Assembly (NCBI RefSeq): GCF_026410385.1
Contig: NZ_JAPMLT010000003.1
Span: forward strand, 124,001-188,000
Direction: 5' to 3'
DNA: 64,000 nucleotides
From: Tumebacillus lacus
GTDB lineage: Bacteria > Bacillota > Bacilli > Tumebacillales > Tumebacillaceae
Made by a program: the position numbers and the translations under genes. Below are positions 1 through 64,000 of the stretch, piece after piece. The notes under the pieces were generated by a model that was not told where the DNA came from, made no database searches, and saw only the letters and a list, made by a program, of their open reading frames with translations. How positions within the stretch are numbered: the stretch's first letter is position 1; each line of letters begins with the position of its first letter.

Positions 1-484
1 AGTCGATGTGCTTGTTCAGCACTTCAACGAACGCCTCCAGACCCTCGCGATCCGCGTCGTCAAATCGCTCCGGTACCGGGCTGTCGATGTCGAGCACCCC
101 GATCAGGCGGTCGCCGACGAGGATCGGCACGACGATCTCCGAGCGGGACGCCGCATCGCAGGCGATATGACCCGGAAACGCATGCACGTCCGGCACCACT
201 TGCGTCACGCGCGTTTCGGCCGCCGTGCCGCACACGCCACGGCCGAGCGGAATGCGCACGCAGGCAGGTTTGCCCATAAACGGTCCGAGGATGAGCTGCT
301 CCTCCCGCCAGAGATAGAACCCGGCCCAGTTGATCGTGTCCAGATGGACGTCGAGCAACGAAGCCGCGTTCGCCAGATTGGCGATGTAGTCGCTCTCCCC
401 GGCGAGCAGGTGATCGAGTTGCGTGTTCAATTCCTTATAAAAGGTGGATTTGTCCCCTTCGATTTTCATTGCGACGAATGACAT
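1..484 (-). CDS. Free methionine-(R)-sulfoxide reductase, GAF domain (partial)
   Basis: The gene runs off the left edge, so its C-terminus is missing; about 161 codons are visible. It starts at an ATG (484) behind a GAGAGGAG ribosome site and reads MSFVAMKIEG. It is a single GAF domain. The three cysteines typical of fRMsr enzymes are all visible, in the contexts KPACVRIPLG, GRGVCGTAAE and HIACDAASRS, followed by the usual SEIVVP strand and a GVLDIDSP motif. Members of this family reduce free methionine-R-sulfoxide in the cytosol with thioredoxin. The closest Bacillus counterpart would be YtsP. It stands alone, divergent from tcdA beyond one small gene. Confidence 0.9.
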   Translation of the reverse strand, partial: MSFVAMKIEGDKSTFYKELNTQLDHLLAGESDYIANLANAASLLDVHLDTINWAGFYLWREEQLILGPFMGKPACVRIPLGRGVCGTAAETRVTQVVPDVHAFPGHIACDAASRSEIVVPILVGDRLIGVLDIDSPVPERFDDADREGLEAFVEVLNKHID

Positions 485-538
485 GTCGGTGATCGGCTCC
501 TCTCTTCTCAACTCTATACAAGTTTACCATAGAGTCGC

Positions 539-697
539 CTAGCCGAGCACCCAGATCGCGATCACAGCCACCGCCGCCAACACGCCGAGGATCGTCAGCC
601 AGCTCTTGGCCCCGCCCTTTTTGGCAGCGGTGTCTTGGCCGTGAACGGCGTGTTGGATCTCATCGTTTCGATTCGAGTGAATGTTGAAGTCATCCAT
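539..697 (-). CDS. Small single-pass membrane protein, unknown function
   Basis: A 52-residue protein starting at the ATG at 697, chosen because GGAGGTGAGG sits just upstream; the open frame continues further 5' without a comparable ribosome site. The first 30 residues are polar (MDDFNIHSNR, then a His/Gln/Lys-rich stretch). The C-terminal 20 residues form one hydrophobic helix (WLTILGVLAAVAVIAIWVLG) that ends the protein, so it looks like a tail-anchored peptide. I do not recognise a family. It lies divergent to tcdA. Confidence 0.65.
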   Translation of the reverse strand: MDDFNIHSNRNDEIQHAVHGQDTAAKKGGAKSWLTILGVLAAVAVIAIWVLG

Positions 698-834
698 GCT
701 CCTCACCTCCACGACAACGAAGTGGTAGACAATTTCGAACTCACCGATTCCTTTCTGACGGTCGGAATTTATGTTATGATTCTTGGTAAATCTAGAGAAG
801 ACATTCAGATGAGTGAAGAAGGAGTACATACGCT

Positions 835-1584
835 ATGTTGCATCGTTATTCTCGCACGGAACTCGTGGTCGGACCGGAGGGTCTGGAGAAATTGTGGAAC
901 AGCACCGTCGTCGTGCTCGGCATGGGCGGCGTCGGCTCGTATGCGGTCGAAGCCCTGGCGCGCTCCGGCGTCGGTCGCCTCGTCCTCGTGGACAAAGATG
1001 ACGTCGACATCACCAACATCAACCGGCAGATCCCGGCTCTGACCCAAACGGTCGGGCAGGACAAGACCACATTGATGGCGGAGCGCGTCAAGCAGATCAA
1101 CCCGGACATCGACGTCGTGGCGCTGCGCACGTTCTACCTGGAAGACAACAAAGACATCATTTTCGAATACAACCCGGACTATGTGGTTGACGCGATCGAC
1201 ACGATCTCGGCGAAGATCCTCGCCATCGTCGAGTGCCACAAGCGCGGCATTCCGATCATCTCCTCGATGGGCGCTGCCAACAAGATCGACCCGACGGCGT
1301 TCCGCGTCATGGACATCTCCAAGACCAAGATCGACCCGATTGCGAAGATCATCCGCCGCAAGCTGAAAGACTATGGTATCTACAAAGGTGTCAAAGTCGT
1401 CTGCTCGCTGGAAAACCCGCGCAAACCGCTGGTCGACGTCACCGAAAAGATCGTCCCGGAACACGTCAAAGAAGGCGATGCCCCGCGCAAAGCCAAAAAC
1501 CCGCCGGCCTCCATCGCCTTCGTGCCGCCGGTCGCCGGCATGACCCTGGCGAGCGTGTGCGTCCGCGACATCGTCGGGATCTAA
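835..1584 (+). CDS. tcdA: tRNA threonylcarbamoyladenosine dehydratase (ThiF/E1-like)
   Basis: A 249-residue E1-like ATP-dependent enzyme of the ThiF/MoeB fold. The nucleotide-binding loop GMGGVGSYAVE lies near residue 30 and NINRQ near residue 62, as in TcdA (CsdL; YrvM in Bacillus). The family converts t6A37 in ANN-decoding tRNAs to its cyclic form (ct6A) by adenylating and dehydrating the threonyl carboxylate. The length and the LEDNKDIIFEYNPDYVVDAI region fit TcdA rather than MoeB or ThiF, and no ubiquitin-like partner is nearby. It is monocistronic, followed directly by a strong terminator. Confidence 0.93.
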   Translation: MLHRYSRTELVVGPEGLEKLWNSTVVVLGMGGVGSYAVEALARSGVGRLVLVDKDDVDITNINRQIPALTQTVGQDKTTLMAERVKQINPDIDVVALRTFYLEDNKDIIFEYNPDYVVDAIDTISAKILAIVECHKRGIPIISSMGAANKIDPTAFRVMDISKTKIDPIAKIIRRKLKDYGIYKGVKVVCSLENPRKPLVDVTEKIVPEHVKEGDAPRKAKNPPASIAFVPPVAGMTLASVCVRDIVGI

Positions 1585-1596
1585 ACCAACACCCCA

Positions 1597-1634
1597 AACA
1601 GCCGCCGTCCCCCACAGGGACAGCGGCTGTTTTT
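1597..1634 (+). terminator. Rho-independent terminator of tcdA
   Basis: AACAGCCGCCGTCCC pairs with GGGACAGCGGCTGTT across a short CCACA loop (one bulged position) and is followed by a T-run. It begins 13 bases after the tcdA stop. Confidence 0.85.
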
Positions 1635-1696
1635 CGTCTGTCTGAAACAAGCGACCGGATCAAAAAAGCCGCTCCACACTCAGAAAACAGCGCAAA

Positions 1697-1884
1697 GAAA
1701 GCCGCCGTTCTCTTCCAGAATACGGACGTAAATAAGAAGCCGCCGTTCGGCTTCCAGATGCGGACGAATCAAAGAAAGCAGCCGTTCTCTTCCAGATACG
1801 AACGAATCAAAGAGAGCAGCCGTTCTCTTCCAGATACGGACGTAAAAAAGAAGCCGCCGATCTGCTTCCAGATACGGCGGCTTC
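1697..1884. repeat. Five tandem ~38-bp units built on a terminator arm
   Basis: The motif GCCGCCG/GCAGCCG, then TTC(TC)TTCCAGA, TACGGACG and an A-rich link, recurs with starts at about 1701, 1739, 1778, 1816 and 1853, giving a period of 37-39 bases. Units 1-4 carry only the left arm. The fifth unit runs into its complementary arm and forms the terminator at 1844-1890. A degenerate sixth unit may precede the array near 1660. There is no spacer/repeat structure of a CRISPR type and no convincing reading frame. Confidence 0.8.
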
Positions 1885-1890
1885 TTTTTT
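1844..1890. terminator. Bidirectional terminator between tcdA and the ABC exporter
   Basis: AAAAAAGAAGCCGCCG (1844-1859) pairs perfectly over 16 bases with CGGCGGCTTCTTTTTT (1875-1890). The loop can extend the stem further (ATCTG / CAGAT). The A/T tails make it work on both strands. It overlaps the stop of the minus-strand permease gene. Confidence 0.9.
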
Positions 1891-3070
1891 ACGTTCTGAA
1901 CAGCACTTCTTCCCGGTCATACAACTTCACTGCCGGGATGATCAAAATCGCCGTGTACACGAGCGACGTCAGCACCGTGAGCAACAGCCCCAGCGTATTC
2001 CCTGTGTTGAGCAGCACTTGCTTGATCGCGAGGATCGGGCCGAAGAACGGGATCGCGTAGTAGGCGAGCGACACGTTGGCATCCATGCCGGACGAGGCGA
2101 TGCCAAGGCCCATCATCAGGAACATCAGCGGCATGATGTAGGCGTTGCCCTCTTTGCTGTTGCGGGCAAACGTGCCGAGGAACACGATCCCCGCCGCCGT
2201 CATGCAGCCGAGCGGGATCATCACCGCAAACAGCTCGACGAGCGTCATCACACCGATCCCCTTCAGCGCGTCCGCCGGGAACTCCTCCCCGACCGTTTGG
2301 ATCAGCACCAGCAGTCCGAGCACCAGCGAGATCAAGTTCAGCACCACCGAGAAGATCGACATCCAAAGCACCGTCAGCAGTTTCGCCAGCGCGATCTCCG
2401 CCCGCGAGAGCTGTGAGACGAGCAGCGTGGTGATCGTGCCCCGCTCCTTCTCCCCGGCTGTGATCTCGACGCCGATCTGCATCGAACCTGCGACCAGACC
2501 GATGGCGAGGATGTACGGCAAGAACGTGCCGAACGGACCCAGACCGCCCGTGTCCTCCGAGATGTTGCGCGACTCGACCGACACCGGGTTGAGAATGTCC
2601 AGCGACAGCCCCTTCTCCTGCAGCGACTGGGCGATCATGCCTTGTTTGTAGCCTTCGCTGACCGCTTGCAGACGCTCGACCGCCTTGTTGGACGCGCCGT
2701 ATCGGTCGTCGTAGTCGACTTTCATCTGGAGCCCCTTGCCGTCTGCTGCGACCACCACGACCGCATCGATCTCTTGCTCCATCAGCATCCCTCTGGCATC
2801 GTCCGGATGCGCGTCGACGACCTCAAACTCGCCGCTCGCCCGAATGCCGTCGATCAACGGAATCGCTTCGGCCGACTGCTGGACCACGATGATCCGCGAG
2901 TCTTTCTCGGCAAATTTGTCCTCCTGCGACTTCATCACCATCCCGATCACGCCAAACAAGATCGGATACAAAAGCAATGACATCATCAGCATCGTCACCA
3001 TCGTCTTGCGGTCGCGGATCACGCCCGACAGCTCTTTTTTCAGCAACGTCCATACCTGCGCGCCCCTCAT
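1889..3070 (-). CDS. ABC-2 type exporter permease (NatB-like)
   Basis: A 393-residue permease with one N-terminal membrane helix (about residues 25-47, LYPILFGVIGMVM), a large extracytoplasmic domain of about 130 residues, and five or six helices in the C-terminal half. This is the layout of ABC-2/NatB-type permeases. The helix block containing GVEITAGEKERGTITTLL is characteristic of the family. It starts at ATG 3070 and overlaps the ATPase gene by four bases (ATGA), so the two are translationally coupled. NatAB of Bacillus exports Na+; the substrate here cannot be read from the sequence. Confidence 0.85.
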   Translation of the reverse strand: MRGAQVWTLLKKELSGVIRDRKTMVTMLMMSLLLYPILFGVIGMVMKSQEDKFAEKDSRIIVVQQSAEAIPLIDGIRASGEFEVVDAHPDDARGMLMEQEIDAVVVVAADGKGLQMKVDYDDRYGASNKAVERLQAVSEGYKQGMIAQSLQEKGLSLDILNPVSVESRNISEDTGGLGPFGTFLPYILAIGLVAGSMQIGVEITAGEKERGTITTLLVSQLSRAEIALAKLLTVLWMSIFSVVLNLISLVLGLLVLIQTVGEEFPADALKGIGVMTLVELFAVMIPLGCMTAAGIVFLGTFARNSKEGNAYIMPLMFLMMGLGIASSGMDANVSLAYYAIPFFGPILAIKQVLLNTGNTLGLLLTVLTSLVYTAILIIPAVKLYDREEVLFRT

Positions 3071-3801
3071 GACTCCTCCCCCACGATCTTGAAGAAAATA
3101 TCGTCCATATGTACCAGTCCGGTCTGTTCCCGCAGTTCCTCCAGCGTTCCCAGCGCGTACAGTCTGCCTTTATAGATCACGCCGATCCGGTCGCACAGCT
3201 TTTCCACCTCGTGCATGATGTGCGTGGAGAGAATCACGCTCTTGCCCTCTTCCCGCAGCGACTCGATGGAGCGATGCACCGCACGGGCGGCAAACACATC
3301 CAGCCCCGCCGTCGGCTCGTCAAAGATCACCAAGGACGGGTCGTGCACCAACGCTCTGGCGATCGACACCTTCTGCTTCATCCCGGTGGAAAACCCGTTG
3401 GCCTGCCGATTTTGGAAATCGCCCATCTCGAACCGCTCGATCAGCTCGTCGATCCGCCGCTTCGCCGTCGCTTTGGGCACCCCGTGCACATCGGCGAAAA
3501 ACTGCAACTGCTCGCGGGGCGTAAACCGCTCATAGATCCCCGTCTCGTTGGACAGATAGCCGATCAATTGTCTGACCTCGTGGCTCTGGCTGACCGTGTC
3601 GTATCCCCCGACCGACACCCGTCCGGACGTCGGTTTCATCAACGTCGCGATCATTCTCAGCGTCGTCGTCTTGCCCGCTCCGTTTGGACCGAGCAGACCG
3701 AACACCTCGCCCGGACGCACGTCAAACGTCAGACGCTCCACGCCGACGACAGGACCCGTTTTGGTCTTGAACTCTTTGCGTACCTCTTGCACTTGCAACA
3801 T
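3067..3801 (-). CDS. ABC transporter ATP-binding protein (NatA-like)
   Basis: A 244-residue ATPase. I prefer ATG 3801 ([10 protein letters not shown]) because GGGGGAGGG lies just upstream; the frame extends about 11 codons further. Walker A is [16 protein letters not shown]. The signature is a NatA-type variant ([17 protein letters not shown]), Walker B is [12 protein letters not shown], and the H-loop is STHIMHEVE. It pairs with the permease whose start overlaps its stop. The ATPase belongs to the Na+ exporter/multidrug DRA-like branch, so NatAB is the nearest named model, but export of another substrate is possible. Confidence 0.87.
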
Positions 3802-3890
3802 CGTAACACCCTCCCCCTTCAACCAATCAACCATTCATACGAAAAGTCCCGCTCCAAGTTTCGCATGGAACGGGACTATTTGGCAAATGT

Positions 3891-4193
3891 CTATGAAACT
3901 TCCAACGCTTCCACAGCCACGACCGCGCGCATCCGTTTCCGCACAGACAAGATCGCCAAGACCACCGTCAAGCCGAGGAAGAGCAGCGTCTGCCACACAT
4001 GAATCCCCGTACCGAAGAACAAGGCGCTGGTCAGATCGGTCAAAGCCAGCGACAAAAACAGCGCTCCTCCCCAGAAATACACCGGGCTCATGCTCCGCTC
4101 CGTATCTCTGTACATCACGAACCGCGCCACAACCATCAAGGCACAGAATGTATAAAGAGCCGTCATCAAATAATGAAAGACCTGATAGGACAT
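3891..4193 (-). CDS. Small multi-pass membrane protein, unknown
   Basis: About 100 residues if it starts at ATG 4193 (MSYQVFHYLM). A GTG at 4208 is also in frame but leaves no room for the AAAGG ribosome site. Three hydrophobic segments are visible: LMTALYTFCALMVVARFV, FWGGALFLSLALTDL and LLFLGLTVVLAILSV. They are followed by a basic KRMR end. There is no recognised family. It lies upstream of the NatAB pair on the same strand and could be part of that unit. Confidence 0.6.
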   Translation of the reverse strand: MSYQVFHYLMTALYTFCALMVVARFVMYRDTERSMSPVYFWGGALFLSLALTDLTSALFFGTGIHVWQTLLFLGLTVVLAILSVRKRMRAVVAVEALEVS

Positions 4194-4303
4194 GTCCGAT
4201 TCACACACCTTTCTCTGTTTTATTTCTTTACGTATTTCTTTACGAATCTACCTATATAGACGCATGAAACGACGATTGGTTTCAGAAAATTTTATCCAAA
4301 AAT

Positions 4304-4332
4304 GAAAAAAAGTCCGCCATGAAGACGGACTT
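4304..4332 (-). terminator. Terminator of the recombinase-like gene
   Basis: On the minus strand AAGTCCG pairs with CGGACTT across a nine-base loop and is followed by seven T. It lies about 18 bases after the stop of the gene at 4351-5220. Confidence 0.85.
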
Positions 4333-4350
4333 GCTTCCTTGTAAACGTTC

Positions 4351-5220
4351 CTACAGATCGAGTGCCGAGATAAATTTTTGATATTCGTTCGACCGCACGC
4401 CACCCGCCGGCACCAACACTTCCAGCGAGTTGAGGTTTTTCAGACCGAGCTGCTGCGCCACGTGGCCGATGTCGATACCCTGTTCGATCATGTGCGCGGC
4501 CAAGGAGCGACGGATCGACGGGAGAGCGATATGCCCTTCGATCTTGGCATCTTTGGCCGTCTCGATGAACAGCAGTTGCAGGCGCGACACTTTCATCGGG
4601 CCTTTTTCATCGACAAACACGTAGTTCAATTTGTCTTTGCGGGAACGGATGTATTTTTTCAGCAAATCTTTCAGCTTGCGGGAGAAAAACACCAAGCGGT
4701 CGCGCTCCCCCTGTTTGTTGCGCACCATCAAGAACAGGTCGTCCCAATTGATGTCATCCTGTTGCATGCGGCACAATTCGTCGGGACGCAGTCCCAGTTC
4801 GTACAAGGACGTAAAGATCGCACGGCGTTTCACGTCGTTGCAGGCGATGATAAACCGCTTCATCTCGTCGATGGTCAGCGGACGCGGCATCGAGAGCACA
4901 TACGCGAGGCTCTCGGAGATCGTTTCATCCATCGCGGCCGACTCGCCCCGGTCTTCGAGAAACTTGTAAAAGTTTTTGACGGCGCGGAGTTTGCGGTAGA
5001 TCAACTTCTCCGATTTCCCCCCCTCGCGCATCTCTGTGCCAAAATCGTTAACGTCCTCTTCTGTCAGAGCGGCAAACGGCTTTTCCCGTTTGGCAAGAAA
5101 CTCGGCAAACTGCCGGATGTCGAGCAACATCCCCTGCACCGTACCCGGCGACTTCTTCTTCTCCTCCAGGTACTCTCCGAACGCCTTGATCTGAGCTTCG
5201 TGTTCAGTATACCCTGCCAT
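4351..5220 (-). CDS. Tyrosine recombinase-fold protein lacking catalytic residues
   Basis: A 289-residue protein with an N-terminal SAM-like core-binding domain (about 5-90) and a C-terminal integrase-like domain (about 110-289). Aligned by eye with XerD, the first arginine (R145 in ELGLRPDEL), the beta-hairpin lysine (K169) and the second arginine (R237 in SIRRSLAAH) are kept. The box II histidine is proline (P234), the LGH histidine is leucine (L260) and the nucleophilic tyrosine position is leucine (L269, in EVLVPAG). The only later tyrosine is Y280. It should therefore bind DNA but not cut it. It is a stand-alone gene with its own terminator, with no phage or excision genes nearby. Confidence 0.8.
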   Translation of the reverse strand: MAGYTEHEAQIKAFGEYLEEKKKSPGTVQGMLLDIRQFAEFLAKREKPFAALTEEDVNDFGTEMREGGKSEKLIYRKLRAVKNFYKFLEDRGESAAMDETISESLAYVLSMPRPLTIDEMKRFIIACNDVKRRAIFTSLYELGLRPDELCRMQQDDINWDDLFLMVRNKQGERDRLVFFSRKLKDLLKKYIRSRKDKLNYVFVDEKGPMKVSRLQLLFIETAKDAKIEGHIALPSIRRSLAAHMIEQGIDIGHVAQQLGLKNLNSLEVLVPAGGVRSNEYQKFISALDL

Positions 5221-5354
5221 GAGTTCCCCTCCACTTTACAATCTACCGTGTTATTTTGAACCAAAACGGCCGGGAAATGCAACACCCGCACTCTTTAGTA
5301 TAGTGATCGGCGAGGAGCCTCAGAACCAAATTTTATACCTCCTACTGAATTCCA

Positions 5355-5383
5355 GTGACGAAACGAGGCAACATTGGTATGAT
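5355..5383 (+). promoter_or_regulatory. Sigma-A-like promoter of queDEC
   Basis: GTGACG (5355-5360), a 17-base spacer, then TATGAT (5378-5383). The predicted transcript start lies near 5390, leaving a leader of about 35 bases. That is too short for, and shows no match to, a preQ1 riboswitch. Confidence 0.5.
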
Positions 5384-5424
5384 AGGATGTTGTATCTAAT
5401 GCTTACAGAAAAGAGGGGATTGCC

Positions 5425-5841
5425 ATGACTCAATCCGCTTACCATAACAAGAAAGTGTCGGTCACCAAGATCTTCACGTTCGACTCGGCTCATCGCCTCG
5501 ATGACTATATCGGCAAGTGCGCCAACCTGCACGGCCACACGTACAAATTGGAAGTCACGATCAAAGGCCGCACCGATCATCGCGGCATCGTCGTCGACTT
5601 TGGCGATATCAAGTCGATTGTGAACGAGAGGATCATCGGCCCGTATGACCACCGTTTCCTCAACGACCTGATGCCGTTCAACACGACGGCGGAAAACATG
5701 GTCGTTCATTTCTTTGAGCTGGTGGACAACCACCTGAAAGGGATCGAGGACGGCAACGAAGCAGTCCTGATGCGGATGCGTCTGTGGGAGACACCGACCG
5801 CTTATGCGGAGCTGACGCGGGAGGATTTCGATGCGTCTTAA
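5425..5841 (+). CDS. queD: 6-carboxytetrahydropterin synthase
   Basis: 138 residues of the 6-pyruvoyl-tetrahydropterin synthase/QueD fold. Visible residues are the zinc-binding histidines H23 (FDSAHRL), H36 and H38 (NLHGHTY), the catalytic C32 (GKCANLHGH), the D75-H76 pair (YDHRFLN), and the C-terminal glutamate in LWETPTAYAEL. It converts 7,8-dihydroneopterin triphosphate to 6-carboxy-tetrahydropterin, the first dedicated step to preQ0/queuosine. It starts at ATG 5425 behind AGAGGGG and overlaps queE by 11 bases. No queF or folE lies within this window. Confidence 0.95.
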   Translation: MTQSAYHNKKVSVTKIFTFDSAHRLDDYIGKCANLHGHTYKLEVTIKGRTDHRGIVVDFGDIKSIVNERIIGPYDHRFLNDLMPFNTTAENMVVHFFELVDNHLKGIEDGNEAVLMRMRLWETPTAYAELTREDFDAS

Positions 5842-6487
5842 CGAGATGTTTTTATCCATTCAAGGCGAGACGTCGACAGCCGGGCTGCCGACGATCTTCG
5901 TCCGTTTTACCGGGTGCAACCTGCGTTGCACGTGGTGTGACACCAAATATTCGTATTTTGAAGGCGACCCGATCACGCCCCTTGAAGTGATGGACAAGAT
6001 CCGTAACTTGAAATGCAAGCGCGTCTGCCTGACCGGGGGCGAACCGCTGATCCAGCCGCGCGCCGAGATGCAACAACTGCTCGACATGCTGGCGGCGGAA
6101 GGCTATGAAGTCTCGATTGAGACGGACGGCTCGATTGACATTTCCAAATATCAGTTGCATGACAAACAGCGCTTCATCGTCGACATGAAGCCGCCGTCCT
6201 CCGGGATGAGTGAAAAAATGCACTGGGAAAACCTGCGCCACATCGTGCCGACCCGCGACGAGATCAAGTTTGTCGTCGGCAGCCGCGAGGATTACGAGTG
6301 GTGCGTTCAACTGGTTCGGGAACATGACGTGGACCCGGCGAAAGGGTATCAGCTGGTGTTCTCGCCGGTATTTCGTCAGGTCGACCTGGAAGAGATGGTG
6401 GGCTGGATCTTGGCTGACGAACTGGATGCGCGCTTCCAGGTGCAGCTGCACAAAATCGTCTGGGACCCGGACAAGCGAGGAGTGTAA
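5831..6487 (+). CDS. queE: 7-carboxy-7-deazaguanine synthase, radical SAM
   Basis: 218 residues. The radical SAM cluster motif is C29-X3-C33-X2-C36 (GCNLRCTWCDT), preceded by the QueE hallmark LNEMFLSIQGE and followed by the SAM-binding CLTGGEPL. The enzyme rearranges 6-carboxy-tetrahydropterin to 7-carboxy-7-deazaguanine using SAM and Mg2+. Its start overlaps the end of queD and queC follows after a few bases, so the three genes form one coupled operon. Its length and order match the Bacillus-type queCDE locus, rearranged to D-E-C. Confidence 0.95.
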   Translation: MRLNEMFLSIQGETSTAGLPTIFVRFTGCNLRCTWCDTKYSYFEGDPITPLEVMDKIRNLKCKRVCLTGGEPLIQPRAEMQQLLDMLAAEGYEVSIETDGSIDISKYQLHDKQRFIVDMKPPSSGMSEKMHWENLRHIVPTRDEIKFVVGSREDYEWCVQLVREHDVDPAKGYQLVFSPVFRQVDLEEMVGWILADELDARFQVQLHKIVWDPDKRGV

Positions 6488-6491
6488 CCCG

Positions 6492-7202
6492 ATGAGCGAG
6501 ACGAAAAAAGCTGTGATCATCCTCTCCGGCGGCCTCGATTCGACCACCTGCATGGCGGCGGCCAAAGCGGAGGGCTACGAACTGTACCCGCTGACGTTCT
6601 GGTACGGGCAAAAGCAGGCCATCGAGCTGGAAGCGGCGAAAAGGGTCGCAGCCTACTACAAGGTGGCCGACCGTCACCGCATCGTCGATCTGAACGGCGT
6701 GATCAAAGGGTCTGCGTTGACCGATGCGGACAAAGAGATCCCGGTCCACCGGGGGGATGAGGAGATGCAGGCGGAGGTGCCGGTGACGTATGTGCCGGCC
6801 CGGAACATCATCTTCCTGTCGATCGCCTTGTCCTACTCGGAGGCGATCGGGGCGGACGCGATGTATATCGGCGTGAACGCGCTGGACTACTCCGGCTATC
6901 CGGACTGCCGGGCCGAGTTTATCGCGGCGTTCCAAGACGTGATCAACAAAGGCACCGCCGCCGGTGCGCACGGGGCCGGGATCCAGATCAAGACTCCGTT
7001 GCAGTTCCTCTCCAAAGCGGACATCGTCAAGCTCGGGAGCGAACTCGGAGCCCCGTTACAATTCAGCCACTCCTGCTACTTTGGCACCGACCCGTCGTGC
7101 GGCGTGTGCGACTCGTGCCTGCTGCGGATCAAAGGATTCCAAGAGGCGGGCGTGCCCGACCCGATCCGGTATGCGGTGGAGATTGAGTGGGACAAGAAAT
7201 AA
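6492..7202 (+). CDS. queC: 7-cyano-7-deazaguanine synthase
   Basis: 236 residues starting at ATG 6492 (MSETKKAVII) with GAGGAG upstream; the frame stays open into queE but that extension is not coding. It carries the PP-loop SGGLDST (residues 12-18) for ATP binding and a C-terminal four-cysteine zinc site (SCYFGTDPSCGVCDSC). QueC converts the carboxylate of CDG, via an adenylate and ammonia, to preQ0. It is the last gene of the queDEC operon and is followed within ten bases by a terminator. Confidence 0.95.
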   Translation: MSETKKAVIILSGGLDSTTCMAAAKAEGYELYPLTFWYGQKQAIELEAAKRVAAYYKVADRHRIVDLNGVIKGSALTDADKEIPVHRGDEEMQAEVPVTYVPARNIIFLSIALSYSEAIGADAMYIGVNALDYSGYPDCRAEFIAAFQDVINKGTAAGAHGAGIQIKTPLQFLSKADIVKLGSELGAPLQFSHSCYFGTDPSCGVCDSCLLRIKGFQEAGVPDPIRYAVEIEWDKK

Positions 7203-7204
7203 GA

Positions 7205-7244
7205 TGAAAAAAAGACCTTTGCCTGCATAGGCAAAGGTCTTTTT
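7205..7244. terminator. Bidirectional terminator after queC
   Basis: AAAGACCTTTGCC and GGCAAAGGTCTTT form a 13-bp stem around TGCATA, flanked by A- and T-runs. It serves queC and the convergent coiled-coil gene, whose stop it overlaps. Confidence 0.92.
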
Positions 7245-7557
7245 ACATGGTGGCCGCGATCTCCAACGCCATCTTTTCCGTCTCATTTTCCACCCGTCGC
7301 ATCGTTCTTTCCAACCCACCGACCCGGTCTGTCAGTTGAACGACCGAGACTTTCACAGCCTTGAGTTCCACTTGCACTTGTTCCAATTGCTCTTCCACCC
7401 GGTCTAGTCGAATCGCGAGTTGGCCGTTCATGTCATACATTTCAGTTCGAAGCCCTGTGACTTCATCTGTGATTTTCTTCATGATTCTCGCTTCACTGGC
7501 TTGTACGGTTTCGCCGATAATGCGACCCACCTGAACAAGCAATGCTTCGTTGGTCAT
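7243..7557 (-). CDS. Small coiled-coil protein, unknown function
   Basis: 104 residues, almost entirely heptad-patterned. It runs from an N-terminal amphipathic segment (EALLVQVGRIIGETVQASEARI) into long Leu/Val-spaced coils such as LDRVEEQLEQVQVELKAVKV and LTDRVGGLERTMRRVENE. There is no signal peptide or membrane segment. This pattern is common in small Bacillota proteins of unknown role. It is monocistronic with ATG 7557. Confidence 0.65.
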   Translation of the reverse strand: MTNEALLVQVGRIIGETVQASEARIMKKITDEVTGLRTEMYDMNGQLAIRLDRVEEQLEQVQVELKAVKVSVVQLTDRVGGLERTMRRVENETEKMALEIAATM

Positions 7558-7729
7558 CGTGCTCGGTCACCCCTTCGCGTGAAATTCCGCTGTTGATTCC
7601 AGACTATCACGGTCAATTGAACATTAACAACATTAAAAACAAAGCAATAAAAAAGAACCCCCCATAAACCGATGGAATTTTCGTACTATTTATGACTTGT
7701 CAGTACAAAAAGAACAGGGAGGGGTTCAC

Positions 7730-9532
7730 ATGAACGACACGGCACAGACTGTCACGCTGGATGGAGCAGGCTGGTCGACCATCGGCATCTTGGGCCTCGT
7801 CCTGATCCTGTTGGTCACCAACCGCGTTCGGCTCGATCTGATCGGGATATTTATCCTGCTCGCGCTCGGGTTGAGCGGGATCGTGGAAGAAAAAGAGCTG
7901 TTTTCCGGCTTCGGCAGTGAAGCGGTGATCGTGATCGCCGCGATGCTCGCCATCGGCGAGGCACTCGTGCAAAGCGGCGTCACAGATCGCCTGTCCAGCC
8001 GCATCGCCAAACACAGCGGCACATCGGAAATGCGGCTCGTGCTGCTGATGATGCTGGTCGCCGGTCTCGCTTCGACGTTTATCAGCGACCTCGCCGTCGT
8101 CTCGATCCTGCTGCCGGTCATGCTCGGGTTTGAAGAGCGGCTCGGCATCCGCCCCGCCCGGCTGTTGCTTCCGGTCGCCGTGGCCTCGATGCTCGGCGGG
8201 CTGATCTCGATGGTCGGCAGTTCCTCGAACATCGTCGCGAACCAAGTCCTCAAGGAGTTTGGGCACGAAGGCTTGTCCCTGTTTGCCATCGCTCCGGTCG
8301 GACTGACCTTGCTCGCAGCCGGGATGCTGTTTGTCTGGCTGTTCGGGCGCTTTTTCCTGCCGAGCGGCGCACGCGAGTCCCGCGTGAAAGCAAAGGCGCT
8401 CGGGGTGCGCGAGTATCTGAGCGAACTGCACATCCCCGCCGGTTCGACATGGGCGGGCCGAACGCTTCGGGACGTGTCTTTCTTTCGCGACAACGGTCTG
8501 AACGTCGCCCGCGTCCTGCGCGACGGCGAGCCGGTGCTCTATCCGAAAGCGAGCACAAAACTGCGCACCGACGACGTCCTGCTCGTCCAAGCCGGTCAAG
8601 AAGAGCTGCTCAAACTGCGCAGCACCTCCGACTACTCGGTCCACCCGCAGGTGCAGAAAAGCCTCGAAGAGACCGACCTCGCCCTCGCCGGGGAAGCGAT
8701 CGTCCGCCAAGGCTCGCAGTTCATCGGCCGCACGCTGCGGGAGCTCGTGTTTCGCCAGCTCTATGACGTGACGGTGCTCGCCCTCTGGCGCGACGGCAAG
8801 ACGATCACGCAGCGCATCGCTGACCTGCCCTTGCGCACCGGCGACATGCTGCTCCTGCAGGGCCCGCCGGAAAACATGCGCGATCTGCAGGAAGAAGAAG
8901 GTCTGCTGATGGTCTCCGAGACCCCGCACCGTCCCAAGACGCGCTCGCAAGGCTGGGTGGCGGTCGTCATCCTGCTCCTCGCCTTGCTGACGGCGGGGCT
9001 CGGCCTGATGCCGATGTCGGTCGCCGGGATGATCGCCGTCGGGCTGCTCGTCGTCACGCGCATCCTGAGCATGAATCAGGTGTACCGCGCCATCGACTGG
9101 CAGATCCTCGTCTTCGTCGCGGCGATGATCCCGCTCGGCACGGCGATGAGAGAGACGGGCGTGATCGCGCTGGTTTCGCAGCAGATCGTCGACGTGTTCG
9201 GCAGCTACGGACCGTTGGCCGTGCTGGCCGCCTCCTTCTGGCTGGCCGCGCTGACCACCCAGATCCTGAGCAATACGGCCACCGCCCTCCTGCTCTCCCC
9301 CGTCGTGATCGGCGCGGCGACGCAGCTCGGCGTCGATCCGACCCCGTTTGTCGTCGCCGTCATCGCTGCCGTGTCCGCTTCGCCGATCACCTACGTCTCG
9401 CACAAAGTGTTCCTCGTGATCATGGCACCGGGCGGCTACTGCTACATGGACTATGTAAAGATCGGCCTGCCGATGACCCTGCTCTTTTTCGCCCTCACGA
9501 TGCTCGTCGTACCGTGGCTGTGGCCGATGTGA
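7730..9532 (+). CDS. SLC13/DASS-family permease with two TrkA-C domains
   Basis: 600 residues from ATG 7730, behind GGGAGGGG; the open frame starts 11 codons earlier without a ribosome site. The N-terminal half has about six helices, including GLASTFISDLAVVSILLPV and GGLISMVGSSSNIVANQ. Two central RCK_C/TrkA-C domains (about 215-390) carry repeated motifs (AGRTLRDVSFFRDNGLNVAR; IGRTLRELVFRQLYDVTVLA). A second helical half ends with an ILSNTATALLLSPV hairpin. SLC13-type proteins move dicarboxylates, sulfate or other anions with Na+; TrkA-C domains bind nucleotides or small ligands and may gate transport. The substrate is not readable. Confidence 0.87.
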   Translation: MNDTAQTVTLDGAGWSTIGILGLVLILLVTNRVRLDLIGIFILLALGLSGIVEEKELFSGFGSEAVIVIAAMLAIGEALVQSGVTDRLSSRIAKHSGTSEMRLVLLMMLVAGLASTFISDLAVVSILLPVMLGFEERLGIRPARLLLPVAVASMLGGLISMVGSSSNIVANQVLKEFGHEGLSLFAIAPVGLTLLAAGMLFVWLFGRFFLPSGARESRVKAKALGVREYLSELHIPAGSTWAGRTLRDVSFFRDNGLNVARVLRDGEPVLYPKASTKLRTDDVLLVQAGQEELLKLRSTSDYSVHPQVQKSLEETDLALAGEAIVRQGSQFIGRTLRELVFRQLYDVTVLALWRDGKTITQRIADLPLRTGDMLLLQGPPENMRDLQEEEGLLMVSETPHRPKTRSQGWVAVVILLLALLTAGLGLMPMSVAGMIAVGLLVVTRILSMNQVYRAIDWQILVFVAAMIPLGTAMRETGVIALVSQQIVDVFGSYGPLAVLAASFWLAALTTQILSNTATALLLSPVVIGAATQLGVDPTPFVVAVIAAVSASPITYVSHKVFLVIMAPGGYCYMDYVKIGLPMTLLFFALTMLVVPWLWPM

Positions 9533-9541
9533 GGAGATAAG

Positions 9542-9576
9542 AAAAGGAAGCTCCGCTGTCGCGGGCTTCCTTTTCT
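9542..9576. terminator. Terminator between the SLC13 permease and GNAT genes
   Basis: AAAAGGAAGC with CCGC pairs with GCGG and GCTTCCTTTT around a short loop. A/T tails on both sides fit the two convergent genes. Confidence 0.8.
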
Positions 9577-10135
9577 ATTTCGATTTCAATCGGTCCCAGT
9601 CGCTTCTGACCATCGAGTACTGGCAGTGATCCTGCCAGACGCCTTTGATCTTCAACTTCTCGCGGGCGATGCCTTCGTAGTGAAAGCCGACCTTTTCCAA
9701 CACCCGGCGCGACCCCCTATTGTGCGGCATGACGCCCGCCTCGAGGCGGTGCAGGTTCAGCCGTTCAAACGCATGCTGGACGGCGAGGCGCACCGCTTCG
9801 GTCGTATAGCCTTTGCCGTTGTGCGCCTGGTCCAGCGAATAGCCGACGATGCAAGACTGCAACGGCCCGCGGAACACCTCGGCGAGCGACACGTCGCCGA
9901 TCAGCTCATTCGTCTCCTTCAGAAAGATGCCGAAAAAATAACTTTGATCGTTCGCTGCCCGCTCTTTTTGTTGCCCGATACGGCCCACTGTATGTTCAAA
10001 CGTCGGTTCCGGCCGGTCAAAATCCGGCTCGAACTCGCCCCAAAATTCGCGGTTGCGCGCGTTCATCTCGTAAAACGCTTCGACATCGTCAGCTTCCAGC
10101 GGTCGGATGTAGATCTGTTCCCCGCTCCATTTCAT
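9575..10135 (-). CDS. GNAT acetyltransferase (RimJ/RimL type)
   Basis: 186 residues from ATG 10135, with GGGGGG upstream. The N-terminal motif IYIRPLEADDVEAFYEM and the acetyl-CoA loop region HNGKGYTTEAVRLAV, followed by RLEAGVMPHNRGSRRVLEKVGF, are typical of RimJ/RimL-like N-acetyltransferases acting on ribosomal protein N-termini, amino acids or antibiotics. The true substrate is unknown. It diverges from the glutathione peroxidase gene, sharing a 138-bp intergenic region that holds an OhrR-like operator. Confidence 0.85.
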   Translation of the reverse strand: MKWSGEQIYIRPLEADDVEAFYEMNARNREFWGEFEPDFDRPEPTFEHTVGRIGQQKERAANDQSYFFGIFLKETNELIGDVSLAEVFRGPLQSCIVGYSLDQAHNGKGYTTEAVRLAVQHAFERLNLHRLEAGVMPHNRGSRRVLEKVGFHYEGIAREKLKIKGVWQDHCQYSMVRSDWDRLKSK

Positions 10136-10222
10136 GTAAAGATCCCCCCTGTTCCTGTTCAAGTTCTCCAAGGCCGCTTGCTGTTCCTTCCCGGCTGTGA
10201 TATGCTGGTAACAACAATTAGA

Positions 10223-10234
10223 TTGTGCACAATT
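10223..10234. promoter_or_regulatory. Candidate OhrR operator
   Basis: ATTGTGCACAAT is a perfect 12-bp palindrome lying 40 bases upstream of the peroxidase start. It sits within a run of AT-rich half-sites (ACAATT, AATTGA) reminiscent of the TACAATT-AATTGTA box known for Bacillus OhrR. The assignment rests on the ohrR gene in the same unit; it could also affect the divergent GNAT gene. Confidence 0.5.
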
Positions 10235-10273
10235 GAATTTAGAGCAATCTACTACGAGAGGGGTATTCGGTAC

Positions 10274-10759
10274 ATGTCTCTTTATGATCTGTCCGCAACG
10301 CGCATCAACGGGGAGGAGCAATCGCTCGCCGACTACAAAGGCAAGGTCTTGCTGATCGTCAACACGGCGAGCAAGTGCGGGTTTACGCCGCAGTACAAAG
10401 GCCTGCAAGCGCTGTATGACCAGTATCAGGAGCAAGGATTTGAAGTCCTCGGCTTCCCCTGCAACCAGTTTGGAAATCAGGAGCCGGGCGGGAGCGACGA
10501 CATCAACTCGTTCTGCGAGATCAATTTTGGCGTGGCTTTCCCGCTGTTTGAGAAGGTCGATGTCAAAGGGCCGAACATCCACCCGGTGTTCAAGCATCTG
10601 ACGGAGCAGGCCGGCGGTTTTCTCACCAAGACGATCAAATGGAACTTCACCAAGTTCCTCATCGACCAAAACGGCAACGTGGTGGAGCGCTATGCACCGC
10701 AGACCGATCCGCAAAAGATTGCGTCCGATGTGGAAAAGCTGCTCGGAGCCGGTCGCTGA
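10274..10759 (+). CDS. bsaA: Glutathione peroxidase family thiol peroxidase
   Basis: 161 residues. It has the active-site motif NTASKCGFTPQ with C35 in place of selenocysteine, the GFPCNQFGNQEPG box (glutamine and a possible resolving cysteine) and the KWNFTKFLID motif holding the tryptophan-asparagine pair. Bacterial members generally use thioredoxin and reduce organic hydroperoxides in the cytosol. It starts at ATG 10274 after GAGAGGGG. It is followed after three bases by ohrR, an arrangement suggesting peroxide-inducible expression in place of the usual ohr gene. Confidence 0.93.
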   Translation: MSLYDLSATRINGEEQSLADYKGKVLLIVNTASKCGFTPQYKGLQALYDQYQEQGFEVLGFPCNQFGNQEPGGSDDINSFCEINFGVAFPLFEKVDVKGPNIHPVFKHLTEQAGGFLTKTIKWNFTKFLIDQNGNVVERYAPQTDPQKIASDVEKLLGAGR

Positions 10760-10762
10760 GTC

Positions 10763-11209
10763 ATGAGTGACGATCAACTGCGACTCGATCAGATGCTCTG
10801 CTTTGCCATCTATGCCTGTTCGCGGGAGATAACCAAGTTGTACCGGCCGCTGCTCGACGAGGTCGGGCTGACCTATCCGCAGTATCTGGTCATGCTCGTG
10901 CTCTGGGAGGAACGGTCGGCGACGGTGAAGCATCTCGGTGAACGGCTGTATCTCGACTCCGGGACGCTGACTCCTCTGCTCAAACGACTGGAGCAGTCCG
11001 GGCTCGTCTCCCGCGCGAGATCGCGGGACGATGAGCGCGTGGTGGTGATCTCCCTTACCGAGCAAGGAGCAGCGCTCAAACAGCGAGCCAACAAAATCCC
11101 CCACGAACTGCTCTGCAAAAGCAACCTCCAGCCGGAGGAGTTCCTGCGCCTGAAAGGCGAGTTTGAATCCCTCTTGCACCGCATGCATCACATGCGGCAA
11201 ACTGACTGA
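10763..11209 (+). CDS. ohrR: Organic hydroperoxide sensor, MarR family
   Basis: 148 residues closely matching the Bacillus OhrR pattern: LRLDQMLCFAIYACSREITKLYRPLL at the start and the winged helix with YLDSGTLTPLLKRLEQSGLV and DERVVVISLT. The peroxide-sensing cysteine is C13, at the position of C15 in B. subtilis OhrR. A second cysteine, C19, is nearby and could allow a two-cysteine mechanism. It is a repressor released by oxidation with organic hydroperoxides. It is the second gene of the peroxidase operon and likely controls it through the palindrome at 10223. Confidence 0.93.
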   Translation: MSDDQLRLDQMLCFAIYACSREITKLYRPLLDEVGLTYPQYLVMLVLWEERSATVKHLGERLYLDSGTLTPLLKRLEQSGLVSRARSRDDERVVVISLTEQGAALKQRANKIPHELLCKSNLQPEEFLRLKGEFESLLHRMHHMRQTD

Positions 11210-11234
11210 CGAGATCCTGACTGCGATCTCCCGA

Positions 11235-11277
11235 TAAAAAAGACGAAAGGCTGACAGATCTCTCTGTCAGCCTTTCG
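11235..11277. terminator. Terminator closing the tiny-peptide operon and ohrR
   Basis: CGAAAGGCTGACAGA (11244-11258) pairs over 15 bases with TCTGTCAGCCTTTCG (11263-11277). The six A on the plus strand at 11235-11240 become a T-run on the minus strand, so it chiefly ends the minus-strand operon. The plus-strand stop of ohrR is also close. Confidence 0.9.
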
Positions 11278-11318
11278 CGTTGCTCTATGGATCTGGATCA
11301 GACGACCCGCCACTCTCA

Positions 11319-11348
11319 TTACACGACTACCAGCCAATCTTTACGCAT
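11319..11348 (-). CDS. Minigene 4: nine-residue peptide MRKDWLVVV
   Basis: ATG to TAA in ten codons, preceded by AAAGGGGGTGAAATC, nearly the same ribosome site as minigene 1. It is the divergent member of the set: the MR start, the tryptophan and the aliphatic Leu-Val-Val-Val run are kept. An extra residue precedes the tryptophan (KD instead of E) and the EN tail is absent. It is the last gene before the terminator. Confidence 0.75.
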   Translation of the reverse strand: MRKDWLVVV

Positions 11349-11396
11349 GATTTCACCCCCTTTCGCGGAGTCAAATCAATGCCTGGTCCGTGCTTC

Positions 11397-11429
11397 TTAG
11401 TTTTCCACGATGACGATCCACTCGCGCAT
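11397..11429 (-). CDS. Minigene 3: ten-residue peptide MREWIVIVEN
   Basis: Eleven codons, ATG to TAA, with an ideal AAGGAGGTG ribosome site six bases upstream. It differs from minigene 1 at one residue (Ile for Val) and at synonymous positions, while the sequence between minigenes is unrelated. That pattern supports selection on the peptide. Confidence 0.85.
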   Translation of the reverse strand: MREWIVIVEN

Positions 11430-11482
11430 TCCGGACACCTCCTTCATTCAATCAGTCAGCGAACAACGACACACCAGGCCTC

Positions 11483-11515
11483 TTAGTTCTCCACCACGAT
11501 GATCCACTCGCGCAT
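11483..11515 (-). CDS. Minigene 2: ten-residue peptide MREWIIVVEN
   Basis: Eleven codons, ATG to TAA, behind GAGGAGGTG with a spacing of six bases. It shares M-R-E-W-I and V-E-N with minigenes 1 and 3, with Ile at position 6. Glutamate and valine codons differ silently from the other copies (GAG for GAA, GTG for GTT). Confidence 0.85.
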   Translation of the reverse strand: MREWIIVVEN

Positions 11516-11579
11516 CCAAAACACCTCCTCAACCGACATATGTAGTCACGAGATCCCGAACGCTCGGACCGACTTCTGA

Positions 11580-11612
11580 TTAGTTTTCAACCACAACGAT
11601 CCACTCGCGCAT
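11580..11612 (-). CDS. Minigene 1: ten-residue peptide MREWIVVVEN
   Basis: Eleven codons, ATG to TAA. Its ribosome site AAGGGGGTGA contains the TGA stop of the MFS gene, so its translation is coupled to the exporter. It is the first of four similar minigenes spaced 81-97 bases apart. The N-terminus is charged and the centre is Trp plus branched-chain residues, with an Asn end. No signal or leader region is present. Function unknown; a modified and exported peptide is my inference from the radical SAM and MFS neighbours. Confidence 0.85.
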   Translation of the reverse strand: MREWIVVVEN

Positions 11613-11616
11613 GATG

Positions 11617-12888
11617 TCACCCCCTTGTCAGAGTACTCGCGTCTTCTTTTTGCGTTTGCAATTTGCCTTTCAGCCAGAGGAACAGCACCCCTGACGAGAC
11701 CACGCAGATCACCGTCAACAGGTAGCCGCCGTAATGGCTGGGGATAAATCCGCCGATCGCCGAGAACAGCGGCAGCGAGATCCCGTAGGCGAGGCGCGAC
11801 ATCGACAGCCAGGAAGCAAAGACGCGGCCGCGCACTTCCGGTTTCGAATAGGTCATCAGCGACGTCTCGGTGATGACGTTGACGCCCGATTGGAAGATGT
11901 TCGCGACGAGCAACACCGTCAGGAACAGGTACCAATTTTGGATCGAAAACATCACGCCAAGGCCGATGCCGTACAGCATGTTGAACGGGAAGTAGATCTT
12001 GAAGAAAGCGGTGTCATCAAACGGCTTGCTCTTGAAGCGTCGCTTGATGTACCACGCGCCGATCACGTAGGCGATCGCCGTCACCGAGTAGCCGATCCCA
12101 ATGCCCGTGTTGCCTTTATCCAGCTCGTTGAGCACGTACAGCGAGAACAGAATGTAGACAAAGCCGAGGCAGAAGTCGCGCCACGCTTGCAACCAGAACA
12201 CGCTGACGAGCTGCGGACGGGAGCGGACAAAGTCGATGCCTTCCTTCACCTGCTTCAGATACGGCACGCGCGCTGCACCGGCAGGCTTTGGACGCGGCGT
12301 GTATTTCATCATCCCGATAAAGACGGCGGAGACGAGATACGAGAAGGCGTCAAAGTACAGGATCGCCAGCACGCCGACCCAGTCGGCGAGCAGTCCGCCG
12401 AGGGCGCTCGCCACCACCATCGTCGTCGAGGTGAGCAAGGCAAACGACGAGGTGGCTTGGATCAGATTTTTCTCGTTGAGGATCTCCGGGATCACTGACG
12501 AGCGGGCCGGAGCAAACGTGGAGGAGACAAAGCTCGCCGCCGCGATGCAGCCGTAGATCACCCACAAGGATTCGATCTGCGTGCCCCAGATGATGCCGAG
12601 CGTAAACACGAAACGGATGATGTCCACCCAGATCATCAGGTGCTTTTTGTTCCAGCGGTCGACCAGAGGGCCGAGGAAGATGCCGCCGAACAGCACCGGC
12701 AGGACGCTGGCGATAAACATGCCGCCCACCGAACCGGCGGAAGGATTGAGCCCGTAGACGATGCCGATCAGAGCGATCGTCTTGAACCAGTCGCCAAACT
12801 GGGAGACGAGTTGACCGAGGTAGAGATAGGTGAAATTGCGATTTTTAAAGGGGGAAGGCAGTTGCTCCCCCGCTGTTTGTGCAGACAT
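11617..12888 (-). CDS. MFS exporter (MFS_3/EntS-like) of the tiny-peptide operon
   Basis: 423 residues with about 12 membrane helices. I take ATG 12888 (MSAQTAGEQL) because GGAGGG precedes it; a GTG three codons earlier leaves no spacing. The loop LGPLVDRWNKKHLMIWVD is the typical MFS motif A region, and the FAPARSSVIPEIL segment fits the MFS_3 exporter branch (macrolide and siderophore exporters). It starts 14 bases after the radical SAM gene ends. Its stop lies inside the ribosome site of the first minigene, so it is locked between enzyme and peptides and is the likely exporter of their product. Confidence 0.88.
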   Translation of the reverse strand: MSAQTAGEQLPSPFKNRNFTYLYLGQLVSQFGDWFKTIALIGIVYGLNPSAGSVGGMFIASVLPVLFGGIFLGPLVDRWNKKHLMIWVDIIRFVFTLGIIWGTQIESLWVIYGCIAAASFVSSTFAPARSSVIPEILNEKNLIQATSSFALLTSTTMVVASALGGLLADWVGVLAILYFDAFSYLVSAVFIGMMKYTPRPKPAGAARVPYLKQVKEGIDFVRSRPQLVSVFWLQAWRDFCLGFVYILFSLYVLNELDKGNTGIGIGYSVTAIAYVIGAWYIKRRFKSKPFDDTAFFKIYFPFNMLYGIGLGVMFSIQNWYLFLTVLLVANIFQSGVNVITETSLMTYSKPEVRGRVFASWLSMSRLAYGISLPLFSAIGGFIPSHYGGYLLTVICVVSSGVLFLWLKGKLQTQKEDASTLTRG

Positions 12889-12902
12889 GGGCGGCACCCT
12901 CC

Positions 12903-14276
12903 CTACTCGACGGAGATCAGCTCCAGATTTTCATGCCACTGGCGGTCTTCCTGCGCGCGGGTCACGTAGCCCATGTAGATCTCGCGCTGGTCGGCCGGGA
13001 GCAGTTCGACCATCATAAACATGTAATATTTTTTGCCTTCCTCGGTGAGCACCAGTTGGTTCTCCTCTTTGCGGACCAGGCCGAGCGATTCAAACTCCGC
13101 CAGTTTGTCGAGGTAGAACGGGTCGATCCGGTCTTTGATCGAGTTCAGGTAGTCGAGCGAGAGCGTCATCTTTTTCGGGAAGTAGATCAAGCCTTTTTCC
13201 ATCGCGTGGTAATCGTACGCCTGCATGACCGGCAGTTCGCCCGCCTCGACCGCGTGGATGTACGCGTCGGTGGTGACGTGGTTGTTGTGCGCCATCCCGG
13301 CGAGGTAGGAACCTGCCGCTTGGCCGCAGCCGATGTACTCGTCTTCGTAGACACCGTAGATCGTCTCGCCGAACACCCAGGACTTGTGCTTGGCATCCGA
13401 GCGGGTGAAGGTGTAGATGTAGTTTTGCTCATAGCCGTTTTCCAGTGCCCACCGGCGGATGTGCTCTTGCATCTCCAACTTGTCATTGGCCGACGGCGGC
13501 ATCTCGATCTTGCCGTTTTTGATCAGGTTGAGGAACCCTTTGGCGGTGACGAGATACTCCAGCGGGTACGCGTCAAACGAGGTGCAGCCGAGCTCTTTCG
13601 CTTGATCGAGGTCTTGCTGCAGGCGTTCGAGCGTCTGACCCGGCAGTTGGTAGAGCAGGTCCATGTTGTACGCTTTGAAATATTTCTCCGCCATGTTGCG
13701 GACGTTGCGCACTTCGTCGAGCGTAGCGGTCAGGTTGAAGATCTTGCGGTACTCCGGGTCGAACGTCTGCACCCCGAAGGAGATCCGGTTGATCCCGCCC
13801 GCTGCCATCGCCTTAAATTTATCTTCCGTCGCGCTCTTGGCTTCCACCTCGAACGTCCACTCATAGTCGTCAGCCAGCTTGAAGTTTTCGCGGATCGTTG
13901 AAGTTAAGCGTGTAATCATATCCGGCGTCAGCACCGACGGCGTGCCGCCTCCGACGTAGATCGAGCCCAGTTCGAACTGTTGGATGTACGGAGACGATCC
14001 AATCATCTTCAACTCTTTAATCAAAGCGTTGACGTACGGTTCGAGCTTTTCTTGATACGCGGTCGACTTGATGAACGGGCAGAAGGTGCAGATCGTGTCG
14101 CAGAACGGGATGTGCACGTAGAGCGCTTTCTTGCCGGGGCGATAGGCGTCCGACTGCGAAAGGAACTGCGTCACGCGTGCCGCCGGCTCCGGAATGTCCT
14201 TGATAAACGGGTACAGATAGTTCCACATGCTGGGCAGTTTTTTGTACGGCAGTTCACGCTTTTGACCATCGAGCAT
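12903..14276 (-). CDS. HemN/HutW-like radical SAM enzyme
   Basis: 457 residues from ATG 14276, which sits behind AGAGGGGG; a GTG at 14300 would lie at the predicted transcript start. The cluster motif is C59-X3-C63-X2-C66 within ALYVHIPFCDTICTFCP, followed by VGGGTPS near residue 110, the ISFGVQTFD strand and a C-terminal HemN-type winged domain (LTLSLDYLNS to LVLTEEGKKYY). Named relatives are coproporphyrinogen dehydrogenase HemN, HemW, the heme-opening ChuW/HutW enzymes and class C radical SAM methyltransferases of RiPP pathways. No haem gene is nearby. Its operon partners are an exporter and four tiny-peptide genes, so peptide modification is plausible but unproven. Confidence 0.85.
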   Translation of the reverse strand: MLDGQKRELPYKKLPSMWNYLYPFIKDIPEPAARVTQFLSQSDAYRPGKKALYVHIPFCDTICTFCPFIKSTAYQEKLEPYVNALIKELKMIGSSPYIQQFELGSIYVGGGTPSVLTPDMITRLTSTIRENFKLADDYEWTFEVEAKSATEDKFKAMAAGGINRISFGVQTFDPEYRKIFNLTATLDEVRNVRNMAEKYFKAYNMDLLYQLPGQTLERLQQDLDQAKELGCTSFDAYPLEYLVTAKGFLNLIKNGKIEMPPSANDKLEMQEHIRRWALENGYEQNYIYTFTRSDAKHKSWVFGETIYGVYEDEYIGCGQAAGSYLAGMAHNNHVTTDAYIHAVEAGELPVMQAYDYHAMEKGLIYFPKKMTLSLDYLNSIKDRIDPFYLDKLAEFESLGLVRKEENQLVLTEEGKKYYMFMMVELLPADQREIYMGYVTRAQEDRQWHENLELISVE

Positions 14277-14308
14277 TGTGATAGGGCCCCCTCTGTTCAC
14301 TTGTTGTT

Positions 14309-14337
14309 TTTATATTGGTAAAATTGGGAATTTTTAA
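14309..14337 (-). promoter_or_regulatory. Promoter of the radical SAM-MFS-peptide operon with embedded palindrome
   Basis: On the minus strand TTAAAA (14337-14332), 17 bases, then TATAAA (14314-14309). AAAATT-CCC-AATTTT, an inverted repeat at 14320-14334, fills most of the spacer and could be an operator. The predicted start near 14302 supports ATG 14276 as the first codon of the enzyme. Confidence 0.5.
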
Positions 14338-14420
14338 TTTCTTGCTGTTTTCAACTCCCTTTGCATTACCATTTATACAACGATGAGCAGACGGATATCA
14401 CCAATTTGAAAAAATAATTT

Positions 14421-14453
14421 AAAAAACCACGACACCCATAAGGTATCGTGGTT
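14421..14453 (-). terminator. Terminator of the ymfF-ymfH pair
   Basis: On the minus strand AACCACGATACC pairs with GGTGTCGTGGTT (one mismatch) around TTATG and is followed by six T. It lies about 20 bases after the protease stop. Confidence 0.85.
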
Positions 14454-14474
14454 GATCATTGTTTAACCGCATGA

Positions 14475-15770
14475 TTAATGCTTTTTCGGCAGGACCAGCG
14501 AAGCGGAGAAGCATTCCGGGCGCAGATGTTCACGCAGACGCTGATTGACCTGATCCAGCGTCAGACTCTCCAACACCGGCACCGTCTCGAAATAGTCGAT
14601 CCCGCGCAGGTTGTAGGCGGAGAACTGGCGGCAGATCGCGCGCGGCGAGTCGAGGTCGGACAGCGACTGGCCGATCAGCTTGCGTTTGGCCCGTTCAAAG
14701 TCTTCCGCCGAGATGCCTGTATCCGCCGCTTCTGCGAAAGCAGCGGTGATCGCCTCCAGCAGCTTTTCCGGCTCCGGGGAGTTGCCGCCAAAGACGGAAT
14801 GGGCGTAGAAGGGCGTTACGTCGTACGACCAGCCGAACTGCTTGTCGACCAAGCCGCTCTCATAGAGGCGGTTGAACAGCGTCGAGCTTTTGCCAAACAA
14901 CGCCTCCAGACCGATGGCCGTCGCATACTCGTTGACGAGCAGGTCGTTGCCCTTCAGTTTGGAGCTCTTGATGTCTTTGTAGCCAAAGTTGATTTTCGGG
15001 ATCGAGACGACCATCTCCACTTGCACGCGCGGTTCCGCGACTTCCTCCCCTTCTTCCGGGAGCAGGCGCTGGATGTCCGGCTGACGGGTGAAGTCTTTTT
15101 GCGCTTGGTTGTCGCGCACGGCGGCATGGATCGCCGCCGGGTCGACGTCGCCGACGATGACGAGGTTCATGTTGCTCGGGTGATAGAACGTGTTGTAGCA
15201 CTTGTAGAGCGTCTCTTTGGTGATCTTCGAGATGCTTTCGACGGTGCCGGCGATGTCGATGTTGATCGGGTGCTGTTTGTAGAACCCGCGCAGCAGGTTG
15301 AAATAGACCACCCAGCCCGGGTTGTCGTCGTACATGCGGATCTCCTGACCGATGATGCCTTTTTCTTTTTCGACGTTTTCGTCGGTGAAATACGGGTCCT
15401 GGACGTAGTTGAGCAGGATGTCGAGGTTTTCCTTCACGGCGATGGTCGACGAAAACAGATAGGCGGTCATGTCAAACGACGTGAAGGCGTTCGGCGAGGC
15501 GCCGTATTTGGCAAACAGGTTGAACACGTCTTCGCCGCTCTCCTGCTCGAACATCTTGTGTTCCAGGAAATGGGCGATGCCGTCCGGCACGACGGTGCGT
15601 TCGGTCTCGCCGGGCACGACAAACTCCCGGTCGATGGATCCGTATTTGGTGGTAAACAGAGCGAACGTCTGGGCAAATCCCGGTTTGGGAATCACGTACA
15701 CGTCCAGTCCGTTTTCGATCTGTTCGTGATAGGCGGCCAGTTGCAGTTGCTCATTGCGAATCTCATGCAT
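14475..15770 (-). CDS. ymfH: M16 zinc protease, catalytic subunit (YmfH-like)
   Basis: 431 residues from ATG 15770 (MHEIRNEQLQ), with GGGGAGAAG upstream. The inverted zinc motif HFLEH is at residues 67-71, with the downstream glutamate in the NVEKEKGIIGQEI helix. This is the active member of the paired M16B proteases. It overlaps the upstream ymfF-like gene by eight bases. Such pairs act as heterodimeric cytosolic peptidases that cut peptides, and some are found with peptide natural-product loci. Here they follow their usual housekeeping pairing, but note that the tiny-peptide operon is the next gene set. Confidence 0.9.
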   Translation of the reverse strand: MHEIRNEQLQLAAYHEQIENGLDVYVIPKPGFAQTFALFTTKYGSIDREFVVPGETERTVVPDGIAHFLEHKMFEQESGEDVFNLFAKYGASPNAFTSFDMTAYLFSSTIAVKENLDILLNYVQDPYFTDENVEKEKGIIGQEIRMYDDNPGWVVYFNLLRGFYKQHPINIDIAGTVESISKITKETLYKCYNTFYHPSNMNLVIVGDVDPAAIHAAVRDNQAQKDFTRQPDIQRLLPEEGEEVAEPRVQVEMVVSIPKINFGYKDIKSSKLKGNDLLVNEYATAIGLEALFGKSSTLFNRLYESGLVDKQFGWSYDVTPFYAHSVFGGNSPEPEKLLEAITAAFAEAADTGISAEDFERAKRKLIGQSLSDLDSPRAICRQFSAYNLRGIDYFETVPVLESLTLDQVNQRLREHLRPECFSASLVLPKKH

Positions 15771-17046
15771 GGGCTTCTCCCCCCTTGTCTCGCAGCATGT
15801 AGACGGTGTCGAGCACGACGCCTTTGGCGATGCGCACGACATCATCGACGGTGACTTTTTGGAACGCTTCGATCATCTCTTCGCGGGTGCGGACCCGGCC
15901 TGCGATCAGCCCGTTCAGGTGCATGTCCGCAGCACCGGTCGCCGAGTCGCCCGCCGTGCGGTAGTCGTTGACCAGCGAGGAGATCGTGAACGAAAACTCT
16001 TCGTCGTTGATCTCGCCGCGGCGCATCGCGTCGAGCTGCTCCTTGATGATCGTCAGCGCTTTTTCAAAATGGCTCACTTCGACGCCCGACATCACGTACA
16101 GCACGCCTTTGAGCGGATCGATGCGCGAGGTGGCGTAGTAGGCGAGGCTGTGCTTTTCACGGACGTTGACGAACAGTTTGGAGTGCGGGTAGCTGCCGAA
16201 GATGCCGTTGAAGACCACCAGCGCCGGATAATCGTCAGACGGCATCTCGACGTTCGTCCACATGCCGATGTTCAGCTTGCCTTGATTGACGTCGAGGCGG
16301 TCGACGACCTGACGTTCTGTGCGCGCTTCGTGCAGGATCTGCACCGGGCGGAACTCGGTGACCGGTTCGCGTTCCATGTTGAACGTCTCGAACATGTGCT
16401 GATAGACTTGTTCCGGATCGACGTCGCCGATGACATAGATATGTATGGGCGCTGTTTTGAGCAGCTGTTGGTAACGGTCATAGAGCGTTTTGCCGTCGAT
16501 CTTTGCCAATTCTTCTTCGCGGCCGAGGCGCGGGATGCTGTAGGGCTCGCCTTTGGTCAGTTCCTGCAGGCAGCGCAGGTTGGCGTAGGACATTTTGTCG
16601 TCGAGCACGGCGTTGATGCGCTTTTTGTGCTGGTCGATCTCCGCTTTGACGTTCTCGGCGAGAAACGCACCGTTTTCGGTGAGCGGTTTCATGATCACGT
16701 CAGACAGGATGCCGAGCGCTTTTTCAAACAAAGGCTCATCGGTGCTGAGATACTTTTCGTTCGGGACCTGCATCGTAAAATCAACGACGTGACGCTCGCC
16801 TTTTTTGTCGATGGTGCCGGACAGTGCGGCGCCGTACAGATCGTCAAGCGCCATCTGGAGCTTCTCCGGGGTAGAATACTGCTCGGAGCCGCGCATCAGC
16901 ACGTACGGCAGCAAGGCGGTCGGCGCAGCGGTCTCCTCTTGCAGATCGGTCGTCAGCGTGACGACGATCGAGCTTTTTTTGAACATCTGCGTAGGCAGGA
17001 CGTGGACGCTGATGCCTCGTTCTTCACGCGTTTGAAACGTCTTCAT
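15763..17046 (-). CDS. ymfF: M16 peptidase-like partner without zinc motif (YmfF-like)
   Basis: 427 residues. The fold matches M16B, but the HXXEH segment is replaced by LLPYVLMRGSEQYSTPE, so it cannot bind zinc. The C-terminal half has the R/Y-type substrate-binding region (KHSLAYYATSRIDPLKGVLYVMSGV). As in B. subtilis YmfF/YmfH and PqqF-like pairs, the inactive subunit likely completes the proteolytic chamber for the active partner, with which it is translationally coupled. It starts at ATG 17046 after GGATGGGG. Confidence 0.88.
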   Translation of the reverse strand: MKTFQTREERGISVHVLPTQMFKKSSIVVTLTTDLQEETAAPTALLPYVLMRGSEQYSTPEKLQMALDDLYGAALSGTIDKKGERHVVDFTMQVPNEKYLSTDEPLFEKALGILSDVIMKPLTENGAFLAENVKAEIDQHKKRINAVLDDKMSYANLRCLQELTKGEPYSIPRLGREEELAKIDGKTLYDRYQQLLKTAPIHIYVIGDVDPEQVYQHMFETFNMEREPVTEFRPVQILHEARTERQVVDRLDVNQGKLNIGMWTNVEMPSDDYPALVVFNGIFGSYPHSKLFVNVREKHSLAYYATSRIDPLKGVLYVMSGVEVSHFEKALTIIKEQLDAMRRGEINDEEFSFTISSLVNDYRTAGDSATGAADMHLNGLIAGRVRTREEMIEAFQKVTVDDVVRIAKGVVLDTVYMLRDKGGEAHA

Positions 17047-17136
17047 GATATCCCCATCCTTTCGCCCTCGCGGTCAGGGTGATTGGTATATTTTGTACTT
17101 AGTATATCCTATGTTACCTGTAAAATGAGGGGGATG

Positions 17137-17166
17137 CAAAAAACCCCTGCCGGTGTGCAGAGGTTT
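17137..17166 (-). terminator. Terminator of the small zinc-finger gene
   Basis: On the minus strand AAACCTCTGCAC pairs with GCAGGGGTTT around ACCG and is followed by a T-run. It lies about 20 bases after the stop at 17186. Confidence 0.75.
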
Positions 17167-17185
17167 CCCTGTATACAAGTCGCTC

Positions 17186-17419
17186 TCAGCTGCGCTTCAC
17201 AAGGTTGCGGGCAGCCGCTTGGGCGACATCGAAGTCGACTCTTGAGATGATCGTGGATTCCTTGATCCAGTTTTGCACTTCCCGACTCATCGTCGGGGAC
17301 ACGTACTTCGGCGCCCCGTAGTGTGCGATCAGTTCCTTCTTGCTCATGCCGTGCTGCGCTTGACAATGGTAATTCGTCAAGATTTCCATAAGTTCACCAC
17401 AGGCAGGACACTGAAACAT
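17186..17419 (-). CDS. Small zinc-finger-like protein, unknown
   Basis: 77 residues from ATG 17419 (MFQCPACGEL); GGAGGAGG lies seven bases before it, so the earlier in-frame ATG (17437) is rejected. A C2-type knuckle (CPACGE) and an HCQAQH segment give a possible C-C-H-C/H metal site. The rest (MSKKELIAHYGAPKYVSPTM) resembles the zinc-binding N-terminus of recombination or DNA-binding proteins but is not assigned. It is monocistronic. Confidence 0.7.
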   Translation of the reverse strand: MFQCPACGELMEILTNYHCQAQHGMSKKELIAHYGAPKYVSPTMSREVQNWIKESTIISRVDFDVAQAAARNLVKRS

Positions 17420-17685
17420 GGACACAACCTCCTCCATCCGTGCAACTTGGCTCAGATGCGACCGTTTGCACGCGTAGTCAGGGTGGTCACCTCAAGTGAC
17501 CAGATCAGGAACACGTCAATTCAATTTTCTGAAAACATATTCTATTTTACCTACCAGTCTACATCGCTTCCTAAATTAACTCTATGGGACGAAAGACCTA
17601 TTTTACAATTTTTCCTAAGCCACTGACCTCCTCCGTTGCTTTCTTTGTACAGATATACGAAGGGACAAGTTTGATTATGAATCAA
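17420..17685. other. Intergenic region without a gene
   Basis: About 265 bases with no credible reading frame. It holds a short inverted repeat GGTCAC-CTCAA-GTGACC at 17485-17501 some 65 bases upstream of the zinc-finger gene, which could be an operator. AT-rich DNA follows. Confidence 0.5.
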
Positions 17686-17721
17686 TAAAAAAACGCCTTT
17701 CCCGATTTAGGAAGGCGTTTT
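17686..17721 (-). terminator. Terminator of the small membrane protein gene
   Basis: On the minus strand AAAACGCCTTCC pairs with GGGAAAGGCGTTTT around TAAATC and is followed by T. It lies 15 bases after the stop at 17736. Confidence 0.85.
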
Positions 17722-17735
17722 CTTTCGTGATAAAA

Positions 17736-18026
17736 TTACCAGAACTTGCCCTTGATCTCCATCAGATAGCGCCAGATCAAACCGACCCCGGCCACATAGT
17801 AGGCGATCAAAGCGATCCATCCCGTCGGATCGTACGTTTGGGCGCCGGCGAGGATCATCAGCGGCAGAACGGTATGCAACATGTCGCCGAGGAAGTTCGG
17901 GACGAGGCTCAGAGAAAAAGTATTGCTCATCAGCGCGCGATACATGCCGGCCAGCACGTTCAGACCGATCAGGCCCAGCACCGCATACATCGTGTAGAGC
18001 ATCCAACCAGAGAGTGCCACCATCAT
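17736..18026 (-). CDS. Small multi-pass membrane protein, unknown
   Basis: 96 residues starting MMVALSGWML (two adjacent ATG codons at 18026 and 18023), with GGAGAGGGGGG upstream. Three or four hydrophobic segments are visible: LYTMYAVLGLIGLNVLAGM, FLGDMLHTVLPLMILAGA and WIALIAYYVAGVGLIWRY. It ends EIKGKFW. There is no recognised family. It is monocistronic with its own terminator. Confidence 0.7.
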   Translation of the reverse strand: MMVALSGWMLYTMYAVLGLIGLNVLAGMYRALMSNTFSLSLVPNFLGDMLHTVLPLMILAGAQTYDPTGWIALIAYYVAGVGLIWRYLMEIKGKFW

Positions 18027-18114
18027 TTGGGTTCCCCCCTCTCCTGCAGGTTGAGTTCCTGCTATACCTTATGAAAGAGGAGGGACATGCGCGATAGGCG
18101 GATGCGGAACTCTG

Positions 18115-18360
18115 TTACGCGCGGCGGAACTTCGCGAGAATTTCTTCCCGCTGCTCCGGGGTGAACTCGGTGTTTTTGTCGGAGAAGCGGTGTTCCGCCC
18201 AACGGATCATCTCGTATTGCGAAGCAAAATCGTGGGTGAACTCGCCTTCAAAGGAGTTGATCTCCGAGACGACATAACGTCGTCCGTGTTGGTGGATGTT
18301 CATTTGGTTCCAGCTGTCAATCGTGTAGACGTTCAGTTTCTTGCCGTCGTTGTTCGCCAT
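18115..18360 (-). CDS. Small soluble protein, unknown
   Basis: 81 residues, soluble and charged: MANNDGKKLNVYTIDSWNQM at the start, an acidic middle (NSFEGEFTHDFASQYEMIRW) and a C-terminal helix (TPEQREEILAKFRRA). ATG 18360 follows a GGATGA ribosome site. There is no recognisable family. It sits alone between the membrane protein and ndh genes. Confidence 0.7.
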   Translation of the reverse strand: MANNDGKKLNVYTIDSWNQMNIHQHGRRYVVSEINSFEGEFTHDFASQYEMIRWAEHRFSDKNTEFTPEQREEILAKFRRA

Positions 18361-18466
18361 GTGTGTGTCATCCTTTCATCCCATGCTGTATGTAGGTAGT
18401 ATGTCCGATCAAGGCAAAAAGAGCCCTGCAGCCGCGTGTGACATGCAAGACTCCTTTTGGGAAACG

Positions 18467-19633
18467 TTATTTCAAGAGGGCGCCGATCTTGGCGAGGTAG
18501 CGGTATTTGGAAGCGTCTTTGACGCGGTAGGCGAGCCAGCCGGTCGACTTCATCTTGGAGCCGAGCTTGCCGATCGCGTGCTTGCGACCGAGAGAAGCGA
18601 TCGCGCCGAGCAGTACCGGCTTGAACTCTTCTTTCTTGATGTGCTTCATCGTCGCGTACAGGTTGACCGCCGCGTTTTCACCCATCTGGGTCGCGATCTG
18701 TGCGGTAGGCGGGTACGGACGGCCTTCCGGAGAGAGCACGAAGCAGGAGTCGCCGATGATCCAAACGTCTTCGTGGCCGATGGCGCGCATGTACTCGTCG
18801 ACCTTCGCGCGGCCGCGCGGTTCGGTCTCAAAGCCTGCGTCGATGACTTGCTGAACGCCGCGCACGCCGCCGGTCCAGATCATCGTCTCGGTCTCGATCA
18901 CATCGCCAGTCTTGAGGTGTACCTTGCCCGGCTCGACCTGAACGACCGGGCAACCGATGACAAACTTGACGCCGCGAGCTTCGAGGCTCTCTTTGGCAAA
19001 TTTGACGAGGTCTTCGTCAAAGCCCGGCAGGATCATCGGAGCTGCTTCGACGTTGAGGATCTTGACTGCCGATGCCGGCACGCCGTGCTTGGCAGCCAGT
19101 TCCGGCAGTTTGTCAGCCAGCTCGCCGACGAGCTCGATGCCGGAGAAGCCTGCGCCGCCGACGACGAACGTCAGCAGGTTGTCTTTCTTCTCCGACTTGT
19201 AACGCACGAAGCAGGTCTCGATGTGCTCGCGGATGCGGTTTGCCTGGTTGACAGACTTCATGGTGAAGGAGTACTCCTTCAGACCCGGGATGCCGAAGAA
19301 CTCGGTGTCGGAGCCCAGCGCCACGATCAAGTAGTCGTAGGACAGCTTGCCGTGTCCGAGGGTGACTTCCTTGGCTTCTTTGTCGATCGCTTCCACCGTG
19401 TCTTTCACAAACTTGATCTTCTTGTTGCCGAGGATCGAGTTGATCGAGATCATGATGTCCTCGTCCTTCTTCGCGCCGGATGCCGGCTCGTGAAGTTGGG
19501 TGATCAACTGGTGATATTCATGTTTATTAACAAGGATGATCTCAACTTCCTGTGCGGTCGTCAATTTGTTCAGTTCAAGCGCGGCTACGAGCCCTGCATA
19601 ACCCGCTCCCAAAACAACAACTTTTTTCGCCAT
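18467..19633 (-). CDS. ndh: Type II NADH dehydrogenase (NDH-2)
   Basis: 388 residues. The FAD-binding Rossmann motif GAGYAG is at residues 9-14, the NAD(H)-binding motif VVGGAGFSGIE lies near 170, the second FAD motif VWIIGDSC near 300, and PPTAQIATQMGE follows as in NDH-2. The C-terminal amphipathic part gives peripheral membrane binding. The enzyme passes electrons from NADH to menaquinone without pumping protons. The promoter carries a Rex-like box, so redox control by the NADH/NAD+ ratio is expected, as for Bacillus ndh. Confidence 0.92.
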   Translation of the reverse strand: MAKKVVVLGAGYAGLVAALELNKLTTAQEVEIILVNKHEYHQLITQLHEPASGAKKDEDIMISINSILGNKKIKFVKDTVEAIDKEAKEVTLGHGKLSYDYLIVALGSDTEFFGIPGLKEYSFTMKSVNQANRIREHIETCFVRYKSEKKDNLLTFVVGGAGFSGIELVGELADKLPELAAKHGVPASAVKILNVEAAPMILPGFDEDLVKFAKESLEARGVKFVIGCPVVQVEPGKVHLKTGDVIETETMIWTGGVRGVQQVIDAGFETEPRGRAKVDEYMRAIGHEDVWIIGDSCFVLSPEGRPYPPTAQIATQMGENAAVNLYATMKHIKKEEFKPVLLGAIASLGRKHAIGKLGSKMKSTGWLAYRVKDASKYRYLAKIGALLK

Positions 19634-19648
19634 GTTTCCCCACCCTAA

Positions 19649-19666
19649 TTGTGTCGAATTTCACAA
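19649..19666 (-). promoter_or_regulatory. Rex-like operator in front of ndh
   Basis: On the minus strand TTGTGAAATTCGACACAA, an 18-bp near-palindrome matching the Rex consensus TTGTGAA-N4-TTCACAA at all but two positions. It lies between the promoter and the ribosome site, where a repressor would block transcription. Confidence 0.75.
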
Positions 19667-19679
19667 ACTTGATATTCCT

Positions 19680-19707
19680 ATTCTAGCAAATTTGTGTCTC
19701 ACGTCAA
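19680..19707 (-). promoter_or_regulatory. Promoter of ndh
   Basis: On the minus strand TTGACG (19707-19702), a 16-base spacer, then TAGAAT (19685-19680). The start is predicted just upstream of the Rex-like box. Confidence 0.6.
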
Positions 19708-19827
19708 CGAAATTTGTAGCTTTTTTGTGAATCCGTAAGGGGGCAACTTGTGGGGAGCAAAGCGAATGTGCTATGATAGTACTTTTTTGTATTTGACTGA
19801 ATATTGTAGATATTTGTCGAAGCGCGG

Positions 19828-20433
19828 TTATTCGCGGCAAGACACGAGATTCAAAGCGTAGGCCAGCTTGGACACGCCGGAGCGTTCGACCTGTTCGCCG
19901 TAGCGGCTGTGGAACGCGTCGACGATCTCAAAGAGGCGGGATTCGTCGCCGCTGACCAGTTCAAACTCGATCTCGAACAGTTTGTGCTCACGGCAGGTGT
20001 CGAGGATCGAAACGTCGTCAAAACAGACTTCTGCCGCAAAGCCCGCTTCCTGCAAATGAAAGACGGTGCGGCGGGTGGTCATCATCACCTGCGGCACGAT
20101 GTCGTCATAAGCGATGCCGACCCGCGCCAGCAACGCTTGCAAAGCCGGGCTGTCCGGCGGCAAGGAGTCGGTGGCAGCCGGGTACGTCTCCTCGATCTCT
20201 TCGCGCTTGATCCCGTCCGGGGAGTCGCCTTTGATCGTCAGGACGCTTTTGCCCTCCATCCGGCGCAGGCGCAGGCCGATCCGGCGCTCGTTGATCCGTC
20301 CTTTGGTGTCATGGTAGTACTGGTTGGTCTGCTCTTCGATATGACCGACGGTGTGGTCGCGCTCATAGTCGGCTTTGATCGCGGTCCACGCCGCTTTTTC
20401 CATGCGAAATTTAACTTCGGTTTCAATCGCCAT
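19828..20433 (-). CDS. CYTH-domain protein (triphosphate tunnel metalloenzyme)
   Basis: 201 residues from ATG 20433 (MAIETEVKFR), the first ATG behind GAGGGGG; the longer frame upstream is not coding. The EXEXK signature is visible as ETEVKFR, with the alternating basic strands IGLRLRRMEGKSVLTIKG and an acidic strand FEIEFELVSG. CYTH proteins hydrolyse tripolyphosphate, thiamine triphosphate or similar triphosphates, or make cAMP. The Bacillus relative is YjbK. It is monocistronic. Confidence 0.88.
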   Translation of the reverse strand: MAIETEVKFRMEKAAWTAIKADYERDHTVGHIEEQTNQYYHDTKGRINERRIGLRLRRMEGKSVLTIKGDSPDGIKREEIEETYPAATDSLPPDSPALQALLARVGIAYDDIVPQVMMTTRRTVFHLQEAGFAAEVCFDDVSILDTCREHKLFEIEFELVSGDESRLFEIVDAFHSRYGEQVERSGVSKLAYALNLVSCRE

Positions 20434-20465
20434 CTGGTGGATTCCCCCTCTGTTCCCATTGTAGC

Positions 20466-20505
20466 AAAAAGCCAGCGACAGGGGCTCCCCCCGCGCTGGC
20501 TTTTT
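20466..20505. terminator. Terminator between the LysM-CAP gene and the CYTH gene
   Basis: AAAAAGCCAGCG pairs with CGCTGGCTTTTT around a roughly 16-base loop that is itself GC-rich. On the minus strand it follows the CAP-protein stop. Confidence 0.85.
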
Positions 20506-20516
20506 CCCTTGCTGGC

Positions 20517-21152
20517 CTACGGACGGATGAACTGCTGCGTCCAGTAGTAGCGGTAACTGCCGCCAAACGCCACGCCGCAGCCGATCTGGGTGTACTCCGC
20601 CTTGAGGATGTTCGCGCGGTGGCCCGGCGAGTTCATCCACGATTTGACCACCGCTTCCGGGGTGGTTTGGCCGGCCGCGATGTTCTCGCCTGCCGTCGAG
20701 TACTGGATGCCGAAGTTTTTCATCATCGCGAACGGAGAGCCGAACGTCGGCGAGGTGTGGTCGAAGTAGTTTTTGTTGCGCATGTCCTCCGACTTGATCC
20801 GCGCGACGCGTTGCAGTTCCCAGTTCAACTTCAGCGGACGCAGACCGTGTTTGGCCCGCTCGGCGTTGGTCAGTTGAACGACCCGGTTTTGGAACTCGTC
20901 CACTTTCGGATCGAGCAGCGGGATGACCAGCTTTTGACCGGGGTAGATCAGGTTGGGGTTTTTCAGGTGGTTGGCCGTTGCGATCTCCGCCACGCCGACA
21001 TGGTAGCGGACGGCGATCTTCCAGACGCTGTCCCCGCGCTGGACGGTGTAGACGGTCGACGATTCGGCGTGTGCCGGCGTCGCAAATGAAGGAAGAAGCA
21101 ACGATGCACCGAGTACCAGCGAGGTCAGGCAACCCGTGATCCACTTTTTCAT
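20517..21152 (-). CDS. Secreted LysM + CAP/SCP-domain protein (YkwD-like)
   Basis: 211 residues. It has a Sec signal peptide (MKKWITGCLTSLVLGASLLL, cleavage after AHA near residue 29), one LysM domain (about 34-79, YTVQRGDSVWKIAVRYHVG) and a CAP domain (about 85-211) with HTSPTFGSPF, GENIAAGQ, SWMNSPGHRANI and GCGVAFGGS. The LysM should bind peptidoglycan. The CAP fold in bacteria such as YkwD and SafA-linked proteins occurs at the spore or cell surface, with unclear activity. It is monocistronic. Confidence 0.9.
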   Translation of the reverse strand: MKKWITGCLTSLVLGASLLLPSFATPAHAESSTVYTVQRGDSVWKIAVRYHVGVAEIATANHLKNPNLIYPGQKLVIPLLDPKVDEFQNRVVQLTNAERAKHGLRPLKLNWELQRVARIKSEDMRNKNYFDHTSPTFGSPFAMMKNFGIQYSTAGENIAAGQTTPEAVVKSWMNSPGHRANILKAEYTQIGCGVAFGGSYRYYWTQQFIRP

Positions 21153-21295
21153 CGAATGACTCCTCCTTTGTGTCGTCGTTCTTGTCAGTGCCTGAACGAC
21201 AGAACTAGTTTGCTCGCACGGCAGGGAGAATCATCATGGAATCTCTGGTACAATGGGAATATCAAGGCCGTGCGCCGATAGGAGGTGTCCTGCTT

Positions 21296-22189
21296 GTGAC
21301 GCCGATGCATCTGCTCGTATTTGTAACGGTCGCGGACAAGAAAAATTTCTCCCGCGCCGCTGAAGCTCTGTCGTTGACCCAGCCTGCGATTTCGCAACAG
21401 ATCCACTCGCTGGAGGAATATTACGGAAGCAAATTGTTTGAGCGCACGTCCAAGCGGGTTGAGCTGACCCGCTCCGGAGAGACGCTCCTGCCCTATGCCA
21501 AGCGCATCTTGGAACTGTCGGCAGCCGCCAAAGGGGCGGTCGACGATCTCTCCGGACGGGTGACCGGCCGCATGACGATCGGGGCGACGCTGACCATCGG
21601 GGAGTATATCTTGCCGCAACTGCTCGCCGAGTATACGAAGCTCTACCCCGAGGTCGAGGTGGAGATGATGATCGCCAACACCGAGGAGATCGGTGAGATG
21701 GCGCTCGATCACCGGCTGGACGCGGCATTGGTCGAAGGCCGCTTTGCACACAAGACGTTGACGCTGACTCCCTTTTTGGAAGACGAGATGCTGCTGATCG
21801 CACCTGGCGATCATCCCTTGGCAGCCAAAGGGTCGATCACCGTCGCCGATCTGGCTCGCGAGTCGTTTGTGCTGCGCGAGGCCGGCTCAGGGACGCGGGT
21901 GGTCGCCGAAGAAGTGCTGCGCTCGCTCGGGGTGCAACCGACGAAGATGTACGCGTTTGGCTCGACGCAGGCGATCAAGGAAGCGGTCGAGGCCGGGATG
22001 GGACTGACGATCCTCTCCAAGTGGTGCATCCGCAAAGAGGAGTCGTTCGGCACGCTGAAGCGGTTGCTCGTGCCCGGGTTCACGTTCTCTCGCCCCCTGT
22101 GGGTGATGGAGCGGCCCGGACAGTTTCAAACGCGGGCGGTGGCAGAGTTTACGTCGCTCGTCCATTCCTATGCATATCCGACCGCGTGA
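21296..22189 (+). CDS. LysR-family transcriptional regulator
   Basis: 297 residues, taking GTG 21296 (nine bases after GGAGGT) as the start; ATG 21305 is an alternative. The N-terminal helix-turn-helix is NFSRAAEALSLTQPAISQQIH. The effector domain runs from about residue 90 (GRMTIGATLTIGEYILPQLL). The type resembles CysL/YwfK and other small-ligand LysR proteins. Target genes are not evident; tatA follows after 47 bases on the same strand. Confidence 0.9.
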   Translation: MTPMHLLVFVTVADKKNFSRAAEALSLTQPAISQQIHSLEEYYGSKLFERTSKRVELTRSGETLLPYAKRILELSAAAKGAVDDLSGRVTGRMTIGATLTIGEYILPQLLAEYTKLYPEVEVEMMIANTEEIGEMALDHRLDAALVEGRFAHKTLTLTPFLEDEMLLIAPGDHPLAAKGSITVADLARESFVLREAGSGTRVVAEEVLRSLGVQPTKMYAFGSTQAIKEAVEAGMGLTILSKWCIRKEESFGTLKRLLVPGFTFSRPLWVMERPGQFQTRAVAEFTSLVHSYAYPTA

Positions 22190-22236
22190 TGGCCGACCCT
22201 ATTTCGTGTACGCCCCTTTGGAGGTGAGTGCGCGAG

Positions 22237-22404
22237 ATGCTGTCAAACATCGGATTTCCCGGATTGATCCTGATCTTGGTGATCGCCTTGATCGTCTTTG
22301 GCCCAAGCAAACTTCCGGAGATCGGCCGGTCGCTGGGCCGCGGTCTGCGCGAGTTTAAAGACTCGGTCAAAGACATCGCCGACGATTCGGACACCAAAAA
22401 ATGA
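22237..22404 (+). CDS. tatA: Sec-independent translocase subunit TatA
   Basis: 55 residues ([10 protein letters not shown] at the start). An N-terminal membrane helix ([13 protein letters not shown]) is followed by the hinge [17 protein letters not shown] and an amphipathic helix, ending in an acidic tail (DDSDTKK). This is the TatA/E pattern. TatA forms the pore of the twin-arginine pathway with TatC, which is not in this window. GGAGGTGAG lies upstream. It is followed directly by a terminator. Confidence 0.9.
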
Positions 22405-22438
22405 CCGCTTCTTTCTCCGGAAAGAAGCGGTCTTTTTT
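22403..22438 (+). terminator. Terminator of tatA
   Basis: GACCGCTTCTTTC pairs with GAAAGAAGCGGTC around TCCG and is followed by six T, starting at the tatA stop. Confidence 0.92.
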
Positions 22439-22519
22439 ACTGGCCGCTGCTCCTGCATGACCCGCGCACACTTCGGGGGATGCTAGGAAAGACACGAGTG
22501 CAGAAAGGGTGGGGTAGCG

Positions 22520-22714
22520 ATGGATCAGCGTGAGTTGCAACGCAACATTGAGTCGTACGTCCTGCAGCGGTTGCAGGCCGGGGAGACACCGGAGTCGGTG
22601 ATCGATGTGGCGCGGGAGTTGGACGTGCCGGTGACGATGGTCGACCGGGCGATGCGCAACTTGACGGCGCAAGGCTATGCCGGGCTTCCGTACTCGGAAG
22701 CGACCGAGTTTTAA
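22520..22714 (+). CDS. Small helical protein, unknown (possible HTH)
   Basis: 64 residues from ATG 22520, with a GGGTGGGG ribosome site. It is all-helical and charged. VIDVARELDVPVTMVDRAMRN has the spacing of a helix-turn-helix, followed by LTAQGYAGLPYSEA. No family name can be assigned; a small DNA-binding role is only a guess. It is closed by a terminator shared with the convergent lipoprotein gene. Confidence 0.6.
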   Translation: MDQRELQRNIESYVLQRLQAGETPESVIDVARELDVPVTMVDRAMRNLTAQGYAGLPYSEATEF

Positions 22715-22726
22715 CTCTCTGCACGC

Positions 22727-22772
22727 AAAAAGGCCGTGTTCCCGGAGTGGTTGCGGGACACGGCCTTTTTTT
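22727..22772. terminator. Bidirectional terminator
   Basis: AAAAAGGCCGTGTTCCC pairs with CGGGACACGGCCTTTTT (one mismatch) around a ten-base loop. It lies between convergent genes. Confidence 0.9.
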
Positions 22773-23655
22773 AATTCCAGATATCTTGGATATGTTCGGC
22801 CAGCGCATGGGTGTTCAGGTTGATGTCGCCCTTTGTGATCTGCGTGGCGTAGCGGGAAAAGCTTTTGACGTGCTCCGGGTTGTTGGTGATATGCACCGTC
22901 TCGACCAGGGGATCAAGGCTTCGCACTTTGGTCGCGACTTTTTCCTGCAGGTCTTCTTGGATCTCGCCTTCCGATCTGACTTTCAGGGATTCGTTTTTCT
23001 TGACCGGCGGTTTCTCGCCGCTTTCCGATTTTTTCTCGTTGCCGGTCGAAAGCGATACATAGGCGTTGTGTTCATCGTCGATCAGCACGGTGCTGCTTTC
23101 CACACCTTCAACCTTGCTCACTTCGCCGGAGATGTAGGCGTTGTAGAGCAGATGCGGCTTTTGATCGGCGAGGATCTTTTCCGGTTTGTCTTTGGCGGTG
23201 AGCGTCTCGGACGGACCCGGTTTGAGCTTGTTTTGGGATTCTGCTTTGTAGTTGCTTTTCGGTTTGGGCAGTGCTTTGGGCTTGTCCTCCGCCGTGCCCG
23301 CGACGTTCGGCTCCGGTCTCATGTCGGGCAGAACGTAGATCAGGCCTTGCCCTTTTACGCGCTCGCGCTTTTCTGCCATCGTCTCCGCGCGGCCCGGCGT
23401 GGAAGGCTTTTTGTCTTCCGCCTTCTTTTTCGCTTCCGCTTTTTGCTTGGGACCTGCGCTGGCCGACGTGACGTCGGAGCCTTTGCCGCCCTCGCCGCCT
23501 TTCGCTTCGCCGCCTTCTTCTTTCTTCTTGGCGGTACCGCCCTGCTCTTGAATCTTCGCTCGCTCGTATGGCGTGCGCATCACCCCGCACCCGCTTAAGG
23601 TGGCCGACAGCATCACGACGGCCAGACCGAGCGCGATCGTTTTCATCGCCCGCAT
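22771..23655 (-). CDS. YhcN/YlaJ-type sporulation lipoprotein
   Basis: 294 residues. The signal peptide ends in the lipobox LSGC (cysteine near residue 23). A Lys/Glu/Gly-rich spacer (about 30-100) follows, then a globular part with the family patterns AYISGEVSKVEGVESSTVLID, NAYVSLSTG, IQEDLQEKVATKVRSLDPLVETVHITNNPE and the C-terminal INLNTHALAEHIQDIWN. Family members are membrane-anchored, made in the forespore and affect spore outgrowth. It starts at ATG 23655, after AGAGGTG. It is monocistronic with a terminator downstream. Confidence 0.85.
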   Translation of the reverse strand: MRAMKTIALGLAVVMLSATLSGCGVMRTPYERAKIQEQGGTAKKKEEGGEAKGGEGGKGSDVTSASAGPKQKAEAKKKAEDKKPSTPGRAETMAEKRERVKGQGLIYVLPDMRPEPNVAGTAEDKPKALPKPKSNYKAESQNKLKPGPSETLTAKDKPEKILADQKPHLLYNAYISGEVSKVEGVESSTVLIDDEHNAYVSLSTGNEKKSESGEKPPVKKNESLKVRSEGEIQEDLQEKVATKVRSLDPLVETVHITNNPEHVKSFSRYATQITKGDINLNTHALAEHIQDIWN

Positions 23656-23715
23656 GGTGACACCTCTTTCGATCAGGAATGATTTCGTCAGTAGTATCGC
23701 CCGAGTGAACGCTTT

Positions 23716-25116
23716 CTATCGACTTGGCCGGTTCAGATTCGAGTGATGGCGGGAGTAGACGAAGTAGATCACAAGGCCGATCAACAGCCAGATCACGAAG
23801 GCGGCCCACGTCAGCCAGGCCAGTTGCAACATCAGAAATACGCAGAAGATCACCGCCAACAGCGGCACGACCGGCGAACCCGGCACCCGAAACGCGCGCG
23901 GCAGTTCCGGGCGCGTGCGGCGCAACACTAGCACCGCGATCGAGATCAAGGTGAAAGCGGCCAAGGTGCCGATGTTGACCAACTCGGCGAGCTGTCCGAG
24001 CGGCACCAGTCCGCCGACCAGCGCCGAGACGGTGCCGACCATCCACGTCGAACCGTACGGCGTGCGGTATTTGGGATGGACGGTCGAGAACATTTTCGGG
24101 AGCAGACCGTCGCGGGACATCGCGAAAAAGATCCGCGTCTGACCGTACGTCATCACGAGCAGCACGGTGGTGATGCCGAGAATCGCGCCGAGATCGATAA
24201 AGCCGGCGACCCAGTTTTGACCGGCGACCTGCAGCGCGAGCGAAACCGGGTGATCCACGCCCTCAAACTGCGGGTACGGCACGATCCCGGTCATGATCGC
24301 AGAGACGATCACATAGAGCAGCGTGCAGATCGCCAGCGACCAGAGGATGCCGCGGGGCAGGTCGCGTGCCGGGTCGCGCGTTTCCTCCGCTGCCGAGGCC
24401 ACCGCATCAAAGCCAATGAAAGCAAAGAAGACCAAGGCGGCCGCTTGAAAGATGCCGTTGACGCCAAACGGCATGAACGGCTGCCAGTTCTCCGGCTGCA
24501 CGTAGCCGACGCCGACGACGATGAACAGAAGCACGACGGCCACTTTGATCACGACCATGATGTTGTTGATCCGGGTCGACTCGCGCACGCCCCGCGAGAG
24601 CAGGAACGTGATCAGGAGGACGATCAAAGCGGCAGGGAGATTGAAAAAGGTCGTGACGCCTTTGACCGCCCCCGGTGCGGCAGACAACGCCGCGGGCACG
24701 CGCAGGCCAAAACCGCTGATCAGCGATTGGAAATAGCCCGACCAGCCGACCGAGACGGCACTGACGGCGAGCGCATACTCCAAGATCAAGTCCCAGCCGA
24801 TCACCCAAGCCGGAAACTCCCCCATCGTCGCGTAGGTGTACGTGTAGACAGACCCGGAGACGGGCACCGTCGAAGCAAACTCCGCATAGCACAGCGCGGC
24901 AAATCCGCAGGCCAGACCCGCGAGGATGAAGGAGAGGATCAGGGCCGGCCCTGCGGTCAGCGCCCCTTGCCCGGTGAGGACAAAGATACCGGTGCCGATG
25001 ATCGCACCGATGCCGAGCAAGGTGAGGTCAAACGCTCCCAGAGCGCGTTTTAACGTCTCGCCTTGGTTGCTGGTGCGGATCAGTTCTTCGATGCTTTTGG
25101 TGCGAAACAGATTCAT
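23716..25116 (-). CDS. APC-family amino acid permease
   Basis: 466 residues with about 12 membrane helices. The N-terminal consensus LTLLGIGAIIGTGIFVLTGQGA and the CYAEFASTVPVSGSVYTYTYATMGEFPAWVIGWDL region are those of the APC/CAT-like permeases (YfnA-type). They import amino acids in exchange for, or with, protons. The exact substrate is not readable. It starts at ATG 25116, behind AAGGAGGAG. The gene ends near a short gap before the lipoprotein promoter. Confidence 0.9.
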   Translation of the reverse strand: MNLFRTKSIEELIRTSNQGETLKRALGAFDLTLLGIGAIIGTGIFVLTGQGALTAGPALILSFILAGLACGFAALCYAEFASTVPVSGSVYTYTYATMGEFPAWVIGWDLILEYALAVSAVSVGWSGYFQSLISGFGLRVPAALSAAPGAVKGVTTFFNLPAALIVLLITFLLSRGVRESTRINNIMVVIKVAVVLLFIVVGVGYVQPENWQPFMPFGVNGIFQAAALVFFAFIGFDAVASAAEETRDPARDLPRGILWSLAICTLLYVIVSAIMTGIVPYPQFEGVDHPVSLALQVAGQNWVAGFIDLGAILGITTVLLVMTYGQTRIFFAMSRDGLLPKMFSTVHPKYRTPYGSTWMVGTVSALVGGLVPLGQLAELVNIGTLAAFTLISIAVLVLRRTRPELPRAFRVPGSPVVPLLAVIFCVFLMLQLAWLTWAAFVIWLLIGLVIYFVYSRHHSNLNRPSR

Positions 25117-25144
25117 GAGAGCGACTCCTCCTTTTTAGCGGACA

Positions 25145-25184
25145 CAAAAAAACGGTCAACACTACTCTCAGTAGTATCCACCGT
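25145..25184 (-). terminator. Terminator of the rsbRSTX operon
   Basis: On the minus strand ACGGTGGATACTACT pairs with AGTAGTGTTGACCGT (imperfect) around GAG, followed by seven T. It lies just after the rsbX stop. Confidence 0.8.
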
Positions 25185-25194
25185 TCTTCACCGT

Positions 25195-25818
25195 TCACTC
25201 CTCCAAAGGAGCCTTCCACATTTCTTCGCTGATATCCGGCACTCCGTTGCCCGTCTGCACGACGAGCACCAGCGCATCGTCGACCCGGTTGGCAAACTGC
25301 TCGACCGCTTTTCGGGCCATTCGGATCGGCAGTTCATGCCATAGGCGCGAGATCACGCTGACGCCGCCGTTCAACCCGTCGGTGTGAAACAAAAACCGGT
25401 CGCCTTCGCCGTAGAGGATCACCCGCTCTTGCGGCTGCACGCTGCGATAGCCCAAAATGCCGCTCACCATCCGTTTGGCCGATACTTGTCCCCCGTCAAT
25501 CGGCGCATGGTAGAGCGAGATGTTGCCAACGCCGCTGTATGTGACCGTCTTGCGGATCGAATCCAGCACGAGGGCCGCCACTGCGGCTCCCCGCGTGCGG
25601 CGCATCCGTTCATGGCACCACAGCAACAACTGTGTCAACGGCATCACCTGCGCCGTTTCCACCAGCTCGCGCAACGTGTCGGTGGCTTCCTTTGCCTTCT
25701 GCCCATGTCCCAAACCGTCGATGACCATGATCAGCGTCCGGTGGTCCCCATAGGGCCGGATCACATAACCATCCCCGCAGTAAGTTTCCAGAGGGGATAC
25801 GACTACCCCGATCTTAAT
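25195..25818 (-). CDS. rsbX: RsbX-like PP2C phosphatase, probable ATT start
   Basis: 207 residues if started at ATT 25818, ten bases after GGAGG. The SpoIIE/PP2C domain includes TYCGDGYV and IDGLGHGQKA (metal-binding aspartates) and the C-terminal FLFHTDGLNGG. Between the in-frame TAG (also the rsbT stop, 25834-25836) and the GTG at 25764 there is no ATG, GTG or TTG. The GTG would delete the CGD metal site, so a rare start is needed (ATT best, ACG 25821 or CTG 25791 as alternatives). RsbX dephosphorylates RsbS/RsbR to reset the stressosome. Confidence 0.82.
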   Translation of the reverse strand: MKIGVVVSPLETYCGDGYVIRPYGDHRTLIMVIDGLGHGQKAKEATDTLRELVETAQVMPLTQLLLWCHERMRRTRGAAVAALVLDSIRKTVTYSGVGNISLYHAPIDGGQVSAKRMVSGILGYRSVQPQERVILYGEGDRFLFHTDGLNGGVSVISRLWHELPIRMARKAVEQFANRVDDALVLVVQTGNGVPDISEEMWKAPLEE

Positions 25819-25833
25819 CGTGGCCCCTCCTCC

Positions 25834-26244
25834 CTAAAAATGCCGGCTGTGCAGCCACTTGCGGATCGTGATGCGCGTGCCCACTCCCGGTGTGGTGTCG
25901 ATGGAAAACTCATCCATCAGACGCTTGGTGCCGGGTAACCCCATCCCAAGCCCGTTGGAGGTCGAGTACCCGTCAACAAGCGCGAGGTTGAGGTCCGAGA
26001 TGCCAGGTCCGTTATCGGCGGCGATCACTTCGATCCCGATGTCATCATAGCCGGCGACCAGATCTGTGATCAGCACTTCACCTGTGCCTGCGTACAAGAT
26101 GATATTGCGGGCCAGTTCGGAGATGCTGATGGCGATACGGGTCTGATCCACGATGGAGAAACCGAGGGTGCGGGCGATTTCTCGACCGCGCTGACGGGCA
26201 ACGATCGCGTCCGCTTCACTGAGGATCTGTATTGTCTCCTGCAT
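25834..26244 (-). CDS. rsbT: RsbT switch kinase of the stressosome
   Basis: 136 residues of the GHKL kinase fold. The nucleotide-binding boxes are ELARNIILYAG (N box), AADNGPGISD (G1) and STSNGLGMGLPGTKRL (G2). RsbT phosphorylates RsbS and RsbR serine/threonine residues and, when released, activates a downstream partner. It starts at ATG 26244, two bases after the rsbS stop; the earlier frame start lies within rsbS. It is third in the rsbRSTX operon. Confidence 0.93.
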   Translation of the reverse strand: MQETIQILSEADAIVARQRGREIARTLGFSIVDQTRIAISISELARNIILYAGTGEVLITDLVAGYDDIGIEVIAADNGPGISDLNLALVDGYSTSNGLGMGLPGTKRLMDEFSIDTTPGVGTRITIRKWLHSRHF

Positions 26245-26246
26245 GG

Positions 26247-26606
26247 TTACGCTCCCGTCTTCTGGTTTTTCAGCCACTCAAAACCACGCTCCACCGTCAA
26301 CGCCGTATAGACCCCTTCCAGTTTCAAACCGAGTTCCACCATCGTGATCGCCACCTGCGGGCTCATCCCGGTGATCGCGGTACGGCTGCCCATCAGGCGC
26401 GCCATCTCGGCGATCTCGTTGAGCACACGGCCCATGAAGCTGTCGATCAGGTCGACGACGGAGATATCGATCAGGAGACCTTCACATTCTGTCTCTTTGA
26501 TGCGCACCAGGATATCGTGTTTGATCGAGATCGCCTCTTCATCGGTGATGTCTTCACCGAGCGTCACGATCAACACATCGTTCATTCGTAAGATCGGCAC
26601 TTGCAT
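26247..26606 (-). CDS. rsbS: RsbS scaffold protein of the stressosome
   Basis: 119-residue single STAS domain. The phosphoserine position is S56 in DLIDSFMGR (S59 in B. subtilis RsbS), with the ITGMSPQVAITMVELGL loop following. RsbS forms the core of the stressosome with RsbR and sequesters RsbT until phosphorylated. Its ATG overlaps the rsbR stop (TGATG). Confidence 0.93.
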   Translation of the reverse strand: MQVPILRMNDVLIVTLGEDITDEEAISIKHDILVRIKETECEGLLIDISVVDLIDSFMGRVLNEIAEMARLMGSRTAITGMSPQVAITMVELGLKLEGVYTALTVERGFEWLKNQKTGA

Positions 26607-27496
26607 CACGAAACACTCTCTTCCAAAATTTTAGTGTCGGCAAACGCCGCTTCTTGCTCACCCTGTCTGATGCGTTGCAGGATGTAGGAGAGTCCTGCCT
26701 GAAGAGTCGCCTTGGTGACGATGTCGCCGAGGTTGACGCCGAGCATCACCAGCGTCTGCGCCACTTCCGGACGGATGCCGGTCATCACGCACTCCGCTCC
26801 GACGAGGCGGGCGGCCTCGACCGTCTTGATCAGCCGTTCCGCGACGCCCGTGTCGACGATCGGCACGCCGGTGATGTCAATGATCACATGCGGCGATTTG
26901 GTGCGCACGACCTCGCGCAGCAAATTTTCCATGATCCCCTTGGCCCGCTGGGTGTCGATGGCGCCGATCAGCGGCAGGGCGAGGATGCCGTTCCACACCT
27001 GTATCACCGGTGCAGACAGCTCTTGGATCGCCAACGCCTGCGCCTTGATCACCTGTTCGCGTCGGTTGAGGTAAAAATCATAATACAAGTGATTGATGCG
27101 ATCAAAAACCCGATCCAGCGCAGTCAGTCCGTCGTACAGATCCTGCATCGTCATCTCCGGGTGATCCTTCACACGCTCCGAGATGATCGCCTTGAGCCGC
27201 AGCAGATACGGCATAAAGGTATGGGGGCTGCCCCCGTGCTGCGCCGTGCGCAACGAGATGTTTTGCAACCAGCGCGAAACGCCTTCATAAGAGTCCCTCT
27301 CCCGGTCGGGTGACGCGGTGCCGGGTACTGTCAAACGGGGAAACTCGATCAAGAGGGTCTCGCTCTGTTGACGTATATACTCGCTTCCGAGAAGTTCGTG
27401 CAGTTCATGCCTTTCAGCTGCCAACTGCGCCATCCATTCGGTCACGATCGATTCACGGTCCGCGACGATGGTGCGGAGAGATTTGAAATGATCCAT
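26606..27496 (-). CDS. rsbR: RsbR-type stressosome sensor
   Basis: 296 residues from ATG 27496 (MDHFKSLRTI), with GGAGGACTGGAG upstream; the frame start 23 codons earlier is not used. The N-terminal sensory domain of about 150 helical residues (RsbRD-like, possibly non-haem globin fold) is followed by a STAS domain. Phosphorylation threonines are T196 (PIVDTGVAE) and T229 (CVMTGIRPE), matching T171 and T205 of B. subtilis RsbR. It heads a four-gene stressosome operon lacking rsbU, rsbV, rsbW and sigB. Confidence 0.9.
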   Translation of the reverse strand: MDHFKSLRTIVADRESIVTEWMAQLAAERHELHELLGSEYIRQQSETLLIEFPRLTVPGTASPDRERDSYEGVSRWLQNISLRTAQHGGSPHTFMPYLLRLKAIISERVKDHPEMTMQDLYDGLTALDRVFDRINHLYYDFYLNRREQVIKAQALAIQELSAPVIQVWNGILALPLIGAIDTQRAKGIMENLLREVVRTKSPHVIIDITGVPIVDTGVAERLIKTVEAARLVGAECVMTGIRPEVAQTLVMLGVNLGDIVTKATLQAGLSYILQRIRQGEQEAAFADTKILEESVS

Positions 27497-27532
27497 CTCC
27501 AGTCCTCCGTTCCAACTCGATATTGCTTGAAA

Positions 27533-27568
27533 AATAAAGCCCCGTATGCGGACGGGGCCATCCATTTA
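27533..27568 (-). terminator. Terminator upstream of rsbR
   Basis: On the minus strand GGCCCCGT pairs with ATACGGGGC around CCGC, followed by TTTATTTTT. It ends transcription of the DUF1294 gene before rsbR. Confidence 0.75.
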
Positions 27569-27594
27569 CAGCCTGTATCTGCCTCTGGCGGTCG

Positions 27595-27906
27595 TCAAGA
27601 AGCGACAGCCCACAGATCGGCGGAATACGCACGCAAAAACCAGATCATGCCGCAGATCCAACCGAACAGGAGCGCCGGTATGCCGATGCGAAACGAGAGA
27701 TGCCGGGTCTTGTGACGCCATACGGCCATCCCAAGCCACACGCCGGCCGCTCCGCCCAGCAGCGCGATCAGGAAAAAGACGCGCTCGGGCACACGCCAGC
27801 GCTTGTGTTTCGCCTTTCGCTTGTCGAGGCCCATCAGGACAAATCCCCACAGGTTCAAAAGCGACAGCAGAAACAGCAAGAGCATCAATCCGTTCGCCGT
27901 CCACAT
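27595..27906 (-). CDS. DUF1294 membrane protein
   Basis: 103 residues from ATG 27906, behind GAGGAGTGACC. Three hydrophobic helices are visible. The DUF1294 core MGLDKRKAKHKRWRVPERV is followed by FFLIALLGGAAGVWLGMAVWRHKTRH. Members are small inner-membrane proteins of unknown function, sometimes fused to cold-shock domains. It is monocistronic with a terminator before rsbR. Confidence 0.87.
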   Translation of the reverse strand: MWTANGLMLLLFLLSLLNLWGFVLMGLDKRKAKHKRWRVPERVFFLIALLGGAAGVWLGMAVWRHKTRHLSFRIGIPALLFGWICGMIWFLRAYSADLWAVAS

Positions 27907-27947
27907 AGCGGTCACTCCTCGTCCTCGTGATGTCGATACTTAATTCC

Positions 27948-29015
27948 CTATCCTTCCGCCAATCTCCTCTTTAATTGTTCGATTTTCTGTACCGGCGTCG
28001 GGTCGATCCCATAGGACAGTCCCAGATAGGCCGACAGATATTCCCCCACATAGAGCAGAGAGAACAATTGGGCGAGCGGAGACTCTCCCTCCGCACGCAC
28101 CTCGACTCCGTTGCAGGGGCCGAGCAGCTCCTGCGTCGTGATCTCAATCCGCTTGCCGATGCGCGGATGCAGGTCGCGCGCCCGCAGCGTGATCACGCGG
28201 ATCAGTTCCAGCGCCGCTCCCGGCACGTCGAAGCCGACGATCTCGTTGTGGTTGAGTTCCGGGTAGACGTGCGCGTAGGCGGGCGAGTTGGCATTTTCAT
28301 TGATCTGCGTCTTCCAGCGGTAGGCGGCCGCTTCGGTCAGTCCGGCGGTGCTGTGGATGACCGGGATCTTGCCGTGCAGGTGACAGGCGATCTGCTTTGC
28401 AGGATTATGAGCGGTCGGCGTGTCCGGTGCGAGCAGGCCCCGCAGACGGTGCAGCACCTCGACCGTCTCACTCAGTTCCTCGTCGACCTCCGGGATCAAT
28501 CCGCTGTCGGCAAGCATAAGCAGGGCCGGCACGAACAGGTAGCCGAGCGCGGCACGCGGCTGCAGTCCGGTCGGCACGACCACGTGCGGCACGCTGTCCC
28601 GCTCGGCAAGGCGCAACAGTTCGCCGCCGCCGGTGATCACCACCGTCTGGGCCCCGCGTGCCCGCGCCTCCTCATAGGCGGCCAGCGTCTCCTCCGTGTT
28701 GCCGGAGTAGGAGACGGCGATCACACAGGTGGCAGGCCCGACAAATGCCGGGAGTTCGTACTGGCGGTTGACGAAGATCGGTACTTTGCAAGCGGCGGCC
28801 GCATAGCCGCGCAACAGATCGCCCCCGGCCGCCGAACCGCCAAGACCGGTGATCACGATCTGGAGCAGCCCTTCCGTCCGGAGCCGCACCCCTTGAGTCC
28901 GCGTGTACGCCAGCGCGGCCGGCAGTTGGTCCGGCAGCCCGTAGATCGCCCCGAGCATGTCGGAGCTGTCCGTTTCACGCAGTCGAACCGGATCATCCAA
29001 ATACAGGTCACGCAT
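27948..29015 (-). CDS. Bifunctional phosphoglucose/phosphomannose isomerase (SIS domains)
   Basis: 355 residues from ATG 29015, with GGGAGGGAG upstream. Two SIS domains are visible: GLGGSAAGGDLLRGYAA and VIAVSYSGNTEETLAAYEEA in the first, and in the second PVIHSTAGLTEAAAYRWKTQINEN and LNHNEIVGFD, the PGI/PMI-specific motif. It interconverts glucose-6-phosphate, mannose-6-phosphate and fructose-6-phosphate. It stands alone, divergent from the gene at 29143. Confidence 0.88.
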   Translation of the reverse strand: MRDLYLDDPVRLRETDSSDMLGAIYGLPDQLPAALAYTRTQGVRLRTEGLLQIVITGLGGSAAGGDLLRGYAAAACKVPIFVNRQYELPAFVGPATCVIAVSYSGNTEETLAAYEEARARGAQTVVITGGGELLRLAERDSVPHVVVPTGLQPRAALGYLFVPALLMLADSGLIPEVDEELSETVEVLHRLRGLLAPDTPTAHNPAKQIACHLHGKIPVIHSTAGLTEAAAYRWKTQINENANSPAYAHVYPELNHNEIVGFDVPGAALELIRVITLRARDLHPRIGKRIEITTQELLGPCNGVEVRAEGESPLAQLFSLLYVGEYLSAYLGLSYGIDPTPVQKIEQLKRRLAEG

Positions 29016-29142
29016 TCGACTCCCTCCCTTTATGCATGCAGGCATTACTTGGCTATCTGATCTCTCTAACCATATGTGATGCCCCGCCCTTGCATGAAAG
29101 GAATGTGATACACTGACACTACCAGAAAGGAAGTGTTTTCCG

Positions 29143-29634
29143 ATGAGTCAGCAGATCTTTGCAGATATCGCCGGCATCTTCGTCGCGCAGGTGCCGCAGG
29201 AGGTCGGGCTCGACTACAGCGAGGCGAGCATCCGGCAAGTCGACCGCCTGTTGTCCGCCCTGCTGGACGAGCCGGGTCGGCAGCACGATGTACAGAGCCT
29301 CGTGCTGTCGGTGGGCGCCTACCTCGGAGAAACGACCGTCCGCTCCCTTGGCGGCGAGTGGCGGCTGGACGAAGAGGACATCCACGACTCCAGCGTCCTC
29401 GTCGGCGGCTGTGAGCTCTGGCCGTTCCGCCGCGTTCGCCAACGCCTCCACTACGGGACGGAGCGTCCCCTTTACGCCTGGTACGAGATGGCCAAGAGCG
29501 GTGCCTCCGAAGAAATACAAAAGCTCCTGCAAGGGCAGGAGCAAGCGACGATGATCCGGCCGACCGACCGCGATCCATTGGTGATCAAAGTGACGAAGAA
29601 CCGCCGGAGCGACGACGGAATAAATGAATCGTAG
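29143..29634 (+). CDS. Conserved soluble protein, unknown
   Basis: 163 residues from ATG 29143, behind AGAAAGGAAG. It is soluble. Motifs that look conserved are LVLSVGAYLGETTVRSLGGEW, followed by ELWPFRRVRQRLHYGTERPLYAWYEMA. This layout occurs in small bacterial proteins of unknown function; I cannot name it with confidence. Its stop lies two bases from the stop of the convergent HD-GYP gene, and no terminator is obvious between them. Confidence 0.7.
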   Translation: MSQQIFADIAGIFVAQVPQEVGLDYSEASIRQVDRLLSALLDEPGRQHDVQSLVLSVGAYLGETTVRSLGGEWRLDEEDIHDSSVLVGGCELWPFRRVRQRLHYGTERPLYAWYEMAKSGASEEIQKLLQGQEQATMIRPTDRDPLVIKVTKNRRSDDGINES

Positions 29635-29636
29635 GA

Positions 29637-30725
29637 TTACAAAATCTGCTCGCACCCGGTGATCGTCACGTTGAGGTTTGACGAGAGATCGATCTCGTAC
29701 GGCACCTTGATGTCCACACCGTCCGCACCTTTGAGCACCCGGATGATCGGGCGGTGCGGATATTTGGTGTTGATGTCGACGACGACAGCGGTCTCGCCGG
29801 AGGAGAGCTGCACGATCAGCCCGAGCGGGTAGATCGCCACGTTGTCGTGGAATTTGCGGATCAACTCGCTGTCGAACTGCCCGGTCGTCGTGAACAGCAT
29901 CTCCAGCGCTTCATGCGGCAGAAATGCCTTGCGATAGACGCGGTTGGTGGTCAGCGCATCATAGACGTCGGCGATGCCGACGATCTGTCCGTATAGATGG
30001 ATCTGATCTTCTTTGAGCTGACGGGGGTAGCCGCTGCCGTCCAGCCGCTCGTGATGTTGCAGCGCACAGTGCGCCGAGAGCAGCGGGATGTCGGGATGCT
30101 CTTTGAGTATCTCATAGCCGACCTGCGAATGCGTCTTCATGATCGCGTATTCCTCGTCGGTCAGCTTGCCCGGCTTGTCGAGGATCTCAAAGGGGATCTG
30201 CGTCTTGCCGATGTCGTGCAGCATCGCGCCGATGCCAAGGTCGATCAGCGCATCGCGTCCGAGACCGAGTGCCATGCCGAGCGCCGCCGAGTAGATCCCG
30301 ACGTTGACCGAATGGCTGTATAGGTAATTGTCTGTCGTATAGATGCTCGACAACTGGATCATCACTTGTTTGTTCGATTGCAGGTCGTACAGGATGTCTT
30401 CGAATGCGGAACGAAACTCCCGCCCGAGCCGCGGATTGGCGATCGTGCGCTTCCATTTGCGCGCCTCGATCATCTGCGAGAACGACTCGTAGACCACCTT
30501 GACCGACCGGTTGCGCGTCTCTTCGCTGACCGCGTCGCGGATTTCGATATCGTCGGTGCGCGGGTCCTGCACGTACACCTGCGTGATGCCAAGGGCGACC
30601 AAGCGCTGGATCATCGCTTCGCTCAGTTCCTTGCCTGCCGCGAGCAGGACATTTCCGCTGCTGGTGTAGATCGGTTTCCCAAGCTTTTGGCCCGCTTGGA
30701 GAGAACCTGTCGACATGACATGCAT
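29637..30725 (-). CDS. HD-GYP domain c-di-GMP phosphodiesterase
   Basis: 362 residues from ATG 30725 (MHVMSTGSLQ), behind GTGAGGGTG; upstream in-frame codons are probably untranslated. The N-terminal domain (about 1-130) is unnamed. The HD-GYP domain (about 145-310) holds AMLHDIGKTQIPFEIL and HHERLDGSGYPRQLKEDQI with the metal-binding HD and the GYP triplet. A short beta-rich tail (SSGETAVVVDIN) follows. It hydrolyses cyclic di-GMP. It is monocistronic. Confidence 0.88.
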   Translation of the reverse strand: MHVMSTGSLQAGQKLGKPIYTSSGNVLLAAGKELSEAMIQRLVALGITQVYVQDPRTDDIEIRDAVSEETRNRSVKVVYESFSQMIEARKWKRTIANPRLGREFRSAFEDILYDLQSNKQVMIQLSSIYTTDNYLYSHSVNVGIYSAALGMALGLGRDALIDLGIGAMLHDIGKTQIPFEILDKPGKLTDEEYAIMKTHSQVGYEILKEHPDIPLLSAHCALQHHERLDGSGYPRQLKEDQIHLYGQIVGIADVYDALTTNRVYRKAFLPHEALEMLFTTTGQFDSELIRKFHDNVAIYPLGLIVQLSSGETAVVVDINTKYPHRPIIRVLKGADGVDIKVPYEIDLSSNLNVTITGCEQIL

Positions 30726-30905
30726 CTGACTGTTCACCCTCACTCTTTCCGAAATAGATGGCCTGCCCTGTTTCAATTCGGCGGCCAAGAGAAAAACCCT
30801 GCCATCATTCAACAAATTTTGACAAGTTCAAAAAAGTCCATCTTGTTTGATTTCTTGTATAATGATCTTGTATCCCGCGACATTCCCTAAGGAGGGGCAC
30901 AACTG

Positions 30906-32087
30906 ATGTACATACATGAAGAATTCGAAGTCGAATCGCCGAATCTGACCGAACTGGAAGAGATCGTTGCAGGTGCCGGCGGAGCGTTTGAGATCGAAAA
31001 TCACAAACCGTTCCGCTTCTCCGTCTACCACGCGCCGGAGCACATCGAAGAGCTGACCCGGCAGTTGATCGACAGAGGCTGCACCCGCCTCTTTTCCACC
31101 GACTTGAAAACGGAGGCCGCGCCGAAGGACGGCGTCGTCCCGAACGATTTCCACTCCACTTCCAACTATCCGACGTTCATCTTCCGCGATGGCCGTTGGC
31201 AGCAGGTCGAGCGGCTGCGCATGGACGGCTGCGTCAAACTGGTCGGTGACCGTGCCGTCTGCACGCTGATGCGCGACGTGTCGGCCGGCGAGCAGGTCGT
31301 CGTCGGACACGACGGCGTGCGGATCGCCGTGATGCAGGTGCCAAACGCCGTGGACAAGGAGTTTGGCTTCATGACCTCCGAGGTCTCCTCCGAGCGTCAG
31401 GTGCCGGTCATCATCCGCAAGATCGCCAAAGAGATGCATGACATCCGCCAAGCGGGCGGCCGCATCGTGTTTGTGGCAGGCCCTGGCATCGTCCACACCG
31501 GCGGCATGAGCGCGTTTTGCGGTCTGATCGAAAAAGGCTATGTACAGGCACTCCTGACCGGCAACGCGCTGGCCGTCCACGACATCGAGAACGCGTTTTT
31601 CAAAACGTCGCTCGGCGTCTCCACCGACACGGCGGTCGCCGTACCGCACGGTCATCGCCACCACCTCGTCGCCATCAACCGCATCCGCTACCACGGCTCG
31701 ATCAAAGAAGCGGTCGAAGCGGGCGAGTTGACATCGGGGATCATGTACACGATGGTCAAACACGATGTGCCGTTCGTGCTCGCCGGGTCGATCCGCGACG
31801 ACGGTCCGTTGCCCGACACCCGCATGGACCTGATCCAAGCACAGACCGAGTACTCCGATCTGGTGCAAAACGCCAACATGGTGATCATGATCTCGACGAT
31901 GCTGCACGCCATCGGCACCGGCAACATGATCCCGGCCACCTGCAAGACGATCTGCGTCGATATCAACCCGGCCGTCGTCTCCAAGCTCGTCGACCGCGGC
32001 TCCACGCAAGCGACAGGCGTCGTCACCGATGCCGGGCTGTTCGTCGAAGGGCTGAACCGCGAGCTGAATGTGCTGGAAGGTCAATAA
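30906..32087 (+). CDS. TIGR00300-family LOR/SDH-region protein
   Basis: 393 residues, behind AAGGAGGGG. The N-terminal part (about 1-110, YIHEEFEVESPNL) is the LOR/SDH conserved region. The C-terminal NAD-binding part includes VFVAGPGIVHTGGMSAFCGLI, LLTGNALAVHDIENAFFKTSLG and PHGHRHHL. Relatives include the C-terminal part of arginine dihydrolase/ornithine cyclodeaminase AgrE and archaeal ornithine cyclodeaminases. A role in ornithine or arginine breakdown is possible but not shown here, and no arginine genes are nearby. A strong terminator follows. Confidence 0.82.
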   Translation: MYIHEEFEVESPNLTELEEIVAGAGGAFEIENHKPFRFSVYHAPEHIEELTRQLIDRGCTRLFSTDLKTEAAPKDGVVPNDFHSTSNYPTFIFRDGRWQQVERLRMDGCVKLVGDRAVCTLMRDVSAGEQVVVGHDGVRIAVMQVPNAVDKEFGFMTSEVSSERQVPVIIRKIAKEMHDIRQAGGRIVFVAGPGIVHTGGMSAFCGLIEKGYVQALLTGNALAVHDIENAFFKTSLGVSTDTAVAVPHGHRHHLVAINRIRYHGSIKEAVEAGELTSGIMYTMVKHDVPFVLAGSIRDDGPLPDTRMDLIQAQTEYSDLVQNANMVIMISTMLHAIGTGNMIPATCKTICVDINPAVVSKLVDRGSTQATGVVTDAGLFVEGLNRELNVLEGQ

Positions 32088-32103
32088 CAGATCAAACATC
32101 CCG

Positions 32104-32147
32104 AAAAAAACCCGACCTCGTCTCGCGCAGGTCGGGTTGTCTTTTTT
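32104..32147. terminator. Terminator after the LOR/SDH gene
   Basis: AACCCGACCT pairs with AGGTCGGGTT around a GC-rich ten-base loop and is flanked by A- and T-runs. It is shared with the convergent lipoprotein gene. Confidence 0.88.
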
Positions 32148-32158
32148 ATCGTTCGCTC

Positions 32159-32656
32159 TTACTCGTACCGGATCTTGCCGAACGTATCGGTGATCCGTTT
32201 CATCATCTCTTCGTCCGCGCCGATGCCCGGCGAGAAGAGAATCAAATTGCCGTGTTGGAACAAAGGCAGCGGCGAGCGCTCCAATGTCTTGCCCTGCAAA
32301 CGGGCGATCTTCTCATCATGGCGAAACCGCTCTTCAAACATCTTGCGCAGCGCGAGGCTGTCTTCGTACGCTTCCGTATCGCTCGGATAGAGATAGACTT
32401 CCACCCACACATCGTCAAGCCGATAATGATCAAAATAATCGATCTGCAAAAAATGCCGCTCTCCTTTGGCTTTCAACAGCAGCCTGCCATTGCCTTGAGA
32501 GACCGGATAATGAGCCAAGACTCCATATTCTTTCAACGTCGTTACGATCGTTTCTTTCGTATAGATGGGAGAGGCGGTTCCCACGCTGCACCCGGCGAAC
32601 AACATCGCACAGCACAGCAGCAAAACCATCTGTTTCGTCCACCTGAACACACGCAT
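32159..32656 (-). CDS. Lipoprotein, unknown
   Basis: 165 residues. The signal peptide MRVFRWTKQMVLLLCCAMLF ends in the lipobox FAGC (cysteine near 23). The mature part has LKAKGERHFLQIDYFDHYRL and a C-terminal VEVYLYPSDTEAYEDSL region, with no family I can name. It starts at ATG 32656 after GGAGGGCTTTGG. It is convergent to the LOR/SDH gene. Confidence 0.72.
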   Translation of the reverse strand: MRVFRWTKQMVLLLCCAMLFAGCSVGTASPIYTKETIVTTLKEYGVLAHYPVSQGNGRLLLKAKGERHFLQIDYFDHYRLDDVWVEVYLYPSDTEAYEDSLALRKMFEERFRHDEKIARLQGKTLERSPLPLFQHGNLILFSPGIGADEEMMKRITDTFGKIRYE

Positions 32657-32843
32657 CCAAAGCCCTCCCTGCTTCCCCTGATGTCTGACACCTTTCGACG
32701 CAAACTTCCCCTATCTACAAGAGTACACAAATGACTGACAATTCACAAGAGAAAATTTTTTTGGACATCCCCAAAACGCAGAAATCCGTCGCCATTTTGC
32801 TGGTATACTGGTAGATAGAAAGTCGCAGAAGGAGGATTTCCAC

Positions 32844-33443
32844 GTGCTGTCATTGCTTGGCGGACTGTTGTTTCGCCCGCGCGCGGTGATCGAACAGGTC
32901 ATCAGCCAACCGGACCGTGATCAAACGTCCCATGTCAATTCGTTTGTGATGGTCCTGATCATGATCAACTTTGCCTTTATGATGGTCTCCGATGAGTTGC
33001 TCTCCAAGCAGGTGATCGCCATCGGTAATTTCAAATGGGTGCTCGTCTTGTTGCTGCCGCCTTTGTTTTTCTTCGTGCAGCGTTTCCTGCAAGTGCTCTT
33101 TATCCGAATCGGGATGTTCCTGTTCGCCAGAAAGCACCTTCCGGCAGACCGCGAGGAACGCCGCGAATCATACAAGCGAGTCAAGATGGCCTACGCTTAC
33201 ACCGTGTTCCCGTCCTTTGTGTTCACCCTGATCTCGCTGCCGGTCCAAAGCGCCGTGATGAATTTCTTCTTCTTCACCATCGGACTGGCGTACACGCTGT
33301 TCCTGACCGCGCACATGCTCCGCAAACTGTTCGGCGTCTCCTCGGCCGTCGGCATCTTCGCGCCGCTGGTGGTGCAGTTCCTGTTTGGGATCGTCATCTC
33401 GTTGATTTTGGCGGTCTTTTTACTGGCCTTCTCGGTCGTGTGA
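32844..33443 (+). CDS. Yip1-family membrane protein
   Basis: 199 residues from GTG 32844, behind GAAGGAGG. Five hydrophobic helices are visible, with the YIP1 pattern LLFRPRAVIEQV at the start and the later helices PLFFFVQRFLQVLFIRIGMF and SAVMNFFFFTIGLAYTLFLTAH. Bacterial Yip1-domain proteins are of unknown function. It is monocistronic. Confidence 0.8.
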   Translation: MLSLLGGLLFRPRAVIEQVISQPDRDQTSHVNSFVMVLIMINFAFMMVSDELLSKQVIAIGNFKWVLVLLLPPLFFFVQRFLQVLFIRIGMFLFARKHLPADREERRESYKRVKMAYAYTVFPSFVFTLISLPVQSAVMNFFFFTIGLAYTLFLTAHMLRKLFGVSSAVGIFAPLVVQFLFGIVISLILAVFLLAFSVV

Positions 33444-33454
33444 CACAGCCACAC

Positions 33455-33496
33455 AAAAAGAGCGTTCCGAAAGCCCGCTTTCGGAACGCTCTTTTT
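33455..33496. terminator. Bidirectional terminator
   Basis: AAAAAGAGCGTTCCGAAAG pairs perfectly with CTTTCGGAACGCTCTTTTT around CCCG. It separates the convergent Yip1 and CobW genes. Confidence 0.95.
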
Positions 33497-34505
33497 ATTT
33501 ACTTTGCTCGCACGCTTGCAGACGCTCCCGCCACACGTCCGTTTGCAGGTCTTCACCGATCAGCAGCGCAAACGCTCGGCCGTGCTCAAACATCTGCATG
33601 CCGACCGACAATTGTCCTGGACCTGCCGCATGAAACTCCAACAACAGGCCGGTCGACGCATCCAGGAAAAATCCCTTGGCTCGCAGGACCGTTTCGGGGA
33701 GTTGGGCGAGGCATTGGAACAACTGTTCACGGTCGACCGGGCCTGCAAACTCATAGAGAAACGTCTGCAGATTGCCGAAACTCGTCGGCTTTTCACGCAG
33801 GGTGGAGCTGACTTTGCCCCCTGTTTTGCGGCGCGTGAAACCCTTCGGCTTGACCGGGCCGCGCCGTTCGCGCTGCATCGCGCCGACCGCCAGCAAACGG
33901 GCTGCGTCAATCTTTCCGTGGACCACCTCAAATCGGCTCGCCTTTTCGTTAAGTCCCCCCAGTTCCTCCATCAGCTGCGTCCGTCGATCCTTCGTGACCA
34001 GATCGGTCTTGGTGATCAGCAACGCATCGGCGTAGCGCACTTGTTCGCGCATCGTCAGCTCCAACGGGTTCGGGTCGTTGCTGCCGAGCACCTCGACTGG
34101 AAAGCGCTCGGCGTTGACCAGCGTGTAGATTCCGCCGATGCGCGTGCGCTGCACCAGTTCCGGGACGAGCAGCGACTCGATGATGTCGAGCGGAGCCGCA
34201 ACACCGGTCGTCTCCAACAACAACACATCCGGCTGGTAGCGATCCAACGTATCCAGTACCGCCTGGGGCAGGCTGCCGTTGAGCGTGCAGCAGACACAGC
34301 CGTCCACCATGTCGACCACCGGCGTGTTTTCCCCCTGCAAGAGCAGCGTATCCACCGAGATCGAGCCAAACTCATTCATCAACACGACCGGCCGCTGACC
34401 TTGTTCGCGCAAGGCGGGCAACAATTGACGAAGCAGGGTGGTCTTGCCCGCACCGAGGAAACCGGTCAGGACATAGACAGGAACTTGCACCGTATCGCCG
34501 CTCAT
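33495..34505 (-). CDS. CobW/P47K-family GTP-dependent metallochaperone (second copy)
   Basis: 336 residues. Walker A is [11 protein letters not shown], the zinc-binding CXCC motif is [10 protein letters not shown], and TKTD (in [10 protein letters not shown]) forms the G4 box. The CobW_C domain begins near residue 225. These G3E GTPases deliver zinc to proteins when zinc is scarce. It overlaps the other CobW gene by four bases, so it is translated from the same Zur-controlled message. Which copy serves which client protein cannot be told. Confidence 0.9.
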
Positions 34506-35725
34506 GCCAACACTTCCTCCTGCGCATCGTCCTCTTCCTGCTCGATGATCGGGAGATCATCATGGAGCAGGCTCCAGTCGGAAGCCGCTTCCTCCTCGGT
34601 TAACAGGCACGCGTCCAACGACTCGATCACCGCTTCTGCATCCAGATCGACACCGATCAGCACCAGTTCCGTATGGCGGTCCCCGTAGACCGGGTGCCAA
34701 TCTTCCAAGATCTCGGGCTCCTCTGCCAGCACTTGTTTTCGGTACTCCTCCTCAAGCGCAGCCACCCAATGACCGGCCGCGCCGATCTGAATCGAAGGGC
34801 CTGCCTGCGAGAGCTGCAGACCGATGCGTTCCCGGCTGGCCAACCAGACGATCCCTTTGCTGCGCACCACCTCAGCCGGGAAGTCATGAAGCCAAGCGGT
34901 AAATCGCCCCGGATGGAACGGTATGCGCCGTGCGTAAACAAAAGACGAGATGCCGTACTCTTCCGTCTCCGGAGTATGATGCTCTTTCTCCAACTCACGC
35001 ATCCAGCCCGCCGAAGCGCTCGCCTCATCAAAATCGAACAGCCCGGTGTTCAGGATATCATGCGGATCGACCTCCCCTTGCGTCGAACGAAGGAAGCGGG
35101 CACGCGGTTGCAGTTTTCGCAGAACGCCTTCCAATTGAGCGAGATCTTCTTCCGAGACGAGATCGCATTTATTCAAGACCAGCACATCGCAAAACTCGAT
35201 CTGATCGACGAGCAGATCGACCACCTCGCGGGTGTCCTCCTCCCCGGTCGCCTGCTGGCGGTCGAGCAGCGTCTCCCCGGAGGAGAAGTCGTGCCAGAAC
35301 CGGTAGGCGTCCACCACCGTCACCATCGTGTCGAGGCGGCAGATCTGCGACAGGTCGATGCCCTGCTCCTCATCGACGTACGTGAAGGTATGCGCCACCG
35401 GCACCGGCTCGCCGATGCCGGTCGACTCGATCAAAATATAGTCGTAGCGCCCTTCCTTGACGAGGCGCTCCACTTCTTGCAACAGATCATCGCGCAGCGT
35501 GCAGCAGATGCAGCCGTTGGACATCTCGATCAACTTTTCATCAATTCGCGAGATCCCTCCACCCTGCTTCAACAACTGAGCGTCCACGTTGACCTCGCTG
35601 AGATCGTTGACGATCACCGCCACTTTCAATCCTTGGCGGTTGTTCAACACATGGTTAAGCAACGTCGTTTTGCCGGAGCCCAGATAGCCGCTCAAGACGG
35701 TTACAGGCACACGTGTATCGGTCAT
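34502..35725 (-). CDS. CobW/ZagA-family GTP-dependent zinc chaperone (first copy)
   Basis: 407 residues. Walker A is [13 protein letters not shown], followed by [15 protein letters not shown] (CXCC), [13 protein letters not shown] and LNKCDLV. A C-terminal CobW_C domain ends in an acidic tail ([10 protein letters not shown]). The closest Bacillus models are ZagA/YciC, which are Zur-repressed. A strong Zur box and promoter precede it. It starts at ATG 35725 and overlaps the second CobW gene by four bases. Confidence 0.92.
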
Positions 35726-35746
35726 GTATTCTTCCCCCTGATATAC

Positions 35747-35767
35747 AAATCGTAATCTTTACGATTT
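35747..35767 (-). promoter_or_regulatory. Zur box
   Basis: The 15-bp core TCGTAATCTTTACGA matches the Bacillus Zur consensus TCGTAAT-N-ATTACGA in all but one arm position, and the palindrome extends three bases on each side (AAA..TTT). It lies between the promoter and the first CobW gene. A shorter inverted motif, ATCGTTACGA, lies upstream near 35817-35826 as a possible second site. Confidence 0.85.
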
Positions 35768-35781
35768 AATTGTATATCGGT

Positions 35782-35810
35782 ATTATATCCCGATCCCGAC
35801 GTCGTGTAAA
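35782..35810 (-). promoter_or_regulatory. Strong sigma-A promoter of the CobW pair
   Basis: On the minus strand TTTACA (35810-35805), a 17-base spacer, then TATAAT (35787-35782). The Zur box lies just downstream, where the repressor would block elongation or initiation. Confidence 0.85.
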
Positions 35811-35828
35811 TAAGAATCGTTACGAAAT

Positions 35829-35867
35829 AAAAGAGACCTCGTCCATCCAGGACGAGGTCTCTTTTTT
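35829..35867 (-). terminator. Terminator of the DUF4309 lipoprotein gene
   Basis: AGAGACCTCGTCC pairs with GGACGAGGTCTCT around ATCCA, with A/T runs on both sides. It separates the lipoprotein from the CobW promoter. Confidence 0.9.
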
Positions 35868-35884
35868 GCATGGACGCGGTCAGA

Positions 35885-36481
35885 TTACCGGGAGACGATC
35901 ACGCGTTGCAAAGGTGTGTTTTCGTCGCCGCCCTTGAAGACAAAGCGCAGGCGGTACTCTCCCGCCGGATACGCGATCTCCTGCTGACCGGCTCCGTCTG
36001 CCGGAGTGCCGGTCAGCGACTGGAGAGCGGACGTGACTTTCGCCTGCGTCAGGTCGTTTAACGACGGTTCAAAGGAGTGGATCTCCCGCACCCGGTCATC
36101 CGGGGAGACGAGGAAGGCGGCGTGGCGCGACGGGTAGGAGAGCAGCCGTTCCTGGCCGATCGCCTCTTTTCGCTCCGGCTCCCCCCAGTCGCGGATGATG
36201 TCGCTGAGGGTGGTGCGGTCGACCGCGTATTTCCAGTTGATCACCTTGCCGTCTGCTGCGGCCCGGTGCAGTTGCAGCACCATTTCGGTATACGTGTCCG
36301 GCCGGGTCGACGGCGCGGGCGGCACCGCCATCTCCGTCAGCCCGCCGGTCGAGATGTGATAAGGCCGCGTCGGCTCCGCATCGAGGGCACGGGCTCCCTC
36401 CTTGTCGGCGGTGCATCCCGACAAGAGCCAGGCGCACGCGCAGACGACAGACAGCAAAGCGGTGGTTCTGTTGGCGCGCAT
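35885..36481 (-). CDS. DUF4309 (YjgB-like) lipoprotein
   Basis: 198 residues from ATG 36481 (MRANRTTALL). The signal peptide ends in the lipobox LSGC. A Pro-rich spacer follows, then the domain pattern VDRTTLSDIIRDWGEPERKE and SYPSRHAAFLVSPDDRVREI, as in DUF4309/YjgB proteins, and a closing sheet (GEYRLRFVFKGG). B. subtilis YjgB is an envelope lipoprotein of unknown role. It is monocistronic. Confidence 0.75.
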   Translation of the reverse strand: MRANRTTALLSVVCACAWLLSGCTADKEGARALDAEPTRPYHISTGGLTEMAVPPAPSTRPDTYTEMVLQLHRAAADGKVINWKYAVDRTTLSDIIRDWGEPERKEAIGQERLLSYPSRHAAFLVSPDDRVREIHSFEPSLNDLTQAKVTSALQSLTGTPADGAGQQEIAYPAGEYRLRFVFKGGDENTPLQRVIVSR

Positions 36482-36545
36482 CGTGATCAATCCCCCATGA
36501 CGTGACAGTTTGAAAGTATTGTCACCTGTTTTGGAGTCAGCTATG

Positions 36546-36578
36546 AAAAAAAATCCCCGCCTGCGACAGGCGGGGATT
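36546..36578 (-). terminator. Terminator of the TetR-icmF operon
   Basis: On the minus strand AATCCCCGCCTG pairs with CAGGCGGGGATT around TCG, followed by eight T. Confidence 0.92.
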
Positions 36579-36589
36579 GCGTCTTCTTT

Positions 36590-39500
36590 TTACATGTTGC
36601 GGCGGTATTGGCCGCCGACTTCGTACAGAGCTTGAGTGATCTGGCCGAGGGAGCAGTACTGGACGGTCTCCATCAGCTCTTCGAAGATGTTGCCGCCGGA
36701 CGTTGCCACTTGCTTCAGGCGCTTGAGCATCTCCTTGGAACGGTCCGCGTGGCGGGATTGGAAGTTGCGCAGGTTATGGATCTGCTCTTCCTTCTCCGCT
36801 TGGGTCGCGCGAGCCAGTTCGATCTTCGGCGCTTCGTAGTCGTCGGCGAGAGTCGCCGGGTTGATGTAGGTGTTGACCCCGATGATCGGCAGGGTGCCGT
36901 CATGCTTGAGGTGCTCATAGTACATCGACTCTTCCTGGATCTTGCCGCGCTGATATTGGGTCTCCATCGCGCCGAGCACGCCGCCGCGGTCGTTGATGCG
37001 CTGGAACTCGGCCAGCACCGCTTCTTCGACGAGGTCGGTCAGCTCCTCGACGATGAAGGCGCCTTGGATCGGGTTTTCGTTTTTGGTCAGGCCGAATTCC
37101 TTCGTGATGATCATCTGGATCGCCATCGCGCGGCGCACCGATTCTTCGGTCGGCGTGGTGATCGCTTCATCATACGCATTGGTGTGCAACGAGTTGCAGT
37201 TGTCCTGCAGCGCGAGCAACGCTTGCAAGGTGGTGCGGATGTCGTTGAAGTCGATCTCCTGCGCATGCAAGGAGCGGCCCGACGTTTGGATGTGGTACTT
37301 GAGCTTTTGCGAGCGGTCGTTGCCGTTGTACTTGTTCTTGATCGCGGTCGCCCAGATGCGGCGCGCCACACGGCCGATGACGGTGTACTCCGGGTCCATG
37401 CCGTTCGAGAAGAAGAACGACAGGTTGGGCGCAAAGTCGTCGATGTTCATGCCGCGGGACAGGTAGTACTCGACGTAGGTGAACGCGTTCGCCAACGTAA
37501 ACGCCAGCTGCGAGATCGGGTTCGCGCCCGCCTCCGCGATGTGGTAGCCGGAGATCGAGACGGAGTAGTAGTTGCGCACTTTGTTGGTGATGAAATATTG
37601 CTGGATGTCGCCCATCATGCGCAGGGCAAACTCGGTCGAGAAGATGCAGGTGTTTTGACCTTGGTCTTCTTTGAGGATATCCGCCTGCACGGTGCCGCGA
37701 ACGGTGGAGAGCGTGTACGCTTTGATCTGTTGCAGCTCTTCCTCGTTCGGCTGACGGCCTTCGTTGTCGACGAACTTTTGCACCTGTTGCTCGTAGGCGG
37801 TGTTCATGAACATCGCGAGGATGATCGGAGCCGGGCCGTTGATCGTCATCGAGACGGACGTCGACGGGTGGCACAGGTCAAATCCGTCGTACAGTTTCTT
37901 CATGTCGTCCAGCGAGCAGATCGAGACGCCCGACTCGCCGATCTTGCCGTAGATGTCCGGGCGGTAGTCCGGGTCTTCGCCGTACAGCGTGACCGAGTCA
38001 AACGCGGTGGACAGACGTTTTGCATCGTCGTTTTTGGACAGGTAATGGAAGCGGCGGTTGGTGCGGTCCGGCGTGCCTTCGCCCGCGAACTGACGCTTCG
38101 GGTCTTCGCCTTCGCGCTTGAACGGGAATACGCCTGCGGTGTACGGGAACTCGCCCGGCACGTTCTCGGTCATCAGCCAATTGAGGAGATCGCCCCAGTC
38201 GGTGTACTTCGGCAGCGAGATCTTCGGAATGCGGGTGCCGGAGAGCGACGTGGTGAACAGTTTGGTGCGGATCTCTTTGTCGCGGACTTTGGTGACCAGT
38301 TCGTCTTTGCCGTATGCGTCACGCAGCGCCGGCCAGTTGTTCAGGAGGCGCTTGGACTCCGGGTGGAGCAGCTCTTCTTGCGCGGCGATCTGCGCGTCGA
38401 ACGCAGCCAGCACGTCCGGTTGACCGGCAAACAGGTCACGGGTGCCTTTGAGCTGGAACACTTTGCGGGCGATGTCCGCTTGGTTCGCGACAAATTTCTT
38501 GTAGTCGCGGATGGTGCTGACGATCTCGCCGAGGTACTGGGTGCGGTCGGTCGGGATGATGTAGTTTTTCTTGGACTCCGAATCGGTGATCTCCAGAGAG
38601 GAGACCCAGTTGGTGCCCGCTTTTTCGTTGATTTTATCGATCAGCGCGCGGTACAGCACGTTGGTACCCGGATCGTGGAACTGAGAAGCGATAGTGCCGT
38701 AAACCGGCATCGTCTCCGCGTCCTGCGAGAACAGGTTGTGGTTGCGCTGGTATTGTTTTTTGACGTCGCGCAGGGCGTCTGCCGAGCCTTTGCGCTCAAA
38801 TTTGTTGATCGCGACGAGATCGGCAAAGTCGAGCATGTCGATCTTTTCCAACTGCGACGGCGCACCGAACTCGGAGGTCATCACGTACAGAGACAGATCG
38901 GTGACGCGGGTGATCTCCGCATCGCCTTGGCCGATGCCGGACGTCTCTACGATGATCAGATCGTAGCCGGCCGTCTTGACGACGTCGATCGCTTCTTTGA
39001 TCGCAGCCGACAGCTCGGAGCGCGAGTCGCGGGTCGCCAGAGAGCGCATGTAGACGCGGGAGTTGTGGATCGCATTCATGCGGATGCGGTCGCCGAGCAG
39101 CGCGCCGCCGGTCTTTTGCTTGGACGGGTCGACGGAGAGGATCGCGATGGTCTTGTCGGAGAAATCGTTCAGGAAGCGGCGGACCAGTTCGTCGGTCAGG
39201 GACGATTTGCCTGCGCCGCCGGTGCCGGTGATGCCGACGACCGGAACGTTTTTCGCGTTGTCGCGCAGGGTGGCCAGCACTTGTTTGCGCGCTTCGTCGT
39301 TTTCAAAGACCGACTCTTCCGCGACGGTGATCAGTTTGGCGATGGCGAGAGCGTTTTTCTCTTGCAACGCCGCCACTTCCGCTTCCACCTGCTGGACGGT
39401 CGGGAAATCGGAGTTTTCGAGCATGTGGTTGATCATGCCTTGCAGACCGAGGCGACGGCCGTCGTCCGGGGAGTAGATCTTGGTCACGCCGTATGCTTCC

Positions 39501-39835
39501 AACTCGCGTATCTCGTCCGGGACGATGACGCCACCGCCGCCGCCGAAGATCTTGATGTGGCCGGCGCCGCGCTCTTGGAGCAGGTCATAGATAAACTTGA
39601 AAAACTCGACGTGGCCGCCTTGGTAGGACGAGATCGCGATGGCTTGCGCGTCCTCTTGGACAGCGGCGTTGACGATCTCTTCCGCCGAGCGGTTGTGGCC
39701 GAGGTGGATGACTTCCGCGCCGGACGCTTGCAGGACGCGGCGCATGATGTTGATCGATGCATCGTGCCCGTCAAACAGGGCGGATGCGGTGACAAAGCGG
39801 ACTTTGTGTTTCGGGCGATAGACGGTGGTTTCCAT
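36590..39835 (-). CDS. icmF: Fused isobutyryl-CoA mutase IcmF
   Basis: 1081 residues, the full IcmF length. The B12-binding domain (about 10-145) has [16 protein letters not shown] with the cobalamin-ligand histidine. The central MeaI-type GTPase chaperone (about 175-420) has Walker [10 protein letters not shown] at 204-212 and NKFERKG. The mutase domain (about 540-1060) has [17 protein letters not shown]. The enzyme interconverts isobutyryl-CoA and butyryl-CoA, and in some species isovaleryl-CoA and pivalyl-CoA, with adenosylcobalamin. Its start overlaps the TetR stop by one base. It links branched-chain catabolism with beta-oxidation. Confidence 0.96.
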
Positions 39836-40515
39836 CAGGATTTCCCCTCTCCTTGTGATCCTTGCGATCCTTGTGTTCCTTCTAACTCTCTGGCGCGGAT
39901 CTCCTGCAGGAGCAGGGAGATCTGGCGCTCGGTGTATTCCTCAAGCGTATAGTGGCGGTGCAGAGCCCAGCGGCGGAATGTCCACATCTGGCCCAGCACG
40001 ACGATGTTGTGCGCGATCAGTTTGACAGAGGCGGCGTCGATGGGGATCGATCCGTCGGCGCGGCCGCGTTCGAGGATCTCCTCGAACAGATGGACGAGCG
40101 CCTCCTCGCGTTCGAGGACCGGATGCATCCGCTCTTTGGGCAGCGATTTCGTCTCTTGGTAGATCAGCAGCACGTAGTCCTGCAGTTCATCGACGCAATG
40201 GAAAAAGCGCCGGATCGACGTCGCCAGCCACTCGCGTCCGCTGCGAGACGCATCGCGGACTTCGGCCAGCCGATGTTCCACCTCGCCGTGTATGTAGGCG
40301 CAGACGAGGTAGAGTACATCTTCTTTGGACTGAATGTACTCATAGAGCGTCCCGATGCCAAGGCCGCTCGCTTTGGCGATCTCGCGGGTGGTCGTCTTGT
40401 GAAAACCTTTCTCCACAAACAGGACCACCGCCGCCTGCACGATCTGCAAACGGCGCGCCTCCACGAGCTGCGGGTCGAGGACGCGGGATGGAATCGGTTT
40501 GCAACCGTTTGACAT
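39835..40515 (-). CDS. TetR-family regulator of icmF
   Basis: 226 residues. The N-terminal helix-turn-helix is [27 protein letters not shown]. The ligand domain contains [19 protein letters not shown] and ends with a short repetitive tail ([14 protein letters not shown]), encoded by a small direct repeat at about 39845-39880. It is coupled to icmF (TGATG overlap) and has a palindrome in its own promoter, so autoregulation with an acyl-CoA ligand is likely. FadR-like regulators of acyl-CoA genes are the nearest model. Confidence 0.88.
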
Positions 40516-40532
40516 CTCGCACCTTCCTTTTC

Positions 40533-40556
40533 GACCGACTGAGCGTTCGTTCGGTC
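40533..40556 (-). promoter_or_regulatory. Candidate operator of the TetR-icmF operon
   Basis: GACCGA (40533-40538) and TCGGTC (40551-40556) form outer inverted arms. Inside lies GAGCG-TT-CGTTC, a second near-palindrome. The nested layout is like acyl-CoA-responsive TetR/FadR sites. It sits directly upstream of the gene. Confidence 0.55.
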
Positions 40557-40674
40557 ACTTTTAGTGTATCCGCTTTCGTTGTATTCCGTCAATGCGGAAA
40601 AAGAAAAGAACGCGGAAATGTCTGCGCTCTTTTCAAATGCGTATGGGTAATGCTCACAAATGCAAATACGGGTT

Positions 40675-40768
40675 CTTGCTTGCAGGTGCTTGCTTGCAGG
40701 TGCTTGCTTGCAGGTGCTTGCTTGCAGGTGCTTACTTGCAGATGCTTGCTTGCAGATGCTTGCAGGTG
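40675..40768 (-). repeat. 14-bp minisatellite downstream of a lipoprotein gene
   Basis: The unit CTTGCTTGCAGGTG occurs six times in exact tandem (starts 40675, 40689, 40703, 40717, 40731 and 40745, the last two with single changes), plus a partial seventh. It abuts the lipoprotein stop (40770), so it forms the 3' end of that transcript. The unit length of 14 is not a multiple of three and it is untranslated. No known element is recognised. Confidence 0.9.
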
Positions 40769-40769
40769 G

Positions 40770-41393
40770 TTATTTTTGCAGGGTGCCTTCTTTGGCGATG
40801 ATGCGGTATTGGTTGCCGTCTTTTTTGACGGTGTATTTCAGACCCTTGTATTCGAGGGTGTATTGGCCATCTTTGCCTTCAACTTTGATGTCTTCAAATT
40901 TGGCACCGGTCAGGACGTTAGCGCCGATCTTGTCCGCGTCGCCCACTTCCGTTCTCGGGGTAAATTTGATTTTTTCTTCTTCCGACTTGGCCTTCTCGTT
41001 GTCGGCGTTCACCTTTGCTTCAAACGCCGCGTTCGCTTTGTCGAGCAACGCTTGGTCGCCGAGTACCGCTTCATATTCTTTCTTTGCGACTTCCTTGTCC
41101 CAGTACGTTTTTGCGAGGATGTCCAACGTTTCTTTCGCCTGACGCTTCGGCACCATGTACTCCACTTCCGCGTCGTCCGGGCCGAGCCCCTTTTTCGCTT
41201 CAAACGAGTCGGTGACAAGGCTGTCCCCGATCAAAACCGCTGCAAAGATCGACTTTTGAACTTTTACTACGTCCTCTTTCGTATCGGTCGCAGCCGTGGT
41301 GGAAGCCGGTTTTTCAGCGTCGGAGCAGCCGACAGCCGTTGCCGTGGTTAACGCCAGCATCGCAGCCAGCGCCAGTTTCGAAAATTTCGTCAT
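40770..41393 (-). CDS. Lipoprotein, unknown
   Basis: 207 residues. The signal peptide ends in the lipobox AVGC (cysteine near 23) and is followed by an Ala/Thr/Lys-rich spacer. Helical segments (EAKKGLGPDDAEVEYMVPKR, then KETLDILAKTYWDKEVAKKE) and a small beta domain ending in KVEGKDGQYTLEYKGLKYTV follow. I recognise no family. The gene is monocistronic and its 3' flank is a minisatellite. Confidence 0.72.
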   Translation of the reverse strand: MTKFSKLALAAMLALTTATAVGCSDAEKPASTTAATDTKEDVVKVQKSIFAAVLIGDSLVTDSFEAKKGLGPDDAEVEYMVPKRQAKETLDILAKTYWDKEVAKKEYEAVLGDQALLDKANAAFEAKVNADNEKAKSEEEKIKFTPRTEVGDADKIGANVLTGAKFEDIKVEGKDGQYTLEYKGLKYTVKKDGNQYRIIAKEGTLQK

Positions 41394-41504
41394 GCGAATC
41401 TCCCCTTTTTCCTAATTGGCAATAAGTGTAACAGAGACGATCCAAATTGCAAATACTTGGGAGAAATTCTGAAATTTTCCAAATATACGTATTTGTTTAC
41501 AAAT

Positions 41505-41720
41505 TTAATCTTGCCCGCCCAGTTCTTGATAGGCGCGACGCAAGGTCATGCGCATATTTACATACTCCGTCTGGTCGAGACCCTTCTCCTGATAGAGGTC
41601 TTCCAACTCGATCTCCATCAGCACGATGTCGTCGAGCGGGTTGCCTGTATAGACGATGATCGACCATTGCTTGAGCAGTTCGCGGATCTTCATCAAGCTT
41701 TCGTGCAGGTGGAAGTCCAT
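41505..41720 (-). CDS. yqgQ: YqgQ-family protein (DUF910)
   Basis: 71 residues: LMKIRELLKQWSIIVYTGNPLDDIVLMEIELEDLYQEKGLDQTEYVNMRMTL is the YqgQ/DUF910 signature in full length. Function unknown; in Bacillus it lies beside glucokinase. Here it overlaps the stop of the DUF3109 gene by one base and is therefore co-translated. Confidence 0.87.
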   Translation of the reverse strand: MDFHLHESLMKIRELLKQWSIIVYTGNPLDDIVLMEIELEDLYQEKGLDQTEYVNMRMTLRRAYQELGGQD

Positions 41721-42547
41721 CAGCTCTTGCCTCCCATCAACGATTCAATTTCCTTATAGAGTTCCAAACCATAGCGGGCGATCAACGTCTCACGCCCTTC
41801 GAGATAAGCCGGTCGGTACCGCTCCGGTGCAAACGACTGCTCGTCCAGATCGCGGCGAATGTTCGGGCGCAGATCGTCCGTCTTCCCGGCTGCCACCCTT
41901 TCGCGCAAAGCGAGGTTGGCGCAGAGAAAGTCGAGGCGATAGTCTTCGCCCCAGCGGGAAAACCGGGCGGTGTCTGCCGTCAAAGCGGTCAGCAACACAG
42001 TGCCGTCCGCCCCCTCGATCAAGTCGAGCGGATAGAGCAGGCATGACAGCGGCTTGAGCTCGTGCGGCCCGCGGCCTTGCTCCAGAGCAAAGCGGTGCGC
42101 GGCGCAGGCCGGCCCCTCCCCTTCGACGCGGCAAAACAGGCAGTTCCCGCCCGCAGCTGTTGCGATCGTCGGGTGTCCTGCCGTCTCCAGATGCGCGGCA
42201 AACAGCCCCTGCTCCCGGATCTGCCTCTGAGCAGCCGCATCCAGGTGACGGGCGGCGATCAACGGCGAGAACAGGTCGAGCACGGGCAGCAGGTCTTCGG
42301 TCGGAGGAAAAGGAAATCCGCCTTCGCAACACGACTCCGCATGCGCTTGGTGGCAGCGGCCGCAGTCGAGCAGGACGGGCGTCGCCAACGCGGCGGTGTC
42401 GATCTCAAACGCGTGCGGGAGATGCGGCGCGTCGATTCGGACGATCTGCCCGCTGGCCCGCCCCTTTTTGCTGTATTTTTGCAGGTGGTACGCCTCCTGC
42501 TCGGTCAGTTCCAGCGGCGTGCCGACAAAAAACCAGGTCTTACTCAC
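41720..42547 (-). CDS. DUF3109/YkgJ-type cysteine-cluster protein
   Basis: 275 residues. The cysteine clusters DCGRCHQAHAESCCEGG, GNCLFCRVEGEGPACAAHR and LKPLSCLLYPLDLI have the YkgJ/DUF3109 spacing and could bind zinc or an iron-sulfur cluster. Function unknown. It overlaps its upstream gene by eight bases and the yqgQ gene by one, so three genes form one coupled unit. Confidence 0.82.
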   Translation of the reverse strand: MSKTWFFVGTPLELTEQEAYHLQKYSKKGRASGQIVRIDAPHLPHAFEIDTAALATPVLLDCGRCHQAHAESCCEGGFPFPPTEDLLPVLDLFSPLIAARHLDAAAQRQIREQGLFAAHLETAGHPTIATAAGGNCLFCRVEGEGPACAAHRFALEQGRGPHELKPLSCLLYPLDLIEGADGTVLLTALTADTARFSRWGEDYRLDFLCANLALRERVAAGKTDDLRPNIRRDLDEQSFAPERYRPAYLEGRETLIARYGLELYKEIESLMGGKS

Positions 42548-42989
42548 CTTCCGGTTCCGGCACCGGGAACAGCGTTTTGGCCACTTCGCGGATCTCCAGC
42601 ATCTCTTCGATGGAACGCTGGCTGTCGACGATGACAGTGCGGAATACGAGTCCGGCGCGGTTGCTCAGTTCGACCGCGTAGATGTCGGTGACACGGCCGA
42701 TCAGCGCGATGGTCTCATCGCCGATGTAGACGGAGTTGATCAGTTCGAGCAGCGCTTCGATGATCGCTTCCGGGCCTTTTTCGCGCAGTTCGTCGTTCAC
42801 GTCGTCAAGGAAGCAGAGCAGGTCGGTGATGCCAAACCGCTCATCTTTTACTTCAAAAGAAAACAGACCGTCGACCGGGAAAGGCTGCAGACGGCTCTCT
42901 TCCCACATCACGTTCATAAAGTTTTGATCATAATCGATCACGTCGCCGGTCACGTTGACGTTGATCGAGTTGTTTTTTTGTTCGCTCAC
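42540..42989 (-). CDS. Soluble acidic protein, unknown
   Basis: 149 residues from GTG 42989 (MSEQKNNSIN), behind GGGAGTGA. An ATG at 43025 overlaps the -10 element TATAAT (43024-43029), so it cannot be the start. The protein is acidic with NVTGDVIDYDQNFMNVMWEE, LFSFEVKDERFGITDLLCFL and VYIGDETIALIGRVTD. No family is assigned. It heads the operon with DUF3109 and yqgQ. Confidence 0.65.
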   Translation of the reverse strand: MSEQKNNSINVNVTGDVIDYDQNFMNVMWEESRLQPFPVDGLFSFEVKDERFGITDLLCFLDDVNDELREKGPEAIIEALLELINSVYIGDETIALIGRVTDIYAVELSNRAGLVFRTVIVDSQRSIEEMLEIREVAKTLFPVPEPEGE

Positions 42990-43048
42990 AGGGCTCACTC
43001 CCAGTTGGACAATGTCATCGTACATTATAGCACGAAAGGGGGAGCATA

Positions 43049-43258
43049 TCATGGAAACCAACGATTCGATTTGCCGCGCACTCGGTACCAAAGAAACGTG
43101 ATCATCATCGTAATCCCGATGTGCAAATACAAAACTGCATCATTTTCGGACGTTTCGTAGAAAGGCTGAAATACAAGCCAACCGATCAAGCCGTACACGA
43201 CTCCCAACATGATGACGATTCTAGTCATCTCCAATACAAACAAGCCTGCTATGGACAT
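43049..43258 (-). CDS. Small two-helix membrane protein, unknown
   Basis: 69 residues from ATG 43258 (MSIAGLFVLE), with GAAGGAGG upstream; the longer frame is not coding. Two hydrophobic helices are visible: TRIVIMLGVVYGLIGWLVF and AVLYLHIGITMMITFLWYRV. It ends in RGKSNRWFP. Unknown function; it is a single gene between the acidic-protein operon and the 6-phosphogluconate dehydrogenase gene. Confidence 0.75.
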   Translation of the reverse strand: MSIAGLFVLEMTRIVIMLGVVYGLIGWLVFQPFYETSENDAVLYLHIGITMMITFLWYRVRGKSNRWFP

Positions 43259-43348
43259 ATGTACCTCCTTCTCTTGGCTCAAATTGGATAAATAAGCAAC
43301 AACAGATGTTGAAACCGAATATCCCACAACCACCCCGACCGGGTCAAA

Positions 43349-43386
43349 TAAAAAACGCTGTTTCCTATTGGAAACAGCTTTTTTTC
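43349..43386 (-). terminator. Terminator of the 6-phosphogluconate dehydrogenase gene
   Basis: On the minus strand AAGCTGTTTCC pairs with GGAAACAGCGTT around AATA, followed by six T. Confidence 0.9.
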
Positions 43387-43398
43387 TACCAGTTTCGA

Positions 43399-44313
43399 TC
43401 AGTCTTCTTTTTTCACCACAGCATGGCCGCCAAATTCGTTGCGAAGCGCGGCGACGACTTTGCCGTGGAAGGTGTCGTCTTCGAGCGAGCGGTAGCGCAT
43501 GAACAGCGACATGGCGATGACCGGAGCGGACGCTTGCAGTTCCAGCGCGGTCTCGACCGTCCATTTGCCTTCGCCGGACGATTGCATGACGCCTTTGATG
43601 CCGGACAGTTTCGCGTCTTTGGAGAAGGCGCGCTCAGTCAGGTCCATCAGCCAGCCGCGGATGACGGAGCCGTTGGCCCAGACGCGGGAGACGTCTTCGT
43701 AGTTGTAGTCAAACTGGGACTTTTCGAGGACTTCGTAGCCCTCGGCGATCGCCTGCATCATGCCGTACTCGATGCCGTTGTGCACCATCTTCAGGAAGTG
43801 GCCGGAGCCGTTCGCCCCTGCGTACAGGTAGCCTTTTTCCACGGAGATGTCCGCAAAGACCGGCTCGATGTGGGCAAATACGTCCTTGTCGCCGCCGATC
43901 ATGAAGCAGCCGCCGTGACGCGCCCCTTCCATGCCGCCGGACGTGCCGACGTCAAAGTAGTGAATGCCGCGAGCGTTCATTTTTTCCGCACGGCGCAGCG
44001 AGTCTTTGTAGTGCGAGTTGCCGCCCTCGATAACGATGTCGCCAGTTTCAAGGATGCCGCTCAACTCTTCCAAAACGTTTTCCACGATGTCGCCCGCCGG
44101 GACCATCACCCAGACGATGCGCGGTGCGGTGAGCTGCTCCGCCAGTTCTTTGATCGAGAACGCCGGGTTCGCGCCTTTTTCCGCGAGCTCCTTCACAGCG
44201 TTTTCGTTGACGTCAAAAGCGACGGCGCTGTGGCCGTTGTCCAGTAGGTTCAACACGAGGTTGTACCCCATTTTGCCAAGGCCGATCATGCCGATTTGTC
44301 GTTTGTCTGCCAT
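43399..44313 (-). CDS. gnd: 6-phosphogluconate dehydrogenase, short form (YqeC-like)
   Basis: 304 residues, the short Gnd/YqeC type. The NAD(P) motif is IGMIGLGKMGYNLVLNLLD. The substrate motif is GIHYFDVGTSGGMEGARHGGC, followed by GSGHFLKMVHNGIEYGMMQA with the catalytic lysine. It oxidatively decarboxylates 6-phosphogluconate to ribulose-5-phosphate. Short forms are often NAD-dependent, but cofactor preference cannot be read with confidence. It is monocistronic with a terminator. Confidence 0.92.
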   Translation of the reverse strand: MADKRQIGMIGLGKMGYNLVLNLLDNGHSAVAFDVNENAVKELAEKGANPAFSIKELAEQLTAPRIVWVMVPAGDIVENVLEELSGILETGDIVIEGGNSHYKDSLRRAEKMNARGIHYFDVGTSGGMEGARHGGCFMIGGDKDVFAHIEPVFADISVEKGYLYAGANGSGHFLKMVHNGIEYGMMQAIAEGYEVLEKSQFDYNYEDVSRVWANGSVIRGWLMDLTERAFSKDAKLSGIKGVMQSSGEGKWTVETALELQASAPVIAMSLFMRYRSLEDDTFHGKVVAALRNEFGGHAVVKKED

Positions 44314-44472
44314 TGTTCTGGTTCACTCCTTTGAGTTCGTGCTTTCTATGTATCTCTGTGGTAATTCTTTCTTATTTACACGATCACGTCAAGCAAGAGA
44401 ATGAAAATCAAGGAAATGACATTGTTGTCTGTAGTGTGGGTCAGCAGCATAGGATGTATGCTCCGTGAACAG

Positions 44473-44503
44473 GAAAAAGCCCCGGTGCGGGACCGGGGCT
44501 TTG
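44473..44503 (-). terminator. Terminator of the Gly/Thr/Asn-rich lipoprotein gene
   Basis: On the minus strand AAAGCCCCGGTCCC (with CGC loop) pairs with ACCGGGGCTTT and is followed by a T-run. Confidence 0.85.
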
Positions 44504-44512
44504 GAAGACAGG

Positions 44513-45586
44513 TTAGCGGGAGATGAAGTAGACGTTGCGAACAGAGCGGTCGGTCGATTGGACCTCGGCGACGACTCGTGCTTTGGTGCTGTCGGTGAGT
44601 GCGGTGGTGCCGGAGTAGGTGCTGGCACCGCCTGTGCCAGCCGGGAAACCGGAGCCGTTGGTGCCGATGCCGTTTCCAGTGCCGGAGAGACCGGTCGTGC
44701 CGGAGATGCCCGGCACGCCGTAGGTGCCTTGGCGATCCGTCGCCGTGGTGCCCGTCGCGCCTGCTCCGCGGTTGGCACCTGCGCCGTAGGTCGTGCCGGT
44801 TCCGGTGTTGGTGCCGGTGCCGTACGTGCCGGTCGTGCCTGCGCCGCGGGTGTCATCCATGCCGTTGTTGCCCTGCACCGTACCGCCGCGTGCGGTGTTG
44901 TAGGTGCCCGGCACCATACCGGTCGTGCCGCCCGCGGCACCGTTCGCTCCCATCGTGCCGGTGCGGTTGTTGCCGGTCGTGCCGTTGCCCGCACCAACGC
45001 CTGCTGTGATGCCGCGTCCCACCAGCAGACCGGTGCGCAGATCGGTCGCCGCCTGCCCGACAAACACGAACGCATTGTTGCCTGCCACGTAAACAGTCGA
45101 GCCCGTCATGCCCGGCAGCCCGCTGATGCGCGTCGAGATGTCGCGTTGCTCGCGAACGCCCCCGCCGCCGAGCAGCGGGAAGTTGCCAAGTCCCGTCGTC
45201 CCGTCGTTGTTTGTGCGCGCATTCTGAGCACCTGCCGCATTGTTCGTGCGCCCCGTATCCGTCGTGCCCGTGATTCCCGCACGATTGTTGTTGTTCGTCG
45301 TGCCGCCATACGTGTAGCCGTTATTCGCACCTGCGCCGTTGTTCGCACCGGCTCCCCCGATGCCCGTGCCGTAGGTCGTCCCGCCAAGGCGGGAGCGCGT
45401 CGTATCGGTCGCCGTATCGCCCATTCGGCCTGCATTTCGAACGGTGCTCGTGCCTTGGTTGGTCTGCATGCCTTGGGTCTGCGCCCCTTGGCCAGTCGTG
45501 TTGTTTTGATCCGCGTTCTGGTTACAACCCACGAGCAACGTACCGGACAGAGCCAAGAGCGACACACAGGCAGCAAGCTTCTTCAT
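44513..45586 (-). CDS. YhcN/YlaJ-type lipoprotein with long Gly/Thr/Asn-rich stretches
   Basis: 357 residues from ATG 45586 (MKKLAACVSL), with AAGGGGGG upstream. The lipobox is LVGC. YhcN/YlaJ family pieces remain: DISTRISGLPGMTGSTVYVA, AFVFVG and the C-terminal ALTDSTKARVVAEVQSTDRSVRNVYFIS. Two low-complexity inserts rich in Gly, Thr and Asn (about 25-130 and 190-310) separate them and make up more than half the protein. Sporulation or outgrowth role is expected by family. It is monocistronic. Confidence 0.85.
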   Translation of the reverse strand: MKKLAACVSLLALSGTLLVGCNQNADQNNTTGQGAQTQGMQTNQGTSTVRNAGRMGDTATDTTRSRLGGTTYGTGIGGAGANNGAGANNGYTYGGTTNNNNRAGITGTTDTGRTNNAAGAQNARTNNDGTTGLGNFPLLGGGGVREQRDISTRISGLPGMTGSTVYVAGNNAFVFVGQAATDLRTGLLVGRGITAGVGAGNGTTGNNRTGTMGANGAAGGTTGMVPGTYNTARGGTVQGNNGMDDTRGAGTTGTYGTGTNTGTGTTYGAGANRGAGATGTTATDRQGTYGVPGISGTTGLSGTGNGIGTNGSGFPAGTGGASTYSGTTALTDSTKARVVAEVQSTDRSVRNVYFISR

Positions 45587-45666
45587 CAAGAAAGCCCCCC
45601 TTCAGATATCTGACCCGAGACTATTGTCTGCCGGGGGGAGCCTGCCTAGACTGGTGTTCTGTTTCC

Positions 45667-46587
45667 TCAGATGACAGGCGGGTCGTCTTTTGACAGATGA
45701 TACTGCAAAAACACGACCGTCCGCTTCAAATAGTTATTGGGATCGGCGTTGAACGTGCCGACGTGATCTTGCGACGGCGAGACCCACAACACCGTATTCG
45801 GCGCGCTCGACGCGTGTTGCAACATTCGGCTCTCCGTCGCCGGGATCACCTCGTCGCCCTCCGCATGAATCAAAAACACCGCCTTCGACTGCATCTGCCC
45901 GATCGCCCGGATCGGTTGCACATCACGGACGTCGATCCCCGTCAGCACCTTAATCTCCCACAGAATCAACTTCGGCAGGAAAAACAAATCCGGCATCGCG
46001 TGCAGATTGGGCAGATGTTCTTGTAAATACAAGTTGAGGTCCGTATACGGCGAATCGGCGATCACCGCCCGCACTTCCGGCACATGGGGCGCCACATCGA
46101 GCGCAGTCGACGCACCCATCGAAAATCCAACCAGCCCGATCCGCCGATACCCCTGTTCTTTCGCATAGTCGATGGCGCCGAGCAGATCGTCTTTTTCATA
46201 ATAGCCGAGCGACGTCGTGCCGTCGTCCGACTCCCCCGAGCCGCGAAAATCGAACAGGATCGAAGAGATGCCTTCCTCATACAACGCGTCCGCCAGATAC
46301 AAGGCCACGCTGGCACTTTCCCGATTTTCCTTGTACCCGTGGGCGAAGATCACCACTTGATCCGGCTTTGCTCCTTGGATGTGCCAGCCGCGCAACGTGA
46401 TCTGATCATCGTGAGAAGGAAACGACACATTTGCAAAAGGCATTTCAAAATACTCGGGCGTGTTCTGGATCGGCTTTTTATCCGGATGCGTGTACATCCA
46501 GCCGAGCCAGCCAAAGTAGACGGCGGGGACGACAGCGAGGAGCATGACAGGCAGGGAGATCAGGAGCAACAAACGATTGCGTTTCAA
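45667..46587 (-). CDS. Membrane-anchored alpha/beta hydrolase
   Basis: 306 residues. An N-terminal membrane helix (RLLLLISLPVMLLAVVPAVY) anchors the protein, and the hydrolase fold follows with the oxyanion HG (VVIFAHGYKEN), nucleophile S in VGFSMGAST, an acidic residue in HAEGDEVIPATE and the histidine in SQDHVGTF. The family (S9/DUF-like) includes peptidase- and esterase-like enzymes; substrate unknown. It stands alone upstream of the liv operon. Confidence 0.85.
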   Translation of the reverse strand: MKRNRLLLLISLPVMLLAVVPAVYFGWLGWMYTHPDKKPIQNTPEYFEMPFANVSFPSHDDQITLRGWHIQGAKPDQVVIFAHGYKENRESASVALYLADALYEEGISSILFDFRGSGESDDGTTSLGYYEKDDLLGAIDYAKEQGYRRIGLVGFSMGASTALDVAPHVPEVRAVIADSPYTDLNLYLQEHLPNLHAMPDLFFLPKLILWEIKVLTGIDVRDVQPIRAIGQMQSKAVFLIHAEGDEVIPATESRMLQHASSAPNTVLWVSPSQDHVGTFNADPNNYLKRTVVFLQYHLSKDDPPVI

Positions 46588-46671
46588 CAGGGTGAGCCCC
46601 CTTTGCAGCAGAGATGCACGTTTCCCTTTAGAATGCCCATATTTTGCCTGTCACAATCTTTCGTCCCGCAC

Positions 46672-46708
46672 AAAAAAGGCCCCCGCCATCATCTGGAGGG
46701 AGCCTTTC
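46672..46708 (-). terminator. Terminator of the liv operon
   Basis: On the minus strand AAAGGCTCCCTCC pairs imperfectly with GGCGGGGGCCTTT and is followed by a T-run, about 20 bases after the livF stop. Confidence 0.7.
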
Positions 46709-46727
46709 GTTCTGTATAAAAGATACC

Positions 46728-47429
46728 TTAACCGCCGAGGTACGCTTTTTTGATTTCGTCCGAATCGGCGAGCTCTTTTGCGTCGCCTGCCAACACGATC
46801 TTGCCCGTCTCGATGACGTAGGCGCGATGCGCGATCGACAGTGCCATGTTGGCGTTTTGTTCGACGAGCAGCACTGTGGTGCCCGATTCGTTGATCTCCT
46901 TGATGATCGAGAAGATCTCTTTGACGAGCAGCGGCGCGAGGCCCATCGACGGCTCGTCGAGCAAGAGCAACTTCGGGCGTGCCATCAGGGCGCGGCCCAT
47001 CGCCAGCATCTGCTGTTCGCCGCCGGAGAGCGTGCCGGACAGCTGCTTTTGACGCTCTTTCAGGCGTGGAAATTTGACGTAGACTTTTTCGAGGTCGCTT
47101 TTGACCTCTTTGTCTTTGCGCAGATACGCGCCCAGTTCGAGGTTTTCCTCGACCGACATGTTGGCAAACACGCGGCGTCCTTCCGGGCAATGGCAGAGAC
47201 CGCGCTTGACGATCTGCTGTGCCGGTCGGCCGTGGATCGTGTCGCCGAGGAACTGGATCGAGCCGCTGGTCGGCTTGAGCAGACCGGACAGCGTCTTGAG
47301 GATCGTCGATTTGCCTGCGCCGTTGGCGCCGATCAACGTGACGATCTCCCCTTCCTTCACATCCAGCGATACCCCTTTGAGCGCATGGATTGCGCCGTAA
47401 AATACGTTGATGTTGTCGACTGCTAACAT
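46728..47429 (-). CDS. livF: Branched-chain amino acid ABC transporter ATPase LivF
   Basis: 233 residues. Walker A is GANGAGKSTILKT, signature LSGGEQQMLAMGRAL, Walker B LLLLDEPSMGLAPLL, and the LivF type shows GLCHCPEGRRVFANMSVEENLELGAY. It is the second ATPase of the LivFGHMK importer, at the inner face of the membrane. ATG 47429 overlaps the ribosome-site region at the livG stop. Last gene of the operon. Confidence 0.95.
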   Translation of the reverse strand: MLAVDNINVFYGAIHALKGVSLDVKEGEIVTLIGANGAGKSTILKTLSGLLKPTSGSIQFLGDTIHGRPAQQIVKRGLCHCPEGRRVFANMSVEENLELGAYLRKDKEVKSDLEKVYVKFPRLKERQKQLSGTLSGGEQQMLAMGRALMARPKLLLLDEPSMGLAPLLVKEIFSIIKEINESGTTVLLVEQNANMALSIAHRAYVIETGKIVLAGDAKELADSDEIKKAYLGG

Positions 47430-47433
47430 CCGG

Positions 47434-48210
47434 CTACACCTCCTGGCCCAGATACGCTTCGATGACGTGCGGGTTGGTGCGGATCTCTTCCGGCGTGCCG
47501 GATGCGATGATCTGCCCGTGGTCGAGCACGTAGATGCGCTCGCACACGCCCATGACCAGACCCATGTCGTGCTCGATCAGCAGGATCGTGATTTTAAATT
47601 CGTCGCGAATCCAGCGGATCAGGTTCATCAGATCGACCGTCTCCTGCGGGTTCATTCCCGCGGCCGGCTCATCGAGGAGCAGCAGTTTAGGTCTCGCCGC
47701 CAGCGCGCGGGCGATCTCCAAGCGGCGCTGTTCGCCATACGGCAGATTTTTGGCGATCTCATCCTTTTTGCCGTCGAGGTTGAAGATCTTCAGGAACTCG
47801 ACCGCTTTCTCCCGCATCTCCGCTTCGCCTTTGAAATGGCCCGGCAGACGGAAGATCGAGGTGAACAGGCTGTGACGTGCATGCATGTGATAGGCGACCA
47901 TGACGTTTTCGAGGACGGTCATGTCGCCGAACAAGCGGATGTTTTGGAACGTGCGGGCCGCGCCGCGCTTGGTGATCTGATAGGGGCGCAGTCCACCGAC
48001 CGATTCGCCGGACAGATGGATCTTGCCGCCGGAGGGCTCGTAGACACCGGTCAGAAGGTTGAACAGGGTCGTCTTGCCCGCGCCGTTCGGCCCGATCAGG
48101 CCGACCAGTTCCCCGTCTTGGATCTGCATGTTCACATCGGAGACTGCTTTCAGACCCCCGAACACGCGGGAGACGTTGTCCACATTAAGCAGAAGTTGTT
48201 GAGCTGCCAT
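47434..48210 (-). CDS. livG: Branched-chain amino acid ABC transporter ATPase LivG
   Basis: 258 residues. Walker A is [16 protein letters not shown], signature LPYGEQRRLEIARAL and Walker B LLLLDEPAAGMNPQE. The AARTFQNIRLFGDMTVLENVMVAYHMH part is LivG-like, and the protein ends YVLDHGQIIASGTPEEIRTNP. It forms a heterodimer with LivF. It starts 26 bases inside livM. Confidence 0.95.
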   Translation of the reverse strand: MAAQQLLLNVDNVSRVFGGLKAVSDVNMQIQDGELVGLIGPNGAGKTTLFNLLTGVYEPSGGKIHLSGESVGGLRPYQITKRGAARTFQNIRLFGDMTVLENVMVAYHMHARHSLFTSIFRLPGHFKGEAEMREKAVEFLKIFNLDGKKDEIAKNLPYGEQRRLEIARALAARPKLLLLDEPAAGMNPQETVDLMNLIRWIRDEFKITILLIEHDMGLVMGVCERIYVLDHGQIIASGTPEEIRTNPHVIEAYLGQEV

Positions 48211-49138
48211 CTTGCGAAGAGCCCCCTTTCTTGACCATTTTCTTGGCCGAGAATCCGCCGAGCAGACCTTGCGGGCGGAAGATCATCGTGAAGATCAGGA
48301 TCAGCGAGTAGATGATCATGCGCAGTTCCGGATACTCTTGCAGGTAGGTGAACAGCAAGGTGAGCAAGATCGTGCCGAGCACGACGCCGCCGGTGCTGCC
48401 AAGGCCGCCAAGTACCACGAAGACGAGGATCTCGAACGATTTCATAAAGTTGAACGAGGTCGGCTGGATGATATAGAAGTAATGCGCGGTTAAGCCCCCT
48501 GCGAGGCCGGCAAAGAATGCCCCGACGACAAACGCGTATACTTTGTACTTGGTGACGTTGACGCCCATCGCTTCCGCCGCGATCTCATTTTCGCGCACGG
48601 AGATCATCGCGCGTCCGTGAGTCGATTTGACGATGTTTTGGATGACGAGGATCGTGATCAGGACGAGGAAGAACGTCCAGGTCCAGTTGGTCAGTTTGTC
48701 GATGCCGTTCATGCCCGACGCGCCGCCGACATACTCGGTGTTCAGCCAGACGATGCGGATGATCTCGCCAAAGCCGAGCGTCGCGATCGCCAGGTAGTCG
48801 CCTTTCAACCGCAGGGTCGGCAGGCCGATCACAAGGCCGGCCAACGCCGCCGCCACGCAGCCTGCGAGCAGCGCGACCGGGAAGGACATTTGAAAATTGT
48901 AGGTCATGATCGCCGAGACGTACGCCCCGATGGACATAAACCCGGCATGACCGATGGAGAACTGTCCGGTGAAACCGTTGATCAAGTTCAAGGAGACGGC
49001 GAGGATGATGTTGATGCCGATCAGGACGAGCGTGTCGACGTAGAAATCGTTCAGCCACATCCCGGTGATCAAAAACTGCACCACCCCGTAGAAGACCAAG
49101 CTCAGCACGAGATAGAGGAAGAATTTTTTGTTAAACAC
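48185..49138 (-). CDS. livM: Branched-chain amino acid ABC permease LivM
   Basis: 317 residues from GTG 49138, behind AGGTGATC. Eight or nine helices are visible, with LNLINGFTGQFSIGHAGFMSIGAYVSA, GLPTLRLKGDYLAIATLGFGEI and a C-terminal FRPQGLLGGFSAKK. It pairs with LivH as the channel-forming dimer. Confidence 0.95.
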   Translation of the reverse strand: MFNKKFFLYLVLSLVFYGVVQFLITGMWLNDFYVDTLVLIGINIILAVSLNLINGFTGQFSIGHAGFMSIGAYVSAIMTYNFQMSFPVALLAGCVAAALAGLVIGLPTLRLKGDYLAIATLGFGEIIRIVWLNTEYVGGASGMNGIDKLTNWTWTFFLVLITILVIQNIVKSTHGRAMISVRENEIAAEAMGVNVTKYKVYAFVVGAFFAGLAGGLTAHYFYIIQPTSFNFMKSFEILVFVVLGGLGSTGGVVLGTILLTLLFTYLQEYPELRMIIYSLILIFTMIFRPQGLLGGFSAKKMVKKGGSSQDGSSTTSA

Positions 49139-49148
49139 GTTCGATCAC

Positions 49149-50030
49149 CTACACTTTCTCTCGCACGTTTTTGCCGAACAGACCGGACGGCTTGAAGATG
49201 AGGATCAGGATCAGGATGGCAAACGCCGCTCCATCCCGCCACAGGGAGAACCCGGCCGACGAGACGCCCGTCTCGACGATGCCGAGCACGAGACCGCCGA
49301 CCAGCGCGCCCGGGATGATCCCGATGCCGCCGAGGACCGCTGCGACGAACGCCTTCAGGCCCGGAATGATGCCCATCAGCGGGTCGACCGACGGATACAT
49401 GACGGCGAACACCACGCCCGCCGCACCGGCCAGCGCCGAACCGATCGCGAAGGTGAAGGAGATCGTCGTGTCGACGTTGATCCCCATCAGGCGTGCCGCT
49501 TCCATGTCGTAGGAAACAGCGCGCATCGCTTTGCCCATCTTGGTTTTGTGCACCACGTATTGCAGCAGCACCATCAGGATGACGGTGACCGCGAGGACGA
49601 TGATTTGAACGGAGTTGATCGTGACGTCGCCAAACAGGGTGTATTGCGTTTTCGTGACGATCTCCGGGAAGCCTTTCGCTTGCGGACCCAGAGCGTAGAT
49701 GCCGAGGTTTTCCAGCAGGAAGGAGACGCCGATGGCGGTGATCAAGATGACGATGCGGGCAGCGCCGCGCAGCGGACGGTACGCGAGACGTTCGATCAGG
49801 ACGCCGAGGATCGCGCAGACGGCCATCGCGAGGATCAGCGACCAGAACAGTCCGAGACCCGCTTTGGCTGCAAAGTAGCCGACGAAAGCACCGACCATAA
49901 ACACGTCACCGTGAGCGAAGTTGATCAGCTTGATGATCCCGTAGACCATCGTGTACCCGAGCGCGATCAGAGCGTAGATGGAACCGATGGAGATGCCGTT
50001 GATCAACTGTTGGACGATATACTCGAACAT
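49149..50030 (-). CDS. livH: Branched-chain amino acid ABC permease LivH
   Basis: 293 residues. INGISIGSIYALIALGYTMVYGIIKLINFAHGDVFMVGAF is the LivH signature at the N-terminus, followed by about eight helices and a C-terminal FKPSGLFGKNVREKV. It starts at ATG 50030, behind CGAGGTGTG. A stem-loop with a T-run separates it from livK, likely tuning livH to lower expression than the binding protein. Confidence 0.95.
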   Translation of the reverse strand: MFEYIVQQLINGISIGSIYALIALGYTMVYGIIKLINFAHGDVFMVGAFVGYFAAKAGLGLFWSLILAMAVCAILGVLIERLAYRPLRGAARIVILITAIGVSFLLENLGIYALGPQAKGFPEIVTKTQYTLFGDVTINSVQIIVLAVTVILMVLLQYVVHKTKMGKAMRAVSYDMEAARLMGINVDTTISFTFAIGSALAGAAGVVFAVMYPSVDPLMGIIPGLKAFVAAVLGGIGIIPGALVGGLVLGIVETGVSSAGFSLWRDGAAFAILILILIFKPSGLFGKNVREKV

Positions 50031-50066
50031 GTTTCACACCTCGATTCGTTTTTTGCGAGATGGCAG

Positions 50067-50105
50067 AAAAAAGGAGAGTGAATGCGTGTTGCACATCCAC
50101 TCCCC
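50067..50105 (-). terminator. Partial terminator/attenuator between livK and livH
   Basis: On the minus strand GGGGAGTGGATGTG pairs with CACGCATTCACTCTCC (imperfect, around CAA) and is followed by six T, within the operon just after the livK stop. Such hairpins keep the periplasmic-type binding protein in excess over the permeases. Confidence 0.7.
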
Positions 50106-50118
50106 TTGTTCCAGCGTT

Positions 50119-51294
50119 CTACGGTTGGACTTTGTCATAGAAGACTTGCTTGCCATCCTTGTGTTCGAGGATAACAGCCGCCTTGACCGGGTCGTGGTTC
50201 TGATCGAGTGTGAGAGTGCCGGTTACACCAACGAAGTCTTTCGTCGCTGCCAAAGCTTCTTTGACTTTTGCTTTATCAACAGAGCCTGCGCGCTTGATCG
50301 CGTCGGCGATCATGTACATGCCGTCGTAGCCGAGAACGGCCATCGAGTCCGGAACTGCGTTGTACTTCGCTTTGTACGCGTCAACGAACTTTTTAACTTT
50401 CGGGTCCGGATCATCCGGGGAATAGTGGTTGGAGATGAAGGTGTTGTTGAGTGCCGCTGCGCCCGCGATTTCCACGAGCTGCGGAGCGTCCCAACCGTCG
50501 CCGCCCATCATCGGGACGGTGATGCCCATCTCGCGTGCTTGCTTGACGATCTTGCCGACTTCTTCATAGTAGCCCGGGACGTAGATGACATCCGGGTTCA
50601 GAGACTTGATGCGGGTGAGGACCGCGTTGAAGTCGGTGTCTTTCGTTTGATAGGACTCTTCGGCGAGGATCTTGCCGCCGCCTTTTTCAAACGCTTCTTT
50701 GTAGAATTTGTGCAGACCTTTGGAATAGTCCGCCGCGTTGTCGGAGAAGATGACCGCCGTTTTTGCGTTGAGCTTTTTCAGAGAGAAGTTCGCCATGACG
50801 GTGCCTTGGAACGGGTCGATGAAGCAAGCGCGGAAGACCCACTCGTTCAGCTTGCCTTTCTTGCTGTCGAAGGTGACGTTCGGGTTGGTCGCCGAAGCGG
50901 AGACCATCGGGACTTTCTTGTCGTTGGCCACTTGGACAGCTGCCAGTGTATTTGTGGAGGTGGTCGCCCCCATCAGGATGTCTACTTTGTCCTGCGTGAT
51001 CAGTTTGGTCGCCACGCGGGTGGATTCTTCTGCTTTCGAGGCGTTGTCAGACTTGATGATCTCGATTTGCTTGCCAAGCACGCCGCCTGCAGCGTTGATC
51101 TCGGAGGCTGCCAGTTCGATCGCATTGAGTTGCGATTGGCCGAATGCTGCGACACCGCCGGTCATCTCGAAGTTGGCGCCGATTTTGATCGTGTCACCAT
51201 TGCTGCCGCCGGAAGTCGACTTGGAGCAACCGACAAGGCCGGTGGCCAAGGTCAGCGCTGCCGTCACAGCGATCAGTTTTTTCGACAGTTTCAT
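50119..51294 (-). CDS. livK: Branched-chain amino acid-binding lipoprotein LivK/LivJ
   Basis: 391 residues. The signal peptide MKLSKKLIAVTAALTLATGL ends in the lipobox LVGC (C23). The type 1 periplasmic-binding fold shows IKIGANFEMTGGVAAFGQSQLNAIELAASEINAAGG and the conserved IFSDNAADYSKGL and PGYYEEVGKIVKQA. It captures Leu, Ile, Val or a related amino acid outside the cell. First gene of the operon, from a promoter in the 51.3-51.45 kb region. Confidence 0.93.
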   Translation of the reverse strand: MKLSKKLIAVTAALTLATGLVGCSKSTSGGSNGDTIKIGANFEMTGGVAAFGQSQLNAIELAASEINAAGGVLGKQIEIIKSDNASKAEESTRVATKLITQDKVDILMGATTSTNTLAAVQVANDKKVPMVSASATNPNVTFDSKKGKLNEWVFRACFIDPFQGTVMANFSLKKLNAKTAVIFSDNAADYSKGLHKFYKEAFEKGGGKILAEESYQTKDTDFNAVLTRIKSLNPDVIYVPGYYEEVGKIVKQAREMGITVPMMGGDGWDAPQLVEIAGAAALNNTFISNHYSPDDPDPKVKKFVDAYKAKYNAVPDSMAVLGYDGMYMIADAIKRAGSVDKAKVKEALAATKDFVGVTGTLTLDQNHDPVKAAVILEHKDGKQVFYDKVQP

Positions 51295-51621
51295 TTGATA
51301 AATCCCCCTTTTTCATTCTTACAACTTGGGAAAATCAATTAAAATGTTTACAATCATTGCTGTGAACTTTCGAACTATTCACCCTAGTCACATTGGTGTA
51401 AAAGTTCTGAATATTCCTGAACTCATAGTACATGATTTATTTCAAAGCTTCACGCGTCCTATGAGCTCGTTTCGTCAATCTATATCTATGTAGCGTGGGG
51501 ATACGATTATTATCACTATTTTTCTCGATTTCTTGGGTGAGTGTTGTAGGAAGGCTGACTCCATAGTATAGTAGCTTTTATAGGAAATAACTAGGAAGTC
51601 TATTCGGGGTGGGGTACTGCA
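51295..51621. other. 327-bp AT-rich regulatory gap upstream of livK
   Basis: No credible gene. It contains the likely livK promoter and a CodY-like site at 51401-51415, then AT-rich DNA leading to the ribosome site (GGGTGGGG) of the gene at 51622. Confidence 0.6.
51401..51415 (-). promoter_or_regulatory. CodY-like box upstream of livK
   Basis: On the minus strand AATATTCAGAACTTT matches the CodY consensus AATTTTCWGAAAATT at 12 of 15 positions. It is plausible because CodY commonly represses BCAA uptake when branched-chain amino acids are abundant. Confidence 0.4.
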
Positions 51622-52011
51622 ATGCTGGGGTATGAGTTTGTCTACGGGAATTTGTTCGATGGTTGGCTGTTGCTGTTGACTGCTTCCCCCCTGTTGCTGT
51701 TTGTCGGGTGGCATGTGATGCTGCTGTCGACGGGCGGCCGACCGGAGGCTGTGCGTTCTTCGGTGCCGGTGTATGTGATGCCGGAGGATTTGAATTGGAA
51801 CCCGTATACGTCGAGCAAGGAGATCCAAACGGAGATCGCCGATGCGGTGTTGACGGCGCAGATGTTGCAAAAGGAGAAGTCGGCCGAGTTTACGTTTGAG
51901 GAATATGCCAAGCATTTGAAGACGGATGAAGCACGCCGCGTGGCGAGATTGATCCCCGTGCTGCATATCTATACGGCCGCTTCGGTGGAACGTGCGTTGG
52001 GGTTGCGGTGA
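51622..52011 (+). CDS. Membrane-anchored protein, unknown
   Basis: 129 residues, behind GGGGTGGGG. A single N-terminal helix (WLLLLTASPLLLFVGWHVML) is followed by a soluble helical tail with FTFEEYAKHLKTDEARRVARLIPVLHIYTAASVERALG. No family is recognised. It precedes menA on the same strand with an 88-base gap. Confidence 0.65.
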   Translation: MLGYEFVYGNLFDGWLLLLTASPLLLFVGWHVMLLSTGGRPEAVRSSVPVYVMPEDLNWNPYTSSKEIQTEIADAVLTAQMLQKEKSAEFTFEEYAKHLKTDEARRVARLIPVLHIYTAASVERALGLR

Positions 52012-52099
52012 CGAGTTGCTTCATAAAATATACAAATGAGACACTTGATCGTGAAGTTCGGACTCTCGATACGAGTACGGCAGAAAGGAATCGGACAGC

Positions 52100-53014
52100 A
52101 TGCCTGCACAGACGAAACGACCTTCGATCTTACATAGTTGGCTTCGTGCCATTCGACCGGCCGCGTTGATCTTTACGCTCCTCCCTGTGTTGCTCGGGGG
52201 CGGGTTTGCGTTGGTCGACCGCGGATTTGACGGGTGGCGGTTTTTGGTGGCGATGGTGGCCGCTTTGTTTTTACAGATGGGGGCCAATCTGCTCAATGAC
52301 TGCTACGATTATTTGAAAGGCGCGGATACGAAGGAGACGCTGTCCGTTTCCTCGCCGCTGCGGGAAGGGTGGATGACGGCCCGGCAGGTGTATGTCGGTG
52401 GCGTGATCTGCTTGGTGACGGCGACGGTGCTCGGCCTTTGGTTGGTGAAGGTCGGCGGATGGTTTGTGTTGCTGCTCGGTGTGCTGGGGCTGGCAGGGGC
52501 TTATCTGTATTCGGCCAGTCGGGTGGCGTTGTCGTGGCACGGGCTCGGCGAATTGGCCGCGTTTTTGTTGCTGGGGCCGTTGATGGTGCTCGGGACTTAT
52601 TATGTGATGGTGCAGCTGGTGTTTGTGCATGTGCTGGTGAACGCGATTCCGCTAGGGTTGTTGGCGGTGTCGGTTTTGCATGTGAGCAATTTGCGGGACC
52701 GTTTGCATGATGAGAAGATCGGGAAAAGGACGTTGGCGACGATGCTCGGGGCGCGAACCGGGAAGGCGCTTTATCATCTGCTGATGGTGCTGGCGTATGT
52801 GGCGTTGGTGGTGCTGTGGCTGGTGGATTTGACGCCGGTGACGGCGTTGGTCGCTCTGTTGGCGGTGCCGCTGGCGGTACGGAACCTCTATTTGGTCAGT
52901 CGGACGGATGATCCGGTGGAGTTGAATTTGGGGCTGGGGCTGACGGTTTTGCATCAGTTGGTGTTTGGGATGTTGAATGTGTTTGGGATCTATTTGTATT
53001 ACTTTTTGCAGTAA
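52100..53014 (+). CDS. menA: UbiA-family prenyltransferase, MenA-like
   Basis: 304 residues, eight or nine helices. The first Asp-rich motif is NLLNDCYDYLKGAD and the second NLRDRLHDEKIGKRTLA. With its RAIRPAALIFTLLPVLLGG start it fits MenA (1,4-dihydroxy-2-naphthoate polyprenyltransferase) better than UbiA. It makes demethylmenaquinone in the membrane. Starts at ATG 52100, behind GAAAGG. Followed by a terminator. Confidence 0.85.
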   Translation: MPAQTKRPSILHSWLRAIRPAALIFTLLPVLLGGGFALVDRGFDGWRFLVAMVAALFLQMGANLLNDCYDYLKGADTKETLSVSSPLREGWMTARQVYVGGVICLVTATVLGLWLVKVGGWFVLLLGVLGLAGAYLYSASRVALSWHGLGELAAFLLLGPLMVLGTYYVMVQLVFVHVLVNAIPLGLLAVSVLHVSNLRDRLHDEKIGKRTLATMLGARTGKALYHLLMVLAYVALVVLWLVDLTPVTALVALLAVPLAVRNLYLVSRTDDPVELNLGLGLTVLHQLVFGMLNVFGIYLYYFLQ

Positions 53015-53044
53015 AGCCAACCTGGTGGAGGTTGGCTTTTTTTT
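53013..53044. terminator. Terminator after menA
   Basis: AAAGCCAACCT pairs with AGGTTGGCTTT around GGTGG, followed by eight T. It lies between the convergent menA and PAP2 genes. Confidence 0.9.
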
Positions 53045-53046
53045 AT

Positions 53047-53532
53047 TTATTGGAGGAGGAAGACGGTGAGGTGCGCGACGGCAGTTCCGATGAGAGAGCC
53101 AAGAAGGATATCGGCCGGGTAGTGGACGCCGACATAGACGCGGGAGAGCGCGAGAAGGGCGGCGAGCAGGAGCATCGGGATGCCGACGGGCGGGAGGAGC
53201 AGCCAGACGGCGACGGCAAGGGCAAATCCGCAGGCGGCGTGGTTGCTCGGGAAGGAGGATGTGGGGGCGTGGGGCAGCAACGGCTCAAAGCCCTCTTGGA
53301 TGAAAGGGCGTTGGCGGAAGTACAGGCGGCCGAGGAGCTCATTGAGGGCTCGGGTGGCGGTGGCGGCCAGGATCGCGGCGAGGACCGGGAGGTAGGCTCC
53401 TTGGAGGGCAAGCAGGCCGAGGATGAGGAAGAACCAGAGCGGACCGCGTTTGGCGATGTGGAGGATGAATCGGTCAAGGTTATGGTGGCGGCCGATGGGG
53501 CGGCGGATTTGGTTGAGAAGTAGTTTGTCCAT
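53047..53532 (-). CDS. PAP2-family phosphatase (undecaprenyl-diphosphatase-like)
   Basis: 161 residues. The three PAP2 motifs are visible: a variant first motif YFRQRPF, SFPSNHAACG, and SRVYVGVHYPADILLG (catalytic histidine). Five helices surround them. Relatives such as BcrC recycle undecaprenyl pyrophosphate, but other lipid phosphates are possible. It starts at ATG 53532, with few bases to the menA terminator at the other end. Confidence 0.87.
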   Translation of the reverse strand: MDKLLLNQIRRPIGRHHNLDRFILHIAKRGPLWFFLILGLLALQGAYLPVLAAILAATATRALNELLGRLYFRQRPFIQEGFEPLLPHAPTSSFPSNHAACGFALAVAVWLLLPPVGIPMLLLAALLALSRVYVGVHYPADILLGSLIGTAVAHLTVFLLQ

Positions 53533-53703
53533 GGGGTTATGATAGCATATTGGGGGTGGGGGTCGGAAGGGTTAGGTTGGGGGTGGGGTGACAGAAGGGC
53601 AGAGGGAAAAGGCGGGAAGATGTTGAGGGCTTCCCGCCTGTTTTGTTTGCTTTGCTGTTTGACCAGCGCTTGCCGTGTCCTCCCCTGCCCTTTCGTCGGC
53701 GGC

Positions 53704-55014
53704 TTAGGCGGGGGTGGTGGTGCGGCGGTCGAGGATGCGGGCGGCTTTGCCCTCGGAACGAGGGATGGTGTTTGGGGGGTGGACGGTGAGGGCGATGGAG
53801 ACGCCCAGTTCTTCTTTGAGACGGTGGCTCAGGCGGCCGATCAGGTCGGCCGGGTGGGTCCCGTGGTGCGGGGCGTGCGCGGAAGTGACCTCGACGTTTA
53901 GTTCGACGTGGTCGAGCGCGCCTTCGCGGGTGAGGACGACTTGGTAGTGCGGGGCCAGCTCTTCGAAGGTGAGGAGGATGGCTTCCAGTTCGCTCGGGAA
54001 GACGTTGACGCCGCGGATGATCAGCATGTCGTCGATCCGACCCTTGATGCGCGACATGCGCATGGTGGTGCGGCCGCAAACGCAAGGCGTCGGGTTGAGG
54101 GAGGCGATGTCACCGGTGCGGTAACGCAGGATCGGGAAGGCTTCTTTGGTCAGGGAGGTGAAGACGAGCTCGCCTTCGCTGCCGCAGGGCAGGGCTTCGC
54201 CCGTGTCGGGATCGATGATCTCGGCGAGGAAGTGGTCTTCGGCGATGTGCAGGCCGTCTTGGGCCTCGTGGCACTCGCAGGCGACCCCAGGCCCCATGAC
54301 TTCGCTGAGTCCGTAGATGTCGATGGCGGTGAGGTTCCATTTGGCTTCCAGGGTTCTGCGCATCTCTTCGGTCCAAGGTTCGGCACCGAAGATTCCGTAT
54401 TCGAGGGAGCTGGAGGCGGGGTCGAGGCCCTTTTTCTCCATCTCTTCGGCGATGTTGAGGGCGTAGGAAGGTGTGGCTGCGATGCCTCGCGGCTCGAAAT
54501 CTTGGATCAAGGTGATCTGGCGGGCCGTTTGACCGCCGGAGACGGGCACGACGGTGGCCCCCATCGCTTCGGCGCCGGCGTGCATGCCGAGGCCGCCGGT
54601 GAAGAGGCCGTAGCCGTACGCGTTGTGAAAGAGGTCGCCGGGGCGGCCGCCTGCGGCACAGATGGCGCGGGCGCAGATCTCCGCCCAGTGTTCGAGGTCT
54701 TGCTTGGTGTAGCCGACGATGGTCGGCTTGCCCTTGGTTCCGGAGGAACCGTGGATGCGGGCGATCTCGTCGCGGTCGCAAGCGAAGAGACCGAACGGAT
54801 AGTGATCGCGCAGGTCGCTTTTTTTGGTGAACGGCAGTCGCCGCAGGTCGTCGAGGGTATGGATGTCAGACGGGCTCACGCCCGCTGCGTCCAATGCTTG
54901 GCGGTAAAAGGCGACTCTATCGTAGACTCGTTGCACGGTGGCTCGGAGTCGTTCCAGTTGCATCTCTTGCAGTTTGTCGCGGGTCATCGTCTCCATGCGT
55001 TGGTTGTAGATCAT
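53704..55014 (-). CDS. paaK: Phenylacetate-CoA ligase
   Basis: 436 residues. The AMP-binding motif is IARIHGSSGTKGKPTIVGYT, followed by LFHNAYGYGLFTGGLGMHAGAEAMGATVVP, IYGLSEVMGPGVACEC, RYRTGD and RIKGRIDDMLIIRGVNVFPSELE. This matches the PaaK family, which activates phenylacetate or related aryl acids to CoA thioesters in the cytosol. No other paa gene is in view, so it may serve another aryl or fatty acid. ATG 55014 is behind GGGGGGCGCAGG. Confidence 0.92.
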   Translation of the reverse strand: MIYNQRMETMTRDKLQEMQLERLRATVQRVYDRVAFYRQALDAAGVSPSDIHTLDDLRRLPFTKKSDLRDHYPFGLFACDRDEIARIHGSSGTKGKPTIVGYTKQDLEHWAEICARAICAAGGRPGDLFHNAYGYGLFTGGLGMHAGAEAMGATVVPVSGGQTARQITLIQDFEPRGIAATPSYALNIAEEMEKKGLDPASSSLEYGIFGAEPWTEEMRRTLEAKWNLTAIDIYGLSEVMGPGVACECHEAQDGLHIAEDHFLAEIIDPDTGEALPCGSEGELVFTSLTKEAFPILRYRTGDIASLNPTPCVCGRTTMRMSRIKGRIDDMLIIRGVNVFPSELEAILLTFEELAPHYQVVLTREGALDHVELNVEVTSAHAPHHGTHPADLIGRLSHRLKEELGVSIALTVHPPNTIPRSEGKAARILDRRTTTPA

Positions 55015-55091
55015 CCTGCGCCCCCCTTGGTGTTGATAACGGAATATATGAACTATACGAACTTTTCTTTCTAGTTCCTCCTTTTGGGGAG

Positions 55092-55120
55092 AAAAAAAAC
55101 CCTCTGAGTATCAGAGGGTT
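55092..55120 (-). terminator. Terminator of the Pro/Thr-rich protein gene
   Basis: On the minus strand AACCCTCTGA pairs with TCAGAGGGTT around TAC, followed by eight T. Confidence 0.9.
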
Positions 55121-56298
55121 GCTTGGACATAACCGTAGTTGGCGGCCGTGTCAATGTGGAACATGATGCTGGAAGCTCCCGGGTAGAGGCCGTTCCAGTA
55201 GATGTCTTGTCCGCTGCGCGAGGTGGGGACCGCTGCGGTCATGCCCACGTTGCCGCGCATCATGTCTTCATAGTACGCTTGGCTCTGGCCTTGCGGCGAG
55301 AAGGATTGGAAGCGCATCACGACTTTGCTGACCTTGTCACCCGAGAGGGTGACTTCGACGATCTTGTCGCCGAGGAGGTAGCGATGGACGCTGCCGTTTT
55401 TGCCGAGGTACTGGTTGTATTGGAAGTAGCTCTCCATGTCGGACTGGGTCGTGCCGAGCAGCGACTTGAGCAGCCCGCCATCAAGCAGGGCCGCGACAGA
55501 AGTCGGCGGCGGGGTGACGACCGGCGGCTCTTGTTCCTCAGCGGGAGGTGTGGTCACCGGCGGCGGTGGCGGCGGTGTGGTGCGCGGCGGTTCGTTCACC
55601 GGCGGCGGCGTCGGGGTCGTGCCTGTCGACGGAGCTGGTGTCGGCTGCGGTTTGGCAGTCGGGGCGGTGGTCGACGGCGTCGTCGTCGATCCGCTCGGCG
55701 TGGTGCCGACCTTGCCTGCCGAGATGCTCGGAGTCGAGGTGCTCGGCTTGTTCGGGACGTAGGTGTTGCCTGCATAGCGGGCCGAGCCGTTGTTGCGGTC
55801 GAGCGAGACGAGCTGCGATTGCAACGGTTTGGAGATCTGCGACGTGGCAGTGCCCGATTTGGACTGGGCGGCCAGAATGCCTTGACCGCCGTCCGGCAGC
55901 AGCGCGAGGAATTCGGCCGGGAGCGGTTGACCTGCTTTGAGCAGTTCCATCACTTCGCCGAGAAACGCGAGTTCGGTGTCCTCCCCTGTCCCGCCGCCCG
56001 AGGGGAGCGCCTCCGGGGTGCTCTCGGTGTCGGCAGGACTCGGCGGCTGTTCGTCCACCGGTGTCTCGTTGACGGCGACTGCTCCCTCTTTGTGCGCCTC
56101 GGGCGCCGTGGAGGCGTTCGCCTCCAGCGAGGGTGCAAATGCTTGCAACACGACGAGCACACCTGCCAGAAACACCGATGCGCCGCCGAGGAAGGCCCAA
56201 TATTTGCCGTACGGGCTCTTGGCCAATACGGTACCCATCATCATGATCATCGACATCAGCGCAATCGCTCCGAGCGCGATGATACCTATCGTGAACAT
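55111..56298 (-). CDS. Membrane-anchored protein with long Pro/Thr-rich linker, unknown
   Basis: 395 residues from ATG 56298 (MFTIGIIALG), behind GGAGGTGC. One or two N-terminal helices (IALMSMIMMMGTVL and WAFLGGASVFLAGVLVVLQA) are followed by an acidic Ser/Pro stretch and a Thr/Pro-rich linker (about 230-280, up to seven prolines in a row). A C-terminal domain of about 115 residues (LDGGLLKSLLGTTQSDMESY to NYGYVQATL) contains two beta-rich strands. No family is named. The layout suggests an anchored extracytoplasmic domain held on a stalk. Its stop overlaps its own terminator. Confidence 0.75.
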   Translation of the reverse strand: MFTIGIIALGAIALMSMIMMMGTVLAKSPYGKYWAFLGGASVFLAGVLVVLQAFAPSLEANASTAPEAHKEGAVAVNETPVDEQPPSPADTESTPEALPSGGGTGEDTELAFLGEVMELLKAGQPLPAEFLALLPDGGQGILAAQSKSGTATSQISKPLQSQLVSLDRNNGSARYAGNTYVPNKPSTSTPSISAGKVGTTPSGSTTTPSTTAPTAKPQPTPAPSTGTTPTPPPVNEPPRTTPPPPPPVTTPPAEEQEPPVVTPPPTSVAALLDGGLLKSLLGTTQSDMESYFQYNQYLGKNGSVHRYLLGDKIVEVTLSGDKVSKVVMRFQSFSPQGQSQAYYEDMMRGNVGMTAAVPTSRSGQDIYWNGLYPGASSIMFHIDTAANYGYVQATL

Positions 56299-56395
56299 GC
56301 TTCTGCACCTCCGGTCTGTCCGATTCTTTGGTCCTGTTTTCATTTCGACACGGGAGGTGAAATTCCTGTGTTATTTTGTAGAAAGCTGTTGTCAA

Positions 56396-56434
56396 ATAAA
56401 AGAACCGCTCCCAGATGGAAGCGGTTCTCTTTTT
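56396..56434 (-). terminator. Terminator of fadNAE
   Basis: On the minus strand AGAACCGCTTCC pairs with GGGAGCGGTTCT around ATCT, followed by TTTTATT. Confidence 0.85.
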
Positions 56435-56446
56435 GTGAGCGTTCTG

Positions 56447-58222
56447 TTAGCAAACGTAGCCTGCTGCGTCGAGGACTTGAGCCGCCAGTTCGCGCTTGAT
56501 CGCGGTGGTGTTTTGCGGGGTGTAGCGGGTGAGTTTCTTGAGGATCGACAGCTGGGTTTTCAGCATGTCGCCTTCTTCCATCGCCGCGAGGGTTTCGCGA
56601 GCGGTGATCTCGATGCGTGCGAACGCATCGTTGACGAATACTTGGGTCATCGCCACTTTCAGCTTTGCCTTTTCTTCGCCGTCTTTCTCCAGTTGCTTCT
56701 TCGCGCGCAGCAGCGCGGATTCAGCCGCATAGATCTCGATGATGATGTCTGCGAGGTTGGAGAGGATCTCTTGTTGCTTGTCGAGTTGCATTTGGTACTT
56801 CTGAACTGCGTAGCCGCCTGCGAACAGGAAGATCTTCTTCGCTTTTGCGATCAGGTCGGTCTCGACAGCCAGAGCTTCGGACTCGTCGATGATGGACGGC
56901 ATCAGCATCATCAGCTCGCCTTGCAGCGCTTGTGCAGCTTGCAGCAGCGGCAGTTCGCCTTTCATCGCTTTCTTGACGAGGGTGCCCGGGATCAGGAGAC
57001 GGTTGATCTCGTTGGTGCCTTCGAAGATGCGGTTGATGCGGGAGTCACGGTAGAACTGCTCAATCGGATACTCTTGGATGAAGCCGTAGCCGCCGTGGAT
57101 CTGCACGCCTTCGTCGACGACGAAGTCGAACGCTTCGGAACCGAAGACTTTGGAGATGGAGCACTCGATTGCGTATTCAGCAATCGCTGCGGTGACCGCT
57201 TTGCCGTCGAGCAGGTCGACGCCGTCCAGCGCTTCGTCGATCTGGCCGCCGAGGCGGTAGATCAGGGACTCCAGCACGTAGGTGGAGATGTTCATTTCCG
57301 CCAGTTTCTTTTGGATCAGCGGGAATTTGGCAATCGGGGTGTTGAATTGCTTGCGGTCAAGCGCGTACTGGGAAGACAGTTCGATCGCTGCTTTGGAGGA
57401 ACCGACGCAGCCTGCTGCCAGCTTGTAACGGCCGATGTTCAGGATGTTGAAGGCGATGTGGTGGCCTTTGCCCACTTCGTAGAGCAGGTTTTCGACCGGC
57501 ACGGCCACGTCTTCGAGGATCAGCGGACGGGTCGAGGAGCCTTTGATGCCCATCTTCTTCTCTTCCGGACCGGTGGAGACACCGTTGAATTCTTTCTCGA
57601 CGATGAACGCGGAGAACTTGTCGCCATCCACTTTTGCGTAGACGACGAATACGTCCGCAAAGCCTGCGTTGGTGATGAACTGCTTGGTGCCGTTCAGCAC
57701 GTAGTGGGTGCCTTCTGCGTTCAGGACTGCGGTGGTCTTCGCGCCCAGTGCGTCAGAGCCCGAGCCCGGCTCGGTCAGGCAGTACGCTGCGATCTTCGCG
57801 CCCGATGCGAGATCCGGCAGGTACTTTTTCTTTTGGTCATCGTTGCCGAAGAGGACGATCGGCAGGGTGCCGATGCCGACGTGCGCGCCGTGCGACAGGG
57901 CAAAGGAGCCGCCTTTTGCGAACGCTTCGGTGATGACGGTGGAAGAGATCTTGTCGAGGCCAAGGCCTTCGTATTCTTCCGGCACGTCTGCTGCCAGCAG
58001 GCCGAGGTCGCCCGCTTGACGGAGCAGTTTCAAGGTGAGGTCAAAGTCGAGTTTTTCGATCTCTTCACGACGCGGCACCACTTCGCCGGCGATGAAGTCA
58101 GCCGTGGTTTTGAAAATCATCTTTTGCTCGTCGTTCAGGTCCTCCGGGGTGAAGATGTCAGCCGGGGATGCGGACTCGACCAGGAAGGAGCCGCCGCGTT
58201 TTTTCGCTTTCAATTCGCTCAT
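56447..58222 (-). CDS. fadE: Acyl-CoA dehydrogenase FadE
   Basis: 591 residues from ATG 58222 (MSELKAKKRG), behind GAGGAGG. Acyl-CoA dehydrogenase motifs are AYCLTEPGSGSDALG, YVLNGTKQFITNAG, FAFNILNIGRYKLAAGC-type substrate helix and HGGYGFIQEYPIEQFYRDSRINRIFEGTNEI (catalytic glutamate). An extra C-terminal helical domain of about 160 residues makes it the long B. subtilis FadE type. It performs the first FAD-dependent oxidation step of beta-oxidation. Last gene of fadNAE. Confidence 0.93.
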   Translation of the reverse strand: MSELKAKKRGGSFLVESASPADIFTPEDLNDEQKMIFKTTADFIAGEVVPRREEIEKLDFDLTLKLLRQAGDLGLLAADVPEEYEGLGLDKISSTVITEAFAKGGSFALSHGAHVGIGTLPIVLFGNDDQKKKYLPDLASGAKIAAYCLTEPGSGSDALGAKTTAVLNAEGTHYVLNGTKQFITNAGFADVFVVYAKVDGDKFSAFIVEKEFNGVSTGPEEKKMGIKGSSTRPLILEDVAVPVENLLYEVGKGHHIAFNILNIGRYKLAAGCVGSSKAAIELSSQYALDRKQFNTPIAKFPLIQKKLAEMNISTYVLESLIYRLGGQIDEALDGVDLLDGKAVTAAIAEYAIECSISKVFGSEAFDFVVDEGVQIHGGYGFIQEYPIEQFYRDSRINRIFEGTNEINRLLIPGTLVKKAMKGELPLLQAAQALQGELMMLMPSIIDESEALAVETDLIAKAKKIFLFAGGYAVQKYQMQLDKQQEILSNLADIIIEIYAAESALLRAKKQLEKDGEEKAKLKVAMTQVFVNDAFARIEITARETLAAMEEGDMLKTQLSILKKLTRYTPQNTTAIKRELAAQVLDAAGYVC

Positions 58223-58248
58223 TTGAATAACCTCCTCAAATTTGGGTT

Positions 58249-59427
<1,179 letters not shown>

Positions 59428-59466
59428 TCTGTTCCCCTCCTCGGAAGTTTCCTGGTTTGTCTGCTC

Positions 59467-61809
59467 CTAGTTGCGGAGCGGTTTGCCTTTGGTCAGCATG
59501 TATTGCATGCGTTGTTGCGAGAGCGGCTCGCCGCACAGCGAGAGGAATGCTTCACGCTCAAGGTCGAGCAGATACTGCTCGGTGACTTCGGTGCCTGCGG
59601 TGACGCGACCGCCGGTGATGACCGATGCGATCTTCTCCGCGATCTTCACATCGTGGTCGGATGCGTAGCCGCTTTCTTTGAGGGTCAAAGCGCCAAACTT
59701 CAGCAGAGCAAAGCCCGTTTCGCCGACGACTTTGATCTTCTTTTGGATCGGCGCGACGTAGTTGTCGGCCATCGACAAGACCGCTTGCTTCGCGTCGTGA
59801 AGCAGGAAGTCTTGGTTTACGGTCATCGAGTCGGAGCGGCGCAGGTAGCCGAGCTTTTGCGCGTCGCGGAACGAGGTGCCGACCTTCGCCATCGCGATGG
59901 TCTCGAAGGTGCGGGTGACGCCCGCTTGCAGGTCGCCGCCGGCCGGGATGTTTTCGATGTTGCGCAGCAGCAGTTCTTTGTTGCCGCCGCCGCCCGGGAG
60001 CAGACCGACGCCGACTTCGACGAGACCGAGGTAGGTTTCCGCCGCGCCGACCACTTTGTCAGCCGGGAACACGACTTCGGCGCCGCCGCCGAGCGTCAAG
60101 CCGAACGGTGCTGCCACGACCGGTTTGTCGAGATATTTGAGCGCCATCGTCGCGTTTTGGAACTGGCGGACGATGAGGTCGAGGTCTTCCCAGTTGTCGT
60201 CTTGCGCTTCCATCAGGATCATCATCAGGTTGGCACCGACGCAGAAGTTCGGCGCTTGGTTGCCGATGACGAGACCGCGGAAGTTTTTCGAGACTTCTTG
60301 TGCCGCGTAGTTCATCATTTGCACGATGTCCTGACCGATCGCCATGTTGAGGGAGTGGAACTCGAGAGCTGCCACGCCGTCGCCAAGGTCGATCAAAGAC
60401 GCGCCGGTGTTTTTCTTGATCAGCTTGCCTTGCTCTTTGAGCGCCGCCAAGGAGATGTTCTCCTTCTTCTCTTCGATGCCTTTGAACTCACCGCTGAGCG
60501 TGTAGAAGGATTTGTTGCCGATCTCTTCTTCATAGAAGGAGGTCTTGCCGGATGCGAGCAGGTTTTTCACGAATGCCGGAACGGTATCGCCTTCTGCTTC
60601 CATGCGCACCACCGATTTGGCGACACCGATCATGTCCCACAGCTCGAACGGACCGACTTGCCAGTTGAAGCCCCACTTCATCGCCTTGTCGATGTTGACG
60701 ATGTCGTCTGCGATCTCGCCGACTTTGCTCGCGGAGTAGATCAGCGTGCGCTTGAGAACGCTCCAGATAAATTCGCCGGCAGCGTCTTGGCCGTAGACCA
60801 GAGCGCGGACTTTCTCTTTCAACGTCTTTTGCATCTTCGCCGCTTCGAGGGAAGCCGACTTGAGCTTTTGACGCGGGCGGTATTCCAGCGTGTTGTAGTC
60901 GAGGGCGAGGATGTCCTTGCCTACTTTTTTGAAGAACCCGGCTTTGGTCTTGGCACCGAGCATGCCGTTCTCAACCATCTTTTGCATGAAGTCCGGGATG
61001 ACGAACACTTCTTTTTCGGATGCATCATCGACCGAGTTGTACACGTTGTTGGAGACGTGGACAAACGTGTCGAGGCCGACGACGTCCAGCGTGCGGAAGG
61101 TCGCCGATTTCGGACGGCCGAGCACAGGACCGGTCAGCGCATCGACATCGTCGACGCCAAGGCCGCGCTCGATCATCTCTTGCACGGTGACCATCAGGCC
61201 GTACGTGCCGATGCGGTTGGCGATAAAGTTGACGGTGTCCTTCGCGTAGACGACGCCTTTGCCGAGACGTTTTTCCACAAAGTCATCCATAAATGCGAGC
61301 AGTTCGGCATCCGTATCCGGACCCGGGATGATCTCGAGAAGTTTCATATAGCGCGGCGGGTTGAAGAAGTGCGTGCCGAGGAAGTTCTTGCGGAACTCTT
61401 CGCTTCGACCTTCTGCCATCGCCGTGATCGACATGCCAGACGTATTGGAGGAGATGATCGTGCCCGGACGGACCGCTTTCTCCACTTTTTCAAAGACTTG
61501 TTGTTTAACGGCGAGGTTTTCGACGACGACCTCGATCACCCAGTCCACTTCGGCCAGGCGGTGCAGGTCGTCTTCCAAGTTGCCGACTTCGATCAGCGCG
61601 AGGTTGTCGTTGTCGTACAACGGAGCCGGTTTTTGTTTGAGCAGGCCGTCACGGCCGCGTTTTGCATAGAGGTTGCGATCTTGTTCAGGGTCTTTCGGCA
61701 CAATGTCGAGCAGCAAGCTCGGAATCCCGACGTTTGCCAGATGTGCCGCGATGCCGGCACCCATGACGCCTGCACCGAGTACCGCTGCTTTGCGGATCTT
61801 ACGTTCCAT
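59467..61809 (-). CDS. fadN: 3-hydroxyacyl-CoA dehydrogenase/enoyl-CoA hydratase FadN
   Basis: 780 residues. The N-terminal NAD-binding motif is GAGVMGAGIAAHLAN, with AVRPGTIISSNTSG and GTHFFNPPRYMKLLEIIPG; a 3-hydroxyacyl-CoA dehydrogenase C-terminal part follows. The enoyl-CoA hydratase domain lies near the C-terminus (ALEFHSLNMAIGQDIVQMM, then PFGLTLGGGAEVVFPADKVVGAAETYLGLVEVG). It catalyses the two middle steps of beta-oxidation. First gene of the fadNAE operon, behind GGAGGG, with two palindromes in its promoter region. Confidence 0.94.
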   Translation of the reverse strand: MERKIRKAAVLGAGVMGAGIAAHLANVGIPSLLLDIVPKDPEQDRNLYAKRGRDGLLKQKPAPLYDNDNLALIEVGNLEDDLHRLAEVDWVIEVVVENLAVKQQVFEKVEKAVRPGTIISSNTSGMSITAMAEGRSEEFRKNFLGTHFFNPPRYMKLLEIIPGPDTDAELLAFMDDFVEKRLGKGVVYAKDTVNFIANRIGTYGLMVTVQEMIERGLGVDDVDALTGPVLGRPKSATFRTLDVVGLDTFVHVSNNVYNSVDDASEKEVFVIPDFMQKMVENGMLGAKTKAGFFKKVGKDILALDYNTLEYRPRQKLKSASLEAAKMQKTLKEKVRALVYGQDAAGEFIWSVLKRTLIYSASKVGEIADDIVNIDKAMKWGFNWQVGPFELWDMIGVAKSVVRMEAEGDTVPAFVKNLLASGKTSFYEEEIGNKSFYTLSGEFKGIEEKKENISLAALKEQGKLIKKNTGASLIDLGDGVAALEFHSLNMAIGQDIVQMMNYAAQEVSKNFRGLVIGNQAPNFCVGANLMMILMEAQDDNWEDLDLIVRQFQNATMALKYLDKPVVAAPFGLTLGGGAEVVFPADKVVGAAETYLGLVEVGVGLLPGGGGNKELLLRNIENIPAGGDLQAGVTRTFETIAMAKVGTSFRDAQKLGYLRRSDSMTVNQDFLLHDAKQAVLSMADNYVAPIQKKIKVVGETGFALLKFGALTLKESGYASDHDVKIAEKIASVITGGRVTAGTEVTEQYLLDLEREAFLSLCGEPLSQQRMQYMLTKGKPLRN

Positions 61810-61900
61810 CTGCTATGCCCTCCTTCGTCTCGTCCACAGTTACTAAGATGTGTATGGTGCGGACCTTGCCAATATCTCAGTCACGTCAATCCGATCTTCT

Positions 61901-61916
61901 CCAACCAAACGGTTGG
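61901..61916 (-). promoter_or_regulatory. Candidate fad operator, site 1
   Basis: CCAACC-AAAC-GGTTGG, a perfect 6-bp-armed inverted repeat about 90 bases upstream of fadN, in the position expected for a TetR/FadR-type repressor site. Confidence 0.55.
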
Positions 61917-61936
61917 TCGATGGACAACACAACATT

Positions 61937-61948
61937 GACTGTTCAGTC
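61937..61948 (-). promoter_or_regulatory. Candidate fad operator, site 2
   Basis: GACTG-TT-CAGTC, a perfect 5-bp-armed palindrome. Its layout (GA..G-NN-C..TC) resembles the inner palindrome upstream of the TetR-icmF operon and FadR-type boxes. The shared design suggests joint acyl-CoA-dependent control. Confidence 0.5.
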
Positions 61949-62128
61949 TAAACTTCTAATACATGATATTCTGCAAGCAAAAAAAAAATCCTCCTGCTCT
62001 TTCGATTTTTTCTGACATTCTGCCTCTTTTTTTCGAAATGGGGGCATTGGTAGGTTTATAGTCTTCCAGAACTGGCAAGTCTAGTGGCAGAGAGCTACAG
62101 AAACTACCAGTTGCGGAGGTTGAGAGAT

Positions 62129-62878
62129 ATGAACGTGAACAAAATGATGACTCTGTTCTTCAGCTTGATCCTGGCACTGACTTTTACTTCGACGGGAGCG
62201 ATGGCCGCTCCGGCGAGCACGATCGGATTCTTTACGGTCGGTGAGGCGGATACGGGCGTGTTTTACGGGCCGATGTTGCCGGCGGTCGAGACGACGATCC
62301 TGAAACAACCGTTGCCGGCGCGCAGCGGAAGCGAGAATCTGCTGGGCAATCTGTTAACGATGGTGCCGGCGACTCTCCCCTATCAAGTGCAGGCCGGCGA
62401 TTCGTTGTATGTGATCGCGGCGAAGTTTGGGACGGATATTGCGACGTTGCAGCAGATGAACAACATTCAGGATGCTGCTTTTCTGAAGATTGGGCAGGAG
62501 TTGGCGATTCCGAATCAGGAGAAGAAACAGATTGATTCCGGGCATAAGATTAAGAAGATCCTGTCGGCTGATTTGACGGCGTATACGGCGGGGCCGGAGT
62601 CGACCGGCAAAAGTCCGGGGCATCCGGCGTACGGGATCACGGCCAGCGGGGCGTATGTAAAGGACCATCATACGATTGCGGTCGATCCGCGGGTGATTCC
62701 GATGGGGACGAAGGTTTATATTGAAGGAATCGGGATTCGGGTCGCGGAGGATACGGGCGGTGCGATTAAAGGGAATCGGATCGATGTGTATATGAGCGAT
62801 TTGAATGCAGCGATTCAGTTTGGGTATAAGCGGGATATTAAGGTGTATGTGTTGGAGGAGGAAGAAGTAACTGCATAG
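62129..62878 (+). CDS. Secreted LysM + 3D-domain cell-wall protein (YocH-like)
   Basis: 249 residues from ATG 62129 (MNVNKMMTLF), behind GCGGAGG. A signal peptide ends near AMAAPA. One LysM domain is at about 95-140 (YQVQAGDSLYVIAAKFGTD). A C-terminal 3D domain (about 160-245) has DLTAYTAGPESTGKSPGHPAYGITASG and the conserved Asp triad VAVDPRVIPMGTKVYIEG, AEDTGGAIKGNRIDVYM. 3D-domain proteins act as lytic transglycosylase-like or stationary-phase survival hydrolases (YocH, Rpf-like). Ends before the G-rich repeat region. Confidence 0.9.
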   Translation: MNVNKMMTLFFSLILALTFTSTGAMAAPASTIGFFTVGEADTGVFYGPMLPAVETTILKQPLPARSGSENLLGNLLTMVPATLPYQVQAGDSLYVIAAKFGTDIATLQQMNNIQDAAFLKIGQELAIPNQEKKQIDSGHKIKKILSADLTAYTAGPESTGKSPGHPAYGITASGAYVKDHHTIAVDPRVIPMGTKVYIEGIGIRVAEDTGGAIKGNRIDVYMSDLNAAIQFGYKRDIKVYVLEEEEVTA

Positions 62879-62950
62879 AGGGGCCGGGAGGCGGGGGATG
62901 GGTTGGTTGTCCTTCGTCTTTTGGGCGGTATTTTATAGAAGGAAGTCGGT

Positions 62951-63007
62951 GAGTTGGGGGCTGAGGGCTGGGTGGTGGGAAGTGCGGGGGTATTGCCTGC
63001 GGGTTCA
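62951..63007. repeat. Direct repeat copy 1 (~57 bp)
   Basis: Copy 1 of a 79-bp-spaced direct repeat. The last 43 bases (62965-63007, ending GGGTATTGCCTGCGGGTTCA) differ from copy 2 (63044-63086) at one position; the first 14 bases are less well kept. Confidence 0.85.
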
Positions 63008-63029
63008 TGCGATAGGCTCCTGCTTCGGT

Positions 63030-63086
63030 GGGTTGAGGGCTGTGGGCCGGGTGGTGGGAAGTGCGGGGGTATTGCCTGCGGGTTCA
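63030..63086. repeat. Direct repeat copy 2 (~57 bp)
   Basis: Copy 2, ending GGGTATTGCCTGCGGGTTCA. The downstream sequence enters the hairpin at 63088. Confidence 0.85.
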
Positions 63087-63087
63087 C

Positions 63088-63141
63088 GTGAAAGGCCCCT
63101 CCTTTTGATTAGGTTTTTGATGGTGAGGAGGGGCCTTTCAA
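63088..63141. terminator. Long hairpin, probable terminator
   Basis: GTGAAAGGCCCCTCC pairs with GGAGGGGCCTTTCAATTTCAC (with a small mismatch/bulge) around about 24 bases. It follows the LysM-3D gene and the repeats and is the likely transcript end of that unit. Confidence 0.7.
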
Positions 63142-63263
63142 TTTCACCTCTCCGGCATTACCCCCACCCTTCCATCGCTGACTGGCATCCAACGTTGAAG
63201 TTCAAGGGCAAGGGCAAGGGCTTTTTGCTTGTGCCCGCGTTGGGTGTTTGACGTTGGCTGGGT

Positions 63264-63321
63264 GGGTGGGGATATGCTGGAGAGGGGCCCACGACGGGAA
63301 CCCGGAAGCATGTCCCCACCC
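63264..63321. repeat. GC-rich inverted repeat
   Basis: GGGTGGGGATATGCT (63264-63278) faces AGCATGTCCCCACCC (63307-63321), nine perfect base pairs at the base with one mismatch zone. It has no T-run and is of unknown function. Confidence 0.6.
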
Positions 63322-63346
63322 GCCCCTACTACTCAACCCCCTACAA

Positions 63347-63369
63347 ACAAAAAGAGGCCTCTCGGCCTC
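63347..63369 (-). terminator. Terminator of the final membrane protein gene
   Basis: On the minus strand GAGGCC-GAGA-GGCCTC is followed by TTTTTG, 39 bases after the stop at 63408. Confidence 0.7.
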
Positions 63370-63407
63370 AACCCACCCTTCGACATTTTCCCGGGCAATA
63401 ATCGTAT

Positions 63408-63932
63408 TCACGCACTCCGTGTCGACTCGCCCTCTCTTTCGCCACCACCAACACTAACACCTTCACCAACCAAACTCACTTTCGCAACAAACACTTCATG
63501 CGCCAACACGCGCACTCTCTTTCCTTTTTCCACATCGGTCATCAAACGACCCGGGCAATACAGCCGAACTTTCTCTGCACCCTGTACCAACGTGATCTGA
63601 TACATCAACCCGATATACGGCATCTCTACCCGGCTGACCGTTTCGACCGCCCCGGTGTACAGGTCCATCTCTTCCGGCTTCTCTTCCAATTTTGCTACAG
63701 CAGCAAAATACATCGCCACCAACATCGTATTCGTATACGCCATCGTATTGAAAACGATCACCGCTATGCCAACACCGACAGCAATCCCCATTGCCATCCA
63801 GCGTACTTGTTCACCCATGATCAGCTGCCACACGACAGTCGCCACCACCGCCAACAAAACGGTCGCAGCCACTCCAATCGTCTTTCGCAATCGATCTCTT
63901 TTACCTTGCCATACCACTGCATGTTCTTTCAC
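63408..63932 (-). CDS. Two-helix membrane protein, unknown
   Basis: 174 residues from GTG 63932, behind GGGAGGAG. Two hydrophobic segments are visible: TIGVAATVLLAVVATVVWQL and WMAMGIAVGVGIAVIVFNTM. The cytosolic part contains AAVAKLEEKPEEMDLYTGAVETVSRVEMPYIGLMYQITLVQG, which has the strand pattern of a small beta domain, then LYCPGRLMTDVEKGKRVRVL. The C-terminal tail is Gly/Glu-rich. I do not recognise the family. Cut from any upstream partner by the window edge. Confidence 0.72.
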   Translation of the reverse strand: MKEHAVVWQGKRDRLRKTIGVAATVLLAVVATVVWQLIMGEQVRWMAMGIAVGVGIAVIVFNTMAYTNTMLVAMYFAAVAKLEEKPEEMDLYTGAVETVSRVEMPYIGLMYQITLVQGAEKVRLYCPGRLMTDVEKGKRVRVLAHEVFVAKVSLVGEGVSVGGGEREGESTRSA

Positions 63933-64000
63933 TCCATCACTCCTCCCTTTTTACCCGTCTACATAGTAACAGTTACTGACCATTATGCCATCCCCTCTGC

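Follow-up and report, generated by a model that had tools for sequence, protein, structure and literature searches.

A recurring radical SAM and exporter locus with 9- and 10-residue peptide genes in Tumebacillus lacus points to very small modified peptides of an undescribed family

Layout of the locus

In a 64,000-nucleotide stretch of the Tumebacillus lacus genome (hereafter the window), a HemN-like radical SAM (rSAM) gene and an MFS transporter gene form a minus-strand pair followed by four minigenes, each led by a Shine–Dalgarno (SD) site, with the whole set lying between two terminator-like hairpins. The rSAM gene (12903..14255, minus strand) encodes a 450-aa protein with a PF04055 domain and ends in a TAG stop; its start is an ATG (MLDGQKREL), with an alternative GTG possible at 14300 on the same strand. 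A spacing of 14 bases separates its stop from the ATG (12888) of its partner, a 423-aa MFS transporter (11617..12888, minus strand; PF07690 and PF05977). The minigenes that follow, all on the minus strand, are minigene 1 (MREWIVVVEN, 11580..11612, SD ACAAGGGGGTGACATCATG), minigene 2 (MREWIIVVEN, 11483..11515, 8-base SD AGGAGGTG), minigene 3 (MREWIVIVEN, 11397..11429, 9-base SD AAGGAGGTG) and minigene 4 (MRKDWLVVV, 11319..11348, SD GGGGGTGA). A hairpin of 16 pairs with a T run closes the operon (11243..11278, minus strand), and another of 13 pairs (14425..14453, minus strand) stands upstream of the rSAM gene, between it and an M16 peptidase gene. Since the terminator scan barely exceeds its shuffles (5 such sites versus 3.6), both calls rely on stem length and place and not on the count.

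The initial annotation had described a single minus-strand set of rSAM gene, MFS gene, four tiny SD-led frames and terminator, with the MFS stop inside the ribosome site of minigene 1. This description holds, as the four peptides are exactly those it quoted and the MFS TGA (11619-11617) sits within ACAAGGGGGTGACATCATG. It had also assigned a promoter to the operon, which our analysis did not recover, as a strict sigma-70 scan of the minus strand ahead of the rSAM gene found nothing. No Rfam match was found in 10700-14800.

The minigenes exceed chance expectation. Counting both strands, the 64 kb window contains 39 frames of 6-14 aa that follow an SD site. The longest SD matches among them belong to minigenes 2 (8 bases) and 3 (9 bases), with minigenes 1 and 4 reaching only 5 bases on the same scale. 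An SD site followed by M-x-E-W-[I/L/M] occurs three times in the 4.18 Mb genome, always within the operon, and the reversed control of this pattern does not occur there at all; in genomes G005, G014 and G028 this control gives one match each. Out of 20 places with the SD and M-x-E-W-[I/L/M] pattern, 17 loci were read, L096, L098 and L101 being omitted because they repeat places in G000 and G006. Those that are not minigenes start frames of 55-504 aa, except for one 11-aa frame (MREWLCKWVLA) in G029, a genome without an rSAM of the clade described below.

Recurrence in relatives

The initial annotation had proposed a search of other genomes for relatives of the operon, and had named their lacking minigenes as an outcome that would count against its reading. 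The opposite was seen: SD-led minigenes recur near the rSAM gene at all 12 loci, from at least five genera, whose rSAM is at least 44% identical to that of the window (clade A). Automatic counting gave 33 SD-led frames with the W motif at these loci, versus a shuffle mean of 0.88 and a maximum of 4; this figure includes L034 5285, which the curated set leaves out. Our curated set of 32 peptides (8-35 residues, 12 loci) derives from 40 W-containing rows, from which we removed four rows that give another start for a frame already listed (L036 10492, L037 9727, L044 10061, L057 8400) and four chance-like frames (L043 10924, L034 2362, L034 5285, L057 8334). The 55 Trp sites of the set have the pattern W-[ILVF]-x-[VIL], with I, L, V or F at +1 in 55/55, V, I or L at +3 in 51/55 and Glu at -1 in 27/55, and Cys and Tyr are absent from all 32 peptides. 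Some peptides carry the conserved unit, W-[IL]-x-V, 2-4 times in tandem.

Placement of the minigenes varies. In the window they come last in the operon, at its 3′ end; G001-G003 have them on the opposite strand and G004-G006 between genes. At five other loci they stand 5′ of the rSAM gene, and there each peptide stops exactly at +3 of its last unit. Because they occupy different places, the minigenes are genes and not a fixed leader. Synonymous sites change faster per site than nonsynonymous sites in nine of 11 hand-picked minigene pairs (3.0 of 5.5 versus 1.0 of 21.5 for window minigenes 1 and 2); one of the other two pairs is identical, and one, G005b/G006b, goes in the opposite direction, with two nonsynonymous changes and zero synonymous. 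A precursor gene beside a modifying enzyme, with the two kept together, characterizes RiPP loci, and this is the arrangement at the 12 clade A loci, along with the coding signature.

The transporter shows a similar linkage. In eight genomes (the window's own and seven relatives), all eight strong relatives of the MFS protein adjoin such an rSAM, and on this evidence the MFS family looks dedicated to the enzyme. A coarse comparison of neighbours saw neither a peptidase gene common to all clade A loci nor a common regulator gene, though it used the longest frame per place and picked antisense frames in GC-rich loci, so that neighbours may be missed. M16 peptidases (Pfam) were considered as dedicated proteases and rejected; one adjoins in the window and relatives occur in L036, L037 and L044, with no match in the other eight loci, and the terminator-like hairpin that stands between the M16 and rSAM genes in the window speaks against membership in the operon.

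A search of a phylum sample at E 1e-55 matched 1 of 398 genomes, the window's own, and no further loci came from samples taken at family and order level around G204/G240 and G363. Viral contigs gave no match, nor did phages with a query from the sister clade B (see below). A C. kochii query returned four partial Listeria phage records (29-30%).

The rSAM enzyme and a sister clade

Assignment of the enzyme as HemN-like, made in the initial annotation from sequence, is borne out by its AlphaFold model (mean pLDDT 70.7), which matches the HemN fold of 1olt with Z 30.5 and rmsd 4.3 over 398 aligned residues; the model is weak at 1-15, 54-65, 233-239, 276-304 and 437-450, and our active-site claims are not based on it. 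The CX3CX2C motif (C52, C56, C59) is invariant in 15/15 sequences; the HemN fold with this motif and one predicted cluster is as expected of class C radical SAM methylases. Among the 15 sequences no other Cys is invariant and Pfam detects no SPASM domain, for which reasons a SPASM-type peptide rSAM (as in triceptides and sactipeptides) was rejected. A leader peptide with an RRE is common, if not universal, in RiPPs; here PF04055 is the only Pfam domain in the enzyme, no RRE was found, and peptides of 8-12 residues leave no space for a leader.

All 17 NCBIfam matches of the rSAM fall below their curated cut-offs. TIGR04107 (HutW) is the best, nearly full length at 220.2 bits versus 400, with HemN at 150.1 versus 324.95 and HemW at 155.9 versus 205.4. 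Sequence relatives in the PDB at E 0.001 or better are HemN and NocN only. A paper on NocN (PMC12871812) gives Tyr34, Tyr96, Arg153, Asp196 and Ser225 as its SAM-II contacts. In our reading of the alignments, Tyr46, Tyr/Phe100, Arg157 and Asp199 appear to correspond to the first four, and NocN Ser225 is replaced by Asp228, invariant in 15/15 sequences, so that the second SAM may sit differently than in NocN. HemN itself has the same fold and several of these contacts, and they therefore cannot single out C1 transfer from H-abstraction chemistry.

In the tree, clade A has a sister, clade B (100/98), and the two are separate from 20 other HemN-type sequences of relatives (100/100), these being 20 of the 23 non-A/B loci after omission of L012, L014 and L018, which are cut off or contain stops. 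Clade B enzymes are 28-36% identical to the window rSAM and have an MFS gene nearby. Small frames ending in Trp were found at eight of nine clade B loci. Four loci have alignable, precursor-like peptides of 50-54 residues ending in SEW, and other peptides are either 23-24 aa ending in W or minigenes ending in IIW or IVW. Each SEW peptide lies in a cluster that also contains a B12-rSAM gene, which shares 72-82% identity with the L041 copy; its nearest match is the RiPP enzyme ApyD, at 277 bits against a cut-off of 750. Some clusters contain further genes, for P450, AdoMet decarboxylase or ornithine decarboxylase.

A candidate leaderless pathway and its alternatives

We consider it probable that the locus encodes a leaderless RiPP-like pathway, in which the rSAM modifies WIxV units, probably by C1 transfer to the indole of the invariant Trp, and the MFS protein exports the product. 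Translation would yield ready-sized leaderless substrates, one per minigene or, in tandem peptides, one per W-[IL]-x-V unit. The HemN-type enzyme, predicted to carry one [4Fe-4S] cluster and probably a second SAM site, would recognise the unit itself and act at the invariant Trp, most likely moving a C1 unit from the second SAM onto the indole ring (class C chemistry). Repeats would be trimmed or cut by housekeeping peptidases, and the small product, exported by the partner MFS, could serve as a secreted bioactive or signal molecule. Known class C enzymes transfer C1 units to sp2 carbons, NosN and NocN doing so at an indole-derived group (PMC12871812).

The same pathway could also run without C1 transfer, a possibility to which we give appreciable weight, if short of an even chance. 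The rSAM would then cross-link or desaturate, joining for instance Trp to the aliphatic at +1 or +3, or would alter Val as TvgB does (Val to cyclopropylglycine). Known peptide cross-linking rSAMs mostly have SPASM auxiliary clusters, which counts against such chemistry in an enzyme with only three invariant Cys and no Pfam SPASM domain; the nearly invariant +1 and +3 aliphatics, for which an indole methylase has no obvious need, count in its favour. HemN performs H-abstraction (PMC12871812) and TvgB works on repeated TVGG units (PMC9062424). Rather unlikely, in our judgement, is a scaffold role, with Trp, together with its neighbouring Glu, modified and then excised as a Trp-derived small molecule or cofactor. 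PQQ and mycofactocin, both excised from precursors, offer an analogy, and the Glu before Trp at 27/55 sites, the Trp-ended peptides of the sister clade (SEW at four loci) and the P450 or decarboxylase genes in some of its clusters fit; against it, +1 and +3 are more conserved than the Glu, peptides of five loci stop at +3, and the coarse comparison saw no common dedicated peptidase.

Bacillota do make hydrophobic signals as short as 8-10 residues, and the minigenes might encode unmodified secreted signals of this kind while the rSAM does another job. We regard this as unlikely, given that rSAM and minigenes co-occur at 12/12 loci, that the peptides lack the length to contain a usual secretion signal and that no common regulator gene was seen in the coarse test. 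Trp codons in very short SD-led frames also recall trp leader peptides, and at five loci the frames precede the rSAM gene, as a regulatory leader (an attenuator or ribosome staller, for example sensing Trp) would. In the window, however, they come after the last gene and ahead of a terminator-like hairpin, those of G001-G003 run on the opposite strand, and the aliphatic positions are conserved along with Trp; by position, strand and the absent Rfam match we rejected a trp-type leader, attenuator or RNA element, which seems to us highly improbable. We attach equally little credence to a heme-pathway enzyme (HemN, HemW or ChuW/HutW) with minigenes as chance neighbours. ChuW/HutW heme-degrading rSAM methyltransferases supply the best, nearly full-length NCBIfam model, but the sub-cut-off scores of all models and the separation of clades A and B led us to reject this identity; further HemN-type matches occur in all seven family genomes, and the neighbours here are peptide genes and an MFS gene.

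Turning to the closest known systems, the enzyme of the proposed leaderless pathway shares the HemN fold and CX3CX2C with the thiopeptide class C methylases NosN, NocN and TbtI, and appears to match four of the five NocN SAM-II contacts; NosN and NocN work on a large modified thiopeptide, at its side ring, whereas the candidate substrates here are free peptides of 8-35 residues. Biarylitides are defined by a pentapeptide precursor with Tyr and by a P450; the loci do not fit this definition, as there is no Tyr in the 32 peptides and no P450 is listed at the annotated C. kochii locus (where the gene table is incomplete). Theirs is the smallest reported RiPP precursor (PMC12951456) and, as at our loci, a very small gene is paired with one cross-linking or tailoring enzyme, but with a P450 and a Tyr-His link in place of an rSAM, a Trp-aliphatic unit, several copies and tandem repeats. 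The TVG pathway (TvgA/TvgB) likewise joins an rSAM to a precursor with repeated Val-containing four-residue units; it differs in an rSAM group that binds up to three clusters, in its TVGG units and in adjacent peptidase/transporter and oxidase genes (PMC9062424).

The recurrence of rSAM, exporter and 9- or 10-residue peptide genes in distant relatives suggests that very small modified peptides form a family yet to be described, and among openly licensed papers we found no description of such a system. Since genes as short as 8-15 codons usually escape gene callers and RiPP mining, such systems may go unseen elsewhere. If the proposal is right, few known peptide natural-product systems would be as small as this one, which consists of two proteins and 30-base genes and is hidden from annotation; its HemN-type enzyme, reading a four-residue unit with no leader requirement, would be useful for peptide engineering and would bear on how HemN-like enzymes diversified. 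The set is small (one enzyme, one exporter, 9-mers) and thus readily testable.

On balance, we lean towards a new leaderless RiPP class in Bacillota, in which minigenes of 8-10 codons or W-[IL]-x-V tandem arrays are the entire substrate of a HemN-type two-SAM enzyme, the MFS protein is the one further component that all loci share, and a sister branch in Bacillota and Gammaproteobacteria handles Trp-ended peptides. Clade B resembles the window system in its related HemN-like rSAM, nearby MFS gene and small Trp-bearing peptide gene, and differs in the C-terminal place of the Trp, in a mostly longer N-terminal part and, in several clusters, in an extra B12-rSAM, P450 or AdoMet decarboxylase. The system also links several clusters, some of them on plasmids of Gram-negative bacteria, one of which currently carries a heme-enzyme annotation.

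Operon architecture and its minigenes

The minus-strand operon proposed in the initial annotation is borne out by coordinates and translations. A HemN-like radical SAM protein (rSAM, 450 aa; 14255-12903) is followed, 14 bases on, by the start of its partner MFS transporter gene (12888-11617) and then by four minigenes on the same strand, encoding MREWIVVVEN (11612-11580), MREWIIVVEN (11515-11483), MREWIVIVEN (11429-11397) and MRKDWLVVV (11348-11319). As had been described, the ribosome site (SD) of minigene 1 contains the MFS stop. Each minigene had also been credited with a strong SD. Minigenes 2 and 3 have the two longest SD matches among 39 SD-preceded frames of 6–14 aa on both strands of the window; minigenes 1 and 4 score 5 bases (sites GGGGGTGA). 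Across the 4.18 Mb genome, an SD followed by M-x-E-W-[I/L/M] is found at three places, every one inside the operon, and a reversed control of the same genome gives none.

The terminator placed after the minigenes corresponds to a terminator-like hairpin at 11278-11243. Since another lies at 14453-14425, the operon looks bounded on either side, with the reservation that the region's five terminator-like sites do not exceed the number in shuffled sequence (mean 3.6, sd 1.7). The promoter proposed upstream of the rSAM gene is unconfirmed, a strict sigma-70 scan giving no minus-strand site there. Two adjacent M16 peptidase genes (Pfam; 14475-17046) lie upstream of the rSAM gene, with a terminator-like hairpin between them and the operon, and an M16 relative is found near rSAM genes in three further loci (L036, L037 and L044). 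Elsewhere in the window (5831-7199), a QueC gene (Pfam) of queuosine synthesis adjoins a radical SAM gene that reads as QueE-like.

Conservation across clade A

Relatives of the rSAM were sought in 61 genomes (the host and its relatives), genome contigs, 398 genomes of the class, 398 of the phylum, and plasmids. In the class sample, a cut-off of E 1e-60 leaves 11 matching genomes, of which one (G339) belongs to clade B only, and the phylum sample gives a match at 1e-55 from the window's own genome only. Sequences at least 44% identical to the window's rSAM, here clade A, comprise 15 rSAMs at 12 loci, with two copies in three genomes: the window, six genomes of the same family (G001-G006), Alteribacillus persepolensis, sampled genomes G363, G204 and G240, and a Cytobacillus kochii plasmid. 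The family is thus rare in sampled genomes yet scattered over at least five genera, in one case on a mobilizable plasmid. A fragment of a third rSAM copy adjoins the second MFS gene of G005 (G005:C3:201140-201328; L037 13141-13329).

Looking for minigenes near rSAM relatives, the check suggested at the outset, we found short frames led by an SD, in which aliphatic residues follow Trp, at all 12 clade A loci, which supports, at the level of sequence, the earlier reading as a tiny-peptide system. Examples are MNKWIAVEWIAVEPQWISVEPLWLPVVPVEA in G001, two copies of MIKEWLTVVEA with six others in G004, MEKNWIIAVERNWIVVQERNWIIVAA in G005, MRTEWLVV in Alteribacillus, MSNEWISVKNEWIAV twice in G363, MRQVNEWVAL in G204, MRQSTEWFTV in G240, and MKKEWVALKNEWVAL in C. 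kochii, at a site without a gene in the distributed but incomplete gene table. Counted automatically outside coding regions, SD-led frames with the Trp motif number 33, whereas 200 dinucleotide shuffles average 0.88 and never exceed 4; one of the two counted in L034 is chance-like.

Curation reduced 40 W-containing rows by eight (four alternative starts, four chance-like) to 32 peptides, none with Cys or Tyr, holding 55 Trp sites. The residue after Trp (+1) is I at 40 sites, L at 11, V at 3 and F at 1; position +2 holds S, I, A, P, V, T or L; +3 is V at 42, I at 6, L at 3 and another residue at 4; and E precedes Trp at 27. We refer to W-[ILVF]-x-[VIL] as the WIxV unit. Among 11 hand-picked pairs of similar peptides, nine show higher per-site change at synonymous than at nonsynonymous sites. 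Minigenes 1 and 2 differ by 3.0/5.5 synonymous and 1.0/21.5 nonsynonymous, 1 and 3 by 2.5/5.5 and 1.5/21.5, 2 and 3 by 1.5/5.3 and 2.5/21.7, and the G003a and G003b peptides by 11.0/17.7 and 9.0/57.3. Only synonymous changes separate the MREWIIVAA copies of G004 and G005 (2.0) and the G363 pair (1.0); G004b and G004c are identical, and G005b versus G006b is a counter-case, differing by two V to I replacements and having no synonymous change.

Minigene position varies. They stand at the 3′ end of the operon in the window, on the opposite strand and convergent to the MFS gene in G001-G003, between the two rSAM genes in G004-G006 (one instead between the second MFS and second rSAM genes), and before the rSAM at the five loci outside the family, where +3 of the last unit is the exact C-terminal end of each peptide. 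This arrangement, together with the ends at +3, gives W-[ILVF]-x-[VL] as the smallest common core, preceded by E in the five outside loci. In L036 (10492-10240), a minigene-like frame continues past the following SD and takes in the minigene behind it (MREWLSIVNVRLLRRSFMKGGGNMREWILVGVTIE), which may illustrate how arrays of minigenes could become multi-unit peptides. An SD-led frame of 11 codons (MREWLCKWVLA; L084, G029:C3:299543), whose genome lacks a clade A rSAM, may be due to chance.

The enzyme, its partners and a candidate pathway

Pfam assigns the rSAM to Radical_SAM only. In NCBIfam, HutW is best at 220 bits against a cut-off of 400, with HemW and HemN likewise below theirs. A sequence search of the PDB yields two relatives at a cut-off of E 0.001, HemN (1olt) and NocN (9p2u). 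The best structural match to an AlphaFold model (pLDDT 70.7) is 1olt, with Z 30.5 across 398 residues, and the runner-up has Z 13.8. Only three Cys are invariant in clade A rSAMs. The SAM-II contacts of NocN (Tyr34, Tyr96, Arg153, Asp196 and Ser225; PMC12871812) align with rSAM Tyr46, Tyr/Phe100, Arg157, Asp199 and Asp228, four of the five being kept; as several are also kept in HemN, the agreement speaks for two SAMs without singling out a particular reaction.

At a cut-off of E 1e-80, six of eight genomes tested have MFS relatives, at eight places in all, each adjoining a clade A rSAM. A DinB-superfamily gene comes right after the MFS gene at each of the five clade A loci beyond the family (Pfam; L034 5250-5717, L056 8987-9433, L060 8604-9107 and, convergent, L057 4945-5487 and L058 5017-5526), and tblastn with three DinB queries found no relative in the six Tumebacillus-family loci other than the window. 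DinB proteins include thiol transferases, so a role in self-protection or tailoring is possible. A coarse comparison revealed no genes common to all loci beyond rSAM and MFS.

On balance we favor, with moderate confidence, a leaderless RiPP-like pathway in which the rSAM modifies WIxV peptides and the MFS protein exports the product. The genes, their linkage and conservation and the enzyme's fold are observed, and from these we infer translation and all later steps: ready-sized peptides would be translated from the minigenes, the rSAM would modify the WIxV unit at Trp, with C1 transfer to indole as the first-choice reaction, general peptidases would trim the peptides and the MFS protein would export the product. 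The near-invariance of +1 and +3 is compatible with recognition of the unit, and it also fits a Trp-aliphatic cross-link as the rSAM chemistry. Both tiny precursors and HemN-like RiPP enzymes have precedents of their own. Searches of open-licence PubMed Central literature turned up no listing that describes the rSAM, MFS and minigene trio; most subscription journals fall outside it, so a prior description is possible.

Clade B sister enzymes and nearby candidate peptides

HemN-like rSAMs of clade B are 28-36% identical to the window's and form a group (support 100/98) neighboring clade A (99/97), the two standing apart with 100/100 from 20 other HemN-type sequences of relatives (20 of 23 such loci being in the tree). 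A small Trp-ended frame is present at eight of nine clade B loci. About 184 kb from the window in the same genome, L038 (G000:C20:314000-330000) holds a second HemN-like rSAM (8378-7002) with SD-led MENQPIIWKNVEPIIWKNAAEPIIWNNEVAPIIW (6885-6781) and MERNILIIW (6616-6587), in which the motif is reversed and Trp comes last; an Alicyclobacillus plasmid has MRDIVWDIVW. At the ninth locus, in Klebsiella, we saw no candidate peptide, and an ISL3 transposase gene and IS1 remnants (Pfam) surround the rSAM and a short P450 frame.

The host's third HemN-like rSAM of this enzyme family lies in L039 (G000:C24:108000-122000; 2358-9436) with two B12-type rSAM genes, the second assigned by Pfam, and a 50-aa precursor-like peptide. 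Related clusters are L040, L041 and L059, and the four share 50-54-residue peptides, alignable over their full length and ending in SEW, and a B12-rSAM gene 72-82% identical to the L041 copy, for which ApyD is nearest in NCBIfam (277 bits, cut-off 750). In appearance the SEW peptides are typical leader-core precursors of RiPPs, and this favors the view that enzymes throughout the family act on peptides. Seven precursor candidates scanned against Pfam and NCBIfam matched no family above cut-off. Plasmids of Glaesserella (L062 1204-4834) and Xenorhabdus (L064 5450-10789) encode 23-24-residue ME[NS]A[IM]ELF...W peptides (MENAIELF...NNVAW and MESAMELF...LCMW) in clusters with HemN-like rSAM, MFS, AdoMet decarboxylase, and P450 or ornithine decarboxylase genes, which could carry out aminopropyl or polyamine chemistry on the peptide.
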